Shown here: one piece after another, positions 1 to 64,000 of the stretch
Numbering within the stretch: position 1 is the stretch's first letter
Layout of the letters: each line of letters opens with the position of its first letter
Source of the DNA: Archivesica marissinica
Taxonomy: Eukaryota; Mollusca; Bivalvia; Venerida; Vesicomyidae
Assembly: GCA_014843695.1 (NCBI GenBank)
Contig: CM026387.1
Location: forward strand, 77,502,106 to 77,566,105
DNA length: 64,000 nt
Direction of reading: 5' to 3'
Program-made: the position numbers and the translations under genes
Notes under the pieces: generated by a model
What the model saw: the letters and a program-made list of their open reading frames with translations, nothing else
The model's database searches: none
Told to the model about the DNA's origin: nothing

Positions 1-71
1 TTAACTGCAGACACACCTCTCCAGAATCCCTTTGGACTGTAATATATCTTTTCCATTTTTTTTTATTGTGA

Positions 72-476
72 TTATAACATTTTATATGCCAGAACACCAG
101 TAGCTACCATACCTAAACCCACAAATAACAACTCTCTATTCTTCTGCTCCGGTGATGGTGTGTAAAAATCATTAAGTGTAGGTTCAGGTAATGATGCAAG
201 TCTCTTTCCAGTCAATGAATAATACTGACTCATAGCCTCATCAACATCATCAAAAGTTTGTTTTGCATGCATTTCCTTAGTCATCCTTGAATTCAAATAA
301 TCTAACCGTTCAGCTCTTTTTTTACTCCATGCAGCTTGTGCAGCTTGAAGATCTTCAATAGCTTTATCATGTCGTTTCCTATCATCCCCAGACATATGTG
401 AGAATAAATAATTCGAACCACTGAACGCCAATGCATTCACTAATGCACCACCTACCATGATTGCTATTGTCGCCAT
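72..476 (-). CDS. Putative virion-associated membrane protein, 134 aa
   Basis: The protein has hydrophobic segments at both ends: a Gly/Ala-rich one at about residues 3-18 and one at about 115-134. Between them is a charged, helical middle (residues 30-75, rich in K, R, E and A). The C-terminal part carries the short string LNDFYTPSPEQK before the last membrane segment. Nothing catalytic is visible. It is the first of a run of minus-strand genes leading back to the capsid protein, with 21 bp to the next gene. I recall similar small proteins beside capsid genes in cnidarian virus-like elements, so a minor structural role in the virion membrane or shell is likely. That role is inferred from context and not shown by a motif. 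Confidence 0.7.
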   Translation of the reverse strand: MATIAIMVGGALVNALAFSGSNYLFSHMSGDDRKRHDKAIEDLQAAQAAWSKKRAERLDYLNSRMTKEMHAKQTFDDVDEAMSQYYSLTGKRLASLPEPTLNDFYTPSPEQKNRELLFVGLGMVATGVLAYKML

Positions 477-497
477 TTGTTTAGGGTGAAAAAAAAA

Positions 498-731
498 TTA
501 CTTCATAATATCAGCAGGAATGATACCTTGCTTAACTAGTACATCACGTGTATACATTGCCAATAGAATATCAACTGTCAGCAACCCTATATCACCCATA
601 TTAAAATCTACTTTAGGAGTTTGCATTTTAAGTATTTTCTTTGTAAGCTGTGAATAACCTATTGTAAGAATAGATTCAACACCTGCATGATACGCCATGT
701 TAACTATATGTTTACTATCGATGGTCGTCAT
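498..731 (-). CDS. Small virus-element protein, 77 aa, unknown function
   Basis: A 77-residue protein with one moderately hydrophobic segment (about residues 47-62) and a conserved-looking end, QGIIPADIMK. It lies 21 bp downstream of the neighbouring gene's end on the same strand, within the minus-strand capsid gene run. I remember proteins of this size and C-terminus next to similar capsid modules, which suggests a conserved minor virion or assembly protein, but no biochemical function can be read from the sequence. The ATG is preceded on the coding strand by an A-rich leader, as for several genes in this block. Confidence 0.65.
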   Translation of the reverse strand: MTTIDSKHIVNMAYHAGVESILTIGYSQLTKKILKMQTPKVDFNMGDIGLLTVDILLAMYTRDVLVKQGIIPADIMK

Positions 732-760
732 TTTTGTTTATGAATTAAAAAAAATAGATT

Positions 761-964
761 TTAATTAAATTCAAAAGGATCTATTCTATGGGAGGTAGGC
801 TGTTCATCATCAGGTTTAGCATTTGGTTTGGTTCTCCACATAAATATGGTTGCAATAACAGCTAAAACAGCACTACCAATTATGATTTTGTGTTGCGTTA
901 ATAGATTGGTATAGGTGTCAACATGTTTATCATCAGATGTTGATATGTGTTTGGATATCATCAT
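761..964 (-). CDS. Small single-pass membrane protein, 67 aa
   Basis: One clear transmembrane segment (about residues 27-43, IIIGSAVLAVIATIFMW) follows a hydrophilic N-terminus and precedes a Pro/Asp-rich tail. It overlaps the small basic ORF at 933-1067 by 32 bp in another frame. The two could be halves of one original basic-plus-membrane protein separated by a frameshift, or two translationally coupled small proteins. Small membrane proteins of this kind are usual in internal-membrane or membrane-interacting viruses with jelly-roll capsids. Function is not known. Confidence 0.55.
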   Translation of the reverse strand: MMISKHISTSDDKHVDTYTNLLTQHKIIIGSAVLAVIATIFMWRTKPNAKPDDEQPTSHRIDPFEFN

Positions 965-1067
965 CAGATGTAATTTGCATAAGGAGTTTAGTTTTCCTTG
1001 CTACAGCTGCTTTTATACCTGCTGCTACACGTTTTGGGTTTTTAACTGGTTTCGTCGTCTCCTCCAT
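933..1067 (-). CDS. Small basic protein, 44 aa (possible N-terminal half of the 761-964 product)
   Basis: Reading back from the ATG at 1065-1067 gives a 44-residue lysine/arginine/alanine-rich peptide containing KNPKRVAAGIKAAVARK, ending with TGA at 933-935. It overlaps the 3' end of the 1042-1602 gene by 26 bp and the start of the 761-964 gene by 32 bp. Overlaps of this size are common in compact viral genomes. The basic motif could bind DNA. A one-base frame change near 940-965 would fuse it to the downstream membrane protein, so either a real overlapping gene or a frameshifted single gene is possible. Confidence 0.45.
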   Translation of the reverse strand: MEETTKPVKNPKRVAAGIKAAVARKTKLLMQITSDDDIQTHINI

Positions 1068-1602
1068 TTTTGTTGATGTCTATATTTTTTTTTAAATCAA
1101 TATGCCTAACTGTGGTTAACATTGTAGTGAAGGGAGCTAAATACGTACCATATCTATAATACAACTCACAACATGTGCTTGTCAAAGCATGATTCACAAA
1201 CGGGTCCTCCTCTAAATCATTGATTAGTTTTGGTGGATCTATCACATTAAAATACTTAGCTACCCCCATGACATAAAGACTAATAAATGAGTTGCCTAGT
1301 GTTTTAGTCATACTTGCACCAAGACGCGCCTCATATATACAGTAAAGTTTGTTAATAGTTTCTGTAGACATGCTATCCATGTCTGTTAATTGGTATTGAT
1401 GCCCTAGATATTGGGTGCTATTCCCTCCTGCAATTATAGCAGATAATCGTTCTCTTTTTACATCATCGTTTTGCAACAGTTCTTCAACTTCCATTTTTAT
1501 TCTTTGTATATTTTTTTTTATTTTCAAGAAATAAACCACAAACACACATCCAAAAGTAATATTAACAACAGCTGCTGTTGCGTTTAATAAATCAAGTAGC
1601 AT
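1042..1602 (-). CDS. Putative viral membrane protein, 186 aa
   Basis: The N-terminus carries one strong membrane segment (about residues 8-27) followed by a lysine-rich stretch, so the bulk of the protein probably faces away from the membrane with a positive-inside anchor. The remainder is mixed helical with two adjacent cysteines (TSTCCELYYRYG near residue 143). I do not recognise the family. It sits between the ATPase gene, across a 183-bp repeat-containing spacer, and the small membrane genes on the same strand, which suggests a minor virion or membrane-remodelling protein. Confidence 0.55.
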   Translation of the reverse strand: MLLDLLNATAAVVNITFGCVFVVYFLKIKKNIQRIKMEVEELLQNDDVKRERLSAIIAGGNSTQYLGHQYQLTDMDSMSTETINKLYCIYEARLGASMTKTLGNSFISLYVMGVAKYFNVIDPPKLINDLEEDPFVNHALTSTCCELYYRYGTYLAPFTTMLTTVRHIDLKKNIDINKNGGDDETS

Positions 1603-1622
1603 TTTTAGTAGAAGAAATTGTA

Positions 1623-1776
1623 TTTACTCAAGCATTACTTGTGTTTCAGTATTACTCAATTGCATTACTCAACAATACTGAAATATAACCATAAAAAAAA
1701 CATGATGCTTATCAAGGATTTCAGTAATGTTGTTGTATTACTCAAGCATTACTCAGTATTACTCAAGCATTACTCA
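1623..1776. repeat. Iteron-like cluster of ATTACTCA repeats
   Basis: Six exact copies of ATTACTCA (starting at 1651, 1664, 1737, 1748, 1758 and 1769) and two close variants (near 1623 and 1634) fill most of the only sizeable gap inside the minus-strand gene run. An imperfect inverted pair lies inside it (AACAATACTGAAAT near 1670 against ATTTCAGTAATGTTGTT near 1719). Such clusters serve as origins, packaging signals or promoters in other viruses; which applies here is inference. Confidence 0.55.
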
Positions 1777-1785
1777 TGATGACCA

Positions 1786-2460
1786 TCATAAAATCAACCA
1801 ATACCCAGTGGGCTGGTCTGTTCTTAGTACTAATTTTACATGTTTTGTCTTTGCCAGATTTTTCCTTATTACACTTCTTTCATCACACGGAATAACATCG
1901 TTTTCACGTAAACACATCTCATAACTGTCTCTATCTTTCATATAAAACATACAAAGCCACTTTGTTTGGTCTCTCAAATCTTTTAACACAGAATTATATC
2001 TTTGTGTTAATACCCAGACAGACTGTTCTGCGTGCCTACCTGAGAAGGCAAGTTCAGACAGCATGTCTCGTTTCTTCGTAAGCTCCTTCGTTGCAGAGCA
2101 ATCATCAATAATGTAGAGGGTAGGTGTACCAGCATATTGATTAAAAAAGACCCTCAATAGCTCCTGTAGCTTTTCAGTCCCATCAGAGGAAACTGGGTTA
2201 ACGATCTTTATTTTTTTGTCTCTCGGATGTTTCACATCACCAATCCATGACCTGTTTTTGTATGCTTTATTCCATGCTATGGTTGGGCATAATATAATTA
2301 TATTTCTAAATACACCTTGATATTCATCTTCTAATAAATCAAGTACATACTCTGTCTTACCACACCCAGTTTGACCACATATCACAGCACAATGTGGGTA
2401 TTTTGGGTAATTAATAGAGAGCTTCTTTGAATCGTCCATCTTGGAAGTTAATTTGTGCAT
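1786..2460 (-). CDS. A32-like genome-packaging ATPase (FtsK/HerA superfamily)
   Basis: The protein has a Walker A loop GQTGCGKT at about residues 30-37 and a Walker B strand ending in two acids (TLYIIDDC, about residues 115-122), followed by a glutamine-bearing segment WVLTQRYN that fits the sensor region. This arrangement and the 224-aa length match the small packaging ATPases of jelly-roll dsDNA viruses such as Mavericks, adintoviruses and poxvirus A32, which drive DNA into the preformed capsid. The ATG at 2460 overlaps the capsid gene by 50 bp; the internal Met at 2439 (MDDSKK) is an equally good start and overlaps by 29 bp. The frame is intact and all nucleotide-binding residues are present. 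Confidence 0.85.
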   Translation of the reverse strand: MHKLTSKMDDSKKLSINYPKYPHCAVICGQTGCGKTEYVLDLLEDEYQGVFRNIIILCPTIAWNKAYKNRSWIGDVKHPRDKKIKIVNPVSSDGTEKLQELLRVFFNQYAGTPTLYIIDDCSATKELTKKRDMLSELAFSGRHAEQSVWVLTQRYNSVLKDLRDQTKWLCMFYMKDRDSYEMCLRENDVIPCDERSVIRKNLAKTKHVKLVLRTDQPTGYWLIL

Positions 2461-3679
2461 CTTGTATTATATAGAGATAAACATTTATTGGATCTGCAGT
2501 ATTTGCTTTCTTACTGATTTGGATAGTTATTCCTTCACTGGCATTTTGTATCGTTCTTCCGGTTCGGTGAAGGGAGTTATCATCCGTGGATCGTAGATCT
2601 AACCACAATGCATAGTTGGATGATATATATTTTTCCACATTAACGTTACTTAGTGTAATGTCGTGCAGTATTTTATCTGTTTCTTTATTCCGTTTAGATG
2701 TCAAAGCAAAGAACTTGTTTATTTCATCCCATTGTTGATAAGCACGCATACCTTGACTATAAAGCTGGTTAGGCACACCTTCTATTGTAAGCTCCACTTT
2801 CTCTATTCCAGGATTATAGTACTCTTCACTGCTTTCTCTGTCTGGGTCTTCAAACACCATTAGAATACCTTTCATACTACGGGCTGGTACATTAACGTTT
2901 ATATTCCATAAAGTATCAGATTTGTCTTTAGTGATTTTTCTATGTCTCAGTATTCTGTCGTATAATATCGTAGTGTGGTTGCTATAATTATCATTTATTT
3001 GTCGTGCCAGTGTTTCATTGGAGACTGTATCTATTTCAAGGCATATATTACTTATTACATATTTTGAATCTTTATCAGTAGATTTTATCACTTTACCATA
3101 GTCATTGAATGTCAATTCATATTCAAGCCTATCACCCAGACCTGCTTGGTAAAATGGCATATCTGTTTCTAGTAATTCAAAATCTAGTGGAATGAAGAAT
3201 CGATTACCATATGCCAATGCAACAGCTTTATCTCCATCATCAGATGTAGCATCTCCAGCCCCGACTCTATGTTTAATCATGTTTGGTTCACCAACACCTT
3301 GGTAAGCCATGTTTATTCTTTCAGAAGGAGATTTCCACAAATCTGTATAACAGTGAAATATATCACTATCATCGATTGACATGACTTCATTCCCACTTAT
3401 CTTTATCGTTGTCTTCTTCACTATCGTTCTCCCAACGTTTTGAAACAGTGTTGCATTAGCATCCTTGCTATCAATAGTCAGTTCAAAAGCCAATCTTGCA
3501 GACCTTGGCACAATAACATCTGTGTTGCTGAGATTGGGGAATCTCACTAGAAGCTGTTGATTCTGATCAATAGTACTAGGGTTGTTGGTTATAACAATCG
3601 ATTGACGAATACCTTTAACACCACGTGGTTCTCTAAGTTTCCTATAAGGATCGAGTTTGTATCCGTATGCTGATAACAT
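2411..3679 (-). CDS. Probable double-jelly-roll major capsid protein, 422 aa
   Basis: The predicted pattern is beta-rich. An N-terminal strand region (about residues 25-70) leads into a segment with TTIKISGNEVM and then a second beta-rich half (about residues 180-410). Length, high strand content, position beside the packaging ATPase and the neighbouring penton-like gene all fit the hexon-type major capsid protein of Tectiliviricetes/Maverick-type viruses. It is shorter than typical Polinton capsid proteins but similar to other short double-jelly-roll proteins. No cysteine-rich or catalytic motif is present. It is divergently transcribed from the 3722-4960 gene across a 42-bp spacer. The assignment rests on pattern and context; a structure prediction would settle it. 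The frame is intact. Confidence 0.65.
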   Translation of the reverse strand: MLSAYGYKLDPYRKLREPRGVKGIRQSIVITNNPSTIDQNQQLLVRFPNLSNTDVIVPRSARLAFELTIDSKDANATLFQNVGRTIVKKTTIKISGNEVMSIDDSDIFHCYTDLWKSPSERINMAYQGVGEPNMIKHRVGAGDATSDDGDKAVALAYGNRFFIPLDFELLETDMPFYQAGLGDRLEYELTFNDYGKVIKSTDKDSKYVISNICLEIDTVSNETLARQINDNYSNHTTILYDRILRHRKITKDKSDTLWNINVNVPARSMKGILMVFEDPDRESSEEYYNPGIEKVELTIEGVPNQLYSQGMRAYQQWDEINKFFALTSKRNKETDKILHDITLSNVNVEKYISSNYALWLDLRSTDDNSLHRTGRTIQNASEGITIQISKKANTADPINVYLYIIQDAQINFQDGRFKEALY

Positions 3680-3721
3680 TATTTTTAAAAGAGGAGGATT
3701 TTATTTGTTTTTATTAAATAA
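3680..3721. promoter_or_regulatory. Divergent promoter spacer between capsid and structural genes
   Basis: Only 42 AT-rich bases separate the starts of two oppositely transcribed genes, so both promoters must lie in this spacer or reach into the coding regions. No canonical TATA box can be assigned with confidence; the plus gene is preceded by TTATTAAATA. Confidence 0.4.
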
Positions 3722-4960
3722 ATGGCTGAAGGTGGAATGGATTTTGATCATGACGATAATGAAGGTGATACGATATTGCCAGAAATACCTGGAAGCACGA
3801 AAGAGATTGGTGAAATGCGTAGTGAGCTGGAAAAGCCTTTGATTAGGATTAAACAATATACTGAGAAATTTTATAGCTTTATAAAGGATAAATACGGATT
3901 AGAACCTACTCGTGAGGTTAATATGGAACAGTTTAAGTTAGAGGATAATGGTAGTGTTTTGCACTGGAAAGTGGACGGTAAAGATATCACCATGACAACA
4001 TCAAGAGGTAAACTGTCATTTGTGTCTCTTGATACATTAGCTCAAAAGTATGGTAAAGGAGGAACTCATGCTATTCGAACAAATCTGGGATTGGATGGGT
4101 ATAAATCTAAATTAAGGGCTGTGACAAAGGCCTTGAATACAGCAGAAATGAGCTTAGAACAGATTCCTATGCAGGATTTGTCTAGCACTACTGAGGTTAA
4201 AAGAGTTGTAGACACTGCAAATCATAATGAAACTATATTAGATAGATTACATAATGAACTCCATAAGGAAACCACTGGAAGTCAAACAGATGGATATGAT
4301 CTACGTGAACTAGAAGGTCTTGATAAAGCACTACAACGAACCAGAGGGGAGCTTACAAATAATCTTGCAAAACTGACTGAGATAGATAAATCTATTAAGC
4401 AACAAAATGGTGATATAGCTGTGGGTGGTCAAGATGAGGAAACACAGAAAACAATGAGTACATATTTGAAAGATTTACGTAGTGAAAGAGAAGCAAGATT
4501 AGAAGCTGCATCTGCGAATAAAGATGCATTGAGAGGGCAGATTAACAGAATACGTGAAACCATCACGCGTGTTCTCGATGGTGATACTACTATAGGAGAG
4601 AAGTTAAGAACTTTGTTTAAAGAACAGGGGATTACCATTGCTAGTATTTTGACTGCACTTGGTTTGTTGATTGGGGTATTAGTTGAAGCATTTATTCCTG
4701 CGACAGTTGTTGGGGGTAGTAGTGCTAGTGGTGCTAACAGTAAAAGTTGGATTAAAAAACAACTCAATAACTTAGGCAAGCTACTTGCATCTTTAGCAGG
4801 TAAAGCTGCTTTGGCATTACCAGGTGTTATTGGGAGTATTGTGTCATGGTTGCTTTCAGCTACAGGTAAAGTAATTAATTGGTTTGCTAGTAATACATGG
4901 GGATTGATTGTTGTTGTTGCAGGACTTTTGTATGCAGCAGCAGTGAAGTATGTTAAGTGA
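3722..4960 (+). CDS. Multi-pass/coiled-coil virion protein, 412 aa
   Basis: The N-terminal 300 residues are hydrophilic, with an acidic start and long charged heptad-like stretches (about residues 140-300) that suggest coiled coil. The C-terminal quarter has three hydrophobic segments (about 304-334, 352-384 and 392-408) separated by a Gly/Ser linker and a lysine patch (SWIKKQLNN). I recall this C-terminal arrangement in uncharacterised proteins of cnidarian virus-like elements, so the family is probably conserved with this capsid module. It could be a membrane-puncturing, scaffolding or tail-tube-like delivery protein; none of these is shown. The stop codon overlaps the end of the convergent gene at 4953-6281 by 8 bp. 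Confidence 0.65.
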   Translation: MAEGGMDFDHDDNEGDTILPEIPGSTKEIGEMRSELEKPLIRIKQYTEKFYSFIKDKYGLEPTREVNMEQFKLEDNGSVLHWKVDGKDITMTTSRGKLSFVSLDTLAQKYGKGGTHAIRTNLGLDGYKSKLRAVTKALNTAEMSLEQIPMQDLSSTTEVKRVVDTANHNETILDRLHNELHKETTGSQTDGYDLRELEGLDKALQRTRGELTNNLAKLTEIDKSIKQQNGDIAVGGQDEETQKTMSTYLKDLRSEREARLEAASANKDALRGQINRIRETITRVLDGDTTIGEKLRTLFKEQGITIASILTALGLLIGVLVEAFIPATVVGGSSASGANSKSWIKKQLNNLGKLLASLAGKAALALPGVIGSIVSWLLSATGKVINWFASNTWGLIVVVAGLLYAAAVKYVK

Positions 4961-6281
4961 ATTTATAAGCAGCAAATGCTATTATACCAATCATCATTGA
5001 ACCAAAGATGATGGCTGTCTTTTTTTCGCTATGCGTTAGTGATGATACAACCTTATCTGCAGGTTTATTCATCGGCAAGGTTTTAGGAGGTAGATTTACA
5101 GGGTTATTCATCGGCAAGGTTTTATCTGCAGGAGGTAGAGCAGTGATTTTAGGAGCAGTGATTTTAGGAGGTGTTGTAAGGGTTCCTATCACTTTATGAA
5201 TGATTTTAGGAGGCACAGGTTCCAGATTGACATCATTGTTAAGACCTATTGCTTGTTGTGGTGTTGCAATGATTATATTGTTGTTGTATCCTTTGATGCT
5301 GACAGCTATCTCAAGTTCCATGTTACTTGGTGACATGTACAGACCTGTGCCAAATACAAAGTCTACTTTACTTCTTGCATATTTTAATACGTTTTCATAT
5401 CTAGATATTTGACTTGGTAAGTCTACTGGACTGTTAATAGCATCTTCCACATTTGCAAGAAACTGTTTTTGAGCATCAAAAGCAGTTCCAGTACCAATGA
5501 TATTCGTTCTTGTTTGAGATTGTGCCCCAAGAATAGCCCAACAATAAGTTCTGATACTGTCATTTATTCGTTCAACTCCTGCTTTTGTAAAGCCATTGGA
5601 TTTATCTAGAATAAGAGTAGACCACGATTGATGAACATCACCAGGGAATTGTTTTATCCACAGAATATCCCACTTACCTCTAGGTGAGAAACTTGCAAAT
5701 ATGTAATTGGGTGGTATAGTACCCATATTCGCTACACGATTACCTGCTGCATTAGGCCACTTCTCATAGGGCCTGCCAAATCCATGATTCTTACCAGGAA
5801 TACGCCAGTCAGCATTTCTGTCTACATTGAATTCACTGCATATTCTTTCATATGCTTGTCTGTTGTATGTGTTCTTAAATGCATTCCATGTTTTGTTTTG
5901 TGGAAGTGCTGATACCATCTCAAATAATATTCTTCTTGTTTGGTAGTAAACATGAAACTTGAAGAATGAACCTAGTAGACCTTTTTCTTTTAGATGATTT
6001 TCATAATCCACACCACAGCCTGTTGTTGCACACCATATTGCAAAGTTAAGCTGATTCTGCCAGAAGTCCATTAAATCTGTGTCCCACCGTGATACAATGG
6101 CAGGTTGATTGACATAAGGCATTACGTATTTTTCAAATATATCAATGAAAGCAATCTTGAATTGTTTATCATTAGATGTGACAGCTATTTCCTGGTTTAT
6201 AATGTCTATATGTTTGTTGTTATAGACACTTGAATGAGGATAGCCGGCAGTCGGATTATATTTAAATTCTTTTTTTACCAT
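4953..6281 (-). CDS. Putative minor capsid/attachment protein with C-terminal membrane anchor, 442 aa
   Basis: The first 340 residues are a Trp- and Tyr-rich globular region. Residues about 355-415 form a proline-rich stalk with short repeats (TLPMNNP and TLPMNKP). The last 20 residues are a membrane segment (IIFGSMMIGIIAFAAYKF). A globular head, stalk and C-terminal anchor suggests a virion surface or vertex protein, but no receptor-binding or enzymatic motif is recognised. Its ATG at 6279-6281 lies only 11 bp from the ATG of the divergent 6293 gene, and its stop overlaps the stop of the 3722-4960 gene. The frame is intact. Confidence 0.6.
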   Translation of the reverse strand: MVKKEFKYNPTAGYPHSSVYNNKHIDIINQEIAVTSNDKQFKIAFIDIFEKYVMPYVNQPAIVSRWDTDLMDFWQNQLNFAIWCATTGCGVDYENHLKEKGLLGSFFKFHVYYQTRRILFEMVSALPQNKTWNAFKNTYNRQAYERICSEFNVDRNADWRIPGKNHGFGRPYEKWPNAAGNRVANMGTIPPNYIFASFSPRGKWDILWIKQFPGDVHQSWSTLILDKSNGFTKAGVERINDSIRTYCWAILGAQSQTRTNIIGTGTAFDAQKQFLANVEDAINSPVDLPSQISRYENVLKYARSKVDFVFGTGLYMSPSNMELEIAVSIKGYNNNIIIATPQQAIGLNNDVNLEPVPPKIIHKVIGTLTTPPKITAPKITALPPADKTLPMNNPVNLPPKTLPMNKPADKVVSSLTHSEKKTAIIFGSMMIGIIAFAAYKFT

Positions 6282-6292
6282 AGATTTTTAAA
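6282..6292. promoter_or_regulatory. 11-bp divergent intergenic spacer
   Basis: Two start codons point away from each other with only AGATTTTTAAA between them. Any promoter or leader for either gene must therefore overlap the coding sequence of the other, or the transcripts start further out. Confidence 0.4.
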
Positions 6293-6952
6293 ATGCAACA
6301 TATAATTTCAAATACTAATAAAATAGTTCCACTTCAGCAGTACATAGATAATAGTAAATCTGACATTAAAGTTGGTCTACGCTCTATTACATATATTGTC
6401 GGGTGGTACAACATTACACATGAGTATGTGCGTTGGAAGATTGGAAACAAGCCTCCTGTTGAATTCATACTTCAGCCGGGTTTGTATGGATTTGATGAAT
6501 TAAAATCTATTCTAATTCATACAGGTGTGAAAATGTATTGTAATATGTCAAACGGTGTTATAACAATGACCATTCCTCCTGATTACAAGGTTCTTCTATC
6601 TGATGGATTGAAGACAATGCTTGGTTTCACAGCTAAGGGCTACTATAGCCCCGGGACACATATTGCTGCCAAGTCAATAGACTTTGCTCCTATGCGCGCC
6701 TTGCATGTTCATTTGAATCAGGTAAACACAGAAAATAACTTTTATGATGGAGCCCCGAGTGATCTGATTGCAGTTGTTCCAATAGAGGATAAGTTATTTG
6801 GGCATATTGTTAACATATGTTATCAGAATCCACAGTTCAGACGTCTTGCTGATGGTACTATTTCTGAATTGGAAGTTAGAGTTACAGATCAGAATAACAA
6901 TACCCTTGACAATCATGGGTTACAGATTTCTGTTGTGCTGGAATTTATTTAA
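6293..6952 (+). CDS. Penton-like jelly-roll capsid protein, 219 aa
   Basis: The length and the strand-rich pattern fit a single-jelly-roll vertex (penton) protein: repeated short hydrophobic strands, a GYYSPGTHI loop near residue 122 and a terminal strand LQISVVLEFI. In Maverick/adintovirus-type viruses the penton gene lies close to the capsid and ATPase genes, as here. From memory, similar proteins ending in the same kind of terminal strand are found with cnidarian capsid modules. It is followed by two more plus-strand genes with short gaps, forming a plus-strand cluster with possible shared transcription. The fold is inferred. Confidence 0.6.
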   Translation: MQHIISNTNKIVPLQQYIDNSKSDIKVGLRSITYIVGWYNITHEYVRWKIGNKPPVEFILQPGLYGFDELKSILIHTGVKMYCNMSNGVITMTIPPDYKVLLSDGLKTMLGFTAKGYYSPGTHIAAKSIDFAPMRALHVHLNQVNTENNFYDGAPSDLIAVVPIEDKLFGHIVNICYQNPQFRRLADGTISELEVRVTDQNNNTLDNHGLQISVVLEFI

Positions 6953-6971
6953 TTTGTTATGCATAAAAAAA

Positions 6972-7370
6972 ATGAGTATATTTGGTCCATCTGTACCTGC
7001 ACCAAAACCTGTTGTAATAACTGTTTGGGCAGAAGAATCTGGGTTTTTAACAAAGGGAAGATTTGAATGGTCTTTTGGGAACGGAGCAACAGATAAGAAT
7101 TCAGGATATACGATGATGAGATCTGGTAATATTACTATGATCTCACTAACGGCACCACAGGTTAGTTCGGGTAGTGCAGCTGTTAACATTTCCGTCAACG
7201 GTGTTGATACATCTTATGGCGTTTCTATACCTAAGGGTGATCAATCTGTTTTTAAACATTTTGATAGCCCTTACTATGTTGAGGCTGGATCAGTTATTAA
7301 CTTCATGTCGACGGCTAGCTCTAAGGAGACCACTGCTAGTGTTGTAGCTTTGTTGATTGAATTGTTTTAA
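6972..7370 (+). CDS. Small beta-rich, spike/fibre-like protein, 132 aa
   Basis: The start is taken at the ATG at 6972, 19 bp after the previous stop and after a run of A residues; longer upstream readings only run through the penton gene in another frame. The protein is compact, with alternating hydrophobic residues, many Ser/Thr/Gly and no charged helices (GRFEWSFGNGAT near residue 28; GNITMISLTAP near 51). This pattern is typical of small beta-sandwich knobs. Position directly after the penton-like gene suggests a fibre or spike knob attached to the vertex. No homolog of known function is recognised. Confidence 0.6.
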   Translation: MSIFGPSVPAPKPVVITVWAEESGFLTKGRFEWSFGNGATDKNSGYTMMRSGNITMISLTAPQVSSGSAAVNISVNGVDTSYGVSIPKGDQSVFKHFDSPYYVEAGSVINFMSTASSKETTASVVALLIELF

Positions 7371-7397
7371 TTTTTTTAAAATGTTTTACAATAAAAC

Positions 7398-7961
7398 ATG
7401 AAGCAACCAACAGCACCTCTGTATCCGGAATTACCAGATGGGTATAGATTACAGAAAATATCTGAGATAGAGCAGACGCTAATTAAAGAACGAGACATTA
7501 GGCAGTCATTGTATAAGAAATATAAACGGAGTATAAATATTACAGATGGAGTTGATACAACTCTCATTTCTGTGAGTGTGATTATGGGTGGCATTGGCTT
7601 GGCGATACCATTAATGTTGCCTCTGGAAATAGCTGCAATGGTTTGTGGTATAACAGGGGTGTGTGTCAAGTTTATTAGAAGACGACTGCATTCAAAAGCT
7701 GAGAAGCATTATGAAATTAAGGTGATTGCAGAGAGCAAGTTAAACAGCGTGAAGGATTTGATTTCAAAGGCATTGAATGATGGTCAAATATCAGAACAAG
7801 AATTTACGATGGTTCTGGATGAACTAGAGAGATATAATGATCTCAAAGATAAGGCGCGCTTAAAACAGACAGGAATGAGTGAGGTAGAAAGGAAGAAGTT
7901 AATAGAAGAAGGAAAGGCACAGGCATTAAGTGCAATTCAAAAAAAAATAAAAGACACATAA
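7398..7961 (+). CDS. Virus-element membrane protein with helical tail, 187 aa
   Basis: The N-terminal 45 residues are charged and helical, then a long Gly/Pro-containing hydrophobic hairpin (about residues 54-90) is followed by a basic stop-transfer (KFIRRRLHSKAEKH). The last 80 residues are helical and include NSVKDLISKALNDGQISEQEF. I recall proteins with this architecture next to cnidarian capsid modules. It is the last gene of the plus-strand cluster, starting 27 bp after the spike-like gene. A two-pass membrane protein of the virion or of the assembly site is the best guess. Confidence 0.62.
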   Translation: MKQPTAPLYPELPDGYRLQKISEIEQTLIKERDIRQSLYKKYKRSINITDGVDTTLISVSVIMGGIGLAIPLMLPLEIAAMVCGITGVCVKFIRRRLHSKAEKHYEIKVIAESKLNSVKDLISKALNDGQISEQEFTMVLDELERYNDLKDKARLKQTGMSEVERKKLIEEGKAQALSAIQKKIKDT

Positions 7962-8191
7962 TTTTGTTTAATAAGTTTGTATATGTTAATGAGTATGCAA
8001 CTCCACCAGCATATTCTGAATAGAATCATTTTTACTACATTGTACTTATTATCAGTTTAATGTTATCTACTGATGTTATCATTAAAAATCACATACTCAT
8101 ATCGGGAGATGACTCAGGGACAGGCCTGTCCTTGGCTGGCTAACTGCCAGAATGTTTGAGATTGGGGAATATAGTTTTATGAAAAAAAAAA
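7962..8191. other. Convergent intergenic region with 14-bp palindrome
   Basis: This 230-bp gap separates convergent genes and has no plausible ORF. It contains the perfect palindrome GGACAGGCCTGTCC at 8118-8131 followed by a second small inverted element (TTGGCTGGCTAACTGCCAG). It could form a hairpin acting as a shared 3' processing or termination signal, but that is inference. Confidence 0.35.
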
Positions 8192-8503
8192 TCAACACCT
8201 TGGATACACTATATCAAACGAATGATACTTATTTTTTTTATTCTTTTTACACTGCTTCAATCCGGTAGATCTAAAATGAAATGGATATACATCTGGTCTC
8301 ATTTTTTTAATCATATGTCCAGGAGCCCATAATTCTGTGTCATCTGATAGTTTCAATACAAGTGCTTCACCATATTCTGTGTCTATCATTCTTGTATCTT
8401 TGACTGTGAATATTTTATCTTGTGGCAAATCTACCCATTTGCTAATGTTAGTAGTTTGTTCTTCAAGTAGTTCATCGAAGAGGGCTGTTGAGATGTTTGT
8501 CAT
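8192..8503 (-). CDS. Small conserved-looking protein, 103 aa (possible OB-fold/ssDNA-binding)
   Basis: The protein is beta-rich with alternating hydrophobics in the middle (KIFTVKDTRMIDTEYGEALV, about residues 29-48) and a lysine-rich C-terminal stretch (KQCKKNKKNKYHSF). The length and pattern resemble small OB-fold nucleic-acid-binding proteins, and such a protein would be expected in a dsDNA virus replication or packaging set. I recall similar short proteins in cnidarian elements but no tested function. It is convergent to the 7398-7961 gene and is the last virus gene before the hairpin at 8644-8730. Confidence 0.55.
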   Translation of the reverse strand: MTNISTALFDELLEEQTTNISKWVDLPQDKIFTVKDTRMIDTEYGEALVLKLSDDTELWAPGHMIKKMRPDVYPFHFRSTGLKQCKKNKKNKYHSFDIVYPRC

Positions 8504-8591
8504 TGTTTTTTATTATATAATATTATTTTTAAATAAGATATTTTTATTGTTACTATTTTTATTGTTTGCTAGTTCAGGATTTTTTATTAAG

Positions 8592-8636
8592 TGGTCCAGA
8601 ACCCTCAGGGTGGTACAGAGTGAGCCAGAACCCTCA
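8592..8636 (+). repeat. Direct repeats of CCAGAACCCTCA beside the hairpin
   Basis: CCAGAACCCTCA occurs twice (near 8595 and 8624), and the related GAGCCAGAACCCC occurs again at 8701 inside the hairpin arm. Reiteration next to a long hairpin suggests a recognition region, such as an element end or origin. Confidence 0.45.
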
Positions 8637-8643
8637 AAAGTTC

Positions 8644-8730
8644 ATATATATGTAACATGGGGGGTTTCTGGATCGATTCACGAGCGTTGGCTCGTGAATT
8701 GAGCCAGAACCCCCATGTTACATATATATA
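8644..8730. repeat. Long imperfect palindrome (about 41-bp arms, 4-bp loop)
   Basis: The left arm (8644-8685) and right arm (8690-8730) are reverse complements apart from a few mismatches, with GTTG as the loop; the innermost pairing is CACGAGC/GCTCGTG and the outer arms carry TGTAACATGG and CCATGTTACA. As DNA this would extrude as a strong cruciform. As RNA it would be a long stem. Its place just outside the last virus gene makes it a candidate element terminus or replication structure. Confidence 0.75.
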
Positions 8731-8849
8731 CTTGCATTATTTTCTAAAAGATAAAAAAGGCTACTTTCATTTTCGGTTTATATATTAGGCGAATGTTGTT
8801 GGAACTTACATATATGTTCAACCATGATAACCTGGTGTTCGTATAGGAA

Positions 8850-9112
8850 GGAGTGTGTGTTTATTCATCGTCGCTACCGGTTGCCCATATATTAGTTATT
8901 TTAGATTTTTTGAGGATAGTGCAATCATACAGACCCATTCCAGAGTCTCCATTAGTTCTTTTACGTGTACGGTATAAAGCACCGACAATAGACCTCGGTA
9001 TAAACTATAGAGTCCCATCTGAAAGACTTAATGTTATCATGGTCAGACGCTGGATCGAACCTGGATTACCAGTCCAGCATGTTAACTACTAGACTACCGA
9101 TCCGTCTGTGTA
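8850..9112 (-). mobile_element. tRNA-derived SINE, family A
   Basis: On the minus strand this begins with a tRNA-like head (B-box-like GGTTCGATCC near 9055; anticodon-arm sequence CTGGACTGGTAATCCAG). It continues through a body ending in GGGCAACCGGTAGCGACG at the low-coordinate end. The same body is present at 58538-58836 (plus) and, degraded, at 15545-15925 (minus). The head looks tRNA-Thr-like. It is comparable to the conserved-core (Meta/Deu-domain type) SINEs described in molluscs, though I cannot confirm the exact family. Confidence 0.7.
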
Positions 9113-9407
9113 TAGGAAGGATCCTTTGTTGATGTAATTTATATGGCCCGCAATCAGTAAATAATATAGTCGGTCAATACAAAACGAGAACAGTACACGT
9201 ATGGAATACATTTTATCATTTTTGAAAAATGCATAGTACGAAAACTAGAACAAACATGTCCTTACAAGCTAACTAGGGTTCCCATATAGTATATTACTAT
9301 ACGTGGATTTGGATTGCCAGTGAATATGTACATGTAAATAAAGTACACACAGTCTTACGATAATTGCTTTTAATGTCCTGTATTAGATAGGTTATACACA
9401 TTTATTT
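9113..9407. other. No recognised feature
   Basis: AT-rich sequence without a plausible ORF, RNA gene or repeat that I can identify. Confidence 0.5.
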
Positions 9408-9490
9408 TAGCTCTCAATTGCGAAACAAGTTCGTATAACTTATATTAATCACTCTCGAAACCCCATTCTGATGGAATCCATCGCCACAAG

Positions 9491-9523
<33 letters not shown>

Positions 9524-9524
9524 T

Positions 9525-9594
<70 letters not shown>

Positions 9595-9712
9595 CATGTG
9601 GAAGGTAAACGCCCTGCCAAAGGGCTCAATCGTGACGGCTCCAGCGAGGCTCGAACTCCAGGCCTATCGCACCTGACGTGAACTCGTTACCACTGCGCTA
9701 TCACAGCTTCCA
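9408..9712 (-). mobile_element. tRNA-derived SINE, family B, interrupted by a GA microsatellite
   Basis: Read on the minus strand, a tRNA-like head (A box TAGCGCAGTGG, B box GAGTTCGAGCC) occupies about 9640-9712. The 3' tail GAGAGTGATTAATATAAGTT near 9440-9470 is shared with the plus-strand SINE at 59071-59312. Between head and tail lies a (GA/CT)n microsatellite of roughly 100 bp (9491-9590), which explains a spurious Leu/Ser-repeat ORF here. Confidence 0.65.
9491..9590. repeat. (GA)n microsatellite
   Basis: Almost uninterrupted GA dinucleotides, with single interruptions near 9520 and 9530, embedded in the family B SINE. Confidence 0.95.
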
Positions 9713-9713
9713 C

Positions 9714-11264
9714 CAGGGCCTTGACACATTTTTAATTTCTTACTCGTCCTACTGGGCGAGTGATGCCACAGTTCAACTCGTCCAGATTGGACCACCACTC
9801 GTCCCATGTGTTTTAGGAAAATATAAAAATCGTCAGAATTGCCCTTTAATTTATTAATAAGTGCAATTATGTCACTACATGTATTTAGAATTTTGATCAA
9901 GGTACACAAACTAGCATGGTTTATATTCGTGTGGTTTATACACATTTTTATTCAGAAACAAAATTATGACTTGTAATCAACTCGCCTGTTGAGGATACAA
10001 GTAGTAATGCACGCATCATACAATTATTATTACACGACACATTCAGGTAACCGTTTTGGTCACAACATTGGTGTATAGCCTTGCACATATCTCAAACTGA
10101 GTATCCAACTCTCAATCATATCAATTAGCTACATCATGTCTGAGCTTAGTCACGGGGTTACGATAACTGATCAGACATTCAGTAATCTTCAGTCACAGAT
10201 CGAGAGCTAACCGTTGTGCAGACTCGAACCTAGTGGGATTTTTAATTCAGTCAACACTTGTTCCCGCTACCGCTGGCTCATTATCTGGGCTAGTAGTATC
10301 ACTATGCATTGTCCGTTTCCTCGGATCTGGACACACATGCCCTCTTGTGTGCCTGCTTCCCTTCCCCGCATTCAACTAGTTCACAATACTTTTAGTTGGG
10401 TTGTAGTCATTGAGAGCTATTCCATCCAGGTTGATACGCATCAGTCTGGAGACAGTGCTCTGCTTGAGTGACGTTCTGGTGTCCGTTTTGATCTGGTTCA
10501 TCTTACTGAAGCCCCGTTCGCACTCTGCGGTCGTTGGGGGGGGGGGAATTGTCAACATTATCTGTACCAGAGGGAGTATGTTCTTCAGATGCTCCACGTC
10601 CTGGTTCGCCAATATATTTTCATAGACATCAGCAACTGATCTCTTTACTAGCTTTTCTGCGATAGTGTCCTTACTGACACCTACGGAATTAAGTCCCTTC
10701 AACCAGCCATCCTTCACCCCGTGCGCATGCCCATGTTCCAGATCAACAATTTCAGCTAGACTAGTCTTAACTTCTCCGTTTTCTGCAACATAACGCACGT
10801 ACACTAATTCCTATTAATTTATACCCGTAACAGCTTTGGCCTTATCAGATTCACGTTTGTGTACGGCCTCCCTGCAAAAATCGCCGAATGTCAGTCGACA
10901 TTGTTGTTTTCTGAGATGCTGGCACGCAGACGACGCGTGATTGGTCGGGACGGGTTTCGTAAAACAAATATAGGCTGCAACTATTGTACCCAAGTTTAGC
11001 AAGAGTCCAACACCAGTCTACAATGTGTGAGTTGTTTATTGTGGCAGCGTAAACACATTAAAATATCCTCGGTGATTTCCCATTATCACGCCTGGTAATC
11101 ATTCCGAAGAAAGTAAAACGGATATTATTTTATTTTGTTCCTACGATTTATATTGGATATTTAGCTGAACTCGTCCGACTGGGCAAGCGACTTGGAATTT
11201 CTACTCGTCCAGATCGAAAAGTCACTCGTAAATACGAGCGGACGAGTGGATTTGTCGAGCCCTG
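9714..11264 (-). mobile_element. Deleted hAT transposon
   Basis: The left end begins CAGGGCCTTGACACA at 9714. The right end, read inward on the other strand, begins CAGGGCTCGACAAATCC at 11264. Both subterminal regions carry repeated CTCGTCC and CGAGTG motifs (9742-9800 and 11170-11250). CAGGG termini and the hAT C-terminal domain encoded inside (10376-10804) identify the superfamily. The bases just outside (GCTTCCAC left, CAGTTCCAC right) suggest a decayed 8-bp target duplication, shifted by one base. At about 1.55 kb it is too short for a complete transposase of roughly 600 aa, so it cannot move on its own. Confidence 0.7.
10376..10804 (-). pseudogene. hAT transposase C-terminal dimerisation domain remnant
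   Basis: The 142-aa reading frame contains the segment TAECERGFSKMNQIKTDTR (about residues 92-110). This is the signature of the hAT family C-terminal dimerisation region, also found in KIAA1586/ZNF862-type host proteins. The BED finger and the catalytic RNase-H-like core are missing, although a short open stretch at 10814-11002 could be a decayed N-terminal piece. It lies between recognisable hAT termini. It is a relic, with no sign of host domestication such as an intact long frame. Confidence 0.75.
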
Positions 11265-11528
11265 CAGTTCCACACATATACAATGTCATTATTCAACAAT
11301 GCTCATAAAAGTTTACATTGTAATCTGATATGATTGTATTATTTTCTATGAAAAGATAAAAAGTCTACTTTCAGTTTCTGTTTATATAAATAAACATGTT
11401 ATATAAATAAACATATTTTCAGAAAATTATATTACAAGAAAGACTGTGTCATTCTCCAAATTTTATTTTCTGTTTCATATTGTTTCTCGAAAATGATTTA
11501 GTTGTGCACTGATCGTTATTGTGCTGAT

Positions 11529-14500
11529 TATGATGAATGGAGATCAGTGCGCAGAGAAATAGTTCATATTTAAAACTATGATGAATGGAGGTCAGTGCGC
11601 AGAGAAATAGTTCATATTTAAAACTATGATGAATGGAGTTCAGTGCGCAGAGAAATAGTTCATATTTAAAACTATGATGAATGGAGGTCAGTGCGCAGAG
11701 AAATAGTTCATATTTAAAATTATGACGAATGGAGATCAGTGCGCAGAGAAATAGTTCATATTTAAAACTATGATGAATGGAGTTCAGTGCGTAGAGAAAT
11801 AATTCATATTTAAAACTATGATGAATGGAGATCAGTGCGCAGAGAAATAGTTCATATTTAAAATTATGATGAATGGAGATCAGTGCGCAGAGAAATATTT
11901 CATATTTAAAACTATGATGAATGGAGATCAGTGCGCAGAGAAATAGTTCATATTTAAAATTATGATGAATGGAGCTCAGTGCGCAGAGAAATAGTTCATA
12001 TTTAAAATTATGATGAATGGAGATCAGTGCGCAGAGAAATAGTTCATATTTAAAACTATGATGAATGGAGTTCAGTGCGCAGAGAAATAGTTCATATTTA
12101 AAACTATGATGAATGGAGTTCAGTGCGCAGAGAAATAGTTCATATTTAAAACTATGATGAATGGAGGTCAGTGCGCAGAGAAATAGTTCATATTTAAAAT
12201 TATGACGAATGGAGATCAGTGCGCATAAAAATAGTTCATATTTAAAACTATGATGAATGGAGTTCAGTGCGTAGAGAAATAGTTTATATTTAAAATTATG
12301 ATGAATGGAGGTCAGTGCGCAGAGAAATAGTTCATATTTAAAATTATGATGAATGGAGTTCAGTGCGCAGAGAAATATTTCATATTTAAAACTATGATGA
12401 ATGGAGATCAGTGCGCAGAGAAGAGAAATAGTTCATATTTAAAATTATGATGAATGGAGTTCAGTGCGCAGAGAAATAGTTCATATTTAAAATTATGATG
12501 AATGGAGTTCAGTGCGCAGAGAAATAGGTCATATTTAAAATTATGATGAATGGAGATCATCAGTGCGCAGAGAAATAGTTCATATTTAAAATTATGATGA
12601 ATGGAGATCATCAGTGCGCAGAGAAATAGTTCATATTTAAAACTATGGTGAATGGAGATCAGTGCGCAGAGAATTAGTTCATATTTAAAACTATGATGAA
12701 TGGAGATCAGTGCGCAGAGAAATAGTTCATATTTAAAACTATGATGAATGGAGATCAGTGCGCAGAGAAATAGTTCATATTTAAAACTATGATGAATGGA
12801 GTTCAGTGCGCAGAGAAATAGTTCATATTAAAACTATGACGAATGGAGATCAGTGCGCAGAGAAATAGTTCATATTTAAAATTATGATGAATGGAGTTCA
12901 GTGCGCAGAGAAATAGTTCATATTTAAAACTATGATGAATGGAGATCAGTGCGTAGAGAAATAATTCATATTTAAAACTATGATGAATGGAGTTCAGTGC
13001 GCAGAAAAATAGTTCATATTTAAAATTATGATGAATGGAGATCAGTGCGCAGAGAAATAGTTCATATTTAAAACTATGATGAATGGAGATCAGTGCGCAG
13101 AGAAATAGTTCATATTTAAAATTATGATGAATGGAGATCAGTGCGCAGAGAAATAGTTCATATTTAAAACTATGATGAATGGAGATCAGTGCGTAGAGAA
13201 ATAATTCATATTTAAAACTATGATGAATGGAGTTCAGTGCGCAGAGAAATAGTTCATATTTAAAATTATGATGAATGGAGATCAGTGCGCAGAGAAATAG
13301 TTCATATTTAAAATGATGATGAATGGAGATCATCAGTGCGCAGAGAAATAGTTCATATTTAAAAGTATGAGGAATGGAGTTCAGTGCGCAGAGAAATAGT
13401 TCATATTTAAAATTATTAGGAATGGAGTTCAGTGCGCAGAGAAATAGTTCATATTTAAAATTATGATGAATGGAGATCAGTGCGCAGAGAAATAGTTCAT
13501 ATTTAAAATTATGATGAATGGAGATCAGTGCGCAGAGAAATAGTTCATGTTTAAAACTATGATGAATGGAGATCATTGCGCAGAGAAATAGTTCATGTTT
13601 AAAGCTATGATGAATGGAGATCAGTGCGCAGAGAAATAGTTCATGTTTAAAACTATGATGAATGGAAATCAGTGCGCAGAGAAATAGTTCATGTTTAAAA
13701 CTATGATGAATGGAGATCAGTGCGCAGAGAAATAGTTCATATTTAAAACTATGATGAATGGAGATCAGTGCGTAGAGAAATAATTCATATTTAAAACTAT
13801 GATGAATGGAGATCAGTGCGCAGAAAAATAGTTCATATTTAAAATTATGATGAATGGAGATCAGTGCGCAGAGAAATAGTTCATATTTAAAACTATGATG
13901 AATGGAGATCAGTGCGCAGAGAAATAGTTCATATTTAAAACTATGATGAATGGAGATCAGTGCGTAGAGAAATAATTCATATTTAAAACTATGATGAATG
14001 GAGGTCAGTGCGCAGTAAAATAGTTCATATTTAAAATTATGATGAATGGAGATCAGTGCGCAGAGAAATAGTTCATATTTAAAACTATGATGAATGGAGT
14101 TCAGTGCGCAGAGAAATAGTTCATATTTAAAATTATGATGAATGGAGCTCAGTGCGCAGAGAAAAAGTTCATATTTAAAATTATGATGAATGGAGATCAG
14201 TGCGCAGAGAAATAGTTCATATTTAAAACTATGATGAATGGAGGTCAGTGCGCAGAGAAATAGTTCATATTTAAAATTATGATGAATGGAGATCAGTGCG
14301 CAGAGAAATAGTTCATATTTAAAATTATGATGAATGGAGTTCAGTGCGCAGAGAAATAATTCATATTTAAAATTATGATGAATGGAGATCAGTGCGCAGA
14401 GAAATAGTTCATATTTAAAATGATGATGAATGGAGATCATCAGTGCGCAGAGAAATAGTTCATATTTAAAAGTATGAGGAATGGAGTTCAGTGCGCAGAG

Positions 14501-14908
14501 AAATAGTTCATATTTAAAATTATTAGGAATGGAGTTCAGTGCGCAGAGAAATAGTTCATATTTAAAATTATGATGAATGGAGATCAGTGCGCAGAGAAAT
14601 AGTTCATATTTAAAATTATGATGAATGGAGATCAGTGCGCAGAGAAATAGTTCATGTTTAAAACTATGATGAATGGAGATCAGTGCGCAGAGAAATAGTT
14701 CATGTTTAAAACTATGATGAATGGAGATCAGTGCGCAGAGAAATAGTTCATGTTTAAAGCTATGATGAATGGAGATCAGTGCGCAGAGAAATAGTTCATG
14801 TTTAAAACTATGATGAATGGAAATCAGTGCGCAGAGAAATAGTTCATGTTTAAAACTATGATGAATGGAGATCAGTGCGCAGAGAAATAGTTCATATTTA
14901 AAATTATG
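11529..14908. repeat. 48-bp satellite array, about 70 copies
   Basis: The monomer runs ATGATGAATGGAGATCAGTG, then CGCAGAGAAATAGTTCATAT, then TTAAAACT. Copies differ mainly at a few positions (GAGATC/GAGTTC/GAGGTC, AAACT/AAATT, CATATTT/CATGTTT). Because 48 is a multiple of three, the minus strand stays open over long stretches and gives a 545-codon frame (12803-14440) of 16-residue repeats. A block of variants (ATGATGATG, an extra ATC, TATGAGGAATGG, TATTAGGAATGG) near 13310-13430 recurs near 14417-14540, showing internal duplication of about 1.1 kb. Confidence 0.97.
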
Positions 14909-15544
14909 AATCAGGCTTATGGTGAAACAGTAAGAAACAATTATTTGTTTTATTGTATGACATAATATTTGACAATTATCACTGTGAAAATGGTTCCCTG
15001 TGCAAGAATGTACATGCAGTATACTTGTCGTATAATTATATTGAACACCTAGTGTACGGATACATACATATAATATGTTATTTCGTTTGTTGATGGGGTA
15101 TACGAGTATATAGTGCCGGTCAGGGGTGATGTTCCCCGAGCTGTCACTACATACTGATATAACCTATCAACACTTTGACACCGGCACGTCTAGTCTAAAT
15201 ATTTAGACTTGAAAAATGAGACATTTTACTATCCAGGCATTTTTCAAATAACAGATTATGTAGAGTCTTATATATAGGTCTACAGCACGTCCATATTTGG
15301 AATCACACATTTGTTCAATATATGTTAAGATCGTTTTGTGGCGTTAGTGACATTGAAGAAATTCAACATATTTAAATTGTGTAATATGCTGGAAAATGGC
15401 CTCCATATTTATTTCAGCATCTTGTACAACACACACAAACACGCACGCACGCACACACACAAACACGCACGCACGCAAGCATCTTGTACAGGCACGTGTA
15501 ATATGTTCCCGATCATTAAACATCCTTACCAGATATGTTGTATG
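14909..15544. other. Spacer with short ACGC microsatellite
   Basis: No convincing gene. An (ACGC/ACAC)n stretch lies near 15437-15475. AT-rich elsewhere. Confidence 0.5.
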
Positions 15545-15925
15545 TGTGTGTTTTACATTTATTTATTTATCGTCGCTACTGGTTGCCCACATGAGCTACG
15601 CCTCCTGAAGATATTATTCATTTTAGACTTTGTAGTATAGTGCAATGATACAGACAGAGACCCATTCCAGAGTCCACTCTGGTTCTTTTACGTGCACGAT
15701 GTAAAGTAATCCTATATATAAGATATCTACATCAATTGTTTTGTATCTGTTTATTTCGGAAAATGCCTTAGATAATAGTCACATTTTTCAAGTCTATACA
15801 TATTTGGACTAGGTGTAAAGCACTGTCACAAGATCTCTGTTTAAATTCTCATCCTCACTTATGATATACGTAATATTACTGAGTATAGCTAACCACCAGA
15901 CTACTAATCCGCTATCCCAGTATGT
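15545..15925 (-). mobile_element. Degraded SINE, family A
   Basis: The low-coordinate end has CGTCGCTACTGGTTGCCCA and further in CCATTCCAGAGTCCACTCTG and TTCTTTTACGTGCACGATGT, matching the body of the SINEs at 8850 and 58538. The tRNA-like head (near 15880-15925) is heavily mutated, and about 110 bp of unrelated sequence (near 15718-15830) interrupts the body. Confidence 0.6.
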
Positions 15926-17053
15926 TTTTGTCTGCTCCGGCTTTATCCGCACGCACGCACGCACGCACGCGCGCGCACGCACGCACGCACAATGGATGTA
16001 CTTATTTATTTATCATTTTTAAAACAAGGCTTTTATTTTAAAGTTTATTGATATTTGAACACAGTGTGGACGCATACATGTGTATATGTCAGAGCTGCAT
16101 GGAGAGTATCTATGCAATCGGATGTATTCAAGGGCAGTAACTTGCCGATGTCTCTCATTATACATGTATGTGCGTGAAATCTACACACAATGTATTTATA
16201 ACTCTGCAAAATAAAAATGCCGTGCTAGTGTAACCTTCTGGTTTCTTGGTTCCCCTTTTCTGAGGGAGGGTTATAGAGTATCAACGACAGATCCGGTGTC
16301 ATCCTTTTATTTACATATACTAGGCTTACAGCCTACAGTTTATACAGCTTACACTCTGAAAGTATACATTTAAAACACTATATAATAACAAGTGTACACA
16401 TGTTCTTATTCACATTAACCTTATCACCTATTAGATAATATATATATGACTAGTGGCCCTTAAACTCAACAATAGACTATACCAGTAATCAATACGTAAT
16501 AGATACATAAACAATACTGAGTATACAACACTTGACTGATGACTTACCATTCTATGGGAATAAGTGTAACAGCAGTCGCATTCTCGCCACTCCACACCGG
16601 TGTCTGTTAGAACTGTAAACGATATTAACAGTGCATGAGATGAAGGAACGATTTGAAAATAAGAAATAGATGTCGTTCTGAAAGTCAGTCGCGAATTATG
16701 AATGCGAACGAACCAAAGTTCCGTTATTATTATTCCCAAAACAAAGTATGGATTCCTATAGCACATTCTTATGTCATTTAACAAATGCAAGTTAAATACT
16801 CAAGTTAAATAATAACCATTGAAACCATTGAAGATTACTGATAATTATTTAAATTCACTTGTTATAAAGATGGCTGTTCGTACTATATTCAAAACCCGCT
16901 CTCCCAGAAGCCAATTCGGTATAATAATAAAAACCACTAAAGCGTAGAAGGTAGACAACTCTTACACTAGCCGTTGTAACAAATCCTATCAGAGTTGTCT
17001 CCCTTAGAAATAAACCCGGTTACATTAGCAAACAGTATTATAGAGAATATAAT
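15926..17053. other. Non-coding spacer with (CGCA)n microsatellite
   Basis: A (CGCA)n run lies at about 15951-15990. The rest is unique AT-rich DNA where I see no gene. If the 17054 ORF is a first exon, its promoter would lie in the right part of this region. Confidence 0.5.
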
Positions 17054-18283
17054 ATGTACATCGTATTTATGAAACATTTATTTATATTGCTACTTTTGAT
17101 CCTAACAGACCAGTCATCAGTTGTAACAGGAGAAAATGAATCAGCCGTTAGTGTTGTCAGCAGATCAAGAGGGGTAAATGAAATGGAGCCTGTAGCAAAA
17201 ATCGAGCAGACTAGTTCTATGGATCTTGCTGGAAATCTGTCGACTGAAGGTATTGATGATCCTACTACAGATCATAGGAAGGCGCTTAAAGAAGTACAAG
17301 TGAATTCAGATGCACTTTCCAGTAAACATGAAAATGTGCCACTGCTAACACCTGACACATGTACGGTGGACACTGTAATGACAGTTGATGTCGGAAATAA
17401 ATCAGGAACCACAGATGGTGCAGACATGGAAACAAGCGATATACATATGTCAAATACGAACGACAGAACACTTGAGGAGACCATTCCAGGAATCTCTCAG
17501 AGAGATATTGAAATGACTAATGAAAGTGGTACAAGGGAATCAGTTGTTATTCAGGACGAAGGTAAACAACAACATACTGGGAACTTGAACAATGTAAACC
17601 CAGACCCTAGCAAGGAATTATCAATACAGCTTGAACAAGTTAAACGTGACACTGAAACAAATGGAAAGCTGATGATTATTAAAGATGGTGTGCAACTAAC
17701 CAATGATGGTAATCCAGATAAAATAGTGTCTGACTCTGACAAGGATTCAATGCATGACAGTGATACTTCAGATGATATAGGTGACCTATCCCTTTCACCA
17801 AATGCTGCAGCTACACATGCGGATAATGAGCAGACTAAGCGCAACACAAAGCAGCATAAAAAGAAAAATAAGACACAGGGGAAGAATGACAGAGATGAAA
17901 TATGTGTACCTAAAGATAAACCACAAGATGAAAAACCAAACACAGCAGTCAACAGCAGTAACTCTGCAGTTGGAAATACGGATTCAGAAGTTAGTCATAA
18001 AGATTGTCCATCAGAGACTGTAAAGACCGAAGAGCTACAGCAGAAGAATGAGGTTGAAGGTAAAGATTTTGGAAATGCCAATTCGTGGAAGAATGAGCAG
18101 CCATCTAATACAACGCCACTATCTGATCCTATACAACCGAGCTTGTTTAATACTAGCAACAAAGAAGGACATGGAGTTGGAAAAGCTATTGACACTCATA
18201 TGGTGACCGATGGCAGCACTGATATTGACACAGGACAACAAACTATGCCTAAGACACAGGTAAACATTTACTTTGCTTTGTAG
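17054..18283 (+). CDS. Low-complexity acidic ORF, possible 5' exon of the CBM20/RNF213-like gene
   Basis: The open frame gives 409 residues rich in Asp, Glu, Ser, Thr and Asn with a basic patch (KQHKKKNKTQGKNDR, near residue 270) and no globular domain. The first 27 residues look like a signal peptide (HLFILLLLILTDQSS). However, TTGTAACAG just after it could be a splice acceptor near 17130, in which case the hydrophobic start is intronic. Near the 3' end, ACACAG followed by GTAAAC (donor at 18259, phase 0) would remove the last eight codons, so the stop at 18283 may be read-through into an intron. It lies upstream of the CBM20 exon on the same strand. Disordered N-termini are usual in RNF213-type proteins, but the link is inference. 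It may instead be a separate secreted, disordered protein. Confidence 0.5.
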   Translation: MYIVFMKHLFILLLLILTDQSSVVTGENESAVSVVSRSRGVNEMEPVAKIEQTSSMDLAGNLSTEGIDDPTTDHRKALKEVQVNSDALSSKHENVPLLTPDTCTVDTVMTVDVGNKSGTTDGADMETSDIHMSNTNDRTLEETIPGISQRDIEMTNESGTRESVVIQDEGKQQHTGNLNNVNPDPSKELSIQLEQVKRDTETNGKLMIIKDGVQLTNDGNPDKIVSDSDKDSMHDSDTSDDIGDLSLSPNAAATHADNEQTKRNTKQHKKKNKTQGKNDRDEICVPKDKPQDEKPNTAVNSSNSAVGNTDSEVSHKDCPSETVKTEELQQKNEVEGKDFGNANSWKNEQPSNTTPLSDPIQPSLFNTSNKEGHGVGKAIDTHMVTDGSTDIDTGQQTMPKTQVNIYFAL

Positions 18284-18900
18284 TTTTCTGGTACAGTAAA
18301 TTAGAAATATTAGTACTGCTTGAATTTTGTGAAAATACTGAAGTAAATGTTATGGCTATTTGAAAGAGAATTTGATGATATAGAATTACTTATTGTTTAA
18401 TAATAAAAAACATCACACCACGGAATGTAAATATGTAAAAAATAATACAAGACATTGCTAATCTATATAGTACAACAGAGAGTCCAATGGTTTATTTATA
18501 TACATTGTATTTGTATATATACCCACACTTTTAAGACCTCAATACAGATCGGAAACCATCATTTATTCATGCATGACGGAAAATTCCATACGGGCCTGGC
18601 CGTAAAGAAACGTTTGGGTTGCGATTACACCAATTCATTGAATATCCATATAGCAACTACTCACCTAACATGCACATGCTTTTAAATAACATATTGTTAT
18701 GGCCTAAAACATTAAACCAGAATAACAAGAGGTTTCCGGCTTATTGCGTCTTAAAGAGGGAGTATATAGATTTGTCATTATGTCGGTTCATATATATTTC
18801 CTGAAAAGGTTGCGTGTCCCTAATCTATTTCATAATGGGCAGACATTTCACAGATGTCTAAGAAGAAGTTGAAGATGCGGGATTTTTATGCACCTTCTGG
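18284..18900. other. No recognised feature
   Basis: Presumed intron sequence; only short open frames without recognisable content. Confidence 0.4.
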
Positions 18901-20520
18901 AAGAAAGTGGGATATATTGTTTTGCATAATTTATGTTTGAAAGTCCATCAGTTTGGGCATCCATCCGATTTTCGTGTGTGCTCCATTTCTTTGAATCACA
19001 AGTTTTCAATAACTTCATACAAATGTTCACCATATTGAGCCGGCATGTTGCGTACACTACACAACTGTAACATCAAGATCACAATTGAAGATTTAATATT
19101 TGTGTTCGCTCCCTGTCTAAATATTCTTTAATACCGATCTGACTGTTTTGGTATTGCTTGACACAGATGTTCACCATATTGAGTAGACATGTTGTGTGTA
19201 CGACCTACATTCGTTCCTGCAATATCAAGGTGGCACTCATCTGCTAATGATTAGAAATTGTTGCGTGTTGTCATTGAAATATGTCTAACTGTATTAAAAT
19301 ATCTCCAGTGCAACTTAGCTGGCAAAAATAATCTGCATATTTTGAAATAAAGTTCATGCAAGTGATCACCATATTCAGTTGACGCGTCATGTGCAATCGA
19401 TATATTTATATACTTGTAATGCCAAAGTCACAATTAGCCATTAAATATCAGAACTTTGTGTTCGCTCCATATCATAAAGTAACTTGACACATGTTTTTGT
19501 TTTTATGTTTAGCATTTTAAGTCATCATGTCACGCTTGAGATTGCTGTCTTTACCTTTAAGGGAAATGTCACATTTACCCATAACAGGTCAGACATAGGT
19601 GCAATATGTTGTGTTCGCTCTATATCTTTGAAACCAATTGGTCTATTTTGAAACAACTTCAATTTCACATTTATACATCCCATGTAAGATATATGTGCAA
19701 TCTATAGTGTTTGAAACGGATTGGCATGTTGACTTCCTACTTTCATCGTATTTATTTCACATGTAACTCGCAAGAGCCCGATCCGTACCTGTAAGGTCAA
19801 GGTCACACTTATGCATTAAAGGTCAGAAATGTGTGCAATACTTTGTGTCCATTACATGTAGTATTGGTTTGTTATATAGAATCGTTTACTAGGACGTGTG
19901 CTATACAATAGTGATATTGTATAACGTCTACGATTACCTATTATGTGGTTATAAATTGTTTTATGTGGCTATTAGAACAATGAAGAGAACAATGGAGAAG
20001 CCACTTAAGTAGCTAGTTGTGAGAACATCCGCCCGTCTGTCATACCAATGTAAATGAAATTTTGAAATAGTTTGACACAGTTGTTAGTCATATCGAGATG
20101 ATGTGGATAATGCAGGTTTGTTTCAGCCATGTCGGTTCAATGTCACGTTCGCACGTAGAACGTTGAGTTCAATGGCTATTTTCGTGTAAGGCTCTACAAC
20201 CTTTGAACCGATACTCGGAGGAATTTTAAAATGACTTGGCCCAACAATATCTTTGTGAACACATATTTCATCGATGTTGCTGCTGCATCAAGGTTAATGT
20301 CACACTTTCAATTTAGAGTTCAAATGGCTAATGGCTGTACCTGCTCCATCACTCTTGAACCAACTGATGAACTGTAAATGATATGCAGAGCCAAGTCGGT
20401 TCAAGGTCAATAGTCAACATTTGGAAATTTGGAAGTTAGTTCTATGACAGCTATAAAAACAATGTTATGTGATTCCAGAACTATTATGGCTAACATGCAG
20501 TGTGTAGATGTTTTCACATC
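18900..20520. repeat. Diverged tandem-like repeats of roughly 200 bp
   Basis: Phrases such as GACACAGATGTTCACCATAT, TGTGTTCGCTCC and AAGGTCAAGGTCACACTT recur in the same order at irregular spacing of about 150-250 bp. This indicates an old, decayed tandem array. It shares the AAGGTCAAGGTCACAC motif with the young 53-bp array at 22505. Confidence 0.5.
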
Positions 20521-20689
20521 ATAGCTTAATATCTACCGGTAATGAAACTTGAAATATTAAAAGATATTAACAATAATGAACACTTGTACTTTGCATGTAA
20601 TAATGTACAGTAATAAGTTCCAATGAGAGACATCGGTCAGTTAATGTCCCTGAATATTCCCTAAATGTATGTATGTCCTCTTAAGTTGT

Positions 20690-22110
20690 TTCCTCTCCAT
20701 AACCCCTTGTTGGATTTTCACCAAACCTGGCAGTAAGCATCGGTATGATGTCTAGTTGGACATAATTGTAACACCGATTTTGCTGGATGATCGTTTGCGG
20801 ATTTACGGCTAATTGAACATTTTTATGACGCAAAGCTTGTCCGCGAATATTCTCCATAACTACTTGTTAAGTTTTCACCAACTTGGCAGGATGCATTGGT
20901 ATGATGTTCAGTTGTGCATAATAGTAATCACGTTCCGGTTGGGTGATTTATTTGCGGGTTTACGGCCAATTGAACATTTTTATGACACAAAGCTTGACAT
21001 TGGTCAACCCCTTGTTGGATTTTCACAAAACCTACCATGAAGCATCTGTATGATGTGTAGTTTTGCATAATTTTAACCCCGTTCCGGTTGGACTATGTTT
21101 GGCGTATTTACGGCTGTTGAACATTTGTATGACACAAAGCTTGTCCGTGATTCATATCCAAAACTCCTTATTGGATTTTGATCAAATGATTGGATGAAGT
21201 TTACAAATTTACGGCCATTTTAATATTCTTATAACATAACGCTCGTCCGTGGTTCATATAAAAACCATTGTTGGATTTTGAGCAAACATTGCAGGAAACA
21301 TTGGTATGATGTGTTAGTTGAGCTTATAATCACGTTCCGGTTGGATGCTGTTTTACGAATTGATGGCCATTTGAACAGTCTTATAACATAACGCTTGTCC
21401 GTGATTCATCTCCAAAACGCTTTTATGCTTTTTCACCATGTGTGGCATCAGCATGGTGTCTAGGTGTGCATATTTTTACCCCGTTCCGGTTGAATGATTT
21501 TCTGTGGATTGACGGCCTATTGTACATTCTTTAGCACAACACTTGTCCATGCTTCATCTTCAAAACCCCATTTTTGGATTTTGACCAAACCTGGCAACAG
21601 GTATCGATATGATGTCTTGTGCCTATTATAATCCCGTTCCGGTTGAATGTCTTTTGTAGAAATCTGCATTTTCACTAATATAGTGTCGCTTTAAAGGGTA
21701 TAGTCCAAACATGACAGGACATGTTGGTATGGTGTCTAGTTATGCTAATGTAACCCCGTTCCGATTGGATGATTTTGTTTGATTTACTGCCATTTGAACA
21801 TATTTGTTACGCAAAGCTTGTTGGATTTTCACAACACTAGACAGGAAGCATCAGTGTGATGTCTAGTTGTGTGTATTGTAACCCTGTTCTGGATGAATGA
21901 TTTTTTGCGGATTTACGGAAATTTGAACACTTATAACATAGATGGACCAAGCTTCATCTCCAAAACCCATCATTAGATTTCACCAATCTTGGCAGCAAGC
22001 ATCAGTATTATGTCTGCTTGTGCATATTCTAATTCCATTATGGATGATGATTTCTGCTGGATTTACGGTCCACTGAATAGTTTTACACAAAACAATGCAC
22101 ATAATCTCTC
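20690..22110. repeat. Diverged array of about 150-bp repeats
   Basis: About nine copies share the order TTGTTGGATTTTCACCAAAC, CTGGCAG, GGTATGATGTCTAGTTG, CCCGTTCCGGTTGGATGA, GATTTACGGCCATTTGAACA and CAAAGCTTGTCC. Copies are clear near 20708, 20865, 21012, 21168, 21268, 21420, 21563 and 21815. They are too diverged for a young array. Confidence 0.7.
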
Positions 22111-22504
22111 TAAAATTCCTACACAAATGGATGTATGACTTTCTAAAAATTATTTCTGAATGAAGCGGTAAGAAAGAAACATCATAATACAATATTCGGA
22201 TTAGAGATACCCTGTCGTGTACAGCCACCCATGTAATACCCTATGTTGGGTTGTGACATATCGATAAACAGTACTGTAAAGATATTCTGGTGAAATGCAT
22301 GCACACGTTTAATTGTTTATTTTGTATTTTAAGGAAAAACAACAAACACAAACAGATACAGGAAGAGCCAGTATGAAAACAAAGCAAGTATTGCACGAAC
22401 ATAATATTATGAGATCGATTGGATTTATTGGAGTCACAACATAAACAGATACTATTGGGACGAATGTGCCTACTGCTATACTATTGGGACGAATGTGCCT
22501 ACTG

Positions 22505-22918
22505 CTACTATGAATCACTTTGCTTCAAGGTCAAGGTCACACTGAATGTGCATAGTGCTACTATGAATCACTTTGCTTCAAGGTCAAGGTCACACTTAAT
22601 GTGCATAGTGCTACTATGACTCTCTTTGCTTCAAGGTCAAGGTCACACTGAATGTGCATAGTGCTACTATGAATCTCTTTGCTTCAAGGTCAAGGTCACA
22701 CTGAATGTGCATAGTGCTACTATGAATCACTTTGCTTCACGGTCAAGGTCACACTGAATGTGAATAGTGCTACTATGAATCACTTTGCTTCAAGGTCAAG
22801 GTCACACTGAATGTGCATAGTGCTACTATGAATCACTTTGCTTCAAGGTCAAGGTCACACTGAATGTGAATAGTGCTACTATGAGTCACTTTGCTTCAAG
22901 GTCAAGGTCACACTGAAT
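22505..22918 (+). repeat. 53-bp minisatellite, about 8 copies
   Basis: Each unit has TGCTACTATGAATCACTTTG followed by CTTCAAGGTCAAGGTCACAC and TGAATGTGCATAG. Copies of the AAGGTCAAGGTCA core fall every 53 bp from about 22527. Each unit contains TCAAGGTCA, the extended half-site bound by ERR/SF-1-type nuclear receptors. Whether it is bound here is unknown. Confidence 0.92.
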
Positions 22919-24047
22919 TGTCCATGGTCATTTGCACAATAATTTGTGTCTGTCAGTAGGGTAGTAAATGCACTTCAGATTATGATACCAAGGGGGTACA
23001 ATTAGCCTATTTATACATTTTGTGTGTTATTCTTCTGGGTTACTATAGTACATGTAGCTGTAGAACCAACGACCTGAACAATCCAATTACCGTTAATAAG
23101 CGGGACTCCTTATGAAAATGTATTTGCCAAATAAACTACTTAATGTGTCTGTCTATTCTGCCAAATCATTGTATAGTGTGTCTCGTATTTTTCAGAAGTT
23201 GTTTCGAAAAATCAGTGACTACCGACTTATTAATAACAATGTTTATGCGCGTGGATGCCAACGTGATTTGCAAAATAACACAGTCTTAATTACGACATCG
23301 CCGCTTGCATGTAAAAACAAGCACACACAAACGTGTCATGTATGCCACCATCGAAGTTTGGAAACTACATTTCTAAAGCAAACATGTTTGAAATTTAGTC
23401 ATCCCGGCAACAATGCGTAATCGTCATGACGAGCGAATAAGGGAGTTGTTGGATACATATTTTGCAGAGTTATGGATCGTTTGATATCTGATAGTTATTG
23501 CTAGATAACTCATTACAGTTGTCTGTATATGTTGGTGTCCTTAGTTGTGTCAGTGATCAATGCATTATAGCGATTGTGGGCCGAATTGCTTGTGACAAAT
23601 ATATAGAAATGTTCTTGAAAACTACAGTAGATACTTTTAAATGTGATTATATTTAATAGTATACTACTCTGTTTAACTGTAGCAATATACCTGCCTGCTT
23701 GTTTTATCACATCGTTTCTACATATCAACTCGTATGAAGTATTCTAAAGTCATAGTTTCTCAAATACACCTAAACGATCCATTGCCAGTGAAGAAATGCA
23801 TTTTTTGAATTTCGATGTTTTTTTATTCAAACAATTGTACATATTACATAGGTATATACACACATAACAATTGTACACAATGGTATAATACAAAAGTTTG
23901 CTTTTTAATAAATAAGCTTGAGACTAGCTATTCCATCAATAAAGCGTTGTTCAACGAGACTGAATTTGGATTACAACAATTGTCAAATGAATTTATTTTT
24001 TGTGTTACGGAAAGGATTCCTACTTAAAACAACAACATATGTTAAAA
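22919..24047. other. No recognised feature
   Basis: Presumed intron sequence; I see no recognisable domain. A 102-codon frame at 23112-23420 has no recognisable content. Confidence 0.4.
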
Positions 24048-24960
24048 CTAGGCATGCTCACTAGTAGTGTTATTGGAGTTGAGAAAATCTCTCCATTGGA
24101 TTTCAAATTTACGATTGCTTCCTTTCATAAATGAAATTGTCTCCTCTATATTTAGCTTCCATAAAACGTATGGTCTAAAATCTATCAACGTTGGTAATAA
24201 GCTTGCACATTTACATTTGAAAATGAAATATTTTGCTAGCAAAAAAGATACTGCAATTCTCTTACCGCCAGAAGTGAAGTTTAGAAACGAAATATTTGTA
24301 TACGTTAAATTTGACACATTGTTAAATATATTGCTCAGAAAGTTCTGTAAGTCTGTCCAAAATGCTTGTACTATAATACAGTTCCAAAACATATGTCAAT
24401 TTGTATCATTGTACATGTTACAGAATTGGCAGAGATTGGAAGCTATAATTTTACATTTGAACAGAAATGAGTTGTTAGGTATACTTCTCATTATGTATTT
24501 GTATTGAAATGCACGTAATTTTGTGTCAATTGTATATTTAGAATAATTTGTGTAAATTTCATCCCAGTTTAATTGTTTAGAGATGGATATTTTATTTTTA
24601 TCAAGATTGGCTTTTGACCATGATTGTATCATTTCCTTTAGAAAGCGTGATTTTATATTTAAGTTTTCGCATGTTTTTTCATTTATATTGCTTCTAAATA
24701 AAAGTGTTCCTCCGAAGGATTCTAGCTGCTTATTATATATGTGTTTCCATTTTGCATTAGTAGTTTAGCAAACGTTTAATCCAATTTATTTTCAAAGAAG
24801 TTATAACAGATTCTATGTCTATCATTCTTAGTCCACCATTCTCATAATCCTCCATTATAGTATTACGAGCAAGATTGTCCGGTTTTGAATCCCATAAAAA
24901 AACAAACATTATTTTGTTAATATCCTTGAGAATGACTGCACTAGGGTTGTTTAGAACTGT
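24048..24960 (-). pseudogene. Non-LTR retrotransposon (L1/Tx1-like) 3' ORF fragment
   Basis: On the minus strand, three reading blocks in successive frames encode the C-terminal part of a LINE ORF2. The first has MFVFLWDSKPDNLARN and NGGLRMIDIESVITSLKINW (near 24780-24930). The second has LNWDEIYTNYSKYTIDTKLR and the zinc-finger pair CQFCNMYNDT. The third has MFWNCIIVQAFWTDL. This order is typical of the zf-RVT region after the reverse transcriptase of L1/Tx1-type elements. Frameshifts and stops separate the blocks and no reverse transcriptase core is present, so it is a dead 5'-truncated copy. Confidence 0.7.
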
Positions 24961-25228
24961 TATGGGATAAACAAGTTATGAAAGAAATGCGTTTTTTACC
25001 AAAAGGAAAAATGTGCTATATTAGTTATTAGAATTGCACTTCCGCATATTTTCGTGTACACAACCGTTTTCGTCATGCATTTATTTGTAGTTTGTAATCA
25101 TCTACATCCATTTTACTCTTTTCAGTAGTCATATGGATGTCTCTTGCTGAAAGATATTGACTGTTCTATGAGATATATTTAACACAGATACCAATTCTAG
25201 TTAATAAACTATGTTTATTTTATTCCAG

Positions 25229-25393
25229 AAGTGTTGCTAGAAGTTTAGGAGAGCCTATGATGATGGTTCAGTTTCATATCCTTACCAGCGAAAAGATTCA
25301 GTTTGATCCTGCAGTTCATAATTGTTACATTGTGATGGGGAATAATGAGATGGGAGGATGGAACAAGAAAGACAGGTTGATGGAAGTTGAAAG
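25229..25393 (+). CDS. Exon: N-terminal half of a CBM20 domain (RNF213-like gene)
   Basis: A splice acceptor TTTATTTTATTCCAG precedes 25229 and a donor AG/GTGAAG follows 25393. The exon reads as a carbohydrate-binding module family 20 N-terminal half: MVQFHILTSEKIQ, then CYIVMGNNEMGGWN (the usual Gly...Gly-Trp turn), then RLMEVER. It enters with one base completing a codon and ends two bases into a codon, which fits exactly the exon at 56286 across a 30.9-kb intron. CBM20 binds starch or glycogen; in RNF213-type E3 ligases it lies near the N-terminus. The gene name rests on this domain combination and not on a search. Confidence 0.75.
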
Positions 25394-25439
25394 GTGAAGC
25401 AACTGCTAATTAATTCTAACATTTGGACCTTAACATTTA

Positions 25440-26683
25440 ATAAACATAATAACTTAATGTAAATATTAAATAATCACATCAAATTTAATGTAAATAGTAA
25501 TGTATCATATACAACTGAATGTAAATAATAACGTATCATATACAACTTAATGTAAATAGTAATGTATCATATACAACTGAATGTAAATAATAACGTATCA
25601 TATACAACTTAATGTAAATAGTAATGTATCATATACAACTTAATGTAAATTATAACGTATCATATACAACTTAATGTAAATAGTAACGTATCATATACAA
25701 CTTAATGTAAATAGTAACGTAACATATACAACTTAATGTAAATAGTAACGTATCATATACAACTCAATGTAAATAGTAACGTATCATATACAACTTAATG
25801 TAAATAGTAATGTATCATATACAACTTAATGTAAATAGTAATGTATCATATACAACTTAATGTAAATAATAATGTATCATATACAACTTAATGTAAATAG
25901 TAACGTATCATATGCAACTTAATGTAAATAATAACGTATCATATACAACTTATGTAAATAGTAACGTATCATATACAACTTAATGTAAATAATAACGTAT
26001 CATATACAACTTAATGTAAATAGTAATGTATCATATACAACTTAATGTAAATAGTAACGTATCATATACAACTTAATGTAAATAGTAACGTATCATATAC
26101 AACTTAATGTAAATAGTAACGTAACATATACAACTTAATGTAAATAGTAACGTATCATATACAACTCAATGTAAATAGTAACGTATCATATACAACTTAA
26201 TGTAAATAGTAATGTATCATATACAACTTAATGTAAATAGTAATGTATCATATACAACTTAATGTAAATAGTAATGTATCATATACAACTTAATGTAAAT
26301 AATAATGTATCATATACAACTTAATGTAAATAGTAACGTATCATATACAACTTAATGTAAATAGTAATGTATCATATACAACTTAATGTAAATAGTAATG
26401 TATCATATACAACTTAATGTAAATAGTAACGTATCATATACAACTTAATGTAAATAGTAATGTATCATATACAACTTAATGTAAATAGTAACGTATCATA
26501 TACAACTTAATGTAAATAGTAATGTATCATATACAACTTAATGTAAATAATAATGTATCATATACAACTTAATGTAAATAGTAATGTATCATATACAACT
26601 TATGTAAATAATAATGTATCATATACAACTTAATGTAAATAGTAACGTATCATATACAACTTATGTAAATAATAATGTATATA
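25440..26683. repeat. 31-bp minisatellite, about 40 copies
   Basis: The unit is AACTTAATGTAAATAGTAAC followed by GTATCATATAC. Copies vary at AGTAAC/AGTAAT/AATAAT and a few have lost one base (ACTTATGTAAAT). The array starts within about 50 bp of the splice donor at 25394. Confidence 0.97.
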
Positions 26684-28080
26684 ATAATAAAGGTTATTTA
26701 CATGTAAGAGGAATAACACATATATATACAAACTTAAACTAACTAAGCATGCGTTCTATTTTATTTGACTAACACTTTAACATTAATAATGACAACTTGC
26801 CATTTAATGGTTATTTCCACCAATTTTACGTAATTCTTATGGCTCACTAGGACCTATTTACGTCTTTGCGCCTAGTATTTCGACCTCCTCCTGTTTCCCA
26901 TTGGTTCTCGACTCAACGGTCTTCACCCTATCTGATTGTTGTTAGGCTTATTTGGTTTGACGATGGCGCGTCTGATTTCACAGCCTTTTCAGCAGTTGCA
27001 TGAATTACGGCAGACGTCTATTTTACGGGATATAGTTTCCGGTCTCCTTCCTCCCCACTGCAGGGATATAAGAGTAATTATGTACATATACTTTGTTTGT
27101 GGTATAACAAAGTATGTGTATATTTCTCTCCGTAACCCAATACATCAAGTCATCATTTACACAATGATCTTCATTTGCATCGAATATAGCGACATGTAGT
27201 CCTAATAGGTGGATTTAATAATGACTGCGGTCTCGAGAACGTGTCGAGAAAATGTTGTAATACTTCTTTCACACTCAGCCAAAGTACAGTTGTATAGAAG
27301 ATAGAAATATGATACATAATCATCCATACACATTGTACATACCATGATGTAGTTGCACAATCAATCTACTATATTATAATTAATTAATAAATATAGACAT
27401 ATTAATTTACACACAACAATATTATTTATCAGTATTAAAAATATATTAATCAATTACTAAAAATATGTATTATTATCAAAATATGAATCTAATATGAATT
27501 GACATGTCTAATGGGATTTAATTTGTTACGCACCGCCGCCTATTTTACGCCTGGATGAGTCATCGAACACATGGTCCCTCTAGAGGATATACTTAGTAAC
27601 GTTGCACATTCTCATTACTGGAAATGTGAAGCAAAGACGTAGCATTATAACCACGCCGTAACGTCATCACCCACTCAGTCATCTATCTTTAGCGATGTTA
27701 GTCATCCAACACCTGGCCCCTCAGGATGATTCTCTATTTAGTAACGTATCGCGGTAAACAGAAAAAAACGTCTCATTATTAGGAACCGACGCTATGGCAA
27801 CACCCTGAACATCACACTAAACCTATAATTAACTTTCAGACGTACCCAGATATATTTTCGACGTATGCGCGTATATGAGTTATATCGTAATCTAATATAG
27901 GTTGAGATAACGTCATAGCATCGGATCCTAAATAATGAGAGGATATTTCTTGTTTCCACAATAAGTAAATATAGAATATAATCAAATATCTTGGAGTCAG
28001 ACTCGTTCTATAGGAAAACAGAAAATGGGAGAAATTCTTATCAAGTGTTGTAAGGTGTTAAACATACAGATACAAATACA
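26684..28080. other. Intron sequence without recognised gene
   Basis: AT-rich. An imperfect direct repeat is visible (CATCGAACACATGGTCCCTC near 27561 against CATCCAACACCTGGCCCCTC near 27703, each followed by TAGTAACGT). An 87-codon frame at 26936 has no recognisable content. Confidence 0.45.
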
Positions 28081-28084
28081 AATA

Positions 28085-28325
28085 CCGTCTCCGTGGCCCA
28101 GTGGTTAAGGCGTCCGCCTACGGAGCGGGAGGGGTTCGTTCTGATATGGTCGGTTGGTGAGCCGCCAGCTAGTTAAATAATGGTTACCGATTGCCTACCA
28201 GCCTGGCGTCTGACATACAAGCATAGGATTCGGTAAGTACTGATGTTCGTAAAAAGAGGTGTCTCATAAGTCAGAAATGACTGGCCCTTTAAATAATATA
28301 CAAACACTTTACTTGTTACTTTACT
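28085..28325 (+). mobile_element. tRNA-derived SINE, family C
   Basis: It begins with a tRNA-like head, CCGTGGCCCAGTGGTTAAGG as A box and anticodon-arm region and GGGGTTCGTTC as a weakened B box. A body of about 170 bp follows, ending near CTTTACTTGTTACTTTAC. The head resembles tRNA-Arg, but the anticodon arm does not pair well, so it is not a functional tRNA gene. Confidence 0.6.
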
Positions 28326-29093
28326 TTTACAAATACATAGCATTTATATAGCGTAAATATTAAATATGATTCTATTGCGCTTCACAATTACAGATGAAAT
28401 GTTAAACATTTGCACATGACAATAATATATGGAAATATAAATAAAATGTATACATATATAGATATAACTAGGATTCTAGTAATTGGATAAGAACATATTT
28501 TATCATAATATATACACCATTACAGTATATGAGTGAGTGATTGGATTCGCGATAAAAGTGGCAATATGAATCATAGACCCAACCACCGCCGTAAGAATGA
28601 CAACCGTGATGTGGCCAGTACAGTGATTGGGCCAGTACAGTGATCCGCCCATCACCACACGACATAGCCCGAACTCAAAGCGAATACCACTTAATAATGT
28701 TCATGTATGCCTTGATTTGTTATTATGAATGGAATCGATTACACAATTGAATGCGTATGAATGTGTTCTTGAACACACGTTATAACACGCAGATGTAATT
28801 GATGTGGTAAGTAGTTTGTGCATCCTGTTGTTCAAACTCGCGTGCGAAGAGTTCGTAACGCTCGACTAGAACTCCCAACATGCCTTGAACTGTCAGTCTG
28901 TCGACATGCATCAAGCTTGTCAATCGCGCATCCGCATACATTATTGGGTATTCTTGACATACTAAAAATGTTGCACATTCTGAAGCGTTTTCGTTCACTT
29001 GACAACGTCAGTAAGACAAGTAAAGAAATTGACCAAAAACCACACGAGACATATCAAACCATGCATGTACTTGAAAATCAAATACATGTATAT
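28326..29093. other. Intron sequence without recognised gene
   Basis: Overlapping open frames on both strands at 28780-29207 have no recognisable domain, and the plus-strand one runs into the gypsy LTR. Not called as genes. Confidence 0.4.
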
Positions 29094-29098
29094 GTATG

Positions 29099-29220
29099 TG
29101 TTGTAGGCGAGGTTAGGTTTAGAGATTATTCCTTGAGGTTTTATACATTTATTACTCGACTAAACTTGGAGTATACCTGTACCAAAAGAAAACAAAATAA
29201 ACATTAGTGATGTCACCACA
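29099..29220 (-). repeat. 3' LTR of the gypsy element
   Basis: On the plus strand it starts TGTTGTAGGCGAGG and ends GTCACCACA. It preserves the uninterrupted GGAGTATACCTGT, the empty form of the site occupied by the Tc1-type element in the partner LTR. Confidence 0.9.
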
Positions 29221-29416
29221 TTCTCTCCCTCTATAGAATATGTTAGTCAACAAATTGTTCACACATATTAATCAACATATTGTTCACAATACAAAATTTC
29301 TTCTGAAATACACCAACCCAGTAATAGATCAGTCACTGAAACCTAAACGATTAGGCCGTATGGATTGTCTGGCTGATCGTCTAACCCAATATTCGGAAAC
29401 ACCGGATTCTTGTGAA

Positions 29417-30604
29417 TCACTGAATTGCAATTTCACCCACATTGGAAAGATAATTCGTATCTGTTGGTGCATTGTGATTTACTTGGTTTGTAGAAGAAGT
29501 GTTATTTACACCACAAGTAGCTAGATCTCTCGGTAATACTGTTGATTCGCGGCCATCTGAAAGTCGAACATGCGCATAGGTGGGATTTGCCTCCAATAAC
29601 CCTACTCTATCAACAAGCGGATCATACTTGCTGGTTCTCACATGTCTTTTGAACAGTACAGTACCCGGTACCATAAGCCATGTGGGTATTGATCGACCAG
29701 TAGACGAACGACGCCGGAATCCTAAGAATCGTTCATGAGGTGTGCAGTTAGTAGCAGTGCATAGTAGGCTGCGAATAGTATGGAGTGCATCTTGCAAAAC
29801 AGATTCCCACTGAGTGTCTTTCATTCCCTTAGTGTGTAGTGCCAAAGTGACTGCCTTCCTTATAATTCCATTATAACGTTCGCATTGTCCATTACATTGA
29901 GGGTTATATGGAGTTGTTGTACTAGAGGCAACGCTATGTGCCTGCAAAAATGACTTCACCTCTGCACTCATGAATGAAGGTCCAAGATCTGAATGTATGT
30001 AAGAAGGCATTCCAAATAATGAAAACAATTGTGTGAGGCACTTTATCACAGTTTCTGATGTCATATCAGAGCAGGGGATGGCAAATGGAAATCTCGAAAA
30101 TTCATCTACCACAGTCAACAGGTAACGGCTTCTTGATGATGAAGGTAAAGGTCCCTTAAAGTCAACACTAAGTCTCTCAAATGGCTGTGTAGCTTTGATG
30201 AGTGAAGACGTTGATTGGTAAAACTTGTTGGGCTTAACCGTAGCACATACAGGACATTGCTTGACAATACGCTTCACATCTTCCACTGCATATGGAAGAT
30301 TGTTTGACCTGACAACATGCATTAGACGAGTCACACCAGGGTGACACAATGAGTTGTGCAGCTCCTGTAGCATATCACATGTTGCTGATGAGTAGATTGT
30401 TCTGGACAAACAGTCAGCAGTGGCATTATCTTTCCCAGGTCTATTTATAATATCATAACTGTAGCAACTTAACTCAGAACGCCAGCGAGTTATTTTATCA
30501 CTCTTGGTGTTTCCTCTGTTTATGTATCGAACATGAAGGATACAGGGCTTCCTGATCTGTGACTGACTCGGGTAAAGCGACTTCCAGTCAGCAGATGCCT
30601 CCAT
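29417..30604 (-). pseudogene. gypsy pol: integrase block
   Basis: This 395-codon block starts in the end of the RNase H/tether region. It then has an HHCC-type zinc-binding area with CPVCATVK and the DDE integrase core: RLSVDFKGPLP (first Asp), SYIHSDLGPSF (second Asp) and NGQCERYNG (Glu). A C-terminal tail of about 100 residues follows (PTWLMVPGTVLFKRH), without a chromodomain. All three catalytic acids are present. It overlaps the 30520-31032 block in another frame, showing a frameshift near 30560, so the polyprotein cannot be made intact. Confidence 0.85.
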
Positions 30605-31032
30605 TTCCTAACGTATTCTATTACAGCGCAAGCCTCCTTTTCGACTGGAGAATGACTCAGCTCAGGTGAATGTAGCGTGCGTGAAAAGAAAGCTACAGGA
30701 CGTCCACCTTGATTCAGACTTCCGATGATAGCTACATCTGAAGCATCAGTTTTCACGACAAATGTTTGAGATTCATCAATTACTTTAACGCTTGAAAATT
30801 CCACGTCCTCTTTAAGTAGATTAAATGCAGCTACCGCGTCTTTGTCCAACCGAAAGTTAGTTACACTGACTAGTGGACGTATCTTATCGGAGAATCGCGG
30901 TAGCCATTGACTGTAATATGAAAACAAACCCATACCTCTCTTCAACGACTTTACGTTATGTTGTTTCATTCGTTCTGGATCCGGCTGATTGAGTATCCCA
31001 GAAGGTTTGTGGTTCGAACAAAATATGTACAT
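30520..31032 (-). pseudogene. gypsy pol: RNase H block
   Basis: The block contains the end of the reverse transcriptase connection domain (GMGLFSYYSQWLPRFSDKIR) and the RNase H core: VKTDASDVAIIGSLNQ, then RPVAFFSRTL, then EKEACAVIEYVRKWRH. It is separated by a frame change near 31030 from the reverse transcriptase block upstream and by another near 30560 from the integrase block. Confidence 0.82.
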
Positions 31033-32180
31033 TTGTCCTCATTGAATGTTAAATTATATCGTGTTGAGACCTCCATGAATATTCTCAGATGTTCATCATG
31101 CTCTTCTTGATCCATCACTCCAATCGTGATATTGTCAAGATATACAAAAACTCCCTTTAGGTTGTTGTACAGAACAATTTTGTCAATAACTCTCTGGAGA
31201 CATGAAACTCCATTAGTTACTCCGAACGGAACTGTACAGAACTGGTATGGACTGCCATTTGTTTCAAATGCTGTATGCTTCTTCTCTTGCAACGGTATTT
31301 GGTGGTAAGCACTTTTGAGGTCTAGAGTACTGAACACGCAGTATTTACCAACATCGGAAACAAGTTCATCGATCTTTGGAAATGGATAAGCATCTAGTTC
31401 TGTGAATTTATTGATTATCTGCGAATAATCGATTACTAGACTCTTTTTGTGTCGTTCGTTGGTGGTCACAGGTACTTGAACCCACCAAGCGGAAGTACAG
31501 AGCTCAATTATTCCTTCACTGAGTAAGCGCCTTGTTTCATTCTCTATTAACTTCTTATCATCTGCGCTGTATCGACGAGATTTAGTTGCAATCGGGTGAC
31601 AGTCATTAGACAGATTAGCAAAAAGTCGAGGTGGTTCAATGCTAGCAGAAGCCAAGCTACAAACAGTGTTCTTGATATCGATGGGTTGACCTGTACCTCC
31701 AAAACTGATCGAAACACTTTTATGTCGATCCATAAAATCATGACCGAGAATGACGTCACAGCATATAGTATCTAACACAGACAAGCGAACATTCTTGTAT
31801 TCTTGATTATCATAGTTCAATGACATATCACAAACACCATATATTAGACTGGTTAGCGAACTTGGGGTCATTGAGACAACCCCTGATTCTGGTATGATAG
31901 TCAGATTCAACAATTTAGCCAATTTCATGTCCATGCAACTTTGAGAACTTCCAGTGTCAACCGATGCGTTACACTTCCTGTCGTTTATCGATACGTCAAT
32001 AACCGCTTTAGCCAAACATTGTGGAGCAGCAGCTGTCACTACTGCGAGTTCAGACGTACATGATGCGGAAGTTCCTTTTGAATTTACAGTTGGAGAACGC
32101 CAAAACCTGGCAACATGTCTCTGTTTTTGACAGTTCGAAAAAGTCGCAGCAGATTCCATAGTCCTAGCTTGATCGAACAT
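30966..32180 (-). pseudogene. gypsy pol: aspartic protease and reverse transcriptase block
   Basis: A retropepsin-like protease lies at about residues 60-160, with active-site motif DTGSS and the flap/C-terminal ILGHDFM. The reverse transcriptase follows with FSTLDLKSAYHQIPL, the TVPFGVTNGVSCLQR stretch and the catalytic box written YLDNI instead of the usual Y(L/V)DD. I recall YLDN boxes in a known gypsy lineage of fish and invertebrates, so this may be a lineage feature and not decay. A degenerate zinc-knuckle area sits at the start. Frame breaks before and after show it is inactive. Confidence 0.85.
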
Positions 32181-32191
32181 TATCTGTAGAT

Positions 32192-32640
32192 CTAATGTTT
32201 TGTTTTCAAGCAGTCGCTGGCGAATAATGTGGGAAGATTGATGAAAGCGTTGCGAATCCTTTCTTCTCTATGAACTTCAGCTGTCACCGACTTACAGTTA
32301 CACTCCTTTCCTAGTTGGCGTAATTCCTGCCGATATTGATCAAGGGTTTCACCCAGCTGTTGTCGATGAGTTGCGAGCGAGAATTTTATTTTTCGGTCGA
32401 ACGTATGTGGCTTCAATGACATCTATCGCTTCATCGAATGTTCCGCACTCCGCAATGTATTCAAATACAGAAGCTGATACAAAGTTAATAAAAAGTCTCC
32501 AGCTCAGCAGGTGTTATATCGCCGCCACTGAACGAGTCTAAGAAGTTGGTAAACGTCCGTTTCCAATGTAACCATTCTTTAGCTGCAGTCGGACTGTTTT
32601 TATTTGTGTCGAATTTATTTGGCTTGAGAAACCGATCCAT
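32192..32640 (-). pseudogene. gypsy gag remnant
   Basis: The ATG at 32638-32640 opens MDRFLKPNKF and SPTAAKEWLHWKRTFTNFL, a typical gypsy Gag start. The frame stops near 32485 after a one-base shift and continues in other frames. One of these includes LATHRQQLGETLDQYRQELR and EERIRNAFINLP (32192-32422). At least two frameshifts are needed to explain the reading. It starts only 42 bp inside the LTR, so the primer-binding region is short. Confidence 0.72.
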
Positions 32641-32783
32641 AGCTGATGGGTATCGTCTATAGAATAGTATAGTCGAGTAAACTATTGTAAACGAGGTTAG
32701 GTTTAGAGATTAGTGCTTAAGGTTTTATGCATTTCTTACTATACTAAACTTGGAGTACACTGAACAAAACTTATAAACCTACA

Positions 32784-33128
32784 CTAGATACGGTTTCGTA
32801 CATGTGATAAGACAATGAACCTGTATTGGCGGAGCGTCGGTACTCGCCCTCGAGGACGGCGTAGTTCATTGGCAACACTTCCGGTTCTTTGACATTTCGC
32901 CCATAACTGAACGATACTGGTATGATGCATATTGAAGAATCTTGCAACCTGAAATAAGTTTAAGAAAACTCTTAAAACATTAGACAAAAAAACAAAAAAC
33001 ACTGTGTTAATGCACAAAATCGATTAAAGAAAGATAATTCACAATTTACAACGTACCTGTCTCACTGATATTCCCGTTTGGAGCATTCCGACGGCTCTAT
33101 TACGTTCCTCAACCGACATTCTCGCCAT
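32784..33128 (-). pseudogene. Tc1-like transposase, N-terminal DNA-binding part with a 108-bp intron
   Basis: Exon 1 (33057-33128) encodes MARMSVEERNRAVGMLQTG and ends ISVRQ. Donor GTACGT at 33056 and acceptor TTATTTCAG ending at 32949 remove 108 bp. Exon 2 (32784-32948) continues VARFFNMHHTSIVQLWAKCQ and RRPRGRVPTLRQYR, then stops at TAG just at the left inverted repeat. The joined product is a paired-type helix-turn-helix followed by a GRPR-like AT hook, the DNA-binding half of a Tc1 transposase. The DDE catalytic domain has been deleted up to the terminal repeat. Confidence 0.8.
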
Positions 33129-33232
33129 ACTTGATGTTATAACTTTGGTGCATAAAACAACGATTCGATTGAAACGTGTTATGTCCATTTTCATGATATG
33201 CACGGGATTTTCGAGTCAGATTCGAACCCTTT

Positions 33233-36200
33233 GTTCGCTTGGACTACCATGACATTGGATACATGTTTTAGCGTTGTTCCGCTTGGACTACCGTTACATT
33301 GGATACATGTTTTAGTGTTGTTCCGCTTGGACTACCGTGGCATTGGATACATGTTTTAGCATTGTTCCGCTTGGACTACCGTGGCATTGGATACATGTTT
33401 TAGCGTTGTTCCGCTTGGACTACCATGACATTGGATACATGTTTTAGTGTTGTTCCGCTTGGACTACCATGACATTGGATACATGTTTTAGCGTTGTTCC
33501 GCTTGGACTGCCACGGCATTGGATACATGTTTTAGCGTTGTTCCGCTTGGACTACCATGGCATTGGATACATGTTTTAGTGTTGTTCCGCTTGGATTACC
33601 GTGGCATTGGATACATGTTTTAGTGTTGTTCCACTTGGACTACCGTGGCATTGGATACATGTTTTAGTGTTGTTCCGCTTGAACTACCATGGCATTGGAA
33701 ACATGTTGTACCGTTGTTCCGCTTGGACTACCATGGCATTGGATATATGTTTTAGCATTGTTCCGCTTGGACTACCATTGCATTGGATACATGTTTTAGC
33801 GTTGTTCCGCTTGGACTACCATGGCATTGGATACATGTTTTAGCGTTGTTCCGCTTGGACTACCATGGTATTTGATACATGTTTTAGTGTTGTTCCGCTT
33901 GGACTACCATGGCATTGGATACATGTTTTAGCATTGTTCCGCTTGGACTACCATGGCATTGGATACATGTTTTAGCGTTGTTCCGCTTGGACTACCGTGA
34001 CATTGGATACATGTTTTACCGTTGTTCCGCTTGGACTACCATGGTATTGGATACATGTTTTAGCGTTGTTCCGCTTGGACTACTATGGCATTGGATACAT
34101 GTTTTAGTGTTATTCCGCTTGGACTACCATGACATTGGATACATGTTTTAGCATTGTTCCGCTTGTACTACCATGATATTGGATACATGTTTTAGTGTTG
34201 TTCCGCTTGGACTACCATGGCATTGGATACATGTTTTACCGTTGTTCCGCTTGGACTACCATGACATTGGATACATGTTTTAGTGTTGTTCCGCTTGGAC
34301 TACCATGGCATTGGATACATGTGTTAGTGTTGTTCCGCTTGGACTATCATGACATTGGATACATGTTTTACCGTTGTTCCGCTTGGACTACCATGGCATT
34401 TGATACATGTTTTAGCGTTGTTCCGCTTGGACTACCATGACATTGGATACATGATTTACCGTTGTTCCGCTTGGACTACCATGACATTGGATACATGGTT
34501 TAGTGTTGTTCCGCTTGGACTACCGTGGTATTGGATACATGTTTTAGTGTTGTTCCGCTTGGACTACCATGACATTGGATACATGTTTTAGTGTTGTTCC
34601 GCTTGGACTACCGTGGTATTGGATACATGTTTTAGTGTTGTTCCGCTTGGACTACCATGGCATTGGATACATGTTTTAGCGTTGTTCCGCTTGGACTACC
34701 GTGGCATTGGATACATGTTTTAGTGTTGTTCCGCTTGGACTACCATGACATTGGATACATGTTTTAGCGTTGTTCCGCTTGGACTACCGTGGCATTGGAT
34801 ACATGTTTTAGCGTTGTTCCGCTTGGACTACCGTGGCATTGGATACATGTTTTAGCGTTGTTCCGCTTGGACTACCGTGGCATTGGATACATGTTTTAGC
34901 GTTGTTCCGCTTGGAATACCATGGCATTGGATACATGTTTTAGTGTTGTTCCGCTTGGACTACCATGACATTGGATACATGTTTTACCGTTGTTCCGCTT
35001 GAACTACCATGGCATTGGATACATGTTCTACCGTTGTTCCGCTTGAACTACCATGACATTGGATACATGTTTTAGCGTTGTTCCGCTTGGACTACCATGA
35101 CATTGGATACATGTTTTAGCGTTGTTCCGCTTGGACTACCATGGTATTGGATACATGTTTTAGCGTTGTTCCGCTTGGACTACCATGGCATTGGATACAT
35201 GTTTTAGCATTGTTCCGCTTGGACTACCATGGCATTGGATACATGTTTTACCGTTGTTCCGCTTGGACTACCGTGGCATTGGATGCATGTTTTAGTGTTG
35301 TTCCGCTTGGACTACCATGAAATTGATTACATGTTTTAGCATTGTTCCGCTTGTACTACCATGACATTGGATACATGTTTTAGCGTTGTTCCGCTTGGAC
35401 TACCATGACATTGGATACATGTTTTAGTGTTGTTCCGCTTGGACTACCATGGCATTGGATACATGTTTTAGTGTTGTTCCGCTTGGACTACCATGGCATT
35501 GGATACATGTTTTAGCGCTGTTCCGCTTGGACTACTATGGAATTGGATACATGTTTGAGCGTTGTTATGCTTGGACTATCATGACATTGGATACATGTTT
35601 TACCGTTGTTCCGCTTGGACTACCATGGCATTTGATACATGTTTTAGCATTGTTCCGCTTGGACTACCATGGCATTGGATACATGTTTTAGCGTTGTTCC
35701 GCTTGGACTGCCACGGCATTGGATACATGTTTTAGCGTTGTTCCGCTTGGACTACCATGGCATTGGATACATGTTTTAGTGTTATTCCGCTTGGACTACC
35801 ATGACATTGGATACATGTTTTAGCATTGTTCCGCTTGTACTACCATGATATTGGATACATGTTTTAGTGTTGTTCCGCTTGGACTACCATGGCATTGGAT
35901 ACATGTTTTAGCATTGTTCCGCTTGGACTACCATGGCATTGGATACATGTTTTAGTGTTGTTCCGCTTGAACTACCATGACATTGGATACATGTTTTAGC
36001 GTTGTTCCGCTTGGACTACCATGGCATTGGATACATGTTTTAGCATTGTTCCGCTTGGACTACCATGGCATTGGATACATGTTTTAGCATTGTTCCGCTT
36101 GGACTACCATGGCATTGGATACATGTTTTAGCGTTGTTCCGCTTGGACTGCCACGGCATTGGATACATGTTTTAGTGTTGTTCCGCTTGGACTACCATGG

Positions 36201-39200
36201 CATTTGATACATGTTTTAGCATTGTTCCGCTTGGACTACTATGGCATTGGATACATGTTTTAGCGTTGTTCCGCTTGGACTGCCACGGCATTGGATACAT
36301 GTTTTAGTGTTGTTCCGCTTGGACTACTATGGTATTGGATACATGTTTTAGTGTTGTTCCGTTTGGACTACCATGACATTGGATACATGTTTTAGCGTTG
36401 TTCCGCTTGGACTACCGTGACATTGGATACATGTTTTACCGTTGTTCCGCTTGGACTACCGTGACATTGGATACATGTTTTACCGTTGTTCCGCTTGGAC
36501 TACCATGGTATTGGATACATGTTTTAGCGTTGTTCCGCTTGGACTACCATGGCATTGGATACATGTTTTAGTGTTATTCCGCTTGGACTACCGTGACATT
36601 GGATACATGTTTTACCGTTGTTCCGCTTGGACTACCATGACATTGGATACATGATTTACCGTTGTTCCGCTTGGACTACCATGACATTGGATACATGGTT
36701 TAGTGTTGTTCCGCTTGGACTACCATGGCATTGGATACATGTTTTAGTGTTGTTCCGCTTGGACTACCGTGGTATTGGATACATGTTTTAGTGTTGTTCC
36801 GCTTGGACTACCATGACATTGGATACATGTTTTAGCGTTGTTCCGCTTGGACTACCGTGGCATTGGATACATGTTTTAGCGTTGTTCCGCTTGGAATACC
36901 GTGGCATTGGATACATGTTTTAGCGTTGTTCCGCTTGGACTACCGTGGCATTGGATACATGTTTTAGTGTTGTTCCGCTTGGAATACCATGGCATTGGAT
37001 ACATGTTTTAGTGTTGTTCCGCTTGGACTACCATGACATTGGATACATGTTTTACCGTTGTTCCGCTTGAACTACCATGGCATTGGATACATGTTCTACC
37101 GTTGTTCCGCTTGAACTACCATGACATTGGGTACATGTTTTACCGTTGTTCCGCTTGGACTACCGTGGCATTGGATACATGTTGTAGTGTTGTTCCGCTT
37201 GGACTACCATGACATTGGATACATGTTTTAGCGTTGTTCCGCTTGGACTACCGTGACATTGGATGCATGTTTTACCGTTGTTCCGCTTGGACTACCATGG
37301 TATTGGATACATGTTTTAGCGTTGTTCCGCTTGGACTACCATGGCATTGGATACATGTTTTAGCATTGTTCCGCTTGGACTACCATGGCATTGGATACAT
37401 GTTTTACCGTTGTTCCGCTTGGACTACCGTGGCATTGGATGCATGTTTTAGTGTTGTTCCGCTTAGACTACCATGAAATTGGATACATGTTTTAGCATTG
37501 TTCCGCTTGTACTACCATGACATTGGATACATGTTTTAGTGTTGTTCCGCTTGGACTACCATGGCATTGGATACATGTTTTACCGTTGTTCCGCTTGGAC
37601 TACCATGACATTGGATACATGTTTTAGTGTTGTTCCGCTTGGACTACCATGGCATTGGATACATGTTTTAGTGTTGTTCCGCTTGGACTACCATGGCATT
37701 GGATACATGTTTTAGCGCTGTTCCACTTGGACTACTATGGAATTGGATACATGTTTGAGCGTTGTTACGCTTGGACTATCATGACATTGGATACATGTTT
37801 TACCGTTGTTCCGCTTGGACTACCATGGCATTTGATACATGTGTTAGCGTTGTTCCGCTTGGACTACCATGACATTGGATACATGTTTTACCGTTGTTCC
37901 GCTTGGACTACCATGAAATTGGATACATGTTTTAGCGTTGTTCCGCTTGGACTACCATGACATTGGATACATGTTTTAGTGTTGTTCCGCTTGGACTACC
38001 ATGGCATTGGATACATGTTTTAGCGTTGTTCCGCTTGGACTACCATGACATTGGATACATGTTTTACCGTTGTTCCGCTTGGATACATGTTTTAGCGTTG
38101 TTCCGCTTGGATACATGTTTTAGCGTTGTTCCGCTTGGACTACCGTGGCATTGGATACATGTTTTAGCATTGTTCCGCTTGGATACATGTTTTAGCGTTG
38201 TTCCGCTTGGACTACCATGGCATAGGATACATGTTTTAGTGTTGTTCCGCTTGGACTACCATGACATTGGATACATGTTTTACCGTTGTTCCGCTTGGAC
38301 TACCATGGCATTGGATACATGTTTTAGTGTTGTTCCGCTTGAACTACCGTGGCATTGGATACATGCTTTAGTGCTGTTCCGCTTGGACTACCATGGCATT
38401 GGATACATGTTTTACCGTTGTTCAGCTTGGATACATGTTTTAGCGTTGTTCCGCTTGGACTACCACGGCATTGGATACATGTTTTAGTGTTGTTCCGCTT
38501 GTACTACCGTGGCATTGGATACATGTTTTAGTGTTGTTCCGCTTGGGCTACCATGGCATTGGATACATGTTTTAGTGTTGTTCCGCTTGGACTACCATGA
38601 CATTGGATACATGTTTTACCGTTGTTCCGCTTGGACTACCATGACATTGGATACATGTTTTAGCGTTGTTCCGCTTGGAATACCATGGCATTGGATACAT
38701 GTTTTAGTGTTGTTCCGCTTGGACTACCATGACATTGGATACATGTTTTACCGTTGTTCCGCTTGAACTACCATGGCATTGGATACATGTTCTACCGTTG
38801 TTCCGCTTGAACTACCATGACATTGGATACATGTTTTAGCGTTGTTCCGCTTGGACTACCATGACATTGGATACATGTTTTAGCGTTGTTCCGCTTGGAC
38901 TACCATGGTATTGGATACATGTTTTAGCGTTGTTCCGCTTGGACTACCATGGCATTGGATACATGTTTTAGCATTGTTCCGCTTGGACTACCATGGCATT
39001 GGATACATGTTTTACCGTTGTTCCGCTTGGACTACCGTGGCATTGGATGCATGTTTTAGTGTTGTTCCGCTTGGACTACCATGAAATTGGATACATGTTT
39101 TAGCATTGTTCCGCTTGGACTACCATGACATTGGATACATGTTTTAGCGTTGTTCCGCTTGGACTACCATGACATTGGATACATGTTTTAGTGTTGTTCC

Positions 39201-42200
39201 GCTTGGACTACCATGGCATTGGATACATGTTTTAGTGTTGTTCCGCTTGGACTACCATGGCATTGGATACATGTTTTAGCGTTGTTCCGCTTGGACTACT
39301 ATGGAATTGGATACATGTTTGAGCGTTGTTATGCTTGGACTATCATGACATTGGATACATGTTTTACCGTTGTTCCGCTTGGACTACCATGGCATTTGAT
39401 ACATGTTTTAGCATTGTTCCGCTTGGACTACCATGGCATTGGATACATGTTTTAGCGTTGTTCCGCTTGGACTACCATGGCATTGGATACATGTTTTAGT
39501 GTTATTCCGCTTGGACTACCGTGACATTGGATACATGTTTTACCGTTGTTCCGCTTGGACTACCATGACATTGGATACATGATTTACCGTTGTTCCGCTT
39601 GGACTACCATGACATTGGATACATGGTTTAGTGTTGTTCCGCTTGGACTACCATGGCATTGGATACATGTTTTAGTGTTGTTCCGCTTGGACTACCGTGG
39701 TATTGGATACATGTTTTAGTGTTGTTCCGCTTGGACTACCATGACATTGGATACATGTTTTAGCGTTGTTCCGCTTGGACTACCGTGGCATTGGATACAT
39801 GTTTTAGCGTTGTTCCGCTTGGAATACCGTGGCATTGGATACATGTTTTAGCGTTGTTCCGCTTGGACTACCGTGGCATTGGATACATGTTTTAGTGTTG
39901 TTCCGCTTGGAATACCATGGCATTGGATACATGTTTTAGTGTTGTTCCGCTTGGACTACCATGACATTGGATACATGTTTTACCGTTGTTCCGCTTGAAC
40001 TACCATGGCATTGGATACATGTTCTACCGTTGTTCCGCTTGAACTACCATGACATTGGGTACATGTTTTACCGTTGTTCCGCTTGGACTACCGTGGCATT
40101 GGATACATGTTGTAGTGTTGTTCCGCTTGGACTACCATGACATTGGATACATGTTTTAGCGTTGTTCCGCTTGGACTACCGTGACATTGGATGCATGTTT
40201 TACCGTTGTTCCGCTTGGACTACCATGGTATTGGATACATGTTTTAGCGTTGTTCCGCTTGGACTACCATGGCATTGGATACATGTTTTAGCATTGTTCC
40301 GCTTGGACTACCATGGCATTGGATACATGTTTTACCGTTGTTCCGCTTGGACTACCGTGGCATTGGATGCATGTTTTAGTGTTGTTCCGCTTAGACTACC
40401 ATGAAATTGGATACATGTTTTAGCATTGTTCCGCTTGTACTACCATGACATTGGATACATGTTTTAGTGTTGTTCCGCTTGGACTACCATGGCATTGGAT
40501 ACATGTTTTACCGTTGTTCCGCTTGGACTACCATGACATTGGATACATGTTTTAGTGTTGTTCCGCTTGGACTACCATGGCATTGGATACATGTTTTAGT
40601 GTTGTTCCGCTTGGACTACCATGGCATTGGATACATGTTTTAGCGCTGTTCCACTTGGACTACTATGGAATTGGATACATGTTTGAGCGTTGTTACGCTT
40701 GGACTATCATGACATTGGATACATGTTTTACCGTTGTTCCGCTTGGACTACCATGGCATTTGATACATGTTTTAGCGTTGTTCCGCTTGGACTACCATGA
40801 CATTGGATACATGTTTTACTGTTGTTCCGCTTGGACTACCATGAAATTGGATACATGTTTTAGCGTTGTTCCGCTTGGACTACCATGACATTGGATACAT
40901 GTTTTAGTGTTGTTCCGCTTGGACTACCATGGCATTGGATACATGTTTTAGCGTTGTTCCGCTTGGACTACCATGACATTGGATACATGTTTTACCGTTG
41001 TTCCGCTTGGATACATGTTTTAGCGTTGTTCCGCTTGGATACATGTTTTAGCGTTGTTCCGCTTGGACTACCGTGGCATTGGATACATGTTTTAGCATTG
41101 TTCCGCTTGGATACATGTTTTAGCGTTGTTCCGCTTGGACTACCATGGCATAGGATACATGTTTTAGTGTTGTTCCGCTTGGACTACCATGACATTGGAT
41201 ACATGTTTTACCGTTGTTCCGCTTGGACTACCATGGCATTGGATACATGTTTTAGTGTTGTTCCGCTTGAACTACCGTGGCATTGGATACATGCTTTAGT
41301 GCTGTTCCGCTTGGACTACCATGGCATTGGATACATGTTTTACCGTTGTTCAGCTTGGATACATGTTTTAGCGTTGTTCCGCTTGGACTACCACGGCATT
41401 GGATACATGTTTTAGTGTTGTTCCGCTTGTACTACCGTGGCATTGGATACATGTTTTAGTGTTGTTCCGCTTGGGCTACCATGGCATTGGATACATGTTT
41501 TAGTGTTGTTCCGCTTGGACTACCATGACATTGGATACATGTTTTACCGTTGTTCCGCTTGGACTACCATGACATTGGATACATGTTTTAGTGTTGTTCC
41601 GCTTGGACTACCATGGCATTGGATACATATTTTAGCGTTGTTCCGCTTGGACTGCCACGGCATTGGATACATGTTTTAGTGTTGCTCCGCTATGACTACC
41701 ATGGCATTGGATACATGTTTTAGTGTTGTTCCGCTTGGACTACCATGGCATTGGATACATGTTTTACCGTTGTTCCACTTGGACTACCATGACATTGGAT
41801 ACATGTTTTAGTGTTGTTCCGCTTGGACTACCATGGCATTGGATACATGTTTTAGTGTTGTTCCGCTTGGACTACCATGGCATTGGATACATGTTTTAGC
41901 GCTGTTCCGCTTGGACTACCATGGCATTGGATGCATGTTTTACCGTTGTTCCGCTTGGACTACCATGGCATTGGATGCATGTTTTACCGTTGTTCCGCTT
42001 GGACTACCATGGCATTGGATACATGTTTTACCATTGTTCCGCTTGGACTACCATGGCATTGGATATATGTTTTAGCATTGTTCCGCTTGGACTACCATGG
42101 CATTGGATACATGTTTTAGCGTTGTTCCGCTTGGATTACCATGGCATTTGATACATGTTTTAGTGTTGTTCCGCTTGGACTATCATGGCATTGGATACAT

Positions 42201-42436
42201 GTTTTAGCATTGTTCCGCTTGGACTACCGTGACATTGGATGCATGTTTTACCATTGTTCCGCTTGGACTACCATGGTATTGGATACATGTTTTAACATTG
42301 TTCCGCTTCGACTACCATGGCATAGGATACGTGTTTTACCGTTGTTCCGCTTGGACTACCGTGGCATTGGATGCATGTTTTAGTGTTATTCCGCTTGGAC
42401 TACCATGACATTGGATACATGTTTTAGCATTGTTCC
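33233..42436. repeat. 44-bp satellite array, left block (about 9.2 kb)
   Basis: The unit is CCGCTTGGACTACCATGACA, TTGGATACATGTTTTAGCGT and TGTT. Variable sites are CCATG/CCGTG, GACATT/GGCATT/GGTATT and TTAGCG/TTAGTG/TTAGCA/TTACCG. Short 28-bp units lacking the GACTACCATGGCATTG part occur near 38080-38200 and 41005-41130. A segment of about 2.1 kb at 36553-38660 is repeated almost base for base at 39481-41588 (offset 2928 bp), and other kilobase-scale repeats are visible (35449 and 39213). Only a few scattered units carry stops in all frames, so many short open frames arise; none is a gene. Confidence 0.97.
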
Positions 42437-43051
42437 ACTTGTACTCCCCCCAGCTGGGCAGGGGTTAGAATATCCCAGCTGTCGCACTACAGAGGGGTAC
42501 AACCCCCCCAAATGTGCCTGCCTGTTTGCCGTGGGCGGAGACCTGTGTCGCCTGATGAGAGGATCCTGGTGGTTGAGTAGAATCAGTGTTGGCAAATAAT
42601 ACCCTGTTTCCACAACAAACCACTTCGGCCTTAAGTTGGGTTAAACGGGAGGTCAGGAAAGCCCGTCCTTGATCAATCGGCTGGTCATGCCGAGCCCTAG
42701 GGCATCGTTAATCTTAAACACATATTTTCAAAATTTATCTTGAAAACAAATATTGATTCTCTAAATATTTATCCTTTTTCATTGTCTTCTTTTTGATGCC
42801 CTAGAAGGCGGTGGCTCATGGGCTAATCGGGTGAAAGTTTGATGTTTGATTGACTTTTGTAACCTCCCAAGGATAGTCTAAACTTGGTAGGACCTTCTGT
42901 GGGAATACACTTGTCCAGTCTAGTCCTTTCATTCTGAGTATATCATTGATGTATCCCTGTCATGATTTGTGATGGATTTCCCCAGATCATGTCCCCTTGT
43001 TGGGCTCTGAGACGGGTGGGGAGCATTGACGATGAACTATATATTACTATT
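42437..43051 (+). promoter_or_regulatory. 5' UTR/internal promoter region of the LINE
   Basis: GC-richer than its surroundings, beginning CCCCCCAGCTGGGCAGGGG and containing GGTTGAGTAGAATCAGTGTT and GGGCTAATCGGGTGAAAG. LINEs of this type carry their promoter internally in this region, so the boundary with the satellite at 42436/42437 is likely the true 5' end. Confidence 0.6.
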
Positions 43052-44524
43052 ATGAGTTCCACTCAAAAAAAAGCCAAGCGTGCACTAAGTGAATCCGATG
43101 ATGATCCTGTTGAACAACAGAGAGTGAACTTCCCTCGCTTCATTCTCATTGAGGCTGTAGACAGTTCAAAACCTATCACAAAAATTTCCCCTTTCGTCAT
43201 TGAAAAGCAAATGAAATCTATCCTAGGTACACCTAAATCTGTTAAAAGTCTTCGAAATGGAAGTCTTTTGGTTGAAATTACTTCAAAAGCTCAATCTCAG
43301 AATTTTTTATCAACGAACACCTTCTTTGGACATTCTGTGAAGGTCAGTCCCCACAAATCTTTGAACTCATCCAAAGGTGTCATCAGGTGCAGGGAATTAT
43401 CTTCCTGCTCTTTGGATGAGATCAAAGAAGGTTTGTCAAGTCAAGGGATCATTGACGTGAAGAGAATATCAATAAAACGTAACAACGAAATAAAAACAAC
43501 AAACACATATAATTACATGTGACACACCAGTCATCCCGTCGCGTATCAAAGTCGGCTACCAGATTGTCACCCGTCGACATATATGTACCTAACCCTCTTA
43601 GATGCTTTAAATGCCAGAAGTATGGTCATCATGAGGATAGGTGTCGGAACGAGTCTGTATGCTCCAAGTGTGCTGAGACTGCTCCACAACATCAAGAGAA
43701 CAACTGCCCCAACACAAATAAATGCGCCAATTGTGGCGCAGATCATATTTCCAATTATAAAGACTGTGTCTCCTGGAAAAAAGAAAAAGAAATTGTTAAG
43801 ATCAAATATTCGGAAAACATTTCATTCCAGGATGCAAGAAAAATTTATGAATCTCGGTACAAATCCGAAAATCAGCCAAGCTATGCAAGTGTTGCTAAAA
43901 CAGCTTCTGTTGAATGCAAAACTTGCAAAAACTTGCAAAAACTTGTTGACCAAACTTTGTCAAATATTTCCAGACAAAAAAACAGAAATAATGCAGTTAT
44001 TCCCTGGTTCTGATAGTTCTTCTCATCTTGACCGGCTTACAAATCAAAATATACCACAAACACCTAAACCTACGCTTACAAATCAAAATACACCACAAAC
44101 ACCTAAACCTACAGCAGACAAACAAAAACAAGCAAAAACAAACATACACAAGAATCCAACAACAACAAACACACGAAACAGCAATACACAAGAAAAACAC
44201 ATTCAACCAAAAACAACATCAACTTCATCAAAACCAATACCTACTAAAAGAGAATCTACAACTCAACAAACATCAACTCCAACAAATAAGCAATCTGCCG
44301 TCACTTCCAGACAGCAGAAAAATAAACATATACAATCGGATAAACAATCAGATAAACACACATCCAGTCCAGTGTCTACAAGCAATAGATACTCGGATTT
44401 GGACACGGACGATGACAATCTGGAGGGCGAGGCATCAGACTCGGACAAGTCCGAGTCTATGACCTGGCAAGATGGCGAGGGTGGCGGGAGCAAGAACCTC
44501 CAGTCGTTGCAGGATGCCACTTAA
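43052..44524 (+). pseudogene. LINE ORF1 (gag-like) with zinc knuckles, frameshifted
   Basis: The ATG at 43052 opens MSSTQKKAKRALSESDDDP, followed by an RRM-like region to about 43500. The frame then shifts. In the next frame a CCHC knuckle, CFKCQKYGHHEDRC (near 43605), and two further Cys/His groups (CSKCAETAPQHQENNC, CANCGADH) follow, then a stop at 44013. A third frame holds a Thr/Gln/Lys-rich tail with an acidic end (SDLDTDDDNLEGEASDSD), stopping at 44522-44524. ORF1 binds the element RNA. At least two frameshifts make it non-functional. Confidence 0.8.
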
Positions 44525-44607
44525 TATATTTTTAACTTTATATTTTATCTATGAATAATAATTATGTAAATATCGGTATAGTATTTTTAATAATTAATCT
44601 CTCAATA

Positions 44608-47600
44608 ATGGCCAATGGAATTATCCAGTGGAATTGTCGAGGTTTAAAATCTAATTTTGCAGAGCTTTCTCTTTTAGTGCAAGAACATAAACCTGCTGCG
44701 TTATGCCTTCAAGAAACATTTTTGAAACAAAATGATACAATTTCTATAAAACATCACACCATTTTCAATAAATATACAGTGAAGGTGATAAAGCCCAGGG
44801 TGGGGTATCTATCATCGTCAATAATAGTGTTCCACATAAGGAATTACTGTTAAATACAAACTTACAAGCTGTTGCTGTAAGACTGTCATTACATAGCACT
44901 ATCACACTGTGTTCACTATATCTTCCCCCAAGTAAACCACTTGAAGAACATAGGCTGAATGATCTTATAATACAATTACCCACTCCATATATTCTAATAG
45001 GTGATTTCAATGCACATAACATCATCTGGGGTTGTAATAATACAAATCAAAGAGGTCTCCAGATAGAGAATTTCATCTCTGATAATTCTCTTTCTTACAT
45101 GAACGATCCATCTTCCAAAACATATTTACACCCAGGAACAGGATCCTATTCTGCAATAGATCTAACACTATGTAGCCCAGTCATACTTCCAGATTTCTCA
45201 TGGAAAGTCGATGATGATCTCCACGGAAGCGACCACTTCCCCATCCTCATATCTGAAAATCAGCCAACAGCTTATAGTCAACCCAGAAGATGGAAATTTT
45301 CTAAAGCAAATTGGACTAAATTCCAACAACTTTGTGAACAAACAATATCATATGAAACATTCAAGGATTGTCGTGATCAAACACAGCTATTCACTACATT
45401 ACTAATAAAAGCAGCAGAACAATCCATACCTCAGACTTCACCTAATCCAAAGAGACCATACAAACCCTGGTATGATGATGATTGTAAGAAAGCAATCCAA
45501 AATAGGAAATCGGCCATAAGAAAATTCAATTTGAGACCCACCACAGAAAATTTAAACAACATTCGCATATATAGAGCAAAAGCACGACGTACAATACAAA
45601 GCAGCAAACGCAAATGTTGGAAACAATACATCTCAAGACTAAATAACAGAACAACAACTAAGAAAACGTGGGACATGATCAGAAAAATTAACGGCAAAGG
45701 TACTTCACCTATTAGCCACCTCACTGCAAACAACAAACAAATCACCACACCTCTGGAAATTGCAAACACCTTAGCAGAAACATTTGCACAAAAATCATCA
45801 GTAAATAATTTTTCACAAAACTTTCAGAAATTCAAAGACACTAAAGAAAAGAAAAAACTAAACTTCAATTCAAAGAACAAAGAACATTACAACAAACTAT
45901 TTAATCTTAAAGAACTAAAGTCTGCTTTGTCAAAAGCACATGATACATCCCCAGGTCCAGATAAAATCCACTATCAATTCTTAAAACATCTACTAGCTCC
46001 TCCCTCTTTATATTATTGGACATGTTTAATTCTATATGGCAAACTGGTGAATTTCCTACATCTTGGAGGGAGGCTTTAGTCATCCCAATACCAAAACCAG
46101 ATAAGGATAAAAAGGATCCAAACAACTATAGACCCATAGCGTTAACAAGTTGTATATGTAAAACTATGGAAAGAATGGTAAACAACCGGCTTGTATGGTT
46201 TCTCGAATCAAATCAGTTAATTGTTAATGTCCAGAGTGGCTTTCGTCAGCAGCGAAGCACACTGGATCATCTAGTTCGTTTCGAAACATTTATAAGAGAG
46301 GGCTTTGTCAATAAACAACATGTTGCTTCAGTATTTTTCGACCTTGAGAGTGCTTATGACACAACCTGGAAATATGGCATTTTAAAAGATCTTCACGACT
46401 TTGACCTCAGAGGACGCCTTCCATTATTTATTTCTGCATTTTTAAATGAAAGACTTTTTCGTGTTCGTGTTTGTAATACCCTATCAGATGCTCGGGAACA
46501 GCAGATGGGTGTACAACAGGGTTGTATTTTGTCCGTTACATTGTTTAGTATTAAGATAAACAATATTGTTAAATCAATAAATCCAGGGGTTGAGTGCTCC
46601 CTTTATGTAGATGATTTTGTTATTTGCTTCAGGTCTAGTAATATGAACATAATAGAACGCCAACTCCAGCAATGTCTGAATAAACTTCAGACTTAGTCGG
46701 ATGAAAATGGTTTTAAATTTTCTAAATCAAAAACTAAATGTATGCATTTTTGTAATCTACGTGGACTTCATCCAGACCCAGAAATTTACCTGGATGGCTC
46801 ACGTGTAGAAGTAGTCTCAGAATACAAATTTTTAGGTGTTATCTTTGATAAAAAACTCTCATTCATTCCTCATATCAATAATTTAAAAAAGAAATGTCAA
46901 AAAGCTCTAAATATTTTAAAGGTTGTGGCACATTCCGATTGGGGAGCTGATAGAAAGGTACTTATACGGCTCTATCGGTCATTGGTTCGCTCTAAGCTGG
47001 ATTATGGTTCGATAATTTACGGATCTGCACGGAAATCGTACCTGAAAATACTTTATCCTATACATAATCACGGTCTACGATTAGTCCTTGGAGCTTTCAG
47101 AACTTCCCCTGTTAAAAGTCTTTATGCTGAAGCAAATGAACCCTCTCTGTATGCTAGACGACAGAAGCTAGCTCTTCAATACCTACTGAAACTCAAGTCA
47201 AATCCTTTAAACCCAGCTCACAAAGTGGTCTTTCAACCCCAATTTAAAGTGCAGTTTCAAAGAAAACCGAGAGCTATTGCCCCACTAGGTATACGCATGG
47301 AACAATGTCTAGATGACCTACATATTGACATGAAATCTATTGCACAGTATAAAATCCCAGATCCTCCTCCTTGGATTAAAGTGTGTTATACTGATTTTAA
47401 ATCTACAATTCTTACCTTAATTCAATCCTCTTGGCAGGCCCAATGGGATGGTGAAATTTTTAATAAACTTCATTCAATCAAACCTCCACTTGGCGAATGG
47501 TGCCCAATTTACAGGCCTATTCGTCGAGAAGAAGTTATTCTTGCCCGTCTCAGGATTGGTCATTCTCGAATATCACATTCATGGCTGTTGTCACGAGATG

Positions 47601-47788
47601 ATGCACCAGAATGTATCCCATGCAATACTCTATACACGGTGGAGCATATCTTAATACACTGTGTTGACCTTCAACCAATCCGGTTGCAGTACTACAATGT
47701 GGACAACATTAAAACACTCTTCGACTCTATCAGAGTAGAGTCCATCATATCATTTATCAAGGCAATAGGAATTTATAATAAGCTGTGA
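44608..47788 (+). pseudogene. LINE ORF2: APE endonuclease and reverse transcriptase, disrupted
   Basis: The endonuclease opens with ANGIIQWNCRGLKSNFAEL and has the conserved GDFNAHN and GSDHFPI boxes, but a frame change near 44793 splits it. The reverse transcriptase follows: DTSPGPDKI, then (after a frame change near 46000) NNYRPIALTS, QSGFRQQRSTLDHL, and the catalytic YVDD in SLYVDDFVICF. A TAG at 46694-46696 interrupts it. After the thumb, PPPW joins directly to IKVCYTDF, so about 500 bp encoding RNase H are missing compared with copy 3. A C-terminal Cys/His group (CIPCNTLYTVEHILIHC) precedes the stop at 47788. Confidence 0.87.
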
Positions 47789-48002
47789 TATCAATTGTTA
47801 ATCATGCCTTTGCAGTAATCATTCATTCATATATTACCTGTAATTAATCTTACGTCTTTATAACTTCTTAGTATTAAATTTTACGTAATGCATATACTTA
47901 TATAGAATTTTATTTCATACACTCGACAATAAACATAACTTTAATGCGCGCTACATGACCTTAGATGTCGATGCGCCGTAAAACACCATTCATTCATTCA
48001 TT

Positions 48003-48876
48003 CTAGATCTTGCAGTGGAATCACACTATGTTCAATATATCATTTTCTCTGATTCCTTGTCTGTTTTACAGGCTTTGTATTATATGAAAAGTTTGAAAAT
48101 CCTATTGTTTGTACTTTGCTTGAAAGGATTTCTTCCCTTTCAGAAACAAATACATTTGTGTTCTGCTGGCTTCCGAGTCATATGGGAATAAAAGGAAATG
48201 AAATGGCTGATCAGAATGCAAAGCTGGCTTTGTCATTATCCATTTCTAGGATTAAAGTGTGTTATACTGATTTTAAATCTACAATTCTTACCTTAATTCA
48301 ATCCTCTTGGCAGGCCCAATGGGATGGTGACATTTTTAATAAACGTCATTCAATCAAACCTACACTTGGCGAATGGTGCCCAATTTACAGGCCTATTTGT
48401 CGAGAAGAAGTTATTCTTGCCCGTCTCAGGATTGGTCATTCTCGAATATCACATTCATGGCTGTTGTCACGAGATGATGCACCAGAATGTATTCCATGCA
48501 ATACTCTATACACGGTGGAGCATATCTTAATACACTGTGTTGACCTTCAACCAATCCGGTTGCAGTACTACAATGTGGACAACATTAAAACACTCTTCGA
48601 CTCTATCAGAGTAGAGTCCATCATATCATTTATCAAGGCAATAGGAATTTATAATAAGCTGTGATATCAATTGTTAATCATGCCTTTGTAGTAATCATTC
48701 ATTCATATATTACCTGTAATTAATCTTACGTCTTTATAACTTCTTAGTATTAATTTTTACGTAATGCATATACTTATATAGAATTTTATTTCATACACTC
48801 GACAATAAACATAACTTTAATGCGCTGCATGACCTTAGATGTCGATGCGCCGTAAAACACCATTCATTCATTCATT
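48003..48876 (+). mobile_element. 5'-truncated LINE copy 2
   Basis: It begins inside the RNase H domain (CTAGATCTTGCAGTGGAATC) immediately after the CATT tail of copy 1 and ends in its own (CATT)n at 48876. It encodes FVFCWLPSHMGIKGNEMADQ and the C-terminal zinc-finger region, then the complete 3' UTR. It is nearly identical to copies 1 and 3 where they overlap. Confidence 0.88.
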
Positions 48877-50155
48877 ACATAATCACGGTCTACGATTAGT
48901 CCTTGGAGCTTTCAGAACTTCCCCTGTTAAAAGTCTTTATGCTGAAGCAAATGAACCCTCTCTGTATGCTAGACGACAGAAGCTAGCTCTTCAATACCTA
49001 CTGAAACTCAAGTCAAATCCTCTAAACCCGGCTCACAAAGTGGTCTTTCAACCCCAATTTAAAGTGCAGTTTCAAAGAAAACCGAGAGCTATTGCCCCAC
49101 TAGGTATACGTATGGAACAATGTCTAGATGACCTACATATTGACATGAAATCTATTGCACAGTATAAAATCCCAGATTCTCCTCCTTGGACCCTTAAAAC
49201 AGCCGAGTTTCGCTTTGATCTCACTTCTGATAAAAAGTCTATTACAGACAGGAGCCAGTTTCAAACAAAATATCATGAAATCAGGGAATTGTATTCTGAC
49301 TTCAAAGCCATATACACAGATGGTTCAAAAGCTGGTGACACTGTTGCGTCAGCAGCAATCTTTGGGAATAAAAATCGGAAATGTAGACTTCCAAACAAGT
49401 CCTCAATTTTCTCTGCCGAACTGAAGGCCATAGATCTCGCTCTAGATCTTGCAGTGGAATCACACTATGTTCAATATATCATTTTCTCTGATTCCTTGTC
49501 TGTTTTTACAGGCTTTGTATTATGAAAAGTTTGAAAATCCTATTGTTTGTACTTTGCTTGAAAGGATTTCTTCCCTTTCAGAAACAAATACATTTGTGTT
49601 CTGCTGGCTTCCGAGTCATATGGGAATAAAAGGAAATGAAATGGCTGATCAGAATGCAAAGCTGGCTTTGTCATTATCCATTTCTAGGATTAAAGTGTGT
49701 TATACTGATTTTAAATCCACAATTCTTACCTTAATTCAATCCTCTTGGCAGGCCCAATGGGATGGTGAAATTTTTAACAAACTTCATTCGGTCAAACCAA
49801 CACTTGGCGAATGGTGCCCAATTTACAGGCCTATTCGTCGAGAAGAAGTCATTCTTGCCCGTCTCAGGATTGGTCATTCTCGAATATCACATTCATGGCT
49901 GTTGTCACTAGATGATGCACCAGAATGTATCCCATGCAATACTCTATACACGGTGGAGCATATCTTAATACACTGTGTTGATCTTCAACCAATCCGGTTG
50001 CAGTACTACAATGTGGACAACATTAAAACACTCTTCGACTCTATCAGAGTAGAGTCCATCATATCATTTATCAAGGCAATAGGAATTTATAATAAGCTGT
50101 GATATCAATTGTTAATCATGCCTTTGTAGAAACACCATTCATTCATTCATTCATT
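48877..50155 (+). mobile_element. 5'-truncated LINE copy 3 with RNase H
   Basis: It begins in the thumb region (ACATAATCACGGTCTACG), directly after the CATT tail of copy 2. It includes the RNase H domain absent from copy 1: IYTDGSKAGD, AELKAIDLAL, FSDSLS and LPSHMGIKGNEMADQ. A frameshift near 49510 splits the domain. Its 3' UTR lacks about 230 bp present in copies 1 and 2 (CCTTTGTAG joins AAACACC). It ends in (CATT)n at 50155, where the satellite resumes. Confidence 0.88.
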
Positions 50156-53100
50156 GGACTACCACGGCATTGGATACATGTTTTAGTGTTGTTCCGCTTG
50201 GACTACTGTGGCATTGGATACATGTTTTAGTGTTGTTCCGCTTGGACTACCATGGCATTGGATACATGTTTTAGTGCTGTTCCGCTTGGACTACCATGAC
50301 ATTGGATACATGTTTTAGCGTTGTTCCGCTTGGACTACCATGACATTGGATACATGTTTTAGTGTTGTTCCGCTTGGACTACCATGACATTGGATACATG
50401 TTTTAGCATTGTTCCGCTTGGACTACCGTGGCATTGGATACATGTTTTAGTGTTGTTCCGCTTGAACTACCATGGCATTGGATATATGTTTTACTGTTGT
50501 TCCGCTTGGACTACCATGGCATTGGATACATGTTTTACCGTTGTTCCGCTTGGACTACCATGGCATTGGATACATGTTTTAGTGTTGTTCCGCTTGGACT
50601 ACCATGGTATTGGATACATGTTTTAGTGTTGTTCCGCTTGGACTACCATGACATTGGATACATGTTTTACCGTTGTTCCGCTTGGACTACCATGGCATTG
50701 GATACATGTTTTACCGTTGTTCCGCTTGGACTACCATGGCATTGGATACATGTTTTAGTGTTGTTCCGCTTGGACTACCGTGGCATTGGATACATGTTTT
50801 AGTGTTGTTCCGCTTGAACTACCATGGCATTGGATATATGTTTTACCGTTGTTCCGCTTGGACTACCGTGGCATTGGATACATGTTTTAGCGTTGTTCCG
50901 CTTGGACTACCGTGGCATTGGATACATGTTTTAGCGTTGTTCCGCTTGGACTACCGTGGCATTGGATACATGTTTTAGCGTTGTTCCGCTTGGACTACCA
51001 TGACATTGGATACATGTTTTAGTGTTGTTCCGCTTGAACTACCATGGCATTGGATATATGTTTTACCGTTGTTCCGCTTGGACTACCATGGCATTGGATA
51101 CATGTTTTAGTGTTGTTCCGCTTGGACTACCGTGGTAATGGATACATGTTTTAGTGTTGTTCCGCTTGGACTACCGTGGTATTGGATACATGTTTTAGTG
51201 TTGTTCCGCTTGGACTACCGTGGCATTGGATACATGTTTTAGCGTTGTTCCGCTTGGACTACCGTGGCATTGGATACATGTTTTAGCGTTGTTCCGCTTG
51301 GACTACCGTGGCATTGGATACATGTTTTAGCGTTGTTCCGCTTGGACTACCGTGGCATTGGATACATGTTTTAGCGTTGTTCCGCTTGGACTACCGTGGC
51401 ATTGGATACATGTTTTAGCGTTGTTCCGCTTGGACTACCGTGGCATTGGATACATGTTTTAGTGTTGTTCCGCTTGGACTACCATGGCATTGGATACATG
51501 TTTTAGTGTTGTTCCGCTTGGACTACCATGACATTGGATACATGTTTTAGTGTTGTTCCGCTTGGACTACCATGACATTGGATACATGTTTTAGCGTTGT
51601 TCCGCTTGGACTACCATGACATTGGATACATGTTTTAGCGTTGTTCCGCTTGGACTACCATGACATTGGATACATGTTTTAGCGTTGTTCCGCTTGGACT
51701 ACCATGACATTGGATACATGTTTTAGCGTTGTTCCGCTTGGACTACCATGACATTGGATACATGTTTTAGCGTTGTTCCGCTTGGACTACCATGACATTG
51801 GATACATGTTTTAGCGTTGTTCCGCTTGGACTACCATGACATTGGATACATGTTTTAGCGTTGTTCCGCTTGGACTACCATGACATTGGATACATGTTTT
51901 AGCGTTGTTCCGCTTGGACTACCATGACATTGGATACATGTTTTAGCGTTGTTCCGCTTGGACTACCATGACATTGGATACATGTTTTAGCGTTGTTCCG
52001 CTTGGACTACCATGACATTGGATACATGTTTTAGCGTTGTTCCGCTTGGACTACCATGACATTGGATACATGTTTTAGCGTTGTTCCGCTTGGACTACCA
52101 TGACATTGGATACATGGTTTACCGTTTTTCCGATTGGATACATGTTTTAGCGTTGTTCCGCTTGGATACATGTTTTAGCGTTGTTCCGCTTGTACTACCG
52201 TGGCATTCGATACATGTTTTAGCATTTTTCCGCTTGGATACATGTTTTAGCGTTGTTCCGCTTGGACTACCACGGCATTGGATACATGTTTTAGTGTTGT
52301 TCCGCTTGGACTACCATGACATTGGATACATGTTTTACCGTTGTTCCGCTTGGACTACCATGCCATTGGATACATGTTTTACCGTTGTTCCGCTTGGACT
52401 ACCATGACATTGGATACATGTTTTAGCGTTGTTCCGCTTGGACTACCATGACATTGGATACATGTTTTATCGTTGTTCCGCTTGGACTACCGTGGCATTG
52501 GATACATGTGTTAGAGTTGTTCCGCTTGTACTACTATGGCATTGGATACATGTTTTAGCGCTGTTCCGCTTGGACTACCGTGGCATTGGATACATGTTTT
52601 AGTGTTGTTCCGCTTGGACTACCATGGCATGGGATACATGTTTTAGCGTTGTTCCGCTTGGACTACCATGACATTGGATACATGTTTTAGTGTTGTTCCT
52701 CTTGGACTACCATGACATTGGATACATGTTTTAGTGTTGTTCCGCTTGGACTACCATGGCATTGGATACATGTTTTAGCGTTGTTCCGCTTGGACTACCA
52801 TTGCATTGGATACATGTTTCAGCGTTGTTCCGCTTGGACTACCGTGACATTGGATACATGTTTTAGTGTTGTTCCGCTTGGACTACCATGGCAATGGATA
52901 CATGTTTTAGCGGTGTTCCGCTTGGACTACCATGACATTGGATACAGGTTTTAGTGTTGTTCCGCTTGGACTACCGTGGCATTGGATATATGTTTTAGTG
53001 TTGTTCCGCTTGGACTACCGTGATAATGGATACATGTTTTAGTGTTGTTCCGCTTGGACTACCGTGGCATTGGATACATGTTTTAGTGTTGTTCCGCTTG

Positions 53101-55692
53101 GACTACCGTGACATTGGATACATGTTTTAGTGTTGTTCCGCTTGGACTACCGTGGCATTGGATACATGTTTTAGTGTTGTTCCGCTTGGATACATGTTTT
53201 AGCATTGTTCCGCTTGGACTACCGTGGCATTGGATACATGTTTTAGTGTTGTTCCGCTTGGACTACCGTGACATTGGATACATGTTTTAGTGTTGTTCCG
53301 CTTGGACTACCGTGACATTGGATACATGTTTTAGTGTTGTTCCGCTTGGACTACCGTGGCATTGGATACATGTTTTAGTGTTGTTCCGCTTGGACTACTA
53401 TGACATTGGATACATGTTTTAGCGTTGTTCCGCTTGGACTACCATGACATTGGATACATGTTTTAGCGTTGTTCCGCTTGGACTACCGTGGCATTGGATA
53501 CATGTTTTAGAGTTGTTCCGCTTGTACTACTATGGCATTGGATACATGTTTTAGCGCTGTTCCGCTTGGACTACCGTGGCATTGGATACATGTTTTAGCG
53601 TTGTTCCGCTTGGACTACCATGGCATGGGATACATGTTTTAGCGTTGTTCCGCTTGGACTACCATGACATTGGATACATGTTTTAGTGTTGTTCCGCTTG
53701 GACTACCATGACATTGGATACATGTTTTAGTGTTGTTCCGCTTGGACTACCATGGCATTGGATACATGTTTTAGCGTTGTTCCGCTTGGACTACCATTGC
53801 ATTGGATACATGTTTTAGCATTGTTCCGCTTGGACTACCGTGACATTGGATACATGTTTTAGTGTTGTTCCGCTTGGACTACCATGGCATTGGATACATG
53901 TTTTAGCGTTGTTCCGCTTGGACTACCATGACATTGGATACATGTTTTAGCGTTGTTCCGCTTGGACTACCGTGGCATTGGATACATGTTTTAGTGTTGT
54001 TCCGCTTGGACTACCGTGATAATGGATACATGTTTTAGTGTTGTTCCGCTTGGACTACCATGGCATTGGATACATGTTTTAGTGTTGTTCCGCTTGGACT
54101 ACCATGACATTGGATACATGTTTTACCGTTGTTCCGCTTGGACTACCATGCCATTGGATACATGTTTTACCGTTGTTCCGCTTGGACTACCATGACATTG
54201 GATACATGTTTTAGCGTTGTTCCGCTTGGACTACCATGACATTGGATACATGTTTTATCGTTGTTCCGCTTGGACTACCGTGGCATTGGATACATGTGTT
54301 AGAGTTGTTCCGCTTGTACTACTATGGCATTGGATACATGTTTTAGCGCTGTTCCGCTTGGACTACCGTGGCATTGGATACATGTTTTAGCGTTGTTCCG
54401 CTTGGACTACCATGGCATGGGATACATGTTTTAGCGTTGTTCCGCTTGGACTACCATGACATTGGATACATGTTTTAGTGTTGTTCCTCTTGGACTACCA
54501 TGACATTGGATACATGTTTTAGTGTTGTTCCGCTTGGACTACCATGGCATTGGATACATGTTTTAGCGTTGTTCCGCTTGGACTACCATTGCATTGGATA
54601 CATGTTTCAGCGTTGTTCCGCTTGGACTACCGTGACATTGGATACATGTTTTAGTGTTGTTCCGCTTGGACTACCATGGCAATGGATACATGTTTTAGCG
54701 TTGTTCCGCTTGGACTACCATGACATTGGATACATGTTTTAGTGTTGTTCCGCTTGGACTACCGTGGCATTGGATATATGTTTTAGTGTTGTTCCGCTTG
54801 GACTACCGTGATGGATACATGTTTTAGGTTGTTCCGCTTGGACTACCGTGGCATTGGATACATGTTTTAGTGTTGTTCCGCTTGGACTACCGTGACATTG
54901 GATACATGTTTTAGTGTTGTTCCGCTTGGACTACCGTGGCATTGGATACATGTTTTAGTGTTGTTCCGCTTGGATACATGTTTTAGCATTGTTCCGCTTG
55001 GACTACCGTGGCATTGGATACATGTTTTAGTGTTGTTCCGCTTGGACTACCGTGACATTGGATACATGTTTTAGTGTTGTTCCGCTTGGACTACCGTGAC
55101 ATTGGATACATGTTTTAGTGTTTTTCCGCTTGGACTACCGTGGCATTGGATACATGTTTTAGTGTTGTTCCGCTTGGACTACTATGACATTGGATACATG
55201 TTTTAGCGTTGTTCCGCTTGGACTACCATGGCATTGGATACATGTTTTAGCGTTGTTCCGCTTGGACTACCGTGGCATTGGATACATGTTTAGGTTGTTC
55301 CGCTTGGATACATGTTTTAGCTGTTCCGCTTGGACTACCTGGCATTGGATACATGTTTTAGGTTGTTCCGCTTGGACTACTGCATGGATACATGTTTTAG
55401 GTTGTTCCGCTTGGACTACCTGACATTGGATACATGTTTTAGGTTGTTCCTTGTTGTTGTTGTATGACATTGGATACATGTTTTAGCGTTGTTCCGCTTG
55501 GACTACCATGACATTGGATACATGTTTTAGCGTTGTTCCGCTTGGACTACCATGACATTGGATACATGTTTTAGTGTTGTTCCGCTTGGACTACCGTGAC
55601 ATTGGATACATGTTTTAGTGTTGTTTCGCTTGGATACATGTGTTAGCATTGTTCCGCTTGGACTACCATGGCATTGGATACATGTTTTAGCG
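50156..55692. repeat. 44-bp satellite array, right block (about 5.5 kb)
   Basis: It continues the left block in phase. About a dozen consecutive identical units occupy 51549-52092. A segment of about 0.6-1 kb is repeated at an offset of about 1.79 kb (52712 against 54500; 53108 against 54892). Units near 54800-54835 and 55265-55460 have lost one to a few bases exactly at the positions where units normally differ, which points to a consensus error in the assembly. Confidence 0.96.
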
Positions 55693-55782
55693 GTGAAAAT
55701 GGGTAGATATGGGTGTTCAATAAAGAGTTGCCAATTTTTGTGAAGATCTATAAAGGTATTTCCAAGAAATTGCAATTAATAA
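55693..55782. other. Right internal flank of the Tc1-type element
   Basis: A 90-bp unique stretch between the end of the satellite and the right inverted repeat, including GGGTGTTCAATAAAGAGTTG. It probably represents the original 5' side of the transposon. Confidence 0.6.
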
Positions 55783-55863
55783 AGTGTCGGTTTATAAGTT
55801 TTGTTCAGTGTATACCTGTAACAAAAACAAAAAAATAAACATTAGTGATTGCACCACAGTATG

Positions 55864-56285
55864 TATATATCAGATGCTTCTTTTATTGTTCAGTATATAT
55901 GAGGAATCATGTCTGTCACTTCTTGAAATCAATTGATACAAATGATCACCTCTTTGCACATACTATTAATATTGACTCACACATAGGAAATAAAGATGAA
56001 AACTAGGACATGCCCTGCTGTCAATGATGAGTACAGACATATGTCTGTGAATTTTTTCCGGTCTAAATCGCAGTGATGCATAGAGGGATTTTAGCATAGC
56101 TTAGCACACATTATGATCATAAGAGTTTAACATGTTACAACCAGATATCTGCCTCTAGATCAAAGGTCAATATCACACATGCACTTTATGTGTGTGTGTG
56201 TACCACTGTGAGTTTGTCATGATACACACTGTTACCTATTCACTCAACTGACCTGGTACATATATATATATTCTATTCATTCCAG
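55864..56285. other. Intron end before the second CBM20 exon
   Basis: Unique AT-rich intron sequence, with a short (TG)n run near 56190 and the acceptor TATTCATTCCAG at its end. Confidence 0.55.
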
Positions 56286-56488
56286 ACTCATAGAAGGAAG
56301 TATTTATGAACTGTGGTATGAAACTGAGATTTCAACAAGGCTGATTACTAGTGGAAACAATTTTCCATACAAGTACTTTTTCAAGAAGCGTGAGAAGGAA
56401 GGGAGGTTTGAGCATTATACTAGATGCGGACAAACTGGAAAGGGAGTGAACAGGACTCTAATTATTCCTCAAAAGTATCAAACATTTG
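56286..56488 (+). CDS. Exon: C-terminal half of the CBM20 domain (RNF213-like gene)
   Basis: The reading continues in phase from the 25229 exon. It shows the second half of a CBM20 fold: GSIYELWYETEIS (the G..Y.LW strand), FPYKYFFKKREKEG (the YKY strand) and GVNRTLIIPQ (the conserved NR followed by a strand). The acceptor ends at 56285 and the donor is TTTG/GTAAGT at 56489, a consensus site. It ends one base into a codon, matching the next exon. Confidence 0.8.
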
Positions 56489-56824
56489 GTAAGTGATTTA
56501 CTAATTCGTAGATGATTTGTTTAAATAATATTTATTATAGCATTGTCCTTCTATCTAGCGGACCTGTTGACTTCACTGTGATTGTCATCATCAGATTTAT
56601 ATAGGACTATGATAGTATTTGATATCATCTGCTGTAATATACACAGTGACCTACATGGGTGAATATCATTGTTTTCTCGGGTTGCCACATTGAGCCACTT
56701 GACCCTCTTGCCATTCATGTGATTAAGCAAACTTCATGTCTCACATGGATACACAATATACGACTTACAGGCTCAATGAAGAACTATGTTGCATGCTTGC
56801 TATTCTTGTGATGCACTATTTTAG

Positions 56825-57090
56825 ATGAATGGCACCAATACGATGGCTTTGCTGAAAAGGAACCAGACACTATATCGATGGGAAAAATGAAAGAGTTAGT
56901 GTCATGGAAAGCGGATTTTACAAAACATGCCGAAAAGACCATTCACGAGTTCTGTCCTACTGCATCTTTCATTAAACAGAACGGTTCCTCAGAGACATTG
57001 AAAAGAATTCAAATGTTGTTTGAATCTGTGAAAAGGGTGTATTTCATGGATGCTAGGTGTTGGAATGATATCAACGGATTCACGAAATGT
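56825..57090 (+). CDS. Exon: helical region following CBM20 (RNF213-like gene)
   Basis: An acceptor (CTATTTTAG) precedes 56825; the first two bases complete the Asp codon begun in the previous exon. The exon encodes DEWHQYDGFAEKEPD and an amphipathic helical stretch (KMKELVSWKADFTKHAEK, then RIQMLFESVKRVYFMDARCW), ending at donor TGT/GTATGT in phase 0. The WHQYDG segment directly after a CBM20 module fits the start of the RNF213 N-arm as I remember it. No further exon is recognised to the right edge, so the gene must continue beyond the window or in short exons I could not see. Confidence 0.7.
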
Positions 57091-57299
57091 GTATGTATAT
57101 ATATATCTTTTTTTAACAGTATAAATTGTTATATGGCTAATATAAATCGATCACATTGTCGGTATTCTAGTGACCAGGCAGGAATTCAAAAAGTGTATAT
57201 TTAAGTTGATAAACCACATTCCATTCCATATACTGACAGTATGCTCCTACTTTGGCATACCCTTGTATAACTTTGCAACCAACTAATAAATATCTGTCA

Positions 57300-57372
57300 C
57301 AGGGTGAGAACATGTACAGCCAACCTTACAGGGCGACTGCTCTACCGACTGAGCTGGCTGGGGCACTTACAC
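57300..57372 (-). mobile_element. tRNA-like SINE head, fragment
   Basis: Read on the minus strand: GCCAGCTCAGTCGGTAGAGC followed by AGTCGCCCTGTAAGGTTGGC, a good A box and a plausible acceptor-side pairing with GCCAGC, but the B box is degraded. Too mutated to be a tRNA gene. Confidence 0.4.
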
Positions 57373-57960
57373 ATGATCTTCACATTGGTGGTTAAGTCCG
57401 ACCGCCGACTTCTACACCAAATTGTAATCATTCACGAATATCCATGATCTATCTAGTATTTATCCAGTTGCGTCCCGCGTTGGACGCCATTGTGACGGAT
57501 CTTCCTATCTAAGGGTCACAAGTTATATGATGAATAAGTCCATTTATGTTGATAGGGTAACATATTTCATGAGGGTTCGATGTGTAAAGTAGTTCAGTAG
57601 GGTGTCCTATATATTATCTTTTATTCCTCCATTTCTGAAGAGTCACATACAATCATCAAGAAAGATACAAAAAAAATACAGAACATAATTATAAACACAA
57701 CTATTGATCAGGTACGAATTAGAATATACATTCAACATAACATACGTACAGATAATTAAGAATGTAAAAAACAATACAATATCATAACTGTGGCCTAAAA
57801 TCAAGGAAAGTGTCAATAGTTATTCTCGGGCTTAATACTAAATATACAACCATCTAAAACAACATAAGGATTCACAAAAGCGAAAATGGTACATTATGAT
57901 GTACATGGTGATATTAATAGTATCGTTTTGTATCACATATATGAACACATTATTTTCTTT
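57373..57960. other. No recognised feature
   Basis: AT-rich non-coding DNA. The right part is probably the decayed 3' end of the LINE fragment at 57964. Confidence 0.4.
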
Positions 57961-57963
57961 ATT

Positions 57964-58480
57964 TTATAATGCTATCGCATACACTTGCTTACCAAATGAA
58001 GCACTGGTGTACAGACATTCTGAATACTGTTCTGGATGTATTAATCTGGCAATGTCTTTGTCTATATGTCCTAGTAAATATTTCAAGAACGCAGGTCGTG
58101 ATATATTTTTCATTAACATATATAAGTTATTAGAGAAATAGTCATGTACATGGTTCAGGTAAATGTTTCTGAGGTTATCTGATTTAACAGTATCGCATTC
58201 ATAAACAATGTGGAACAGTTCATCATATGTAATGGTGTTACAGTTTAAGCATGTGATAGGCCTACACACAGGTTTGCAGACTTGTTTTGCTGCAAAAGAC
58301 ATAAGTTCGATGGTATTTGGTTTTTCAAGTGCTACACGCCACATGCTGACGGGGATAAGTTCATCGTGGACGTCTCTGAATCTTGTAAATTCAACACAGG
58401 AAGCCATTCTCAGTGACCAGTTTGTCTGTTCGTAGTTTACATATTTTCTTCCACCGTTGTTTCCCAGGAAACATATTATT
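57964..58480 (-). pseudogene. Non-LTR retrotransposon 3' ORF fragment
   Basis: The minus-strand frame of 147 codons (57964-58407) contains CLNCNTITYDELFHIVYECD, a Cys-x2-Cys...His...Cys group, followed by a helical stretch with RPAFLKYLLGHIDKD. This is the arrangement found after the reverse transcriptase in several LINE clades. No reverse transcriptase motif is seen. It differs from the LINEs at 24048 and 42437. Confidence 0.5.
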
Positions 58481-58537
58481 CAACACAAATTTAGTCAGAA
58501 AACGTACTAAAACACTGCAGATTTTAAGCATAGCTGA

Positions 58538-58836
58538 TACAGACGAATATGTAGTCCAGTGGTAACACGCTGGACTGGTAATCCAGGGATCGCAGGTTCG
58601 ACCCCCCGTCTGACCCTAATAAAATTAACAGTCTTTCAGATGGGATGTTAAACCGAAGTCTCGTGCCGGTGCTTTACACCGTGCACGTAAAAGAACCGGA
58701 GGAGACTCTGGAATGTGTCTCTCTCTGTATCATTGCACTATCCTCCAAAAATCTAAAATGACTAATCGCTTCAGGAGGCGTCGCTCATATGGGCAACCGG
58801 TAGCGACGGTAAAGAAACGTAAAACACACACAGCCT
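58538..58836 (+). mobile_element. tRNA-derived SINE, family A, best-preserved copy
   Basis: The head has TAGTCCAGTGGTAACACGCT (A box) and GGTTCGACCCC (B box), with anticodon-arm CTGGACTGGTAATCCAG giving a GGT (Thr-like) loop. The body has CTTTCAGATGGGATGTTAAA, then GTGCACGTAAAAGAACC, then GGGCAACCGGTAGCGACG. Family members are at 8850 and 15545 on the minus strand. Confidence 0.8.
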
Positions 58837-59070
58837 AGCCGATGATACTTATTTAATTTAAAGGACCAAAAGAGAAAAGGGAATATTTAACTAATCATTA
58901 AAAGTAAATTGGACATTGGACAACCTGGGATGTTACCTGTGTCACTGTATATATAATGAACAAGTTGATCTAATCTAAAATGAATAGGTCTTCACTCCAT
59001 GAGAAATGTATTATGTCTGTTGGGGATTGAAAAAGTACCCCCCCAAAGGTGTTAATAGCGAGCTCTAGCG

Positions 59071-59312
59071 AGGGTGTCCGATTAGCGCAGTGGTTAGCGC
59101 GCTCGCTTCTCACCAATGCAACCCGGGTTCGATCCTCGGACCAGGAAGTATGTGAGATTGTGGTCGCCAAATCGGACAAGTGAGGTTTCTCCGGGTACAC
59201 CGGTTTCATCCCACATGAATGACCACATATACGCTTTCATCCGAGCCAACGAGAGTGATTAATATAAGTTCTTAAAACCTGCTTCGCAATCGTTGTAAAA
59301 TAAATAAAGTAT
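59071..59312 (+). mobile_element. tRNA-derived SINE, family B
   Basis: The head is GATTAGCGCAGTGGTTAGCG (A box) and GGGTTCGATCCTCGG (B box). The body includes CTCCGGGTACACCGG and the tail GAGAGTGATTAATATAAGTT, then GCTTCGCAATCG and AAATAAATAA. The tail matches the SINE at 9408-9712. Confidence 0.78.
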
Positions 59313-59670
59313 AATTTTTTTTAGCGAGTTCTAAGCCTTCGGGCTAGCTTGCATAGCAAGCATTACGGAGTTGATCAGAGAGTGTTGATATGTTATCTAA
59401 ATTAAAGTCTTCGTACCGGAAAAGTAATTTTGGGAGAAGAGTTAAGGGGGAGGCCACTTGGAGGTAGGATGAAAGAGCTAATTGAGTCGCAACGAGGTCC
59501 GAACGCATTCTTAGTGAGATAGATTAGTCCGAAAGCATTCTTGTGAGCCAGATTAATATTCACAGATACTATTTGATAGTGGAATAAAAACAAAAAATGC
59601 AATATTATGGTACAGTATTTATTCTCCAAATTGTCTACTATGCAACAGTGTATATAATTATGAACATTTT
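59313..59670. other. No recognised gene
   Basis: Includes a small hairpin (GCTTGCATAGCAAGC near 59349) and otherwise unique sequence. Confidence 0.4.
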
Positions 59671-59678
59671 TTCTTTGC

Positions 59679-59981
59679 GTGGAATTATTTCTGGCCAAAT
59701 ATCATACAAATTATCAATCAATGCTGGTAGATAATGAATTTAATAGATTGTCCGCCATTGTTTTAGGTTACAAGATAGAAGCTTCGGAATATTCTGAAAT
59801 TAATTTGTTATTTACCATAATTGGATTCTCTATATATAAGGCATACATCATGAGCGAAAACAGAAAGAAACATGTTAATATAAAGAATATAATGAAATCT
59901 GAAATATATGAATATTTCAAAATGACAAAAAACAACTTGTTATTTAAAAGAATAAATAACATATTTAATTCTCGTTTATAG
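59679..59981 (+). pseudogene. Possible LINE C-terminal fragment
   Basis: A 100-codon frame, hydrophobic and Lys/Asn-rich, with INLLFTIIGFSIYKAYIMSE followed by a helical tail. This resembles the extreme C-terminus of L1/Tx1-type ORF2 proteins (the FxIYKxK stretch), similar in style to the 24048 fragment. There is no zinc finger or catalytic motif, so this is only suggestive. Confidence 0.3.
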
Positions 59982-62650
59982 AAACTGATATATGCGTACA
60001 TTACTAACTAAATCCTAGTAGTAGTTTGTATCATGTATGTATTTATTATCGATAATCATGTATAATTCTTGTAAATATTGGTACATAAATGAGTAAATGA
60101 AAAACAAATGAAATCACCACTCATATAAGATCCTATTAATATATGAGAGATTGAATGAGTCATTTGTATAAAAATATATTGACATTTATAAGACAAAAGA
60201 ATTATTGTAAACTGAAATATATATATTGCGTTAAATAGGTTAACCCTCCAGAGATGCGTAGCGTCCATAGTATGACCTATTTTATATCGAATAATTAAAT
60301 GCAATATATAGCTCATATCAACGATGGTAGAGCACGCACCTTACATGGAATATGTCTAGCAAGTTGACTTACTGCAGTATATACTGCCTGCCGACATTGT
60401 TTATATAAAATTATAATAGATAGAAATAAATTAAATTAAATTAATACATATTGTCGGAAAATAAAATACATGGCCACATTTTCATTTGAAAATTGCCGCT
60501 TTAATTACTCTAAATATTCTGATGGAAAGAACGTGCATGTACTTGCGAGCATCTATATACATTTAATATGCTGTCATATGAATTGGAAGACATAGTCTAA
60601 TCGATAGATCATTTGCCTACAATTCCGGCGGGCCAGGAGCAAATTAGTAGAGAGGCAGAACTGAGAAAGTGGCCTGGATAACGAATCAAAATCATTTTGT
60701 GAAAGAGAGGTACATCCACCACAGATATCTTGTATATAGGGTTGTACACCTGCCCAGAGTGGATGTATAACAATCGTTTTACAGAATCCGCCACTTTGAA
60801 TACATTTTTAGAAATTTGCTGATACGGCAAAACATTGAAATTTAGGGGTAGTGGGGAGATCAATTGGCCATAAAAAGGTAAGTTTGCAACATAACATAAT
60901 AAATAACCGCTCAGAATACCGCTGGCTATGTCCACTACAAGATGAATTATGTCAAACAATTATGCAATTTTTAGGTCACAGGGGCTTGAAAGGTCACGCG
61001 GTCCTGCAAATCCCTAAATATCACTGATGTTTAAAAAATAACCCATATACACAATGTTGTACCTTAAACTAAGCCCTTTTACACTTGATTCACATAGTAT
61101 CCATATCAAGACAGTTTCTTAAAATAAAAATGAATCTGATATGGGTGGGCATTAGGGTACGAATAGTGTGGGATTCAAACAGGACTACTTTGCTCAAATT
61201 GGTAAAATATGACGATTAATTAGCCTATTATAGGTGCGGGGAGTAGAAACTCCTATTAAGTGGTAAGTATTCATGGTATAGTCTATAATAGTATAACCTG
61301 TTATCCACAATACGTGAAGCTGATTCCTGAACAAGAGTTTCACAATTTTGCCAGGCAGTTAACAGTCCAGTCTTCACTTACTCTGGTATCGCATCATTAA
61401 TGTTGTGGACAGACTGAGTTCATCACCAGCATGGGAAATAAATTCAAAATCGTTGGAATTCAGAGATAAGCATTGGTGCATCTTGCTAATCGCACTATCG
61501 ACCAGAGTAGCTGCATCTATGTTATCCCAACACACCTTTACGTTCTCCAGTTAAATCCCAGTACGGCTATCCTCCCAATAGATTTTTGAATATTTCATAA
61601 TTCTATATTTTATGGAAGGAAATCAAGTGTACTATTACATAGTTTTATGCAAATATATCATTTTTAAACATCATATTGCATACTCTTTGCTATGATTATA
61701 TAATATTGGTTTAATTACGGGTAATTATTTTTAAAATATAAAAACAGTATCATAATCGTTGCTGTAATACACAAGCTACAATAACAGTACATTGAAAAGC
61801 ATACATTTTTAAATACACATACATATATATTCAAAACTATAGAAAACTGTTCTATTAGCCACGGTCGTTTATTCAATCATTTGGATTGAGCTATGCTATG
61901 GATCTATGATAATAGCTCGCTTTGAGGCTTTGCTCTGTTCATGTTATATTAGTCAACCAGCGAGCTTGTTATTATTGTCTTTCATACTATCTCTCATACT
62001 ATCTGTGGTTGCCAGGAATAAAGCAAAGCAACAATTGTGTTCATAATCTCCTCACATTGTAGAATTAACAATACATGTAGGATGTACATAACAAATAAAT
62101 GATTGAGTGAGACAAGGTAAAACATCATTAAGTTATCAACTGTGAAATTCTCACCCTGTTAAAATATTTTAAAGTATGTTATTCTGAATATTCCAACTCA
62201 GTATGTTACACAATGAACTATAGTATCTTTAAGGAAGGTATATAATCTGGTTTGGTTTGTCACACGATTGAACAAGACTATTTGCACAAAGAGTAGTGCT
62301 GGACTGTTGTTAGTGTTTTCGAGATGAACTTTGTCGTGGATGTATTCGGAACCTCATATGTAGAAATTGACCCAATCACTGAACCGTTTACATTCATAGA
62401 TTTCATTCCTGGTATACATTATTCGTCGACATCTGTTCACAATTGTGTGGGGGTGTGATTCTATGAAAGGTTATACGATTCAATAGAAAGTTGTGCTTAT
62501 TTTGCTGAATCAGTGACATTTCAATGTAAGTTGTGTTTATGCATTGAATTTTGTAACTTTTTAGTTTTTATACTTCAATTTTGATATTTTGCAAAGGTAG
62601 TATTGGTAGTCTTAATTCTGCTTTATTTCAATTGTCACATATTTGTTGTG
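59982..62650. other. Gene-poor AT-rich region
   Basis: No ORF with recognisable content, no RNA gene and no clear tandem repeat. The segment 62220-62650 may be the 5' leader of the retroelement-like sequence that follows. Confidence 0.4.
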
Positions 62651-62678
62651 TACATTTTATTGAAATAATTAGTTGAAC

Positions 62679-64000
62679 ATGGCTGAATTTCAGAATCAAC
62701 GTGATCAGGGGTTATTAAAAAACACATTGAAACCATCAATAATGGAGTTTCTGTTAGGGAAATTCCAAGAATGATTATAATACATACTTCCCGAAATCCT
62801 CGTTTCCCACTAATACACCTGTAGTAGGTAAAGGTAACTTATTCAACATTGATAAAAATGCAACATTTGTTAAGCGTCCTTAGCCTCCCTCTTATGTAAC
62901 CAGTGGTGCTTGTGCAAGGCAGCCCATTACAGTTTGGAAAACCCATTTCAGTTTGGACAGCCCATTTCAGTTTGGACAGCCCATTTCAGTTTGGACAGCC
63001 CATTTCAGTTTGGACAGCTCAGCATTTTGATATAAGCCAAGTCAATTTCCTAAGACTACCGTTATTTAGTGATGCTGGTGATGTACCGAAAGGTGAAGTG
63101 AGTTTTGATGTATGTGAGTTTGAGGTTAAATGTTTAATCAATAATAGTCATTTAACTGTGTCTGTATTGTTATTGAATCAGGAATTCGTTAAAATGTTAA
63201 GCTAGATCAATGTTAATTTCTATTTGTGAATGCCTGATCTGTAGATATTGCATACAATATGGATGTAATGGTAATGTAGAAGTAATAGTAGTTGCAGTGA
63301 TCGGTGTTCTGAACCTGTTAATTCACAGTCATTTGCATGTACACTAGCAGGTTCTTCTGTTGATGGACAACCAGAAGAACTAGACTACACATAGACAATT
63401 CAAAGCCCAAAATGCAATATGCTAAATATTAATTGTACAAAACTTTCAGTTTTAAATAGACTTCTAGGTTCTTCAAATGTTAGTTCATTTATTACTTGTT
63501 ATTATGTAGAACTAATGGAATATATTATTAATAGATACAGGTTATATGATTACTGCTATTTCGGTAGACTATTATCATTCAATGCAACTATTGCCGGTTT
63601 TGAATTTGCGTGGCATAACATAATATGATCGGTTCAATGTACGACAGGCACACACTTACCATGTAAGGGTTATATTGGAGCAGATGTTCCTGTTTCATTT
63701 TACGTGACAGTACCATTGCTAAGTGTTCCTAATACAGAGCATAATAGTAAAGTTCATGCAATTGTAGGTACACATTTGATATTTGATCAGGTTTTGTAAG
63801 GAAGTTGGTGTAGAGAAAGGAATTCCTGAAGAATGGCAAACAGCTATGGATAGTTTATGTGGTAGTTTTCCAGTGAGAACTACCAGCAGTCACACTATAG
63901 ATACACCCGAATGAGGTCAAAGCAATCCATGGGTTTGTTAGGGAAATAGACGACACTGAGTCAGCAGTAACCAATCATGTTGAATCATCCTTAGCCAGTG
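62679..64000 (+). mobile_element. Possible retroelement remnant (gag/protease-like), cut by right edge
   Basis: A short frame from the ATG at 62679 (MAEFQNQRDQG, then KPSIMEFLLGKFQE) is followed by a 19-bp tandem repeat. A disrupted coding stretch near 63640-63800 reads GYIGADVPVSFYVTVPLLSV and PNTEHNSKVHAIVGTHLI. The last part resembles the strand order at the end of retropepsin domains (..VP..D/NT..N..V..IVGT), which suggests an LTR retroelement Gag-protease region. Several stops and frame changes interrupt it. An origin as another kind of repeat cannot be excluded. Confidence 0.35.
62920..63018. repeat. 19-bp tandem repeat, 5 copies
   Basis: CAGCCCATTTCAGTTTGGA is repeated five times; the first two units carry small changes (CATTAC, AAAACCC). 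It produces a spurious open frame because 19 is not a multiple of three and no unit carries a stop in every frame. Confidence 0.9.

Follow-up and report, generated by a model that had tools for sequence, protein, structure and literature searches.

The element at the left of the analysed stretch of Archivesica marissinica DNA (64,000 bp; "the window") is an endogenous DNA virus of the Polinton/Maverick type, ~14.0 kb long and present in many copies; the left edge of the window cuts through this copy, and the remainder lies in the adjoining piece of DNA (L009, coordinates given as L009:n; Table 1). It is probably a virus of this type whose covarying hairpin ends are folded starting points for what is likely protein-primed linear replication, whose DNA is packaged in a jelly-roll capsid and which re-inserts by an rve integrase. 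The right end lies near bp 8730, in agreement with other copies. The original prediction saw a possible lineage without polymerase and integrase, but both adjoin position 1 on its left; their absence from the window is an edge effect, since the integrase gene starts at bp 56 and runs leftward into L009, where the likely polymerase and the other terminal inverted repeat (TIR) are also present. The integrase matches Pfam rve (E 1.1e-8, 35.7 bits against a cut-off of 32.6) and the NCBIfam IS481 transposase (E 3.8e-15, yet 56 bits, far under the cut-off of 224), and DDE-like residues can be read in its translation. The likely polymerase has no identifying match in Pfam, PHROG, NCBIfam or PDB; its candidate motifs D-NNLYG and KLMNN--GKT are kept in four paralogues and DTDS in the three long enough to include it, and we take these to be polymerase motifs. 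We infer from its sequence that this candidate polymerase is protein-primed. Its frame is a single open one over the same stretch in another copy (L089).

Table 1. Features of the element and of the neighbouring retroelements (window bp unless prefixed L009)
Feature	Position	Strand	Basis or remark
Likely polymerase	L009:5617-9194		two ORFs in different frames
rve (retrovirus-type) integrase, 5' end	1-56	-	remainder to L009:9157, 299 aa total
134-aa ORF	72-476	-	two hydrophobic segments, no family known
77-aa ORF	498-731	-	no family known
67-aa ORF	761-964	-	single hydrophobic segment
186-aa ORF	1042-1602	-	hydrophobic segment at N-terminus
A32-type ATPase, predicted genome packaging	1786-2460	-	Pox_A32, phrog_2666
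Major capsid protein (MCP), 422 aa, predicted double jelly-roll	2411-3679	-	fold prediction
412-aa ORF	3722-4960	+	coiled-coil-like, three C-terminal hydrophobic segments
442-aa ORF	4953-6281	-	hydrophobic segment at C-terminus, no family known
Penton, predicted single jelly-roll	6293-6952	+	fold prediction
132-aa ORF	6972-7370	+	no family known
187-aa protein	7398-7961	+	two hydrophobic segments, PTAP-LYPEL N-terminal
103-aa ORF, within right TIR	8192-8503	-	second copy L009:5004-5315
Right terminal palindrome, predicted hairpin	8643-8730		left-terminus partner L009:4734-4816
gypsy-type pol, in pieces	29417-32180		
LINE RT, in pieces	45099-46696		

Twelve compact ORFs span bp 72-8503, where at least 12 had been predicted, and the ATPase, MCP and penton lie at the positions first assigned to them. 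The ATPase matches Pfam Pox_A32 (E 2.9e-12, 47 bits against a cut-off of 22.8) and phrog_2666, which is named terminase large subunit (E 2.5e-14), and its predicted role is packaging; a PDB sequence search returned solely the packaging NTPase B204 (E 0.71). Confidence in the MCP model is low (pLDDT 49.5; Foldseek TM-scores, normalised by query length, of 0.16-0.32 among the matches listed), and the model scores higher against giant-virus capsids than against virophage ones. With fold matches to chains of PBCV-1 (413-436 aa) and of PRD1 (369-379 aa), its 422 aa, first noted as short for a Polinton, are an ordinary length for this fold. The penton model is a single jelly-roll, the fold looked for in a Polinton/Maverick penton. 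PDB sequence searches gave nothing usable for the MCP, the MCP alignment, or the 132- and 442-aa ORFs. The view of the element as an endogenous jelly-roll dsDNA virus is supported by the predicted folds of both capsid candidates and by an ATPase that is of A32 type and not of a cellular family. Among 18 proteins scanned with Pfam there was no protease family match, and no Ulp1/adenain-type enzyme was found; since a survey (PMC4028283) found an adenovirus-like (Ulp1) cysteine protease in 74% of Polintons, its absence would be compatible with Polinton membership.

The TIRs of the element (L009:4935-5357 and window bp 8573-8150) match at 92% over 425 columns. TIRs of other subfamilies are 94-99.5% identical in six of eight pairs tried, and none was detected in the other two, in each of which one member contains N. 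A target-site duplication of 5-6 bp is absent from the window locus. Together with its unlike ends and N gaps, this points to possible recombination or mis-assembly there; the lineage, though not the ends of this locus, is filed as Polinton-type. By eye, duplications are present in 3 of 12 readable pairs of the element's own subfamily and in 4 of 6 pairs of other subfamilies (86C10, GGCGT; 74C12, CCCCAC; 74C7, CATTAG; 64C2, CCATC), and the candidate in 84C14, also of another subfamily, matches at only 4 of 5 bases. An automatic count at 6 bp (4 of 13 true pairs against 13 of 156 mismatched pairs) barely stands out, because AT runs produce chance matches. Four pairs with like ends (C3:28.28, C10:68.42, C8:10.98 and C5:108.76) also have no clear duplication, so unlike ends alone cannot account for its absence. 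A preference for integration beside tandem repeats is not claimed, as 10 of 32 ends abut a repeat and 9 of 32 have one at a distance of 430-460 bp.

The two ends of the element are predicted to fold with energies of -29 and -35.5 kcal/mol and z-scores of -10.9 and -12.3, matched by none of 200 shuffles of either end, and in the hairpin control none of 1366 internal windows reached -25 (lowest, -13.4). The 42 ends gathered from the element's subfamily (its own 2 and two sets of 20) include 34 with the hairpin, or 34 of the 40 analysed once L037, with an N gap, and L046, lacking its outer arm, had been set aside. Two of the six misses contain N (L074, L082), and the ends of the four without a palindrome (L068, L070, L076, L077) perhaps lie outside the fetched piece. 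Twenty-four of the 42 were picked as the element's own ends or by match to them (L084 and L085 among them), a choice biased toward hairpins, and 22 of these have it; it is also found in 12 of the 18 placed solely by distance from the MCP. Covariation of the arms was measured on 27 of the 34 hairpins, L041, L042, L045, L078 and L079 being omitted for length and L066 and L085 as duplicates of L072 and L084; it is seen at 14 of the 38 pairs, in 72 cells, a level reached in none of 500 shuffles, while slid controls gave 2-4 pairs. That the two arms change together suggests that the ends likely function in folded form during copying of the virus, although copying repair from arm to arm could give such covariation without selection. 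The stems at the two ends differ in 6 of 13 pairs.

Such repair is part of the strongest competing explanation, which we regard as rather unlikely: an ordinary Polinton in which the integrase or terminal protein binds the palindromes as inverted sites, with foldback copying or repair homogenising the arms and no job for the hairpin. It fits the GGTTCTGG core, nearly invariant in both arms while the outer stem varies, and the visible target-site duplications of other subfamilies. It also fits the six other-subfamily pairs with a detectable TIR, five of which lack a hairpin at the TIR edge (the edge in 63C8 is uncertain), so that the hairpin is not required by all kin. However, the compensatory changes cluster outside the core (columns 10-15 and 18-19), and a bound motif would not by itself account for this; the unrelated stems of a second hairpin family, located at AGTAGT ends, likewise stay paired. 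The sample of this family, 13 ends fetched of 15 matching the 74C7 hairpin and hence selected for the hairpin, has it at AGTAGT in nine (L090 and L093 with interrupted arms); three lack the outermost bases and one is truncated.

Covalently closed telomeres of the poxvirus kind, acquired along with capsid genes of giant-virus type and the A32 ATPase gene and cut from concatemers by a resolvase, are improbable. The hairpins are terminal and the MCP and ATPase match giant-virus types, but the outer hairpin arm directly adjoins host DNA, whereas at a telomere junction the entire TIR would be expected to follow in mirror image, and Pfam scans gave no resolvase family match. Hairpin transfer as in parvoviruses is very improbable and was rejected; several alleles of the terminal palindrome do have an inner second one, but all 34 hairpins have the same orientation, where flip and flop ends predict both.

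Folding ends on a multiplying virus remain the preferred reading, and the copies elsewhere in the genome bear on it. The genome has at least 99 MCP matches (99 scored out of 517 candidates), and 89 of the 99 have no in-frame stop. The nearest copies are at dS 0.025 and 0.036, which supports recent spread, and the MCP dN/dS of 0.12 supports selection acting on the capsid, both as had been proposed; the ATPase has 0.09 (12 copies in each case), and the 412-aa ORF evolves fast (0.42). The claim of intactness stands for the capsid side, where the window ORFs are open, but not for the polymerase gene, which is split in L009; the neighbouring gypsy-type pol and LINE RT are indeed fragments, and Rfam had no match within the window. 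Retention of the capsid genes at this one locus by the host for particle formation, which open capsid ORFs beside broken retroelements might suggest, is very doubtful, since the stop-free matches and low dN/dS fit a multiplying element and the polymerase frame of this copy is split.

The element shares with Polintons/Mavericks (polintoviruses; animal adintoviruses) the ~14-kb size, TIRs, rve integrase, likely pPolB, packaging-type ATPase, predicted double-jelly-roll MCP and penton, and its related subfamilies have the 5-6-bp target-site duplications, three with AG ends. It differs from them in having no detected Ulp1/adenain-type protease, an MCP model closer in score to giant-virus capsids, covarying hairpin ends and a gene within the TIR. 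The AGTAGT ends of the second family are the (AGT)2 motif that PMC8097293 reports for vertebrate Mavericks. By description rather than by sequence, the gene mix is that of meldvirus chimeras such as Meld23486, which join adintovirus-type PolB and integrase to capsid genes similar to those of poxviruses and larger DNA viruses; the meldvirus passages of PMC11071296 do not mention hairpin ends. Foldseek matches to "MELD virus sp." proteins are at 10% (MCP) and 14% (penton) identity. No free virus relative was found in IMG/VR with the MCP, ATPase, MCP alignment, penton alignment or polymerase, nor in phage records with the ATPase query. A contig from a prokaryote genome (L106, Diapherotrites MAG) carries relatives of the MCP, ATPase, 186-aa protein and PolB (31-65% identity per segment), that of the 186-aa ORF (50%) adjoining the MCP and ATPase; it is probably eukaryotic or viral DNA assigned to the wrong bin, and no terminal hairpin turned up there, though the contig may stop short of the element's end. 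No paper on Polinton hairpin ends was found in the literature searched, which included passages of PMC6431247, PMC8097293 and PMC11071308.

In the mechanism we favour, linear DNA would be copied by protein-primed synthesis beginning at its folded ends, the hairpin likely forming on the strand displaced during replication. Each end would thereby have its own origin or telomere, by analogy with Streptomyces linear replicons, whose palindromic ends are capped by protein and replicated by protein priming (PMC4513846); those are bacterial, with several packed palindromes and an internal origin, and no link by descent is claimed. With an origin of its own at each end, the two ends would be released from the need to match. 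The DNA would then be packaged into the predicted jelly-roll capsid and re-inserted into the genome through the retrovirus-type integrase.

PTAP and YPxL are retroviral late domains, which act through ESCRT. The same two motifs lie adjacent near one end of the 187-aa protein; unlike in retroviruses, they sit here on a predicted membrane protein of a DNA element, and through them the protein would recruit the host's ESCRT to wrap particles in membrane or let them exit. P[ST]AP is present in 106 of 120 homologues among the matches listed, and conservation by column is 0.97 for Y, 0.97 for P and 0.98 for L. No paper on ESCRT in Polintons was found in the literature searched. It is possible, and put forward tentatively, that an animal Polinton lineage replaced the logic of matched TIRs with self-folding hairpin telomeres, each end a structural origin of its own, unrelated stems interchangeable and the ends free to differ, and added ESCRT-aided wrapping of the virion by this protein.

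Polintons are considered to stand close to the base of many eukaryotic DNA viruses, and we are aware of no direct test of the way in which their ends are replicated. Many open copies, purifying selection on the capsid genes and covarying hairpins make this testable, with the natural hairpin alleles serving as ready-made compensatory mutants. The capsid set adds an animal case, rich in copies, in which replication genes of Polinton type are joined to capsid genes of giant-virus type, and the PTAP/YPxL motif leads directly to a prediction of how such particles may exit or be wrapped.

The element runs for about 14.0 kb, from position 4734 of L009 (the genomic piece left of window position 1) to about window position 8730 (window C2:77502106-77566105 of a 1.54-Gb genome). 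Other copies define its right edge: in several the match ends at 8729-8731, and separate repeat copies begin at 8732; in the C16 copy the match continues across this edge because the C16 flank resembles the flank of this locus (72%). All twelve ORFs of the original prediction are present. Of the features that it proposed to seek left of position 1, an integrase and a likely polymerase lie there, as does the left one of two terminal inverted repeats (TIRs); the TIR at each element end holds a 103-aa gene. The polymerase stretch is a single open frame in copy L089, and several copies have polymerase open frames of >1100 aa. Such a gene set is already known: the meldvirus chimeras reported in PMC11071296 likewise pair giant-virus-like capsid genes with the replication genes of Polintons, and bivalve genomes have annotated Mavericks (PMC10294476 and PMC8905726). 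In the literature searched, no report was found of covarying terminal hairpins or of a late-domain protein in Polintons.

Features of the element and of the rest of the window
Feature	Position	Remarks
Integrase	directly left of position 1	299 aa
Likely family B polymerase	left of position 1	split into two ORFs in different frames
Endonuclease VII-like zinc/HNH motif	L009:5617-7587 (residues 495-531); L089:643-3030	in likely polymerase, ahead of palm motifs; E 2.9e-5 in L089
ATPase, A32-type	1786-2460 (-)	
Major capsid protein (MCP)	2411-3679 (-)	
Right flank	8732-9399	matches repeats clustered on C2, 78-82 Mb
hAT transposase pieces	10379-10804	
48-bp satellite	11529-14909	70 copies
545-aa ORF	12803-14440	repetitive, likely spurious, made by 48-bp satellite
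409-aa ORF	17054-18283	signal-peptide-like start, acidic-looking body; no Pfam family matched
Gypsy-type pol pieces	29417-32180	protease, RT, integrase
44-bp satellite	33231-42445; 50154-55690	period 44; 208 and about 109 copies; strong AT skew; one unit common to both arrays
LINE pieces	43583-50102	3' region partly repeated

Three of the 120 listed of 2201 MCP homologues have a named source: Mytilus edulis, Mactra antiquata and a Candidatus Thiodiazotropha bacterial MAG; the last is a clam symbiont, so its capsid homologue is likely host DNA. These names make a bivalve the likely host of the element. Relatives of the MCP, ATPase, 186-aa ORF and polymerase also occur on a contig of 4.6 kb assigned to a Diapherotrites MAG (L106, JAADDH010000017.1), with the gene order preserved and the frames broken. 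Within the genome, 89 of the 99 MCP matches scored (of 517 candidates; some partial) are without an in-frame stop, a proportion biased upward since the best candidates were the ones scored, and the matches group at about 91-100, 84-86, 73-75 and 62-65% identity. Median dN/dS across the twelve best copies is 0.12 (MCP), 0.09 (ATPase) and 0.42 (412-aa ORF); in a few of these copies one of the genes contains a stop codon or an indel. The dS to the nearest copies is 0.025 and 0.036. The low MCP and ATPase values show that both genes were under selection in the replicating lineages, which is expected from passage through particles but is no proof of them.

The element also encodes a 187-aa membrane protein with two membrane segments, which starts MKQPTAPLYPEL. 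In the best 120 of its 475 homologues, P[ST]AP lies within the first 60 residues in 106, the YPxL residues are kept (Y 97%, P 97%, L 98%), the stricter pattern with L or Y ahead of YPxL is found in 83, and positions 14-15 are barely conserved. As general motifs, PTAP binds TSG101 and YPxL binds ALIX; those in this protein are putative late-domain motifs.

Both termini of this copy are palindromic, with predicted single-stranded DNA folding energies of -29 and -35.5 kcal/mol, values reached by 0 of 200 shuffles in either case, and none of the 1366 86-base windows scanned elsewhere in the element is at or below -25 (minimum -13.4). A hairpin is present in 34 of the 42 ends examined, and in 12 of 18 picked solely by distance from the MCP. 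Its orientation is identical in all 34, and the stems differ between the two ends in six of 13 pairs, this copy among them. The alignment holds 27 hairpins, 18 of them distinct. Both sides have changed at 14 of its 38 pairs, in 72 such cells, and slid-structure controls give two to four such pairs, although the structure was drawn from the same sequences and is thereby favoured over the slid versions. Covariation is 0.280 vs 0.087 in shuffles (0/500), a test inflated by relatedness among the hairpins; the count of further pair types in the 27 is not above that of shuffles (19 vs 19.8).

No target-site duplication was found at this locus. Three pairs of this subfamily (C3:28.52, C7:31.09 and C1:5.71), all with like ends, have clear ones, and four further like-ended pairs show no clear one. 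Copy pieces L066 and L072 (C8:10.98 and C5:108.76 Mb) have one 700-base flank in common at 100% identity and do not share the other, which reflects recombination, duplication or mis-assembly, and N gaps adjoin or lie near several ends. The unlike ends, missing duplication and one-sided flank sharing could come from recombination between copies or from assembler mis-joins; the hairpins sit within single ends and are therefore unaffected by either. Several insertions are bordered by a shared repeat, which at L081 is tRNA-looking and, by eye, SINE-like.

A second subfamily, whose ends were collected by likeness to one AGTAGT hairpin, has other stems that start exactly at AGTAGT, with z of -10.8 to -15.6 in the four tested. 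A polymerase match lies within 10 kb of seven of these ends and is only 44-46% identical to that of this element. The loops of this hairpin family (L090-L098, L056, L057) are near-pure C tracts; the opposite strand would be G-rich. In other subfamilies, a hairpin at the TIR edge is absent from five of six pairs with TIRs, the edge being uncertain in one (63C8). A 74%-type copy (L054 and L055, C12:67.40 Mb) has 3.1-kb TIRs that are 99.3% alike and the target-site duplication CCCCAC.

The pairing might be maintained neutrally, by foldback copying that homogenises the arms, which we consider fairly unlikely. In protein-primed replication the displaced strand normally circularises via matching TIRs; here the hairpin that forms at each end of that strand might on its own serve as a double-stranded origin, replacing the circularisation. 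Such self-sufficient hairpin origins would account for pairing kept despite sequence drift, for unlike ends in one element and for the fixed orientation.
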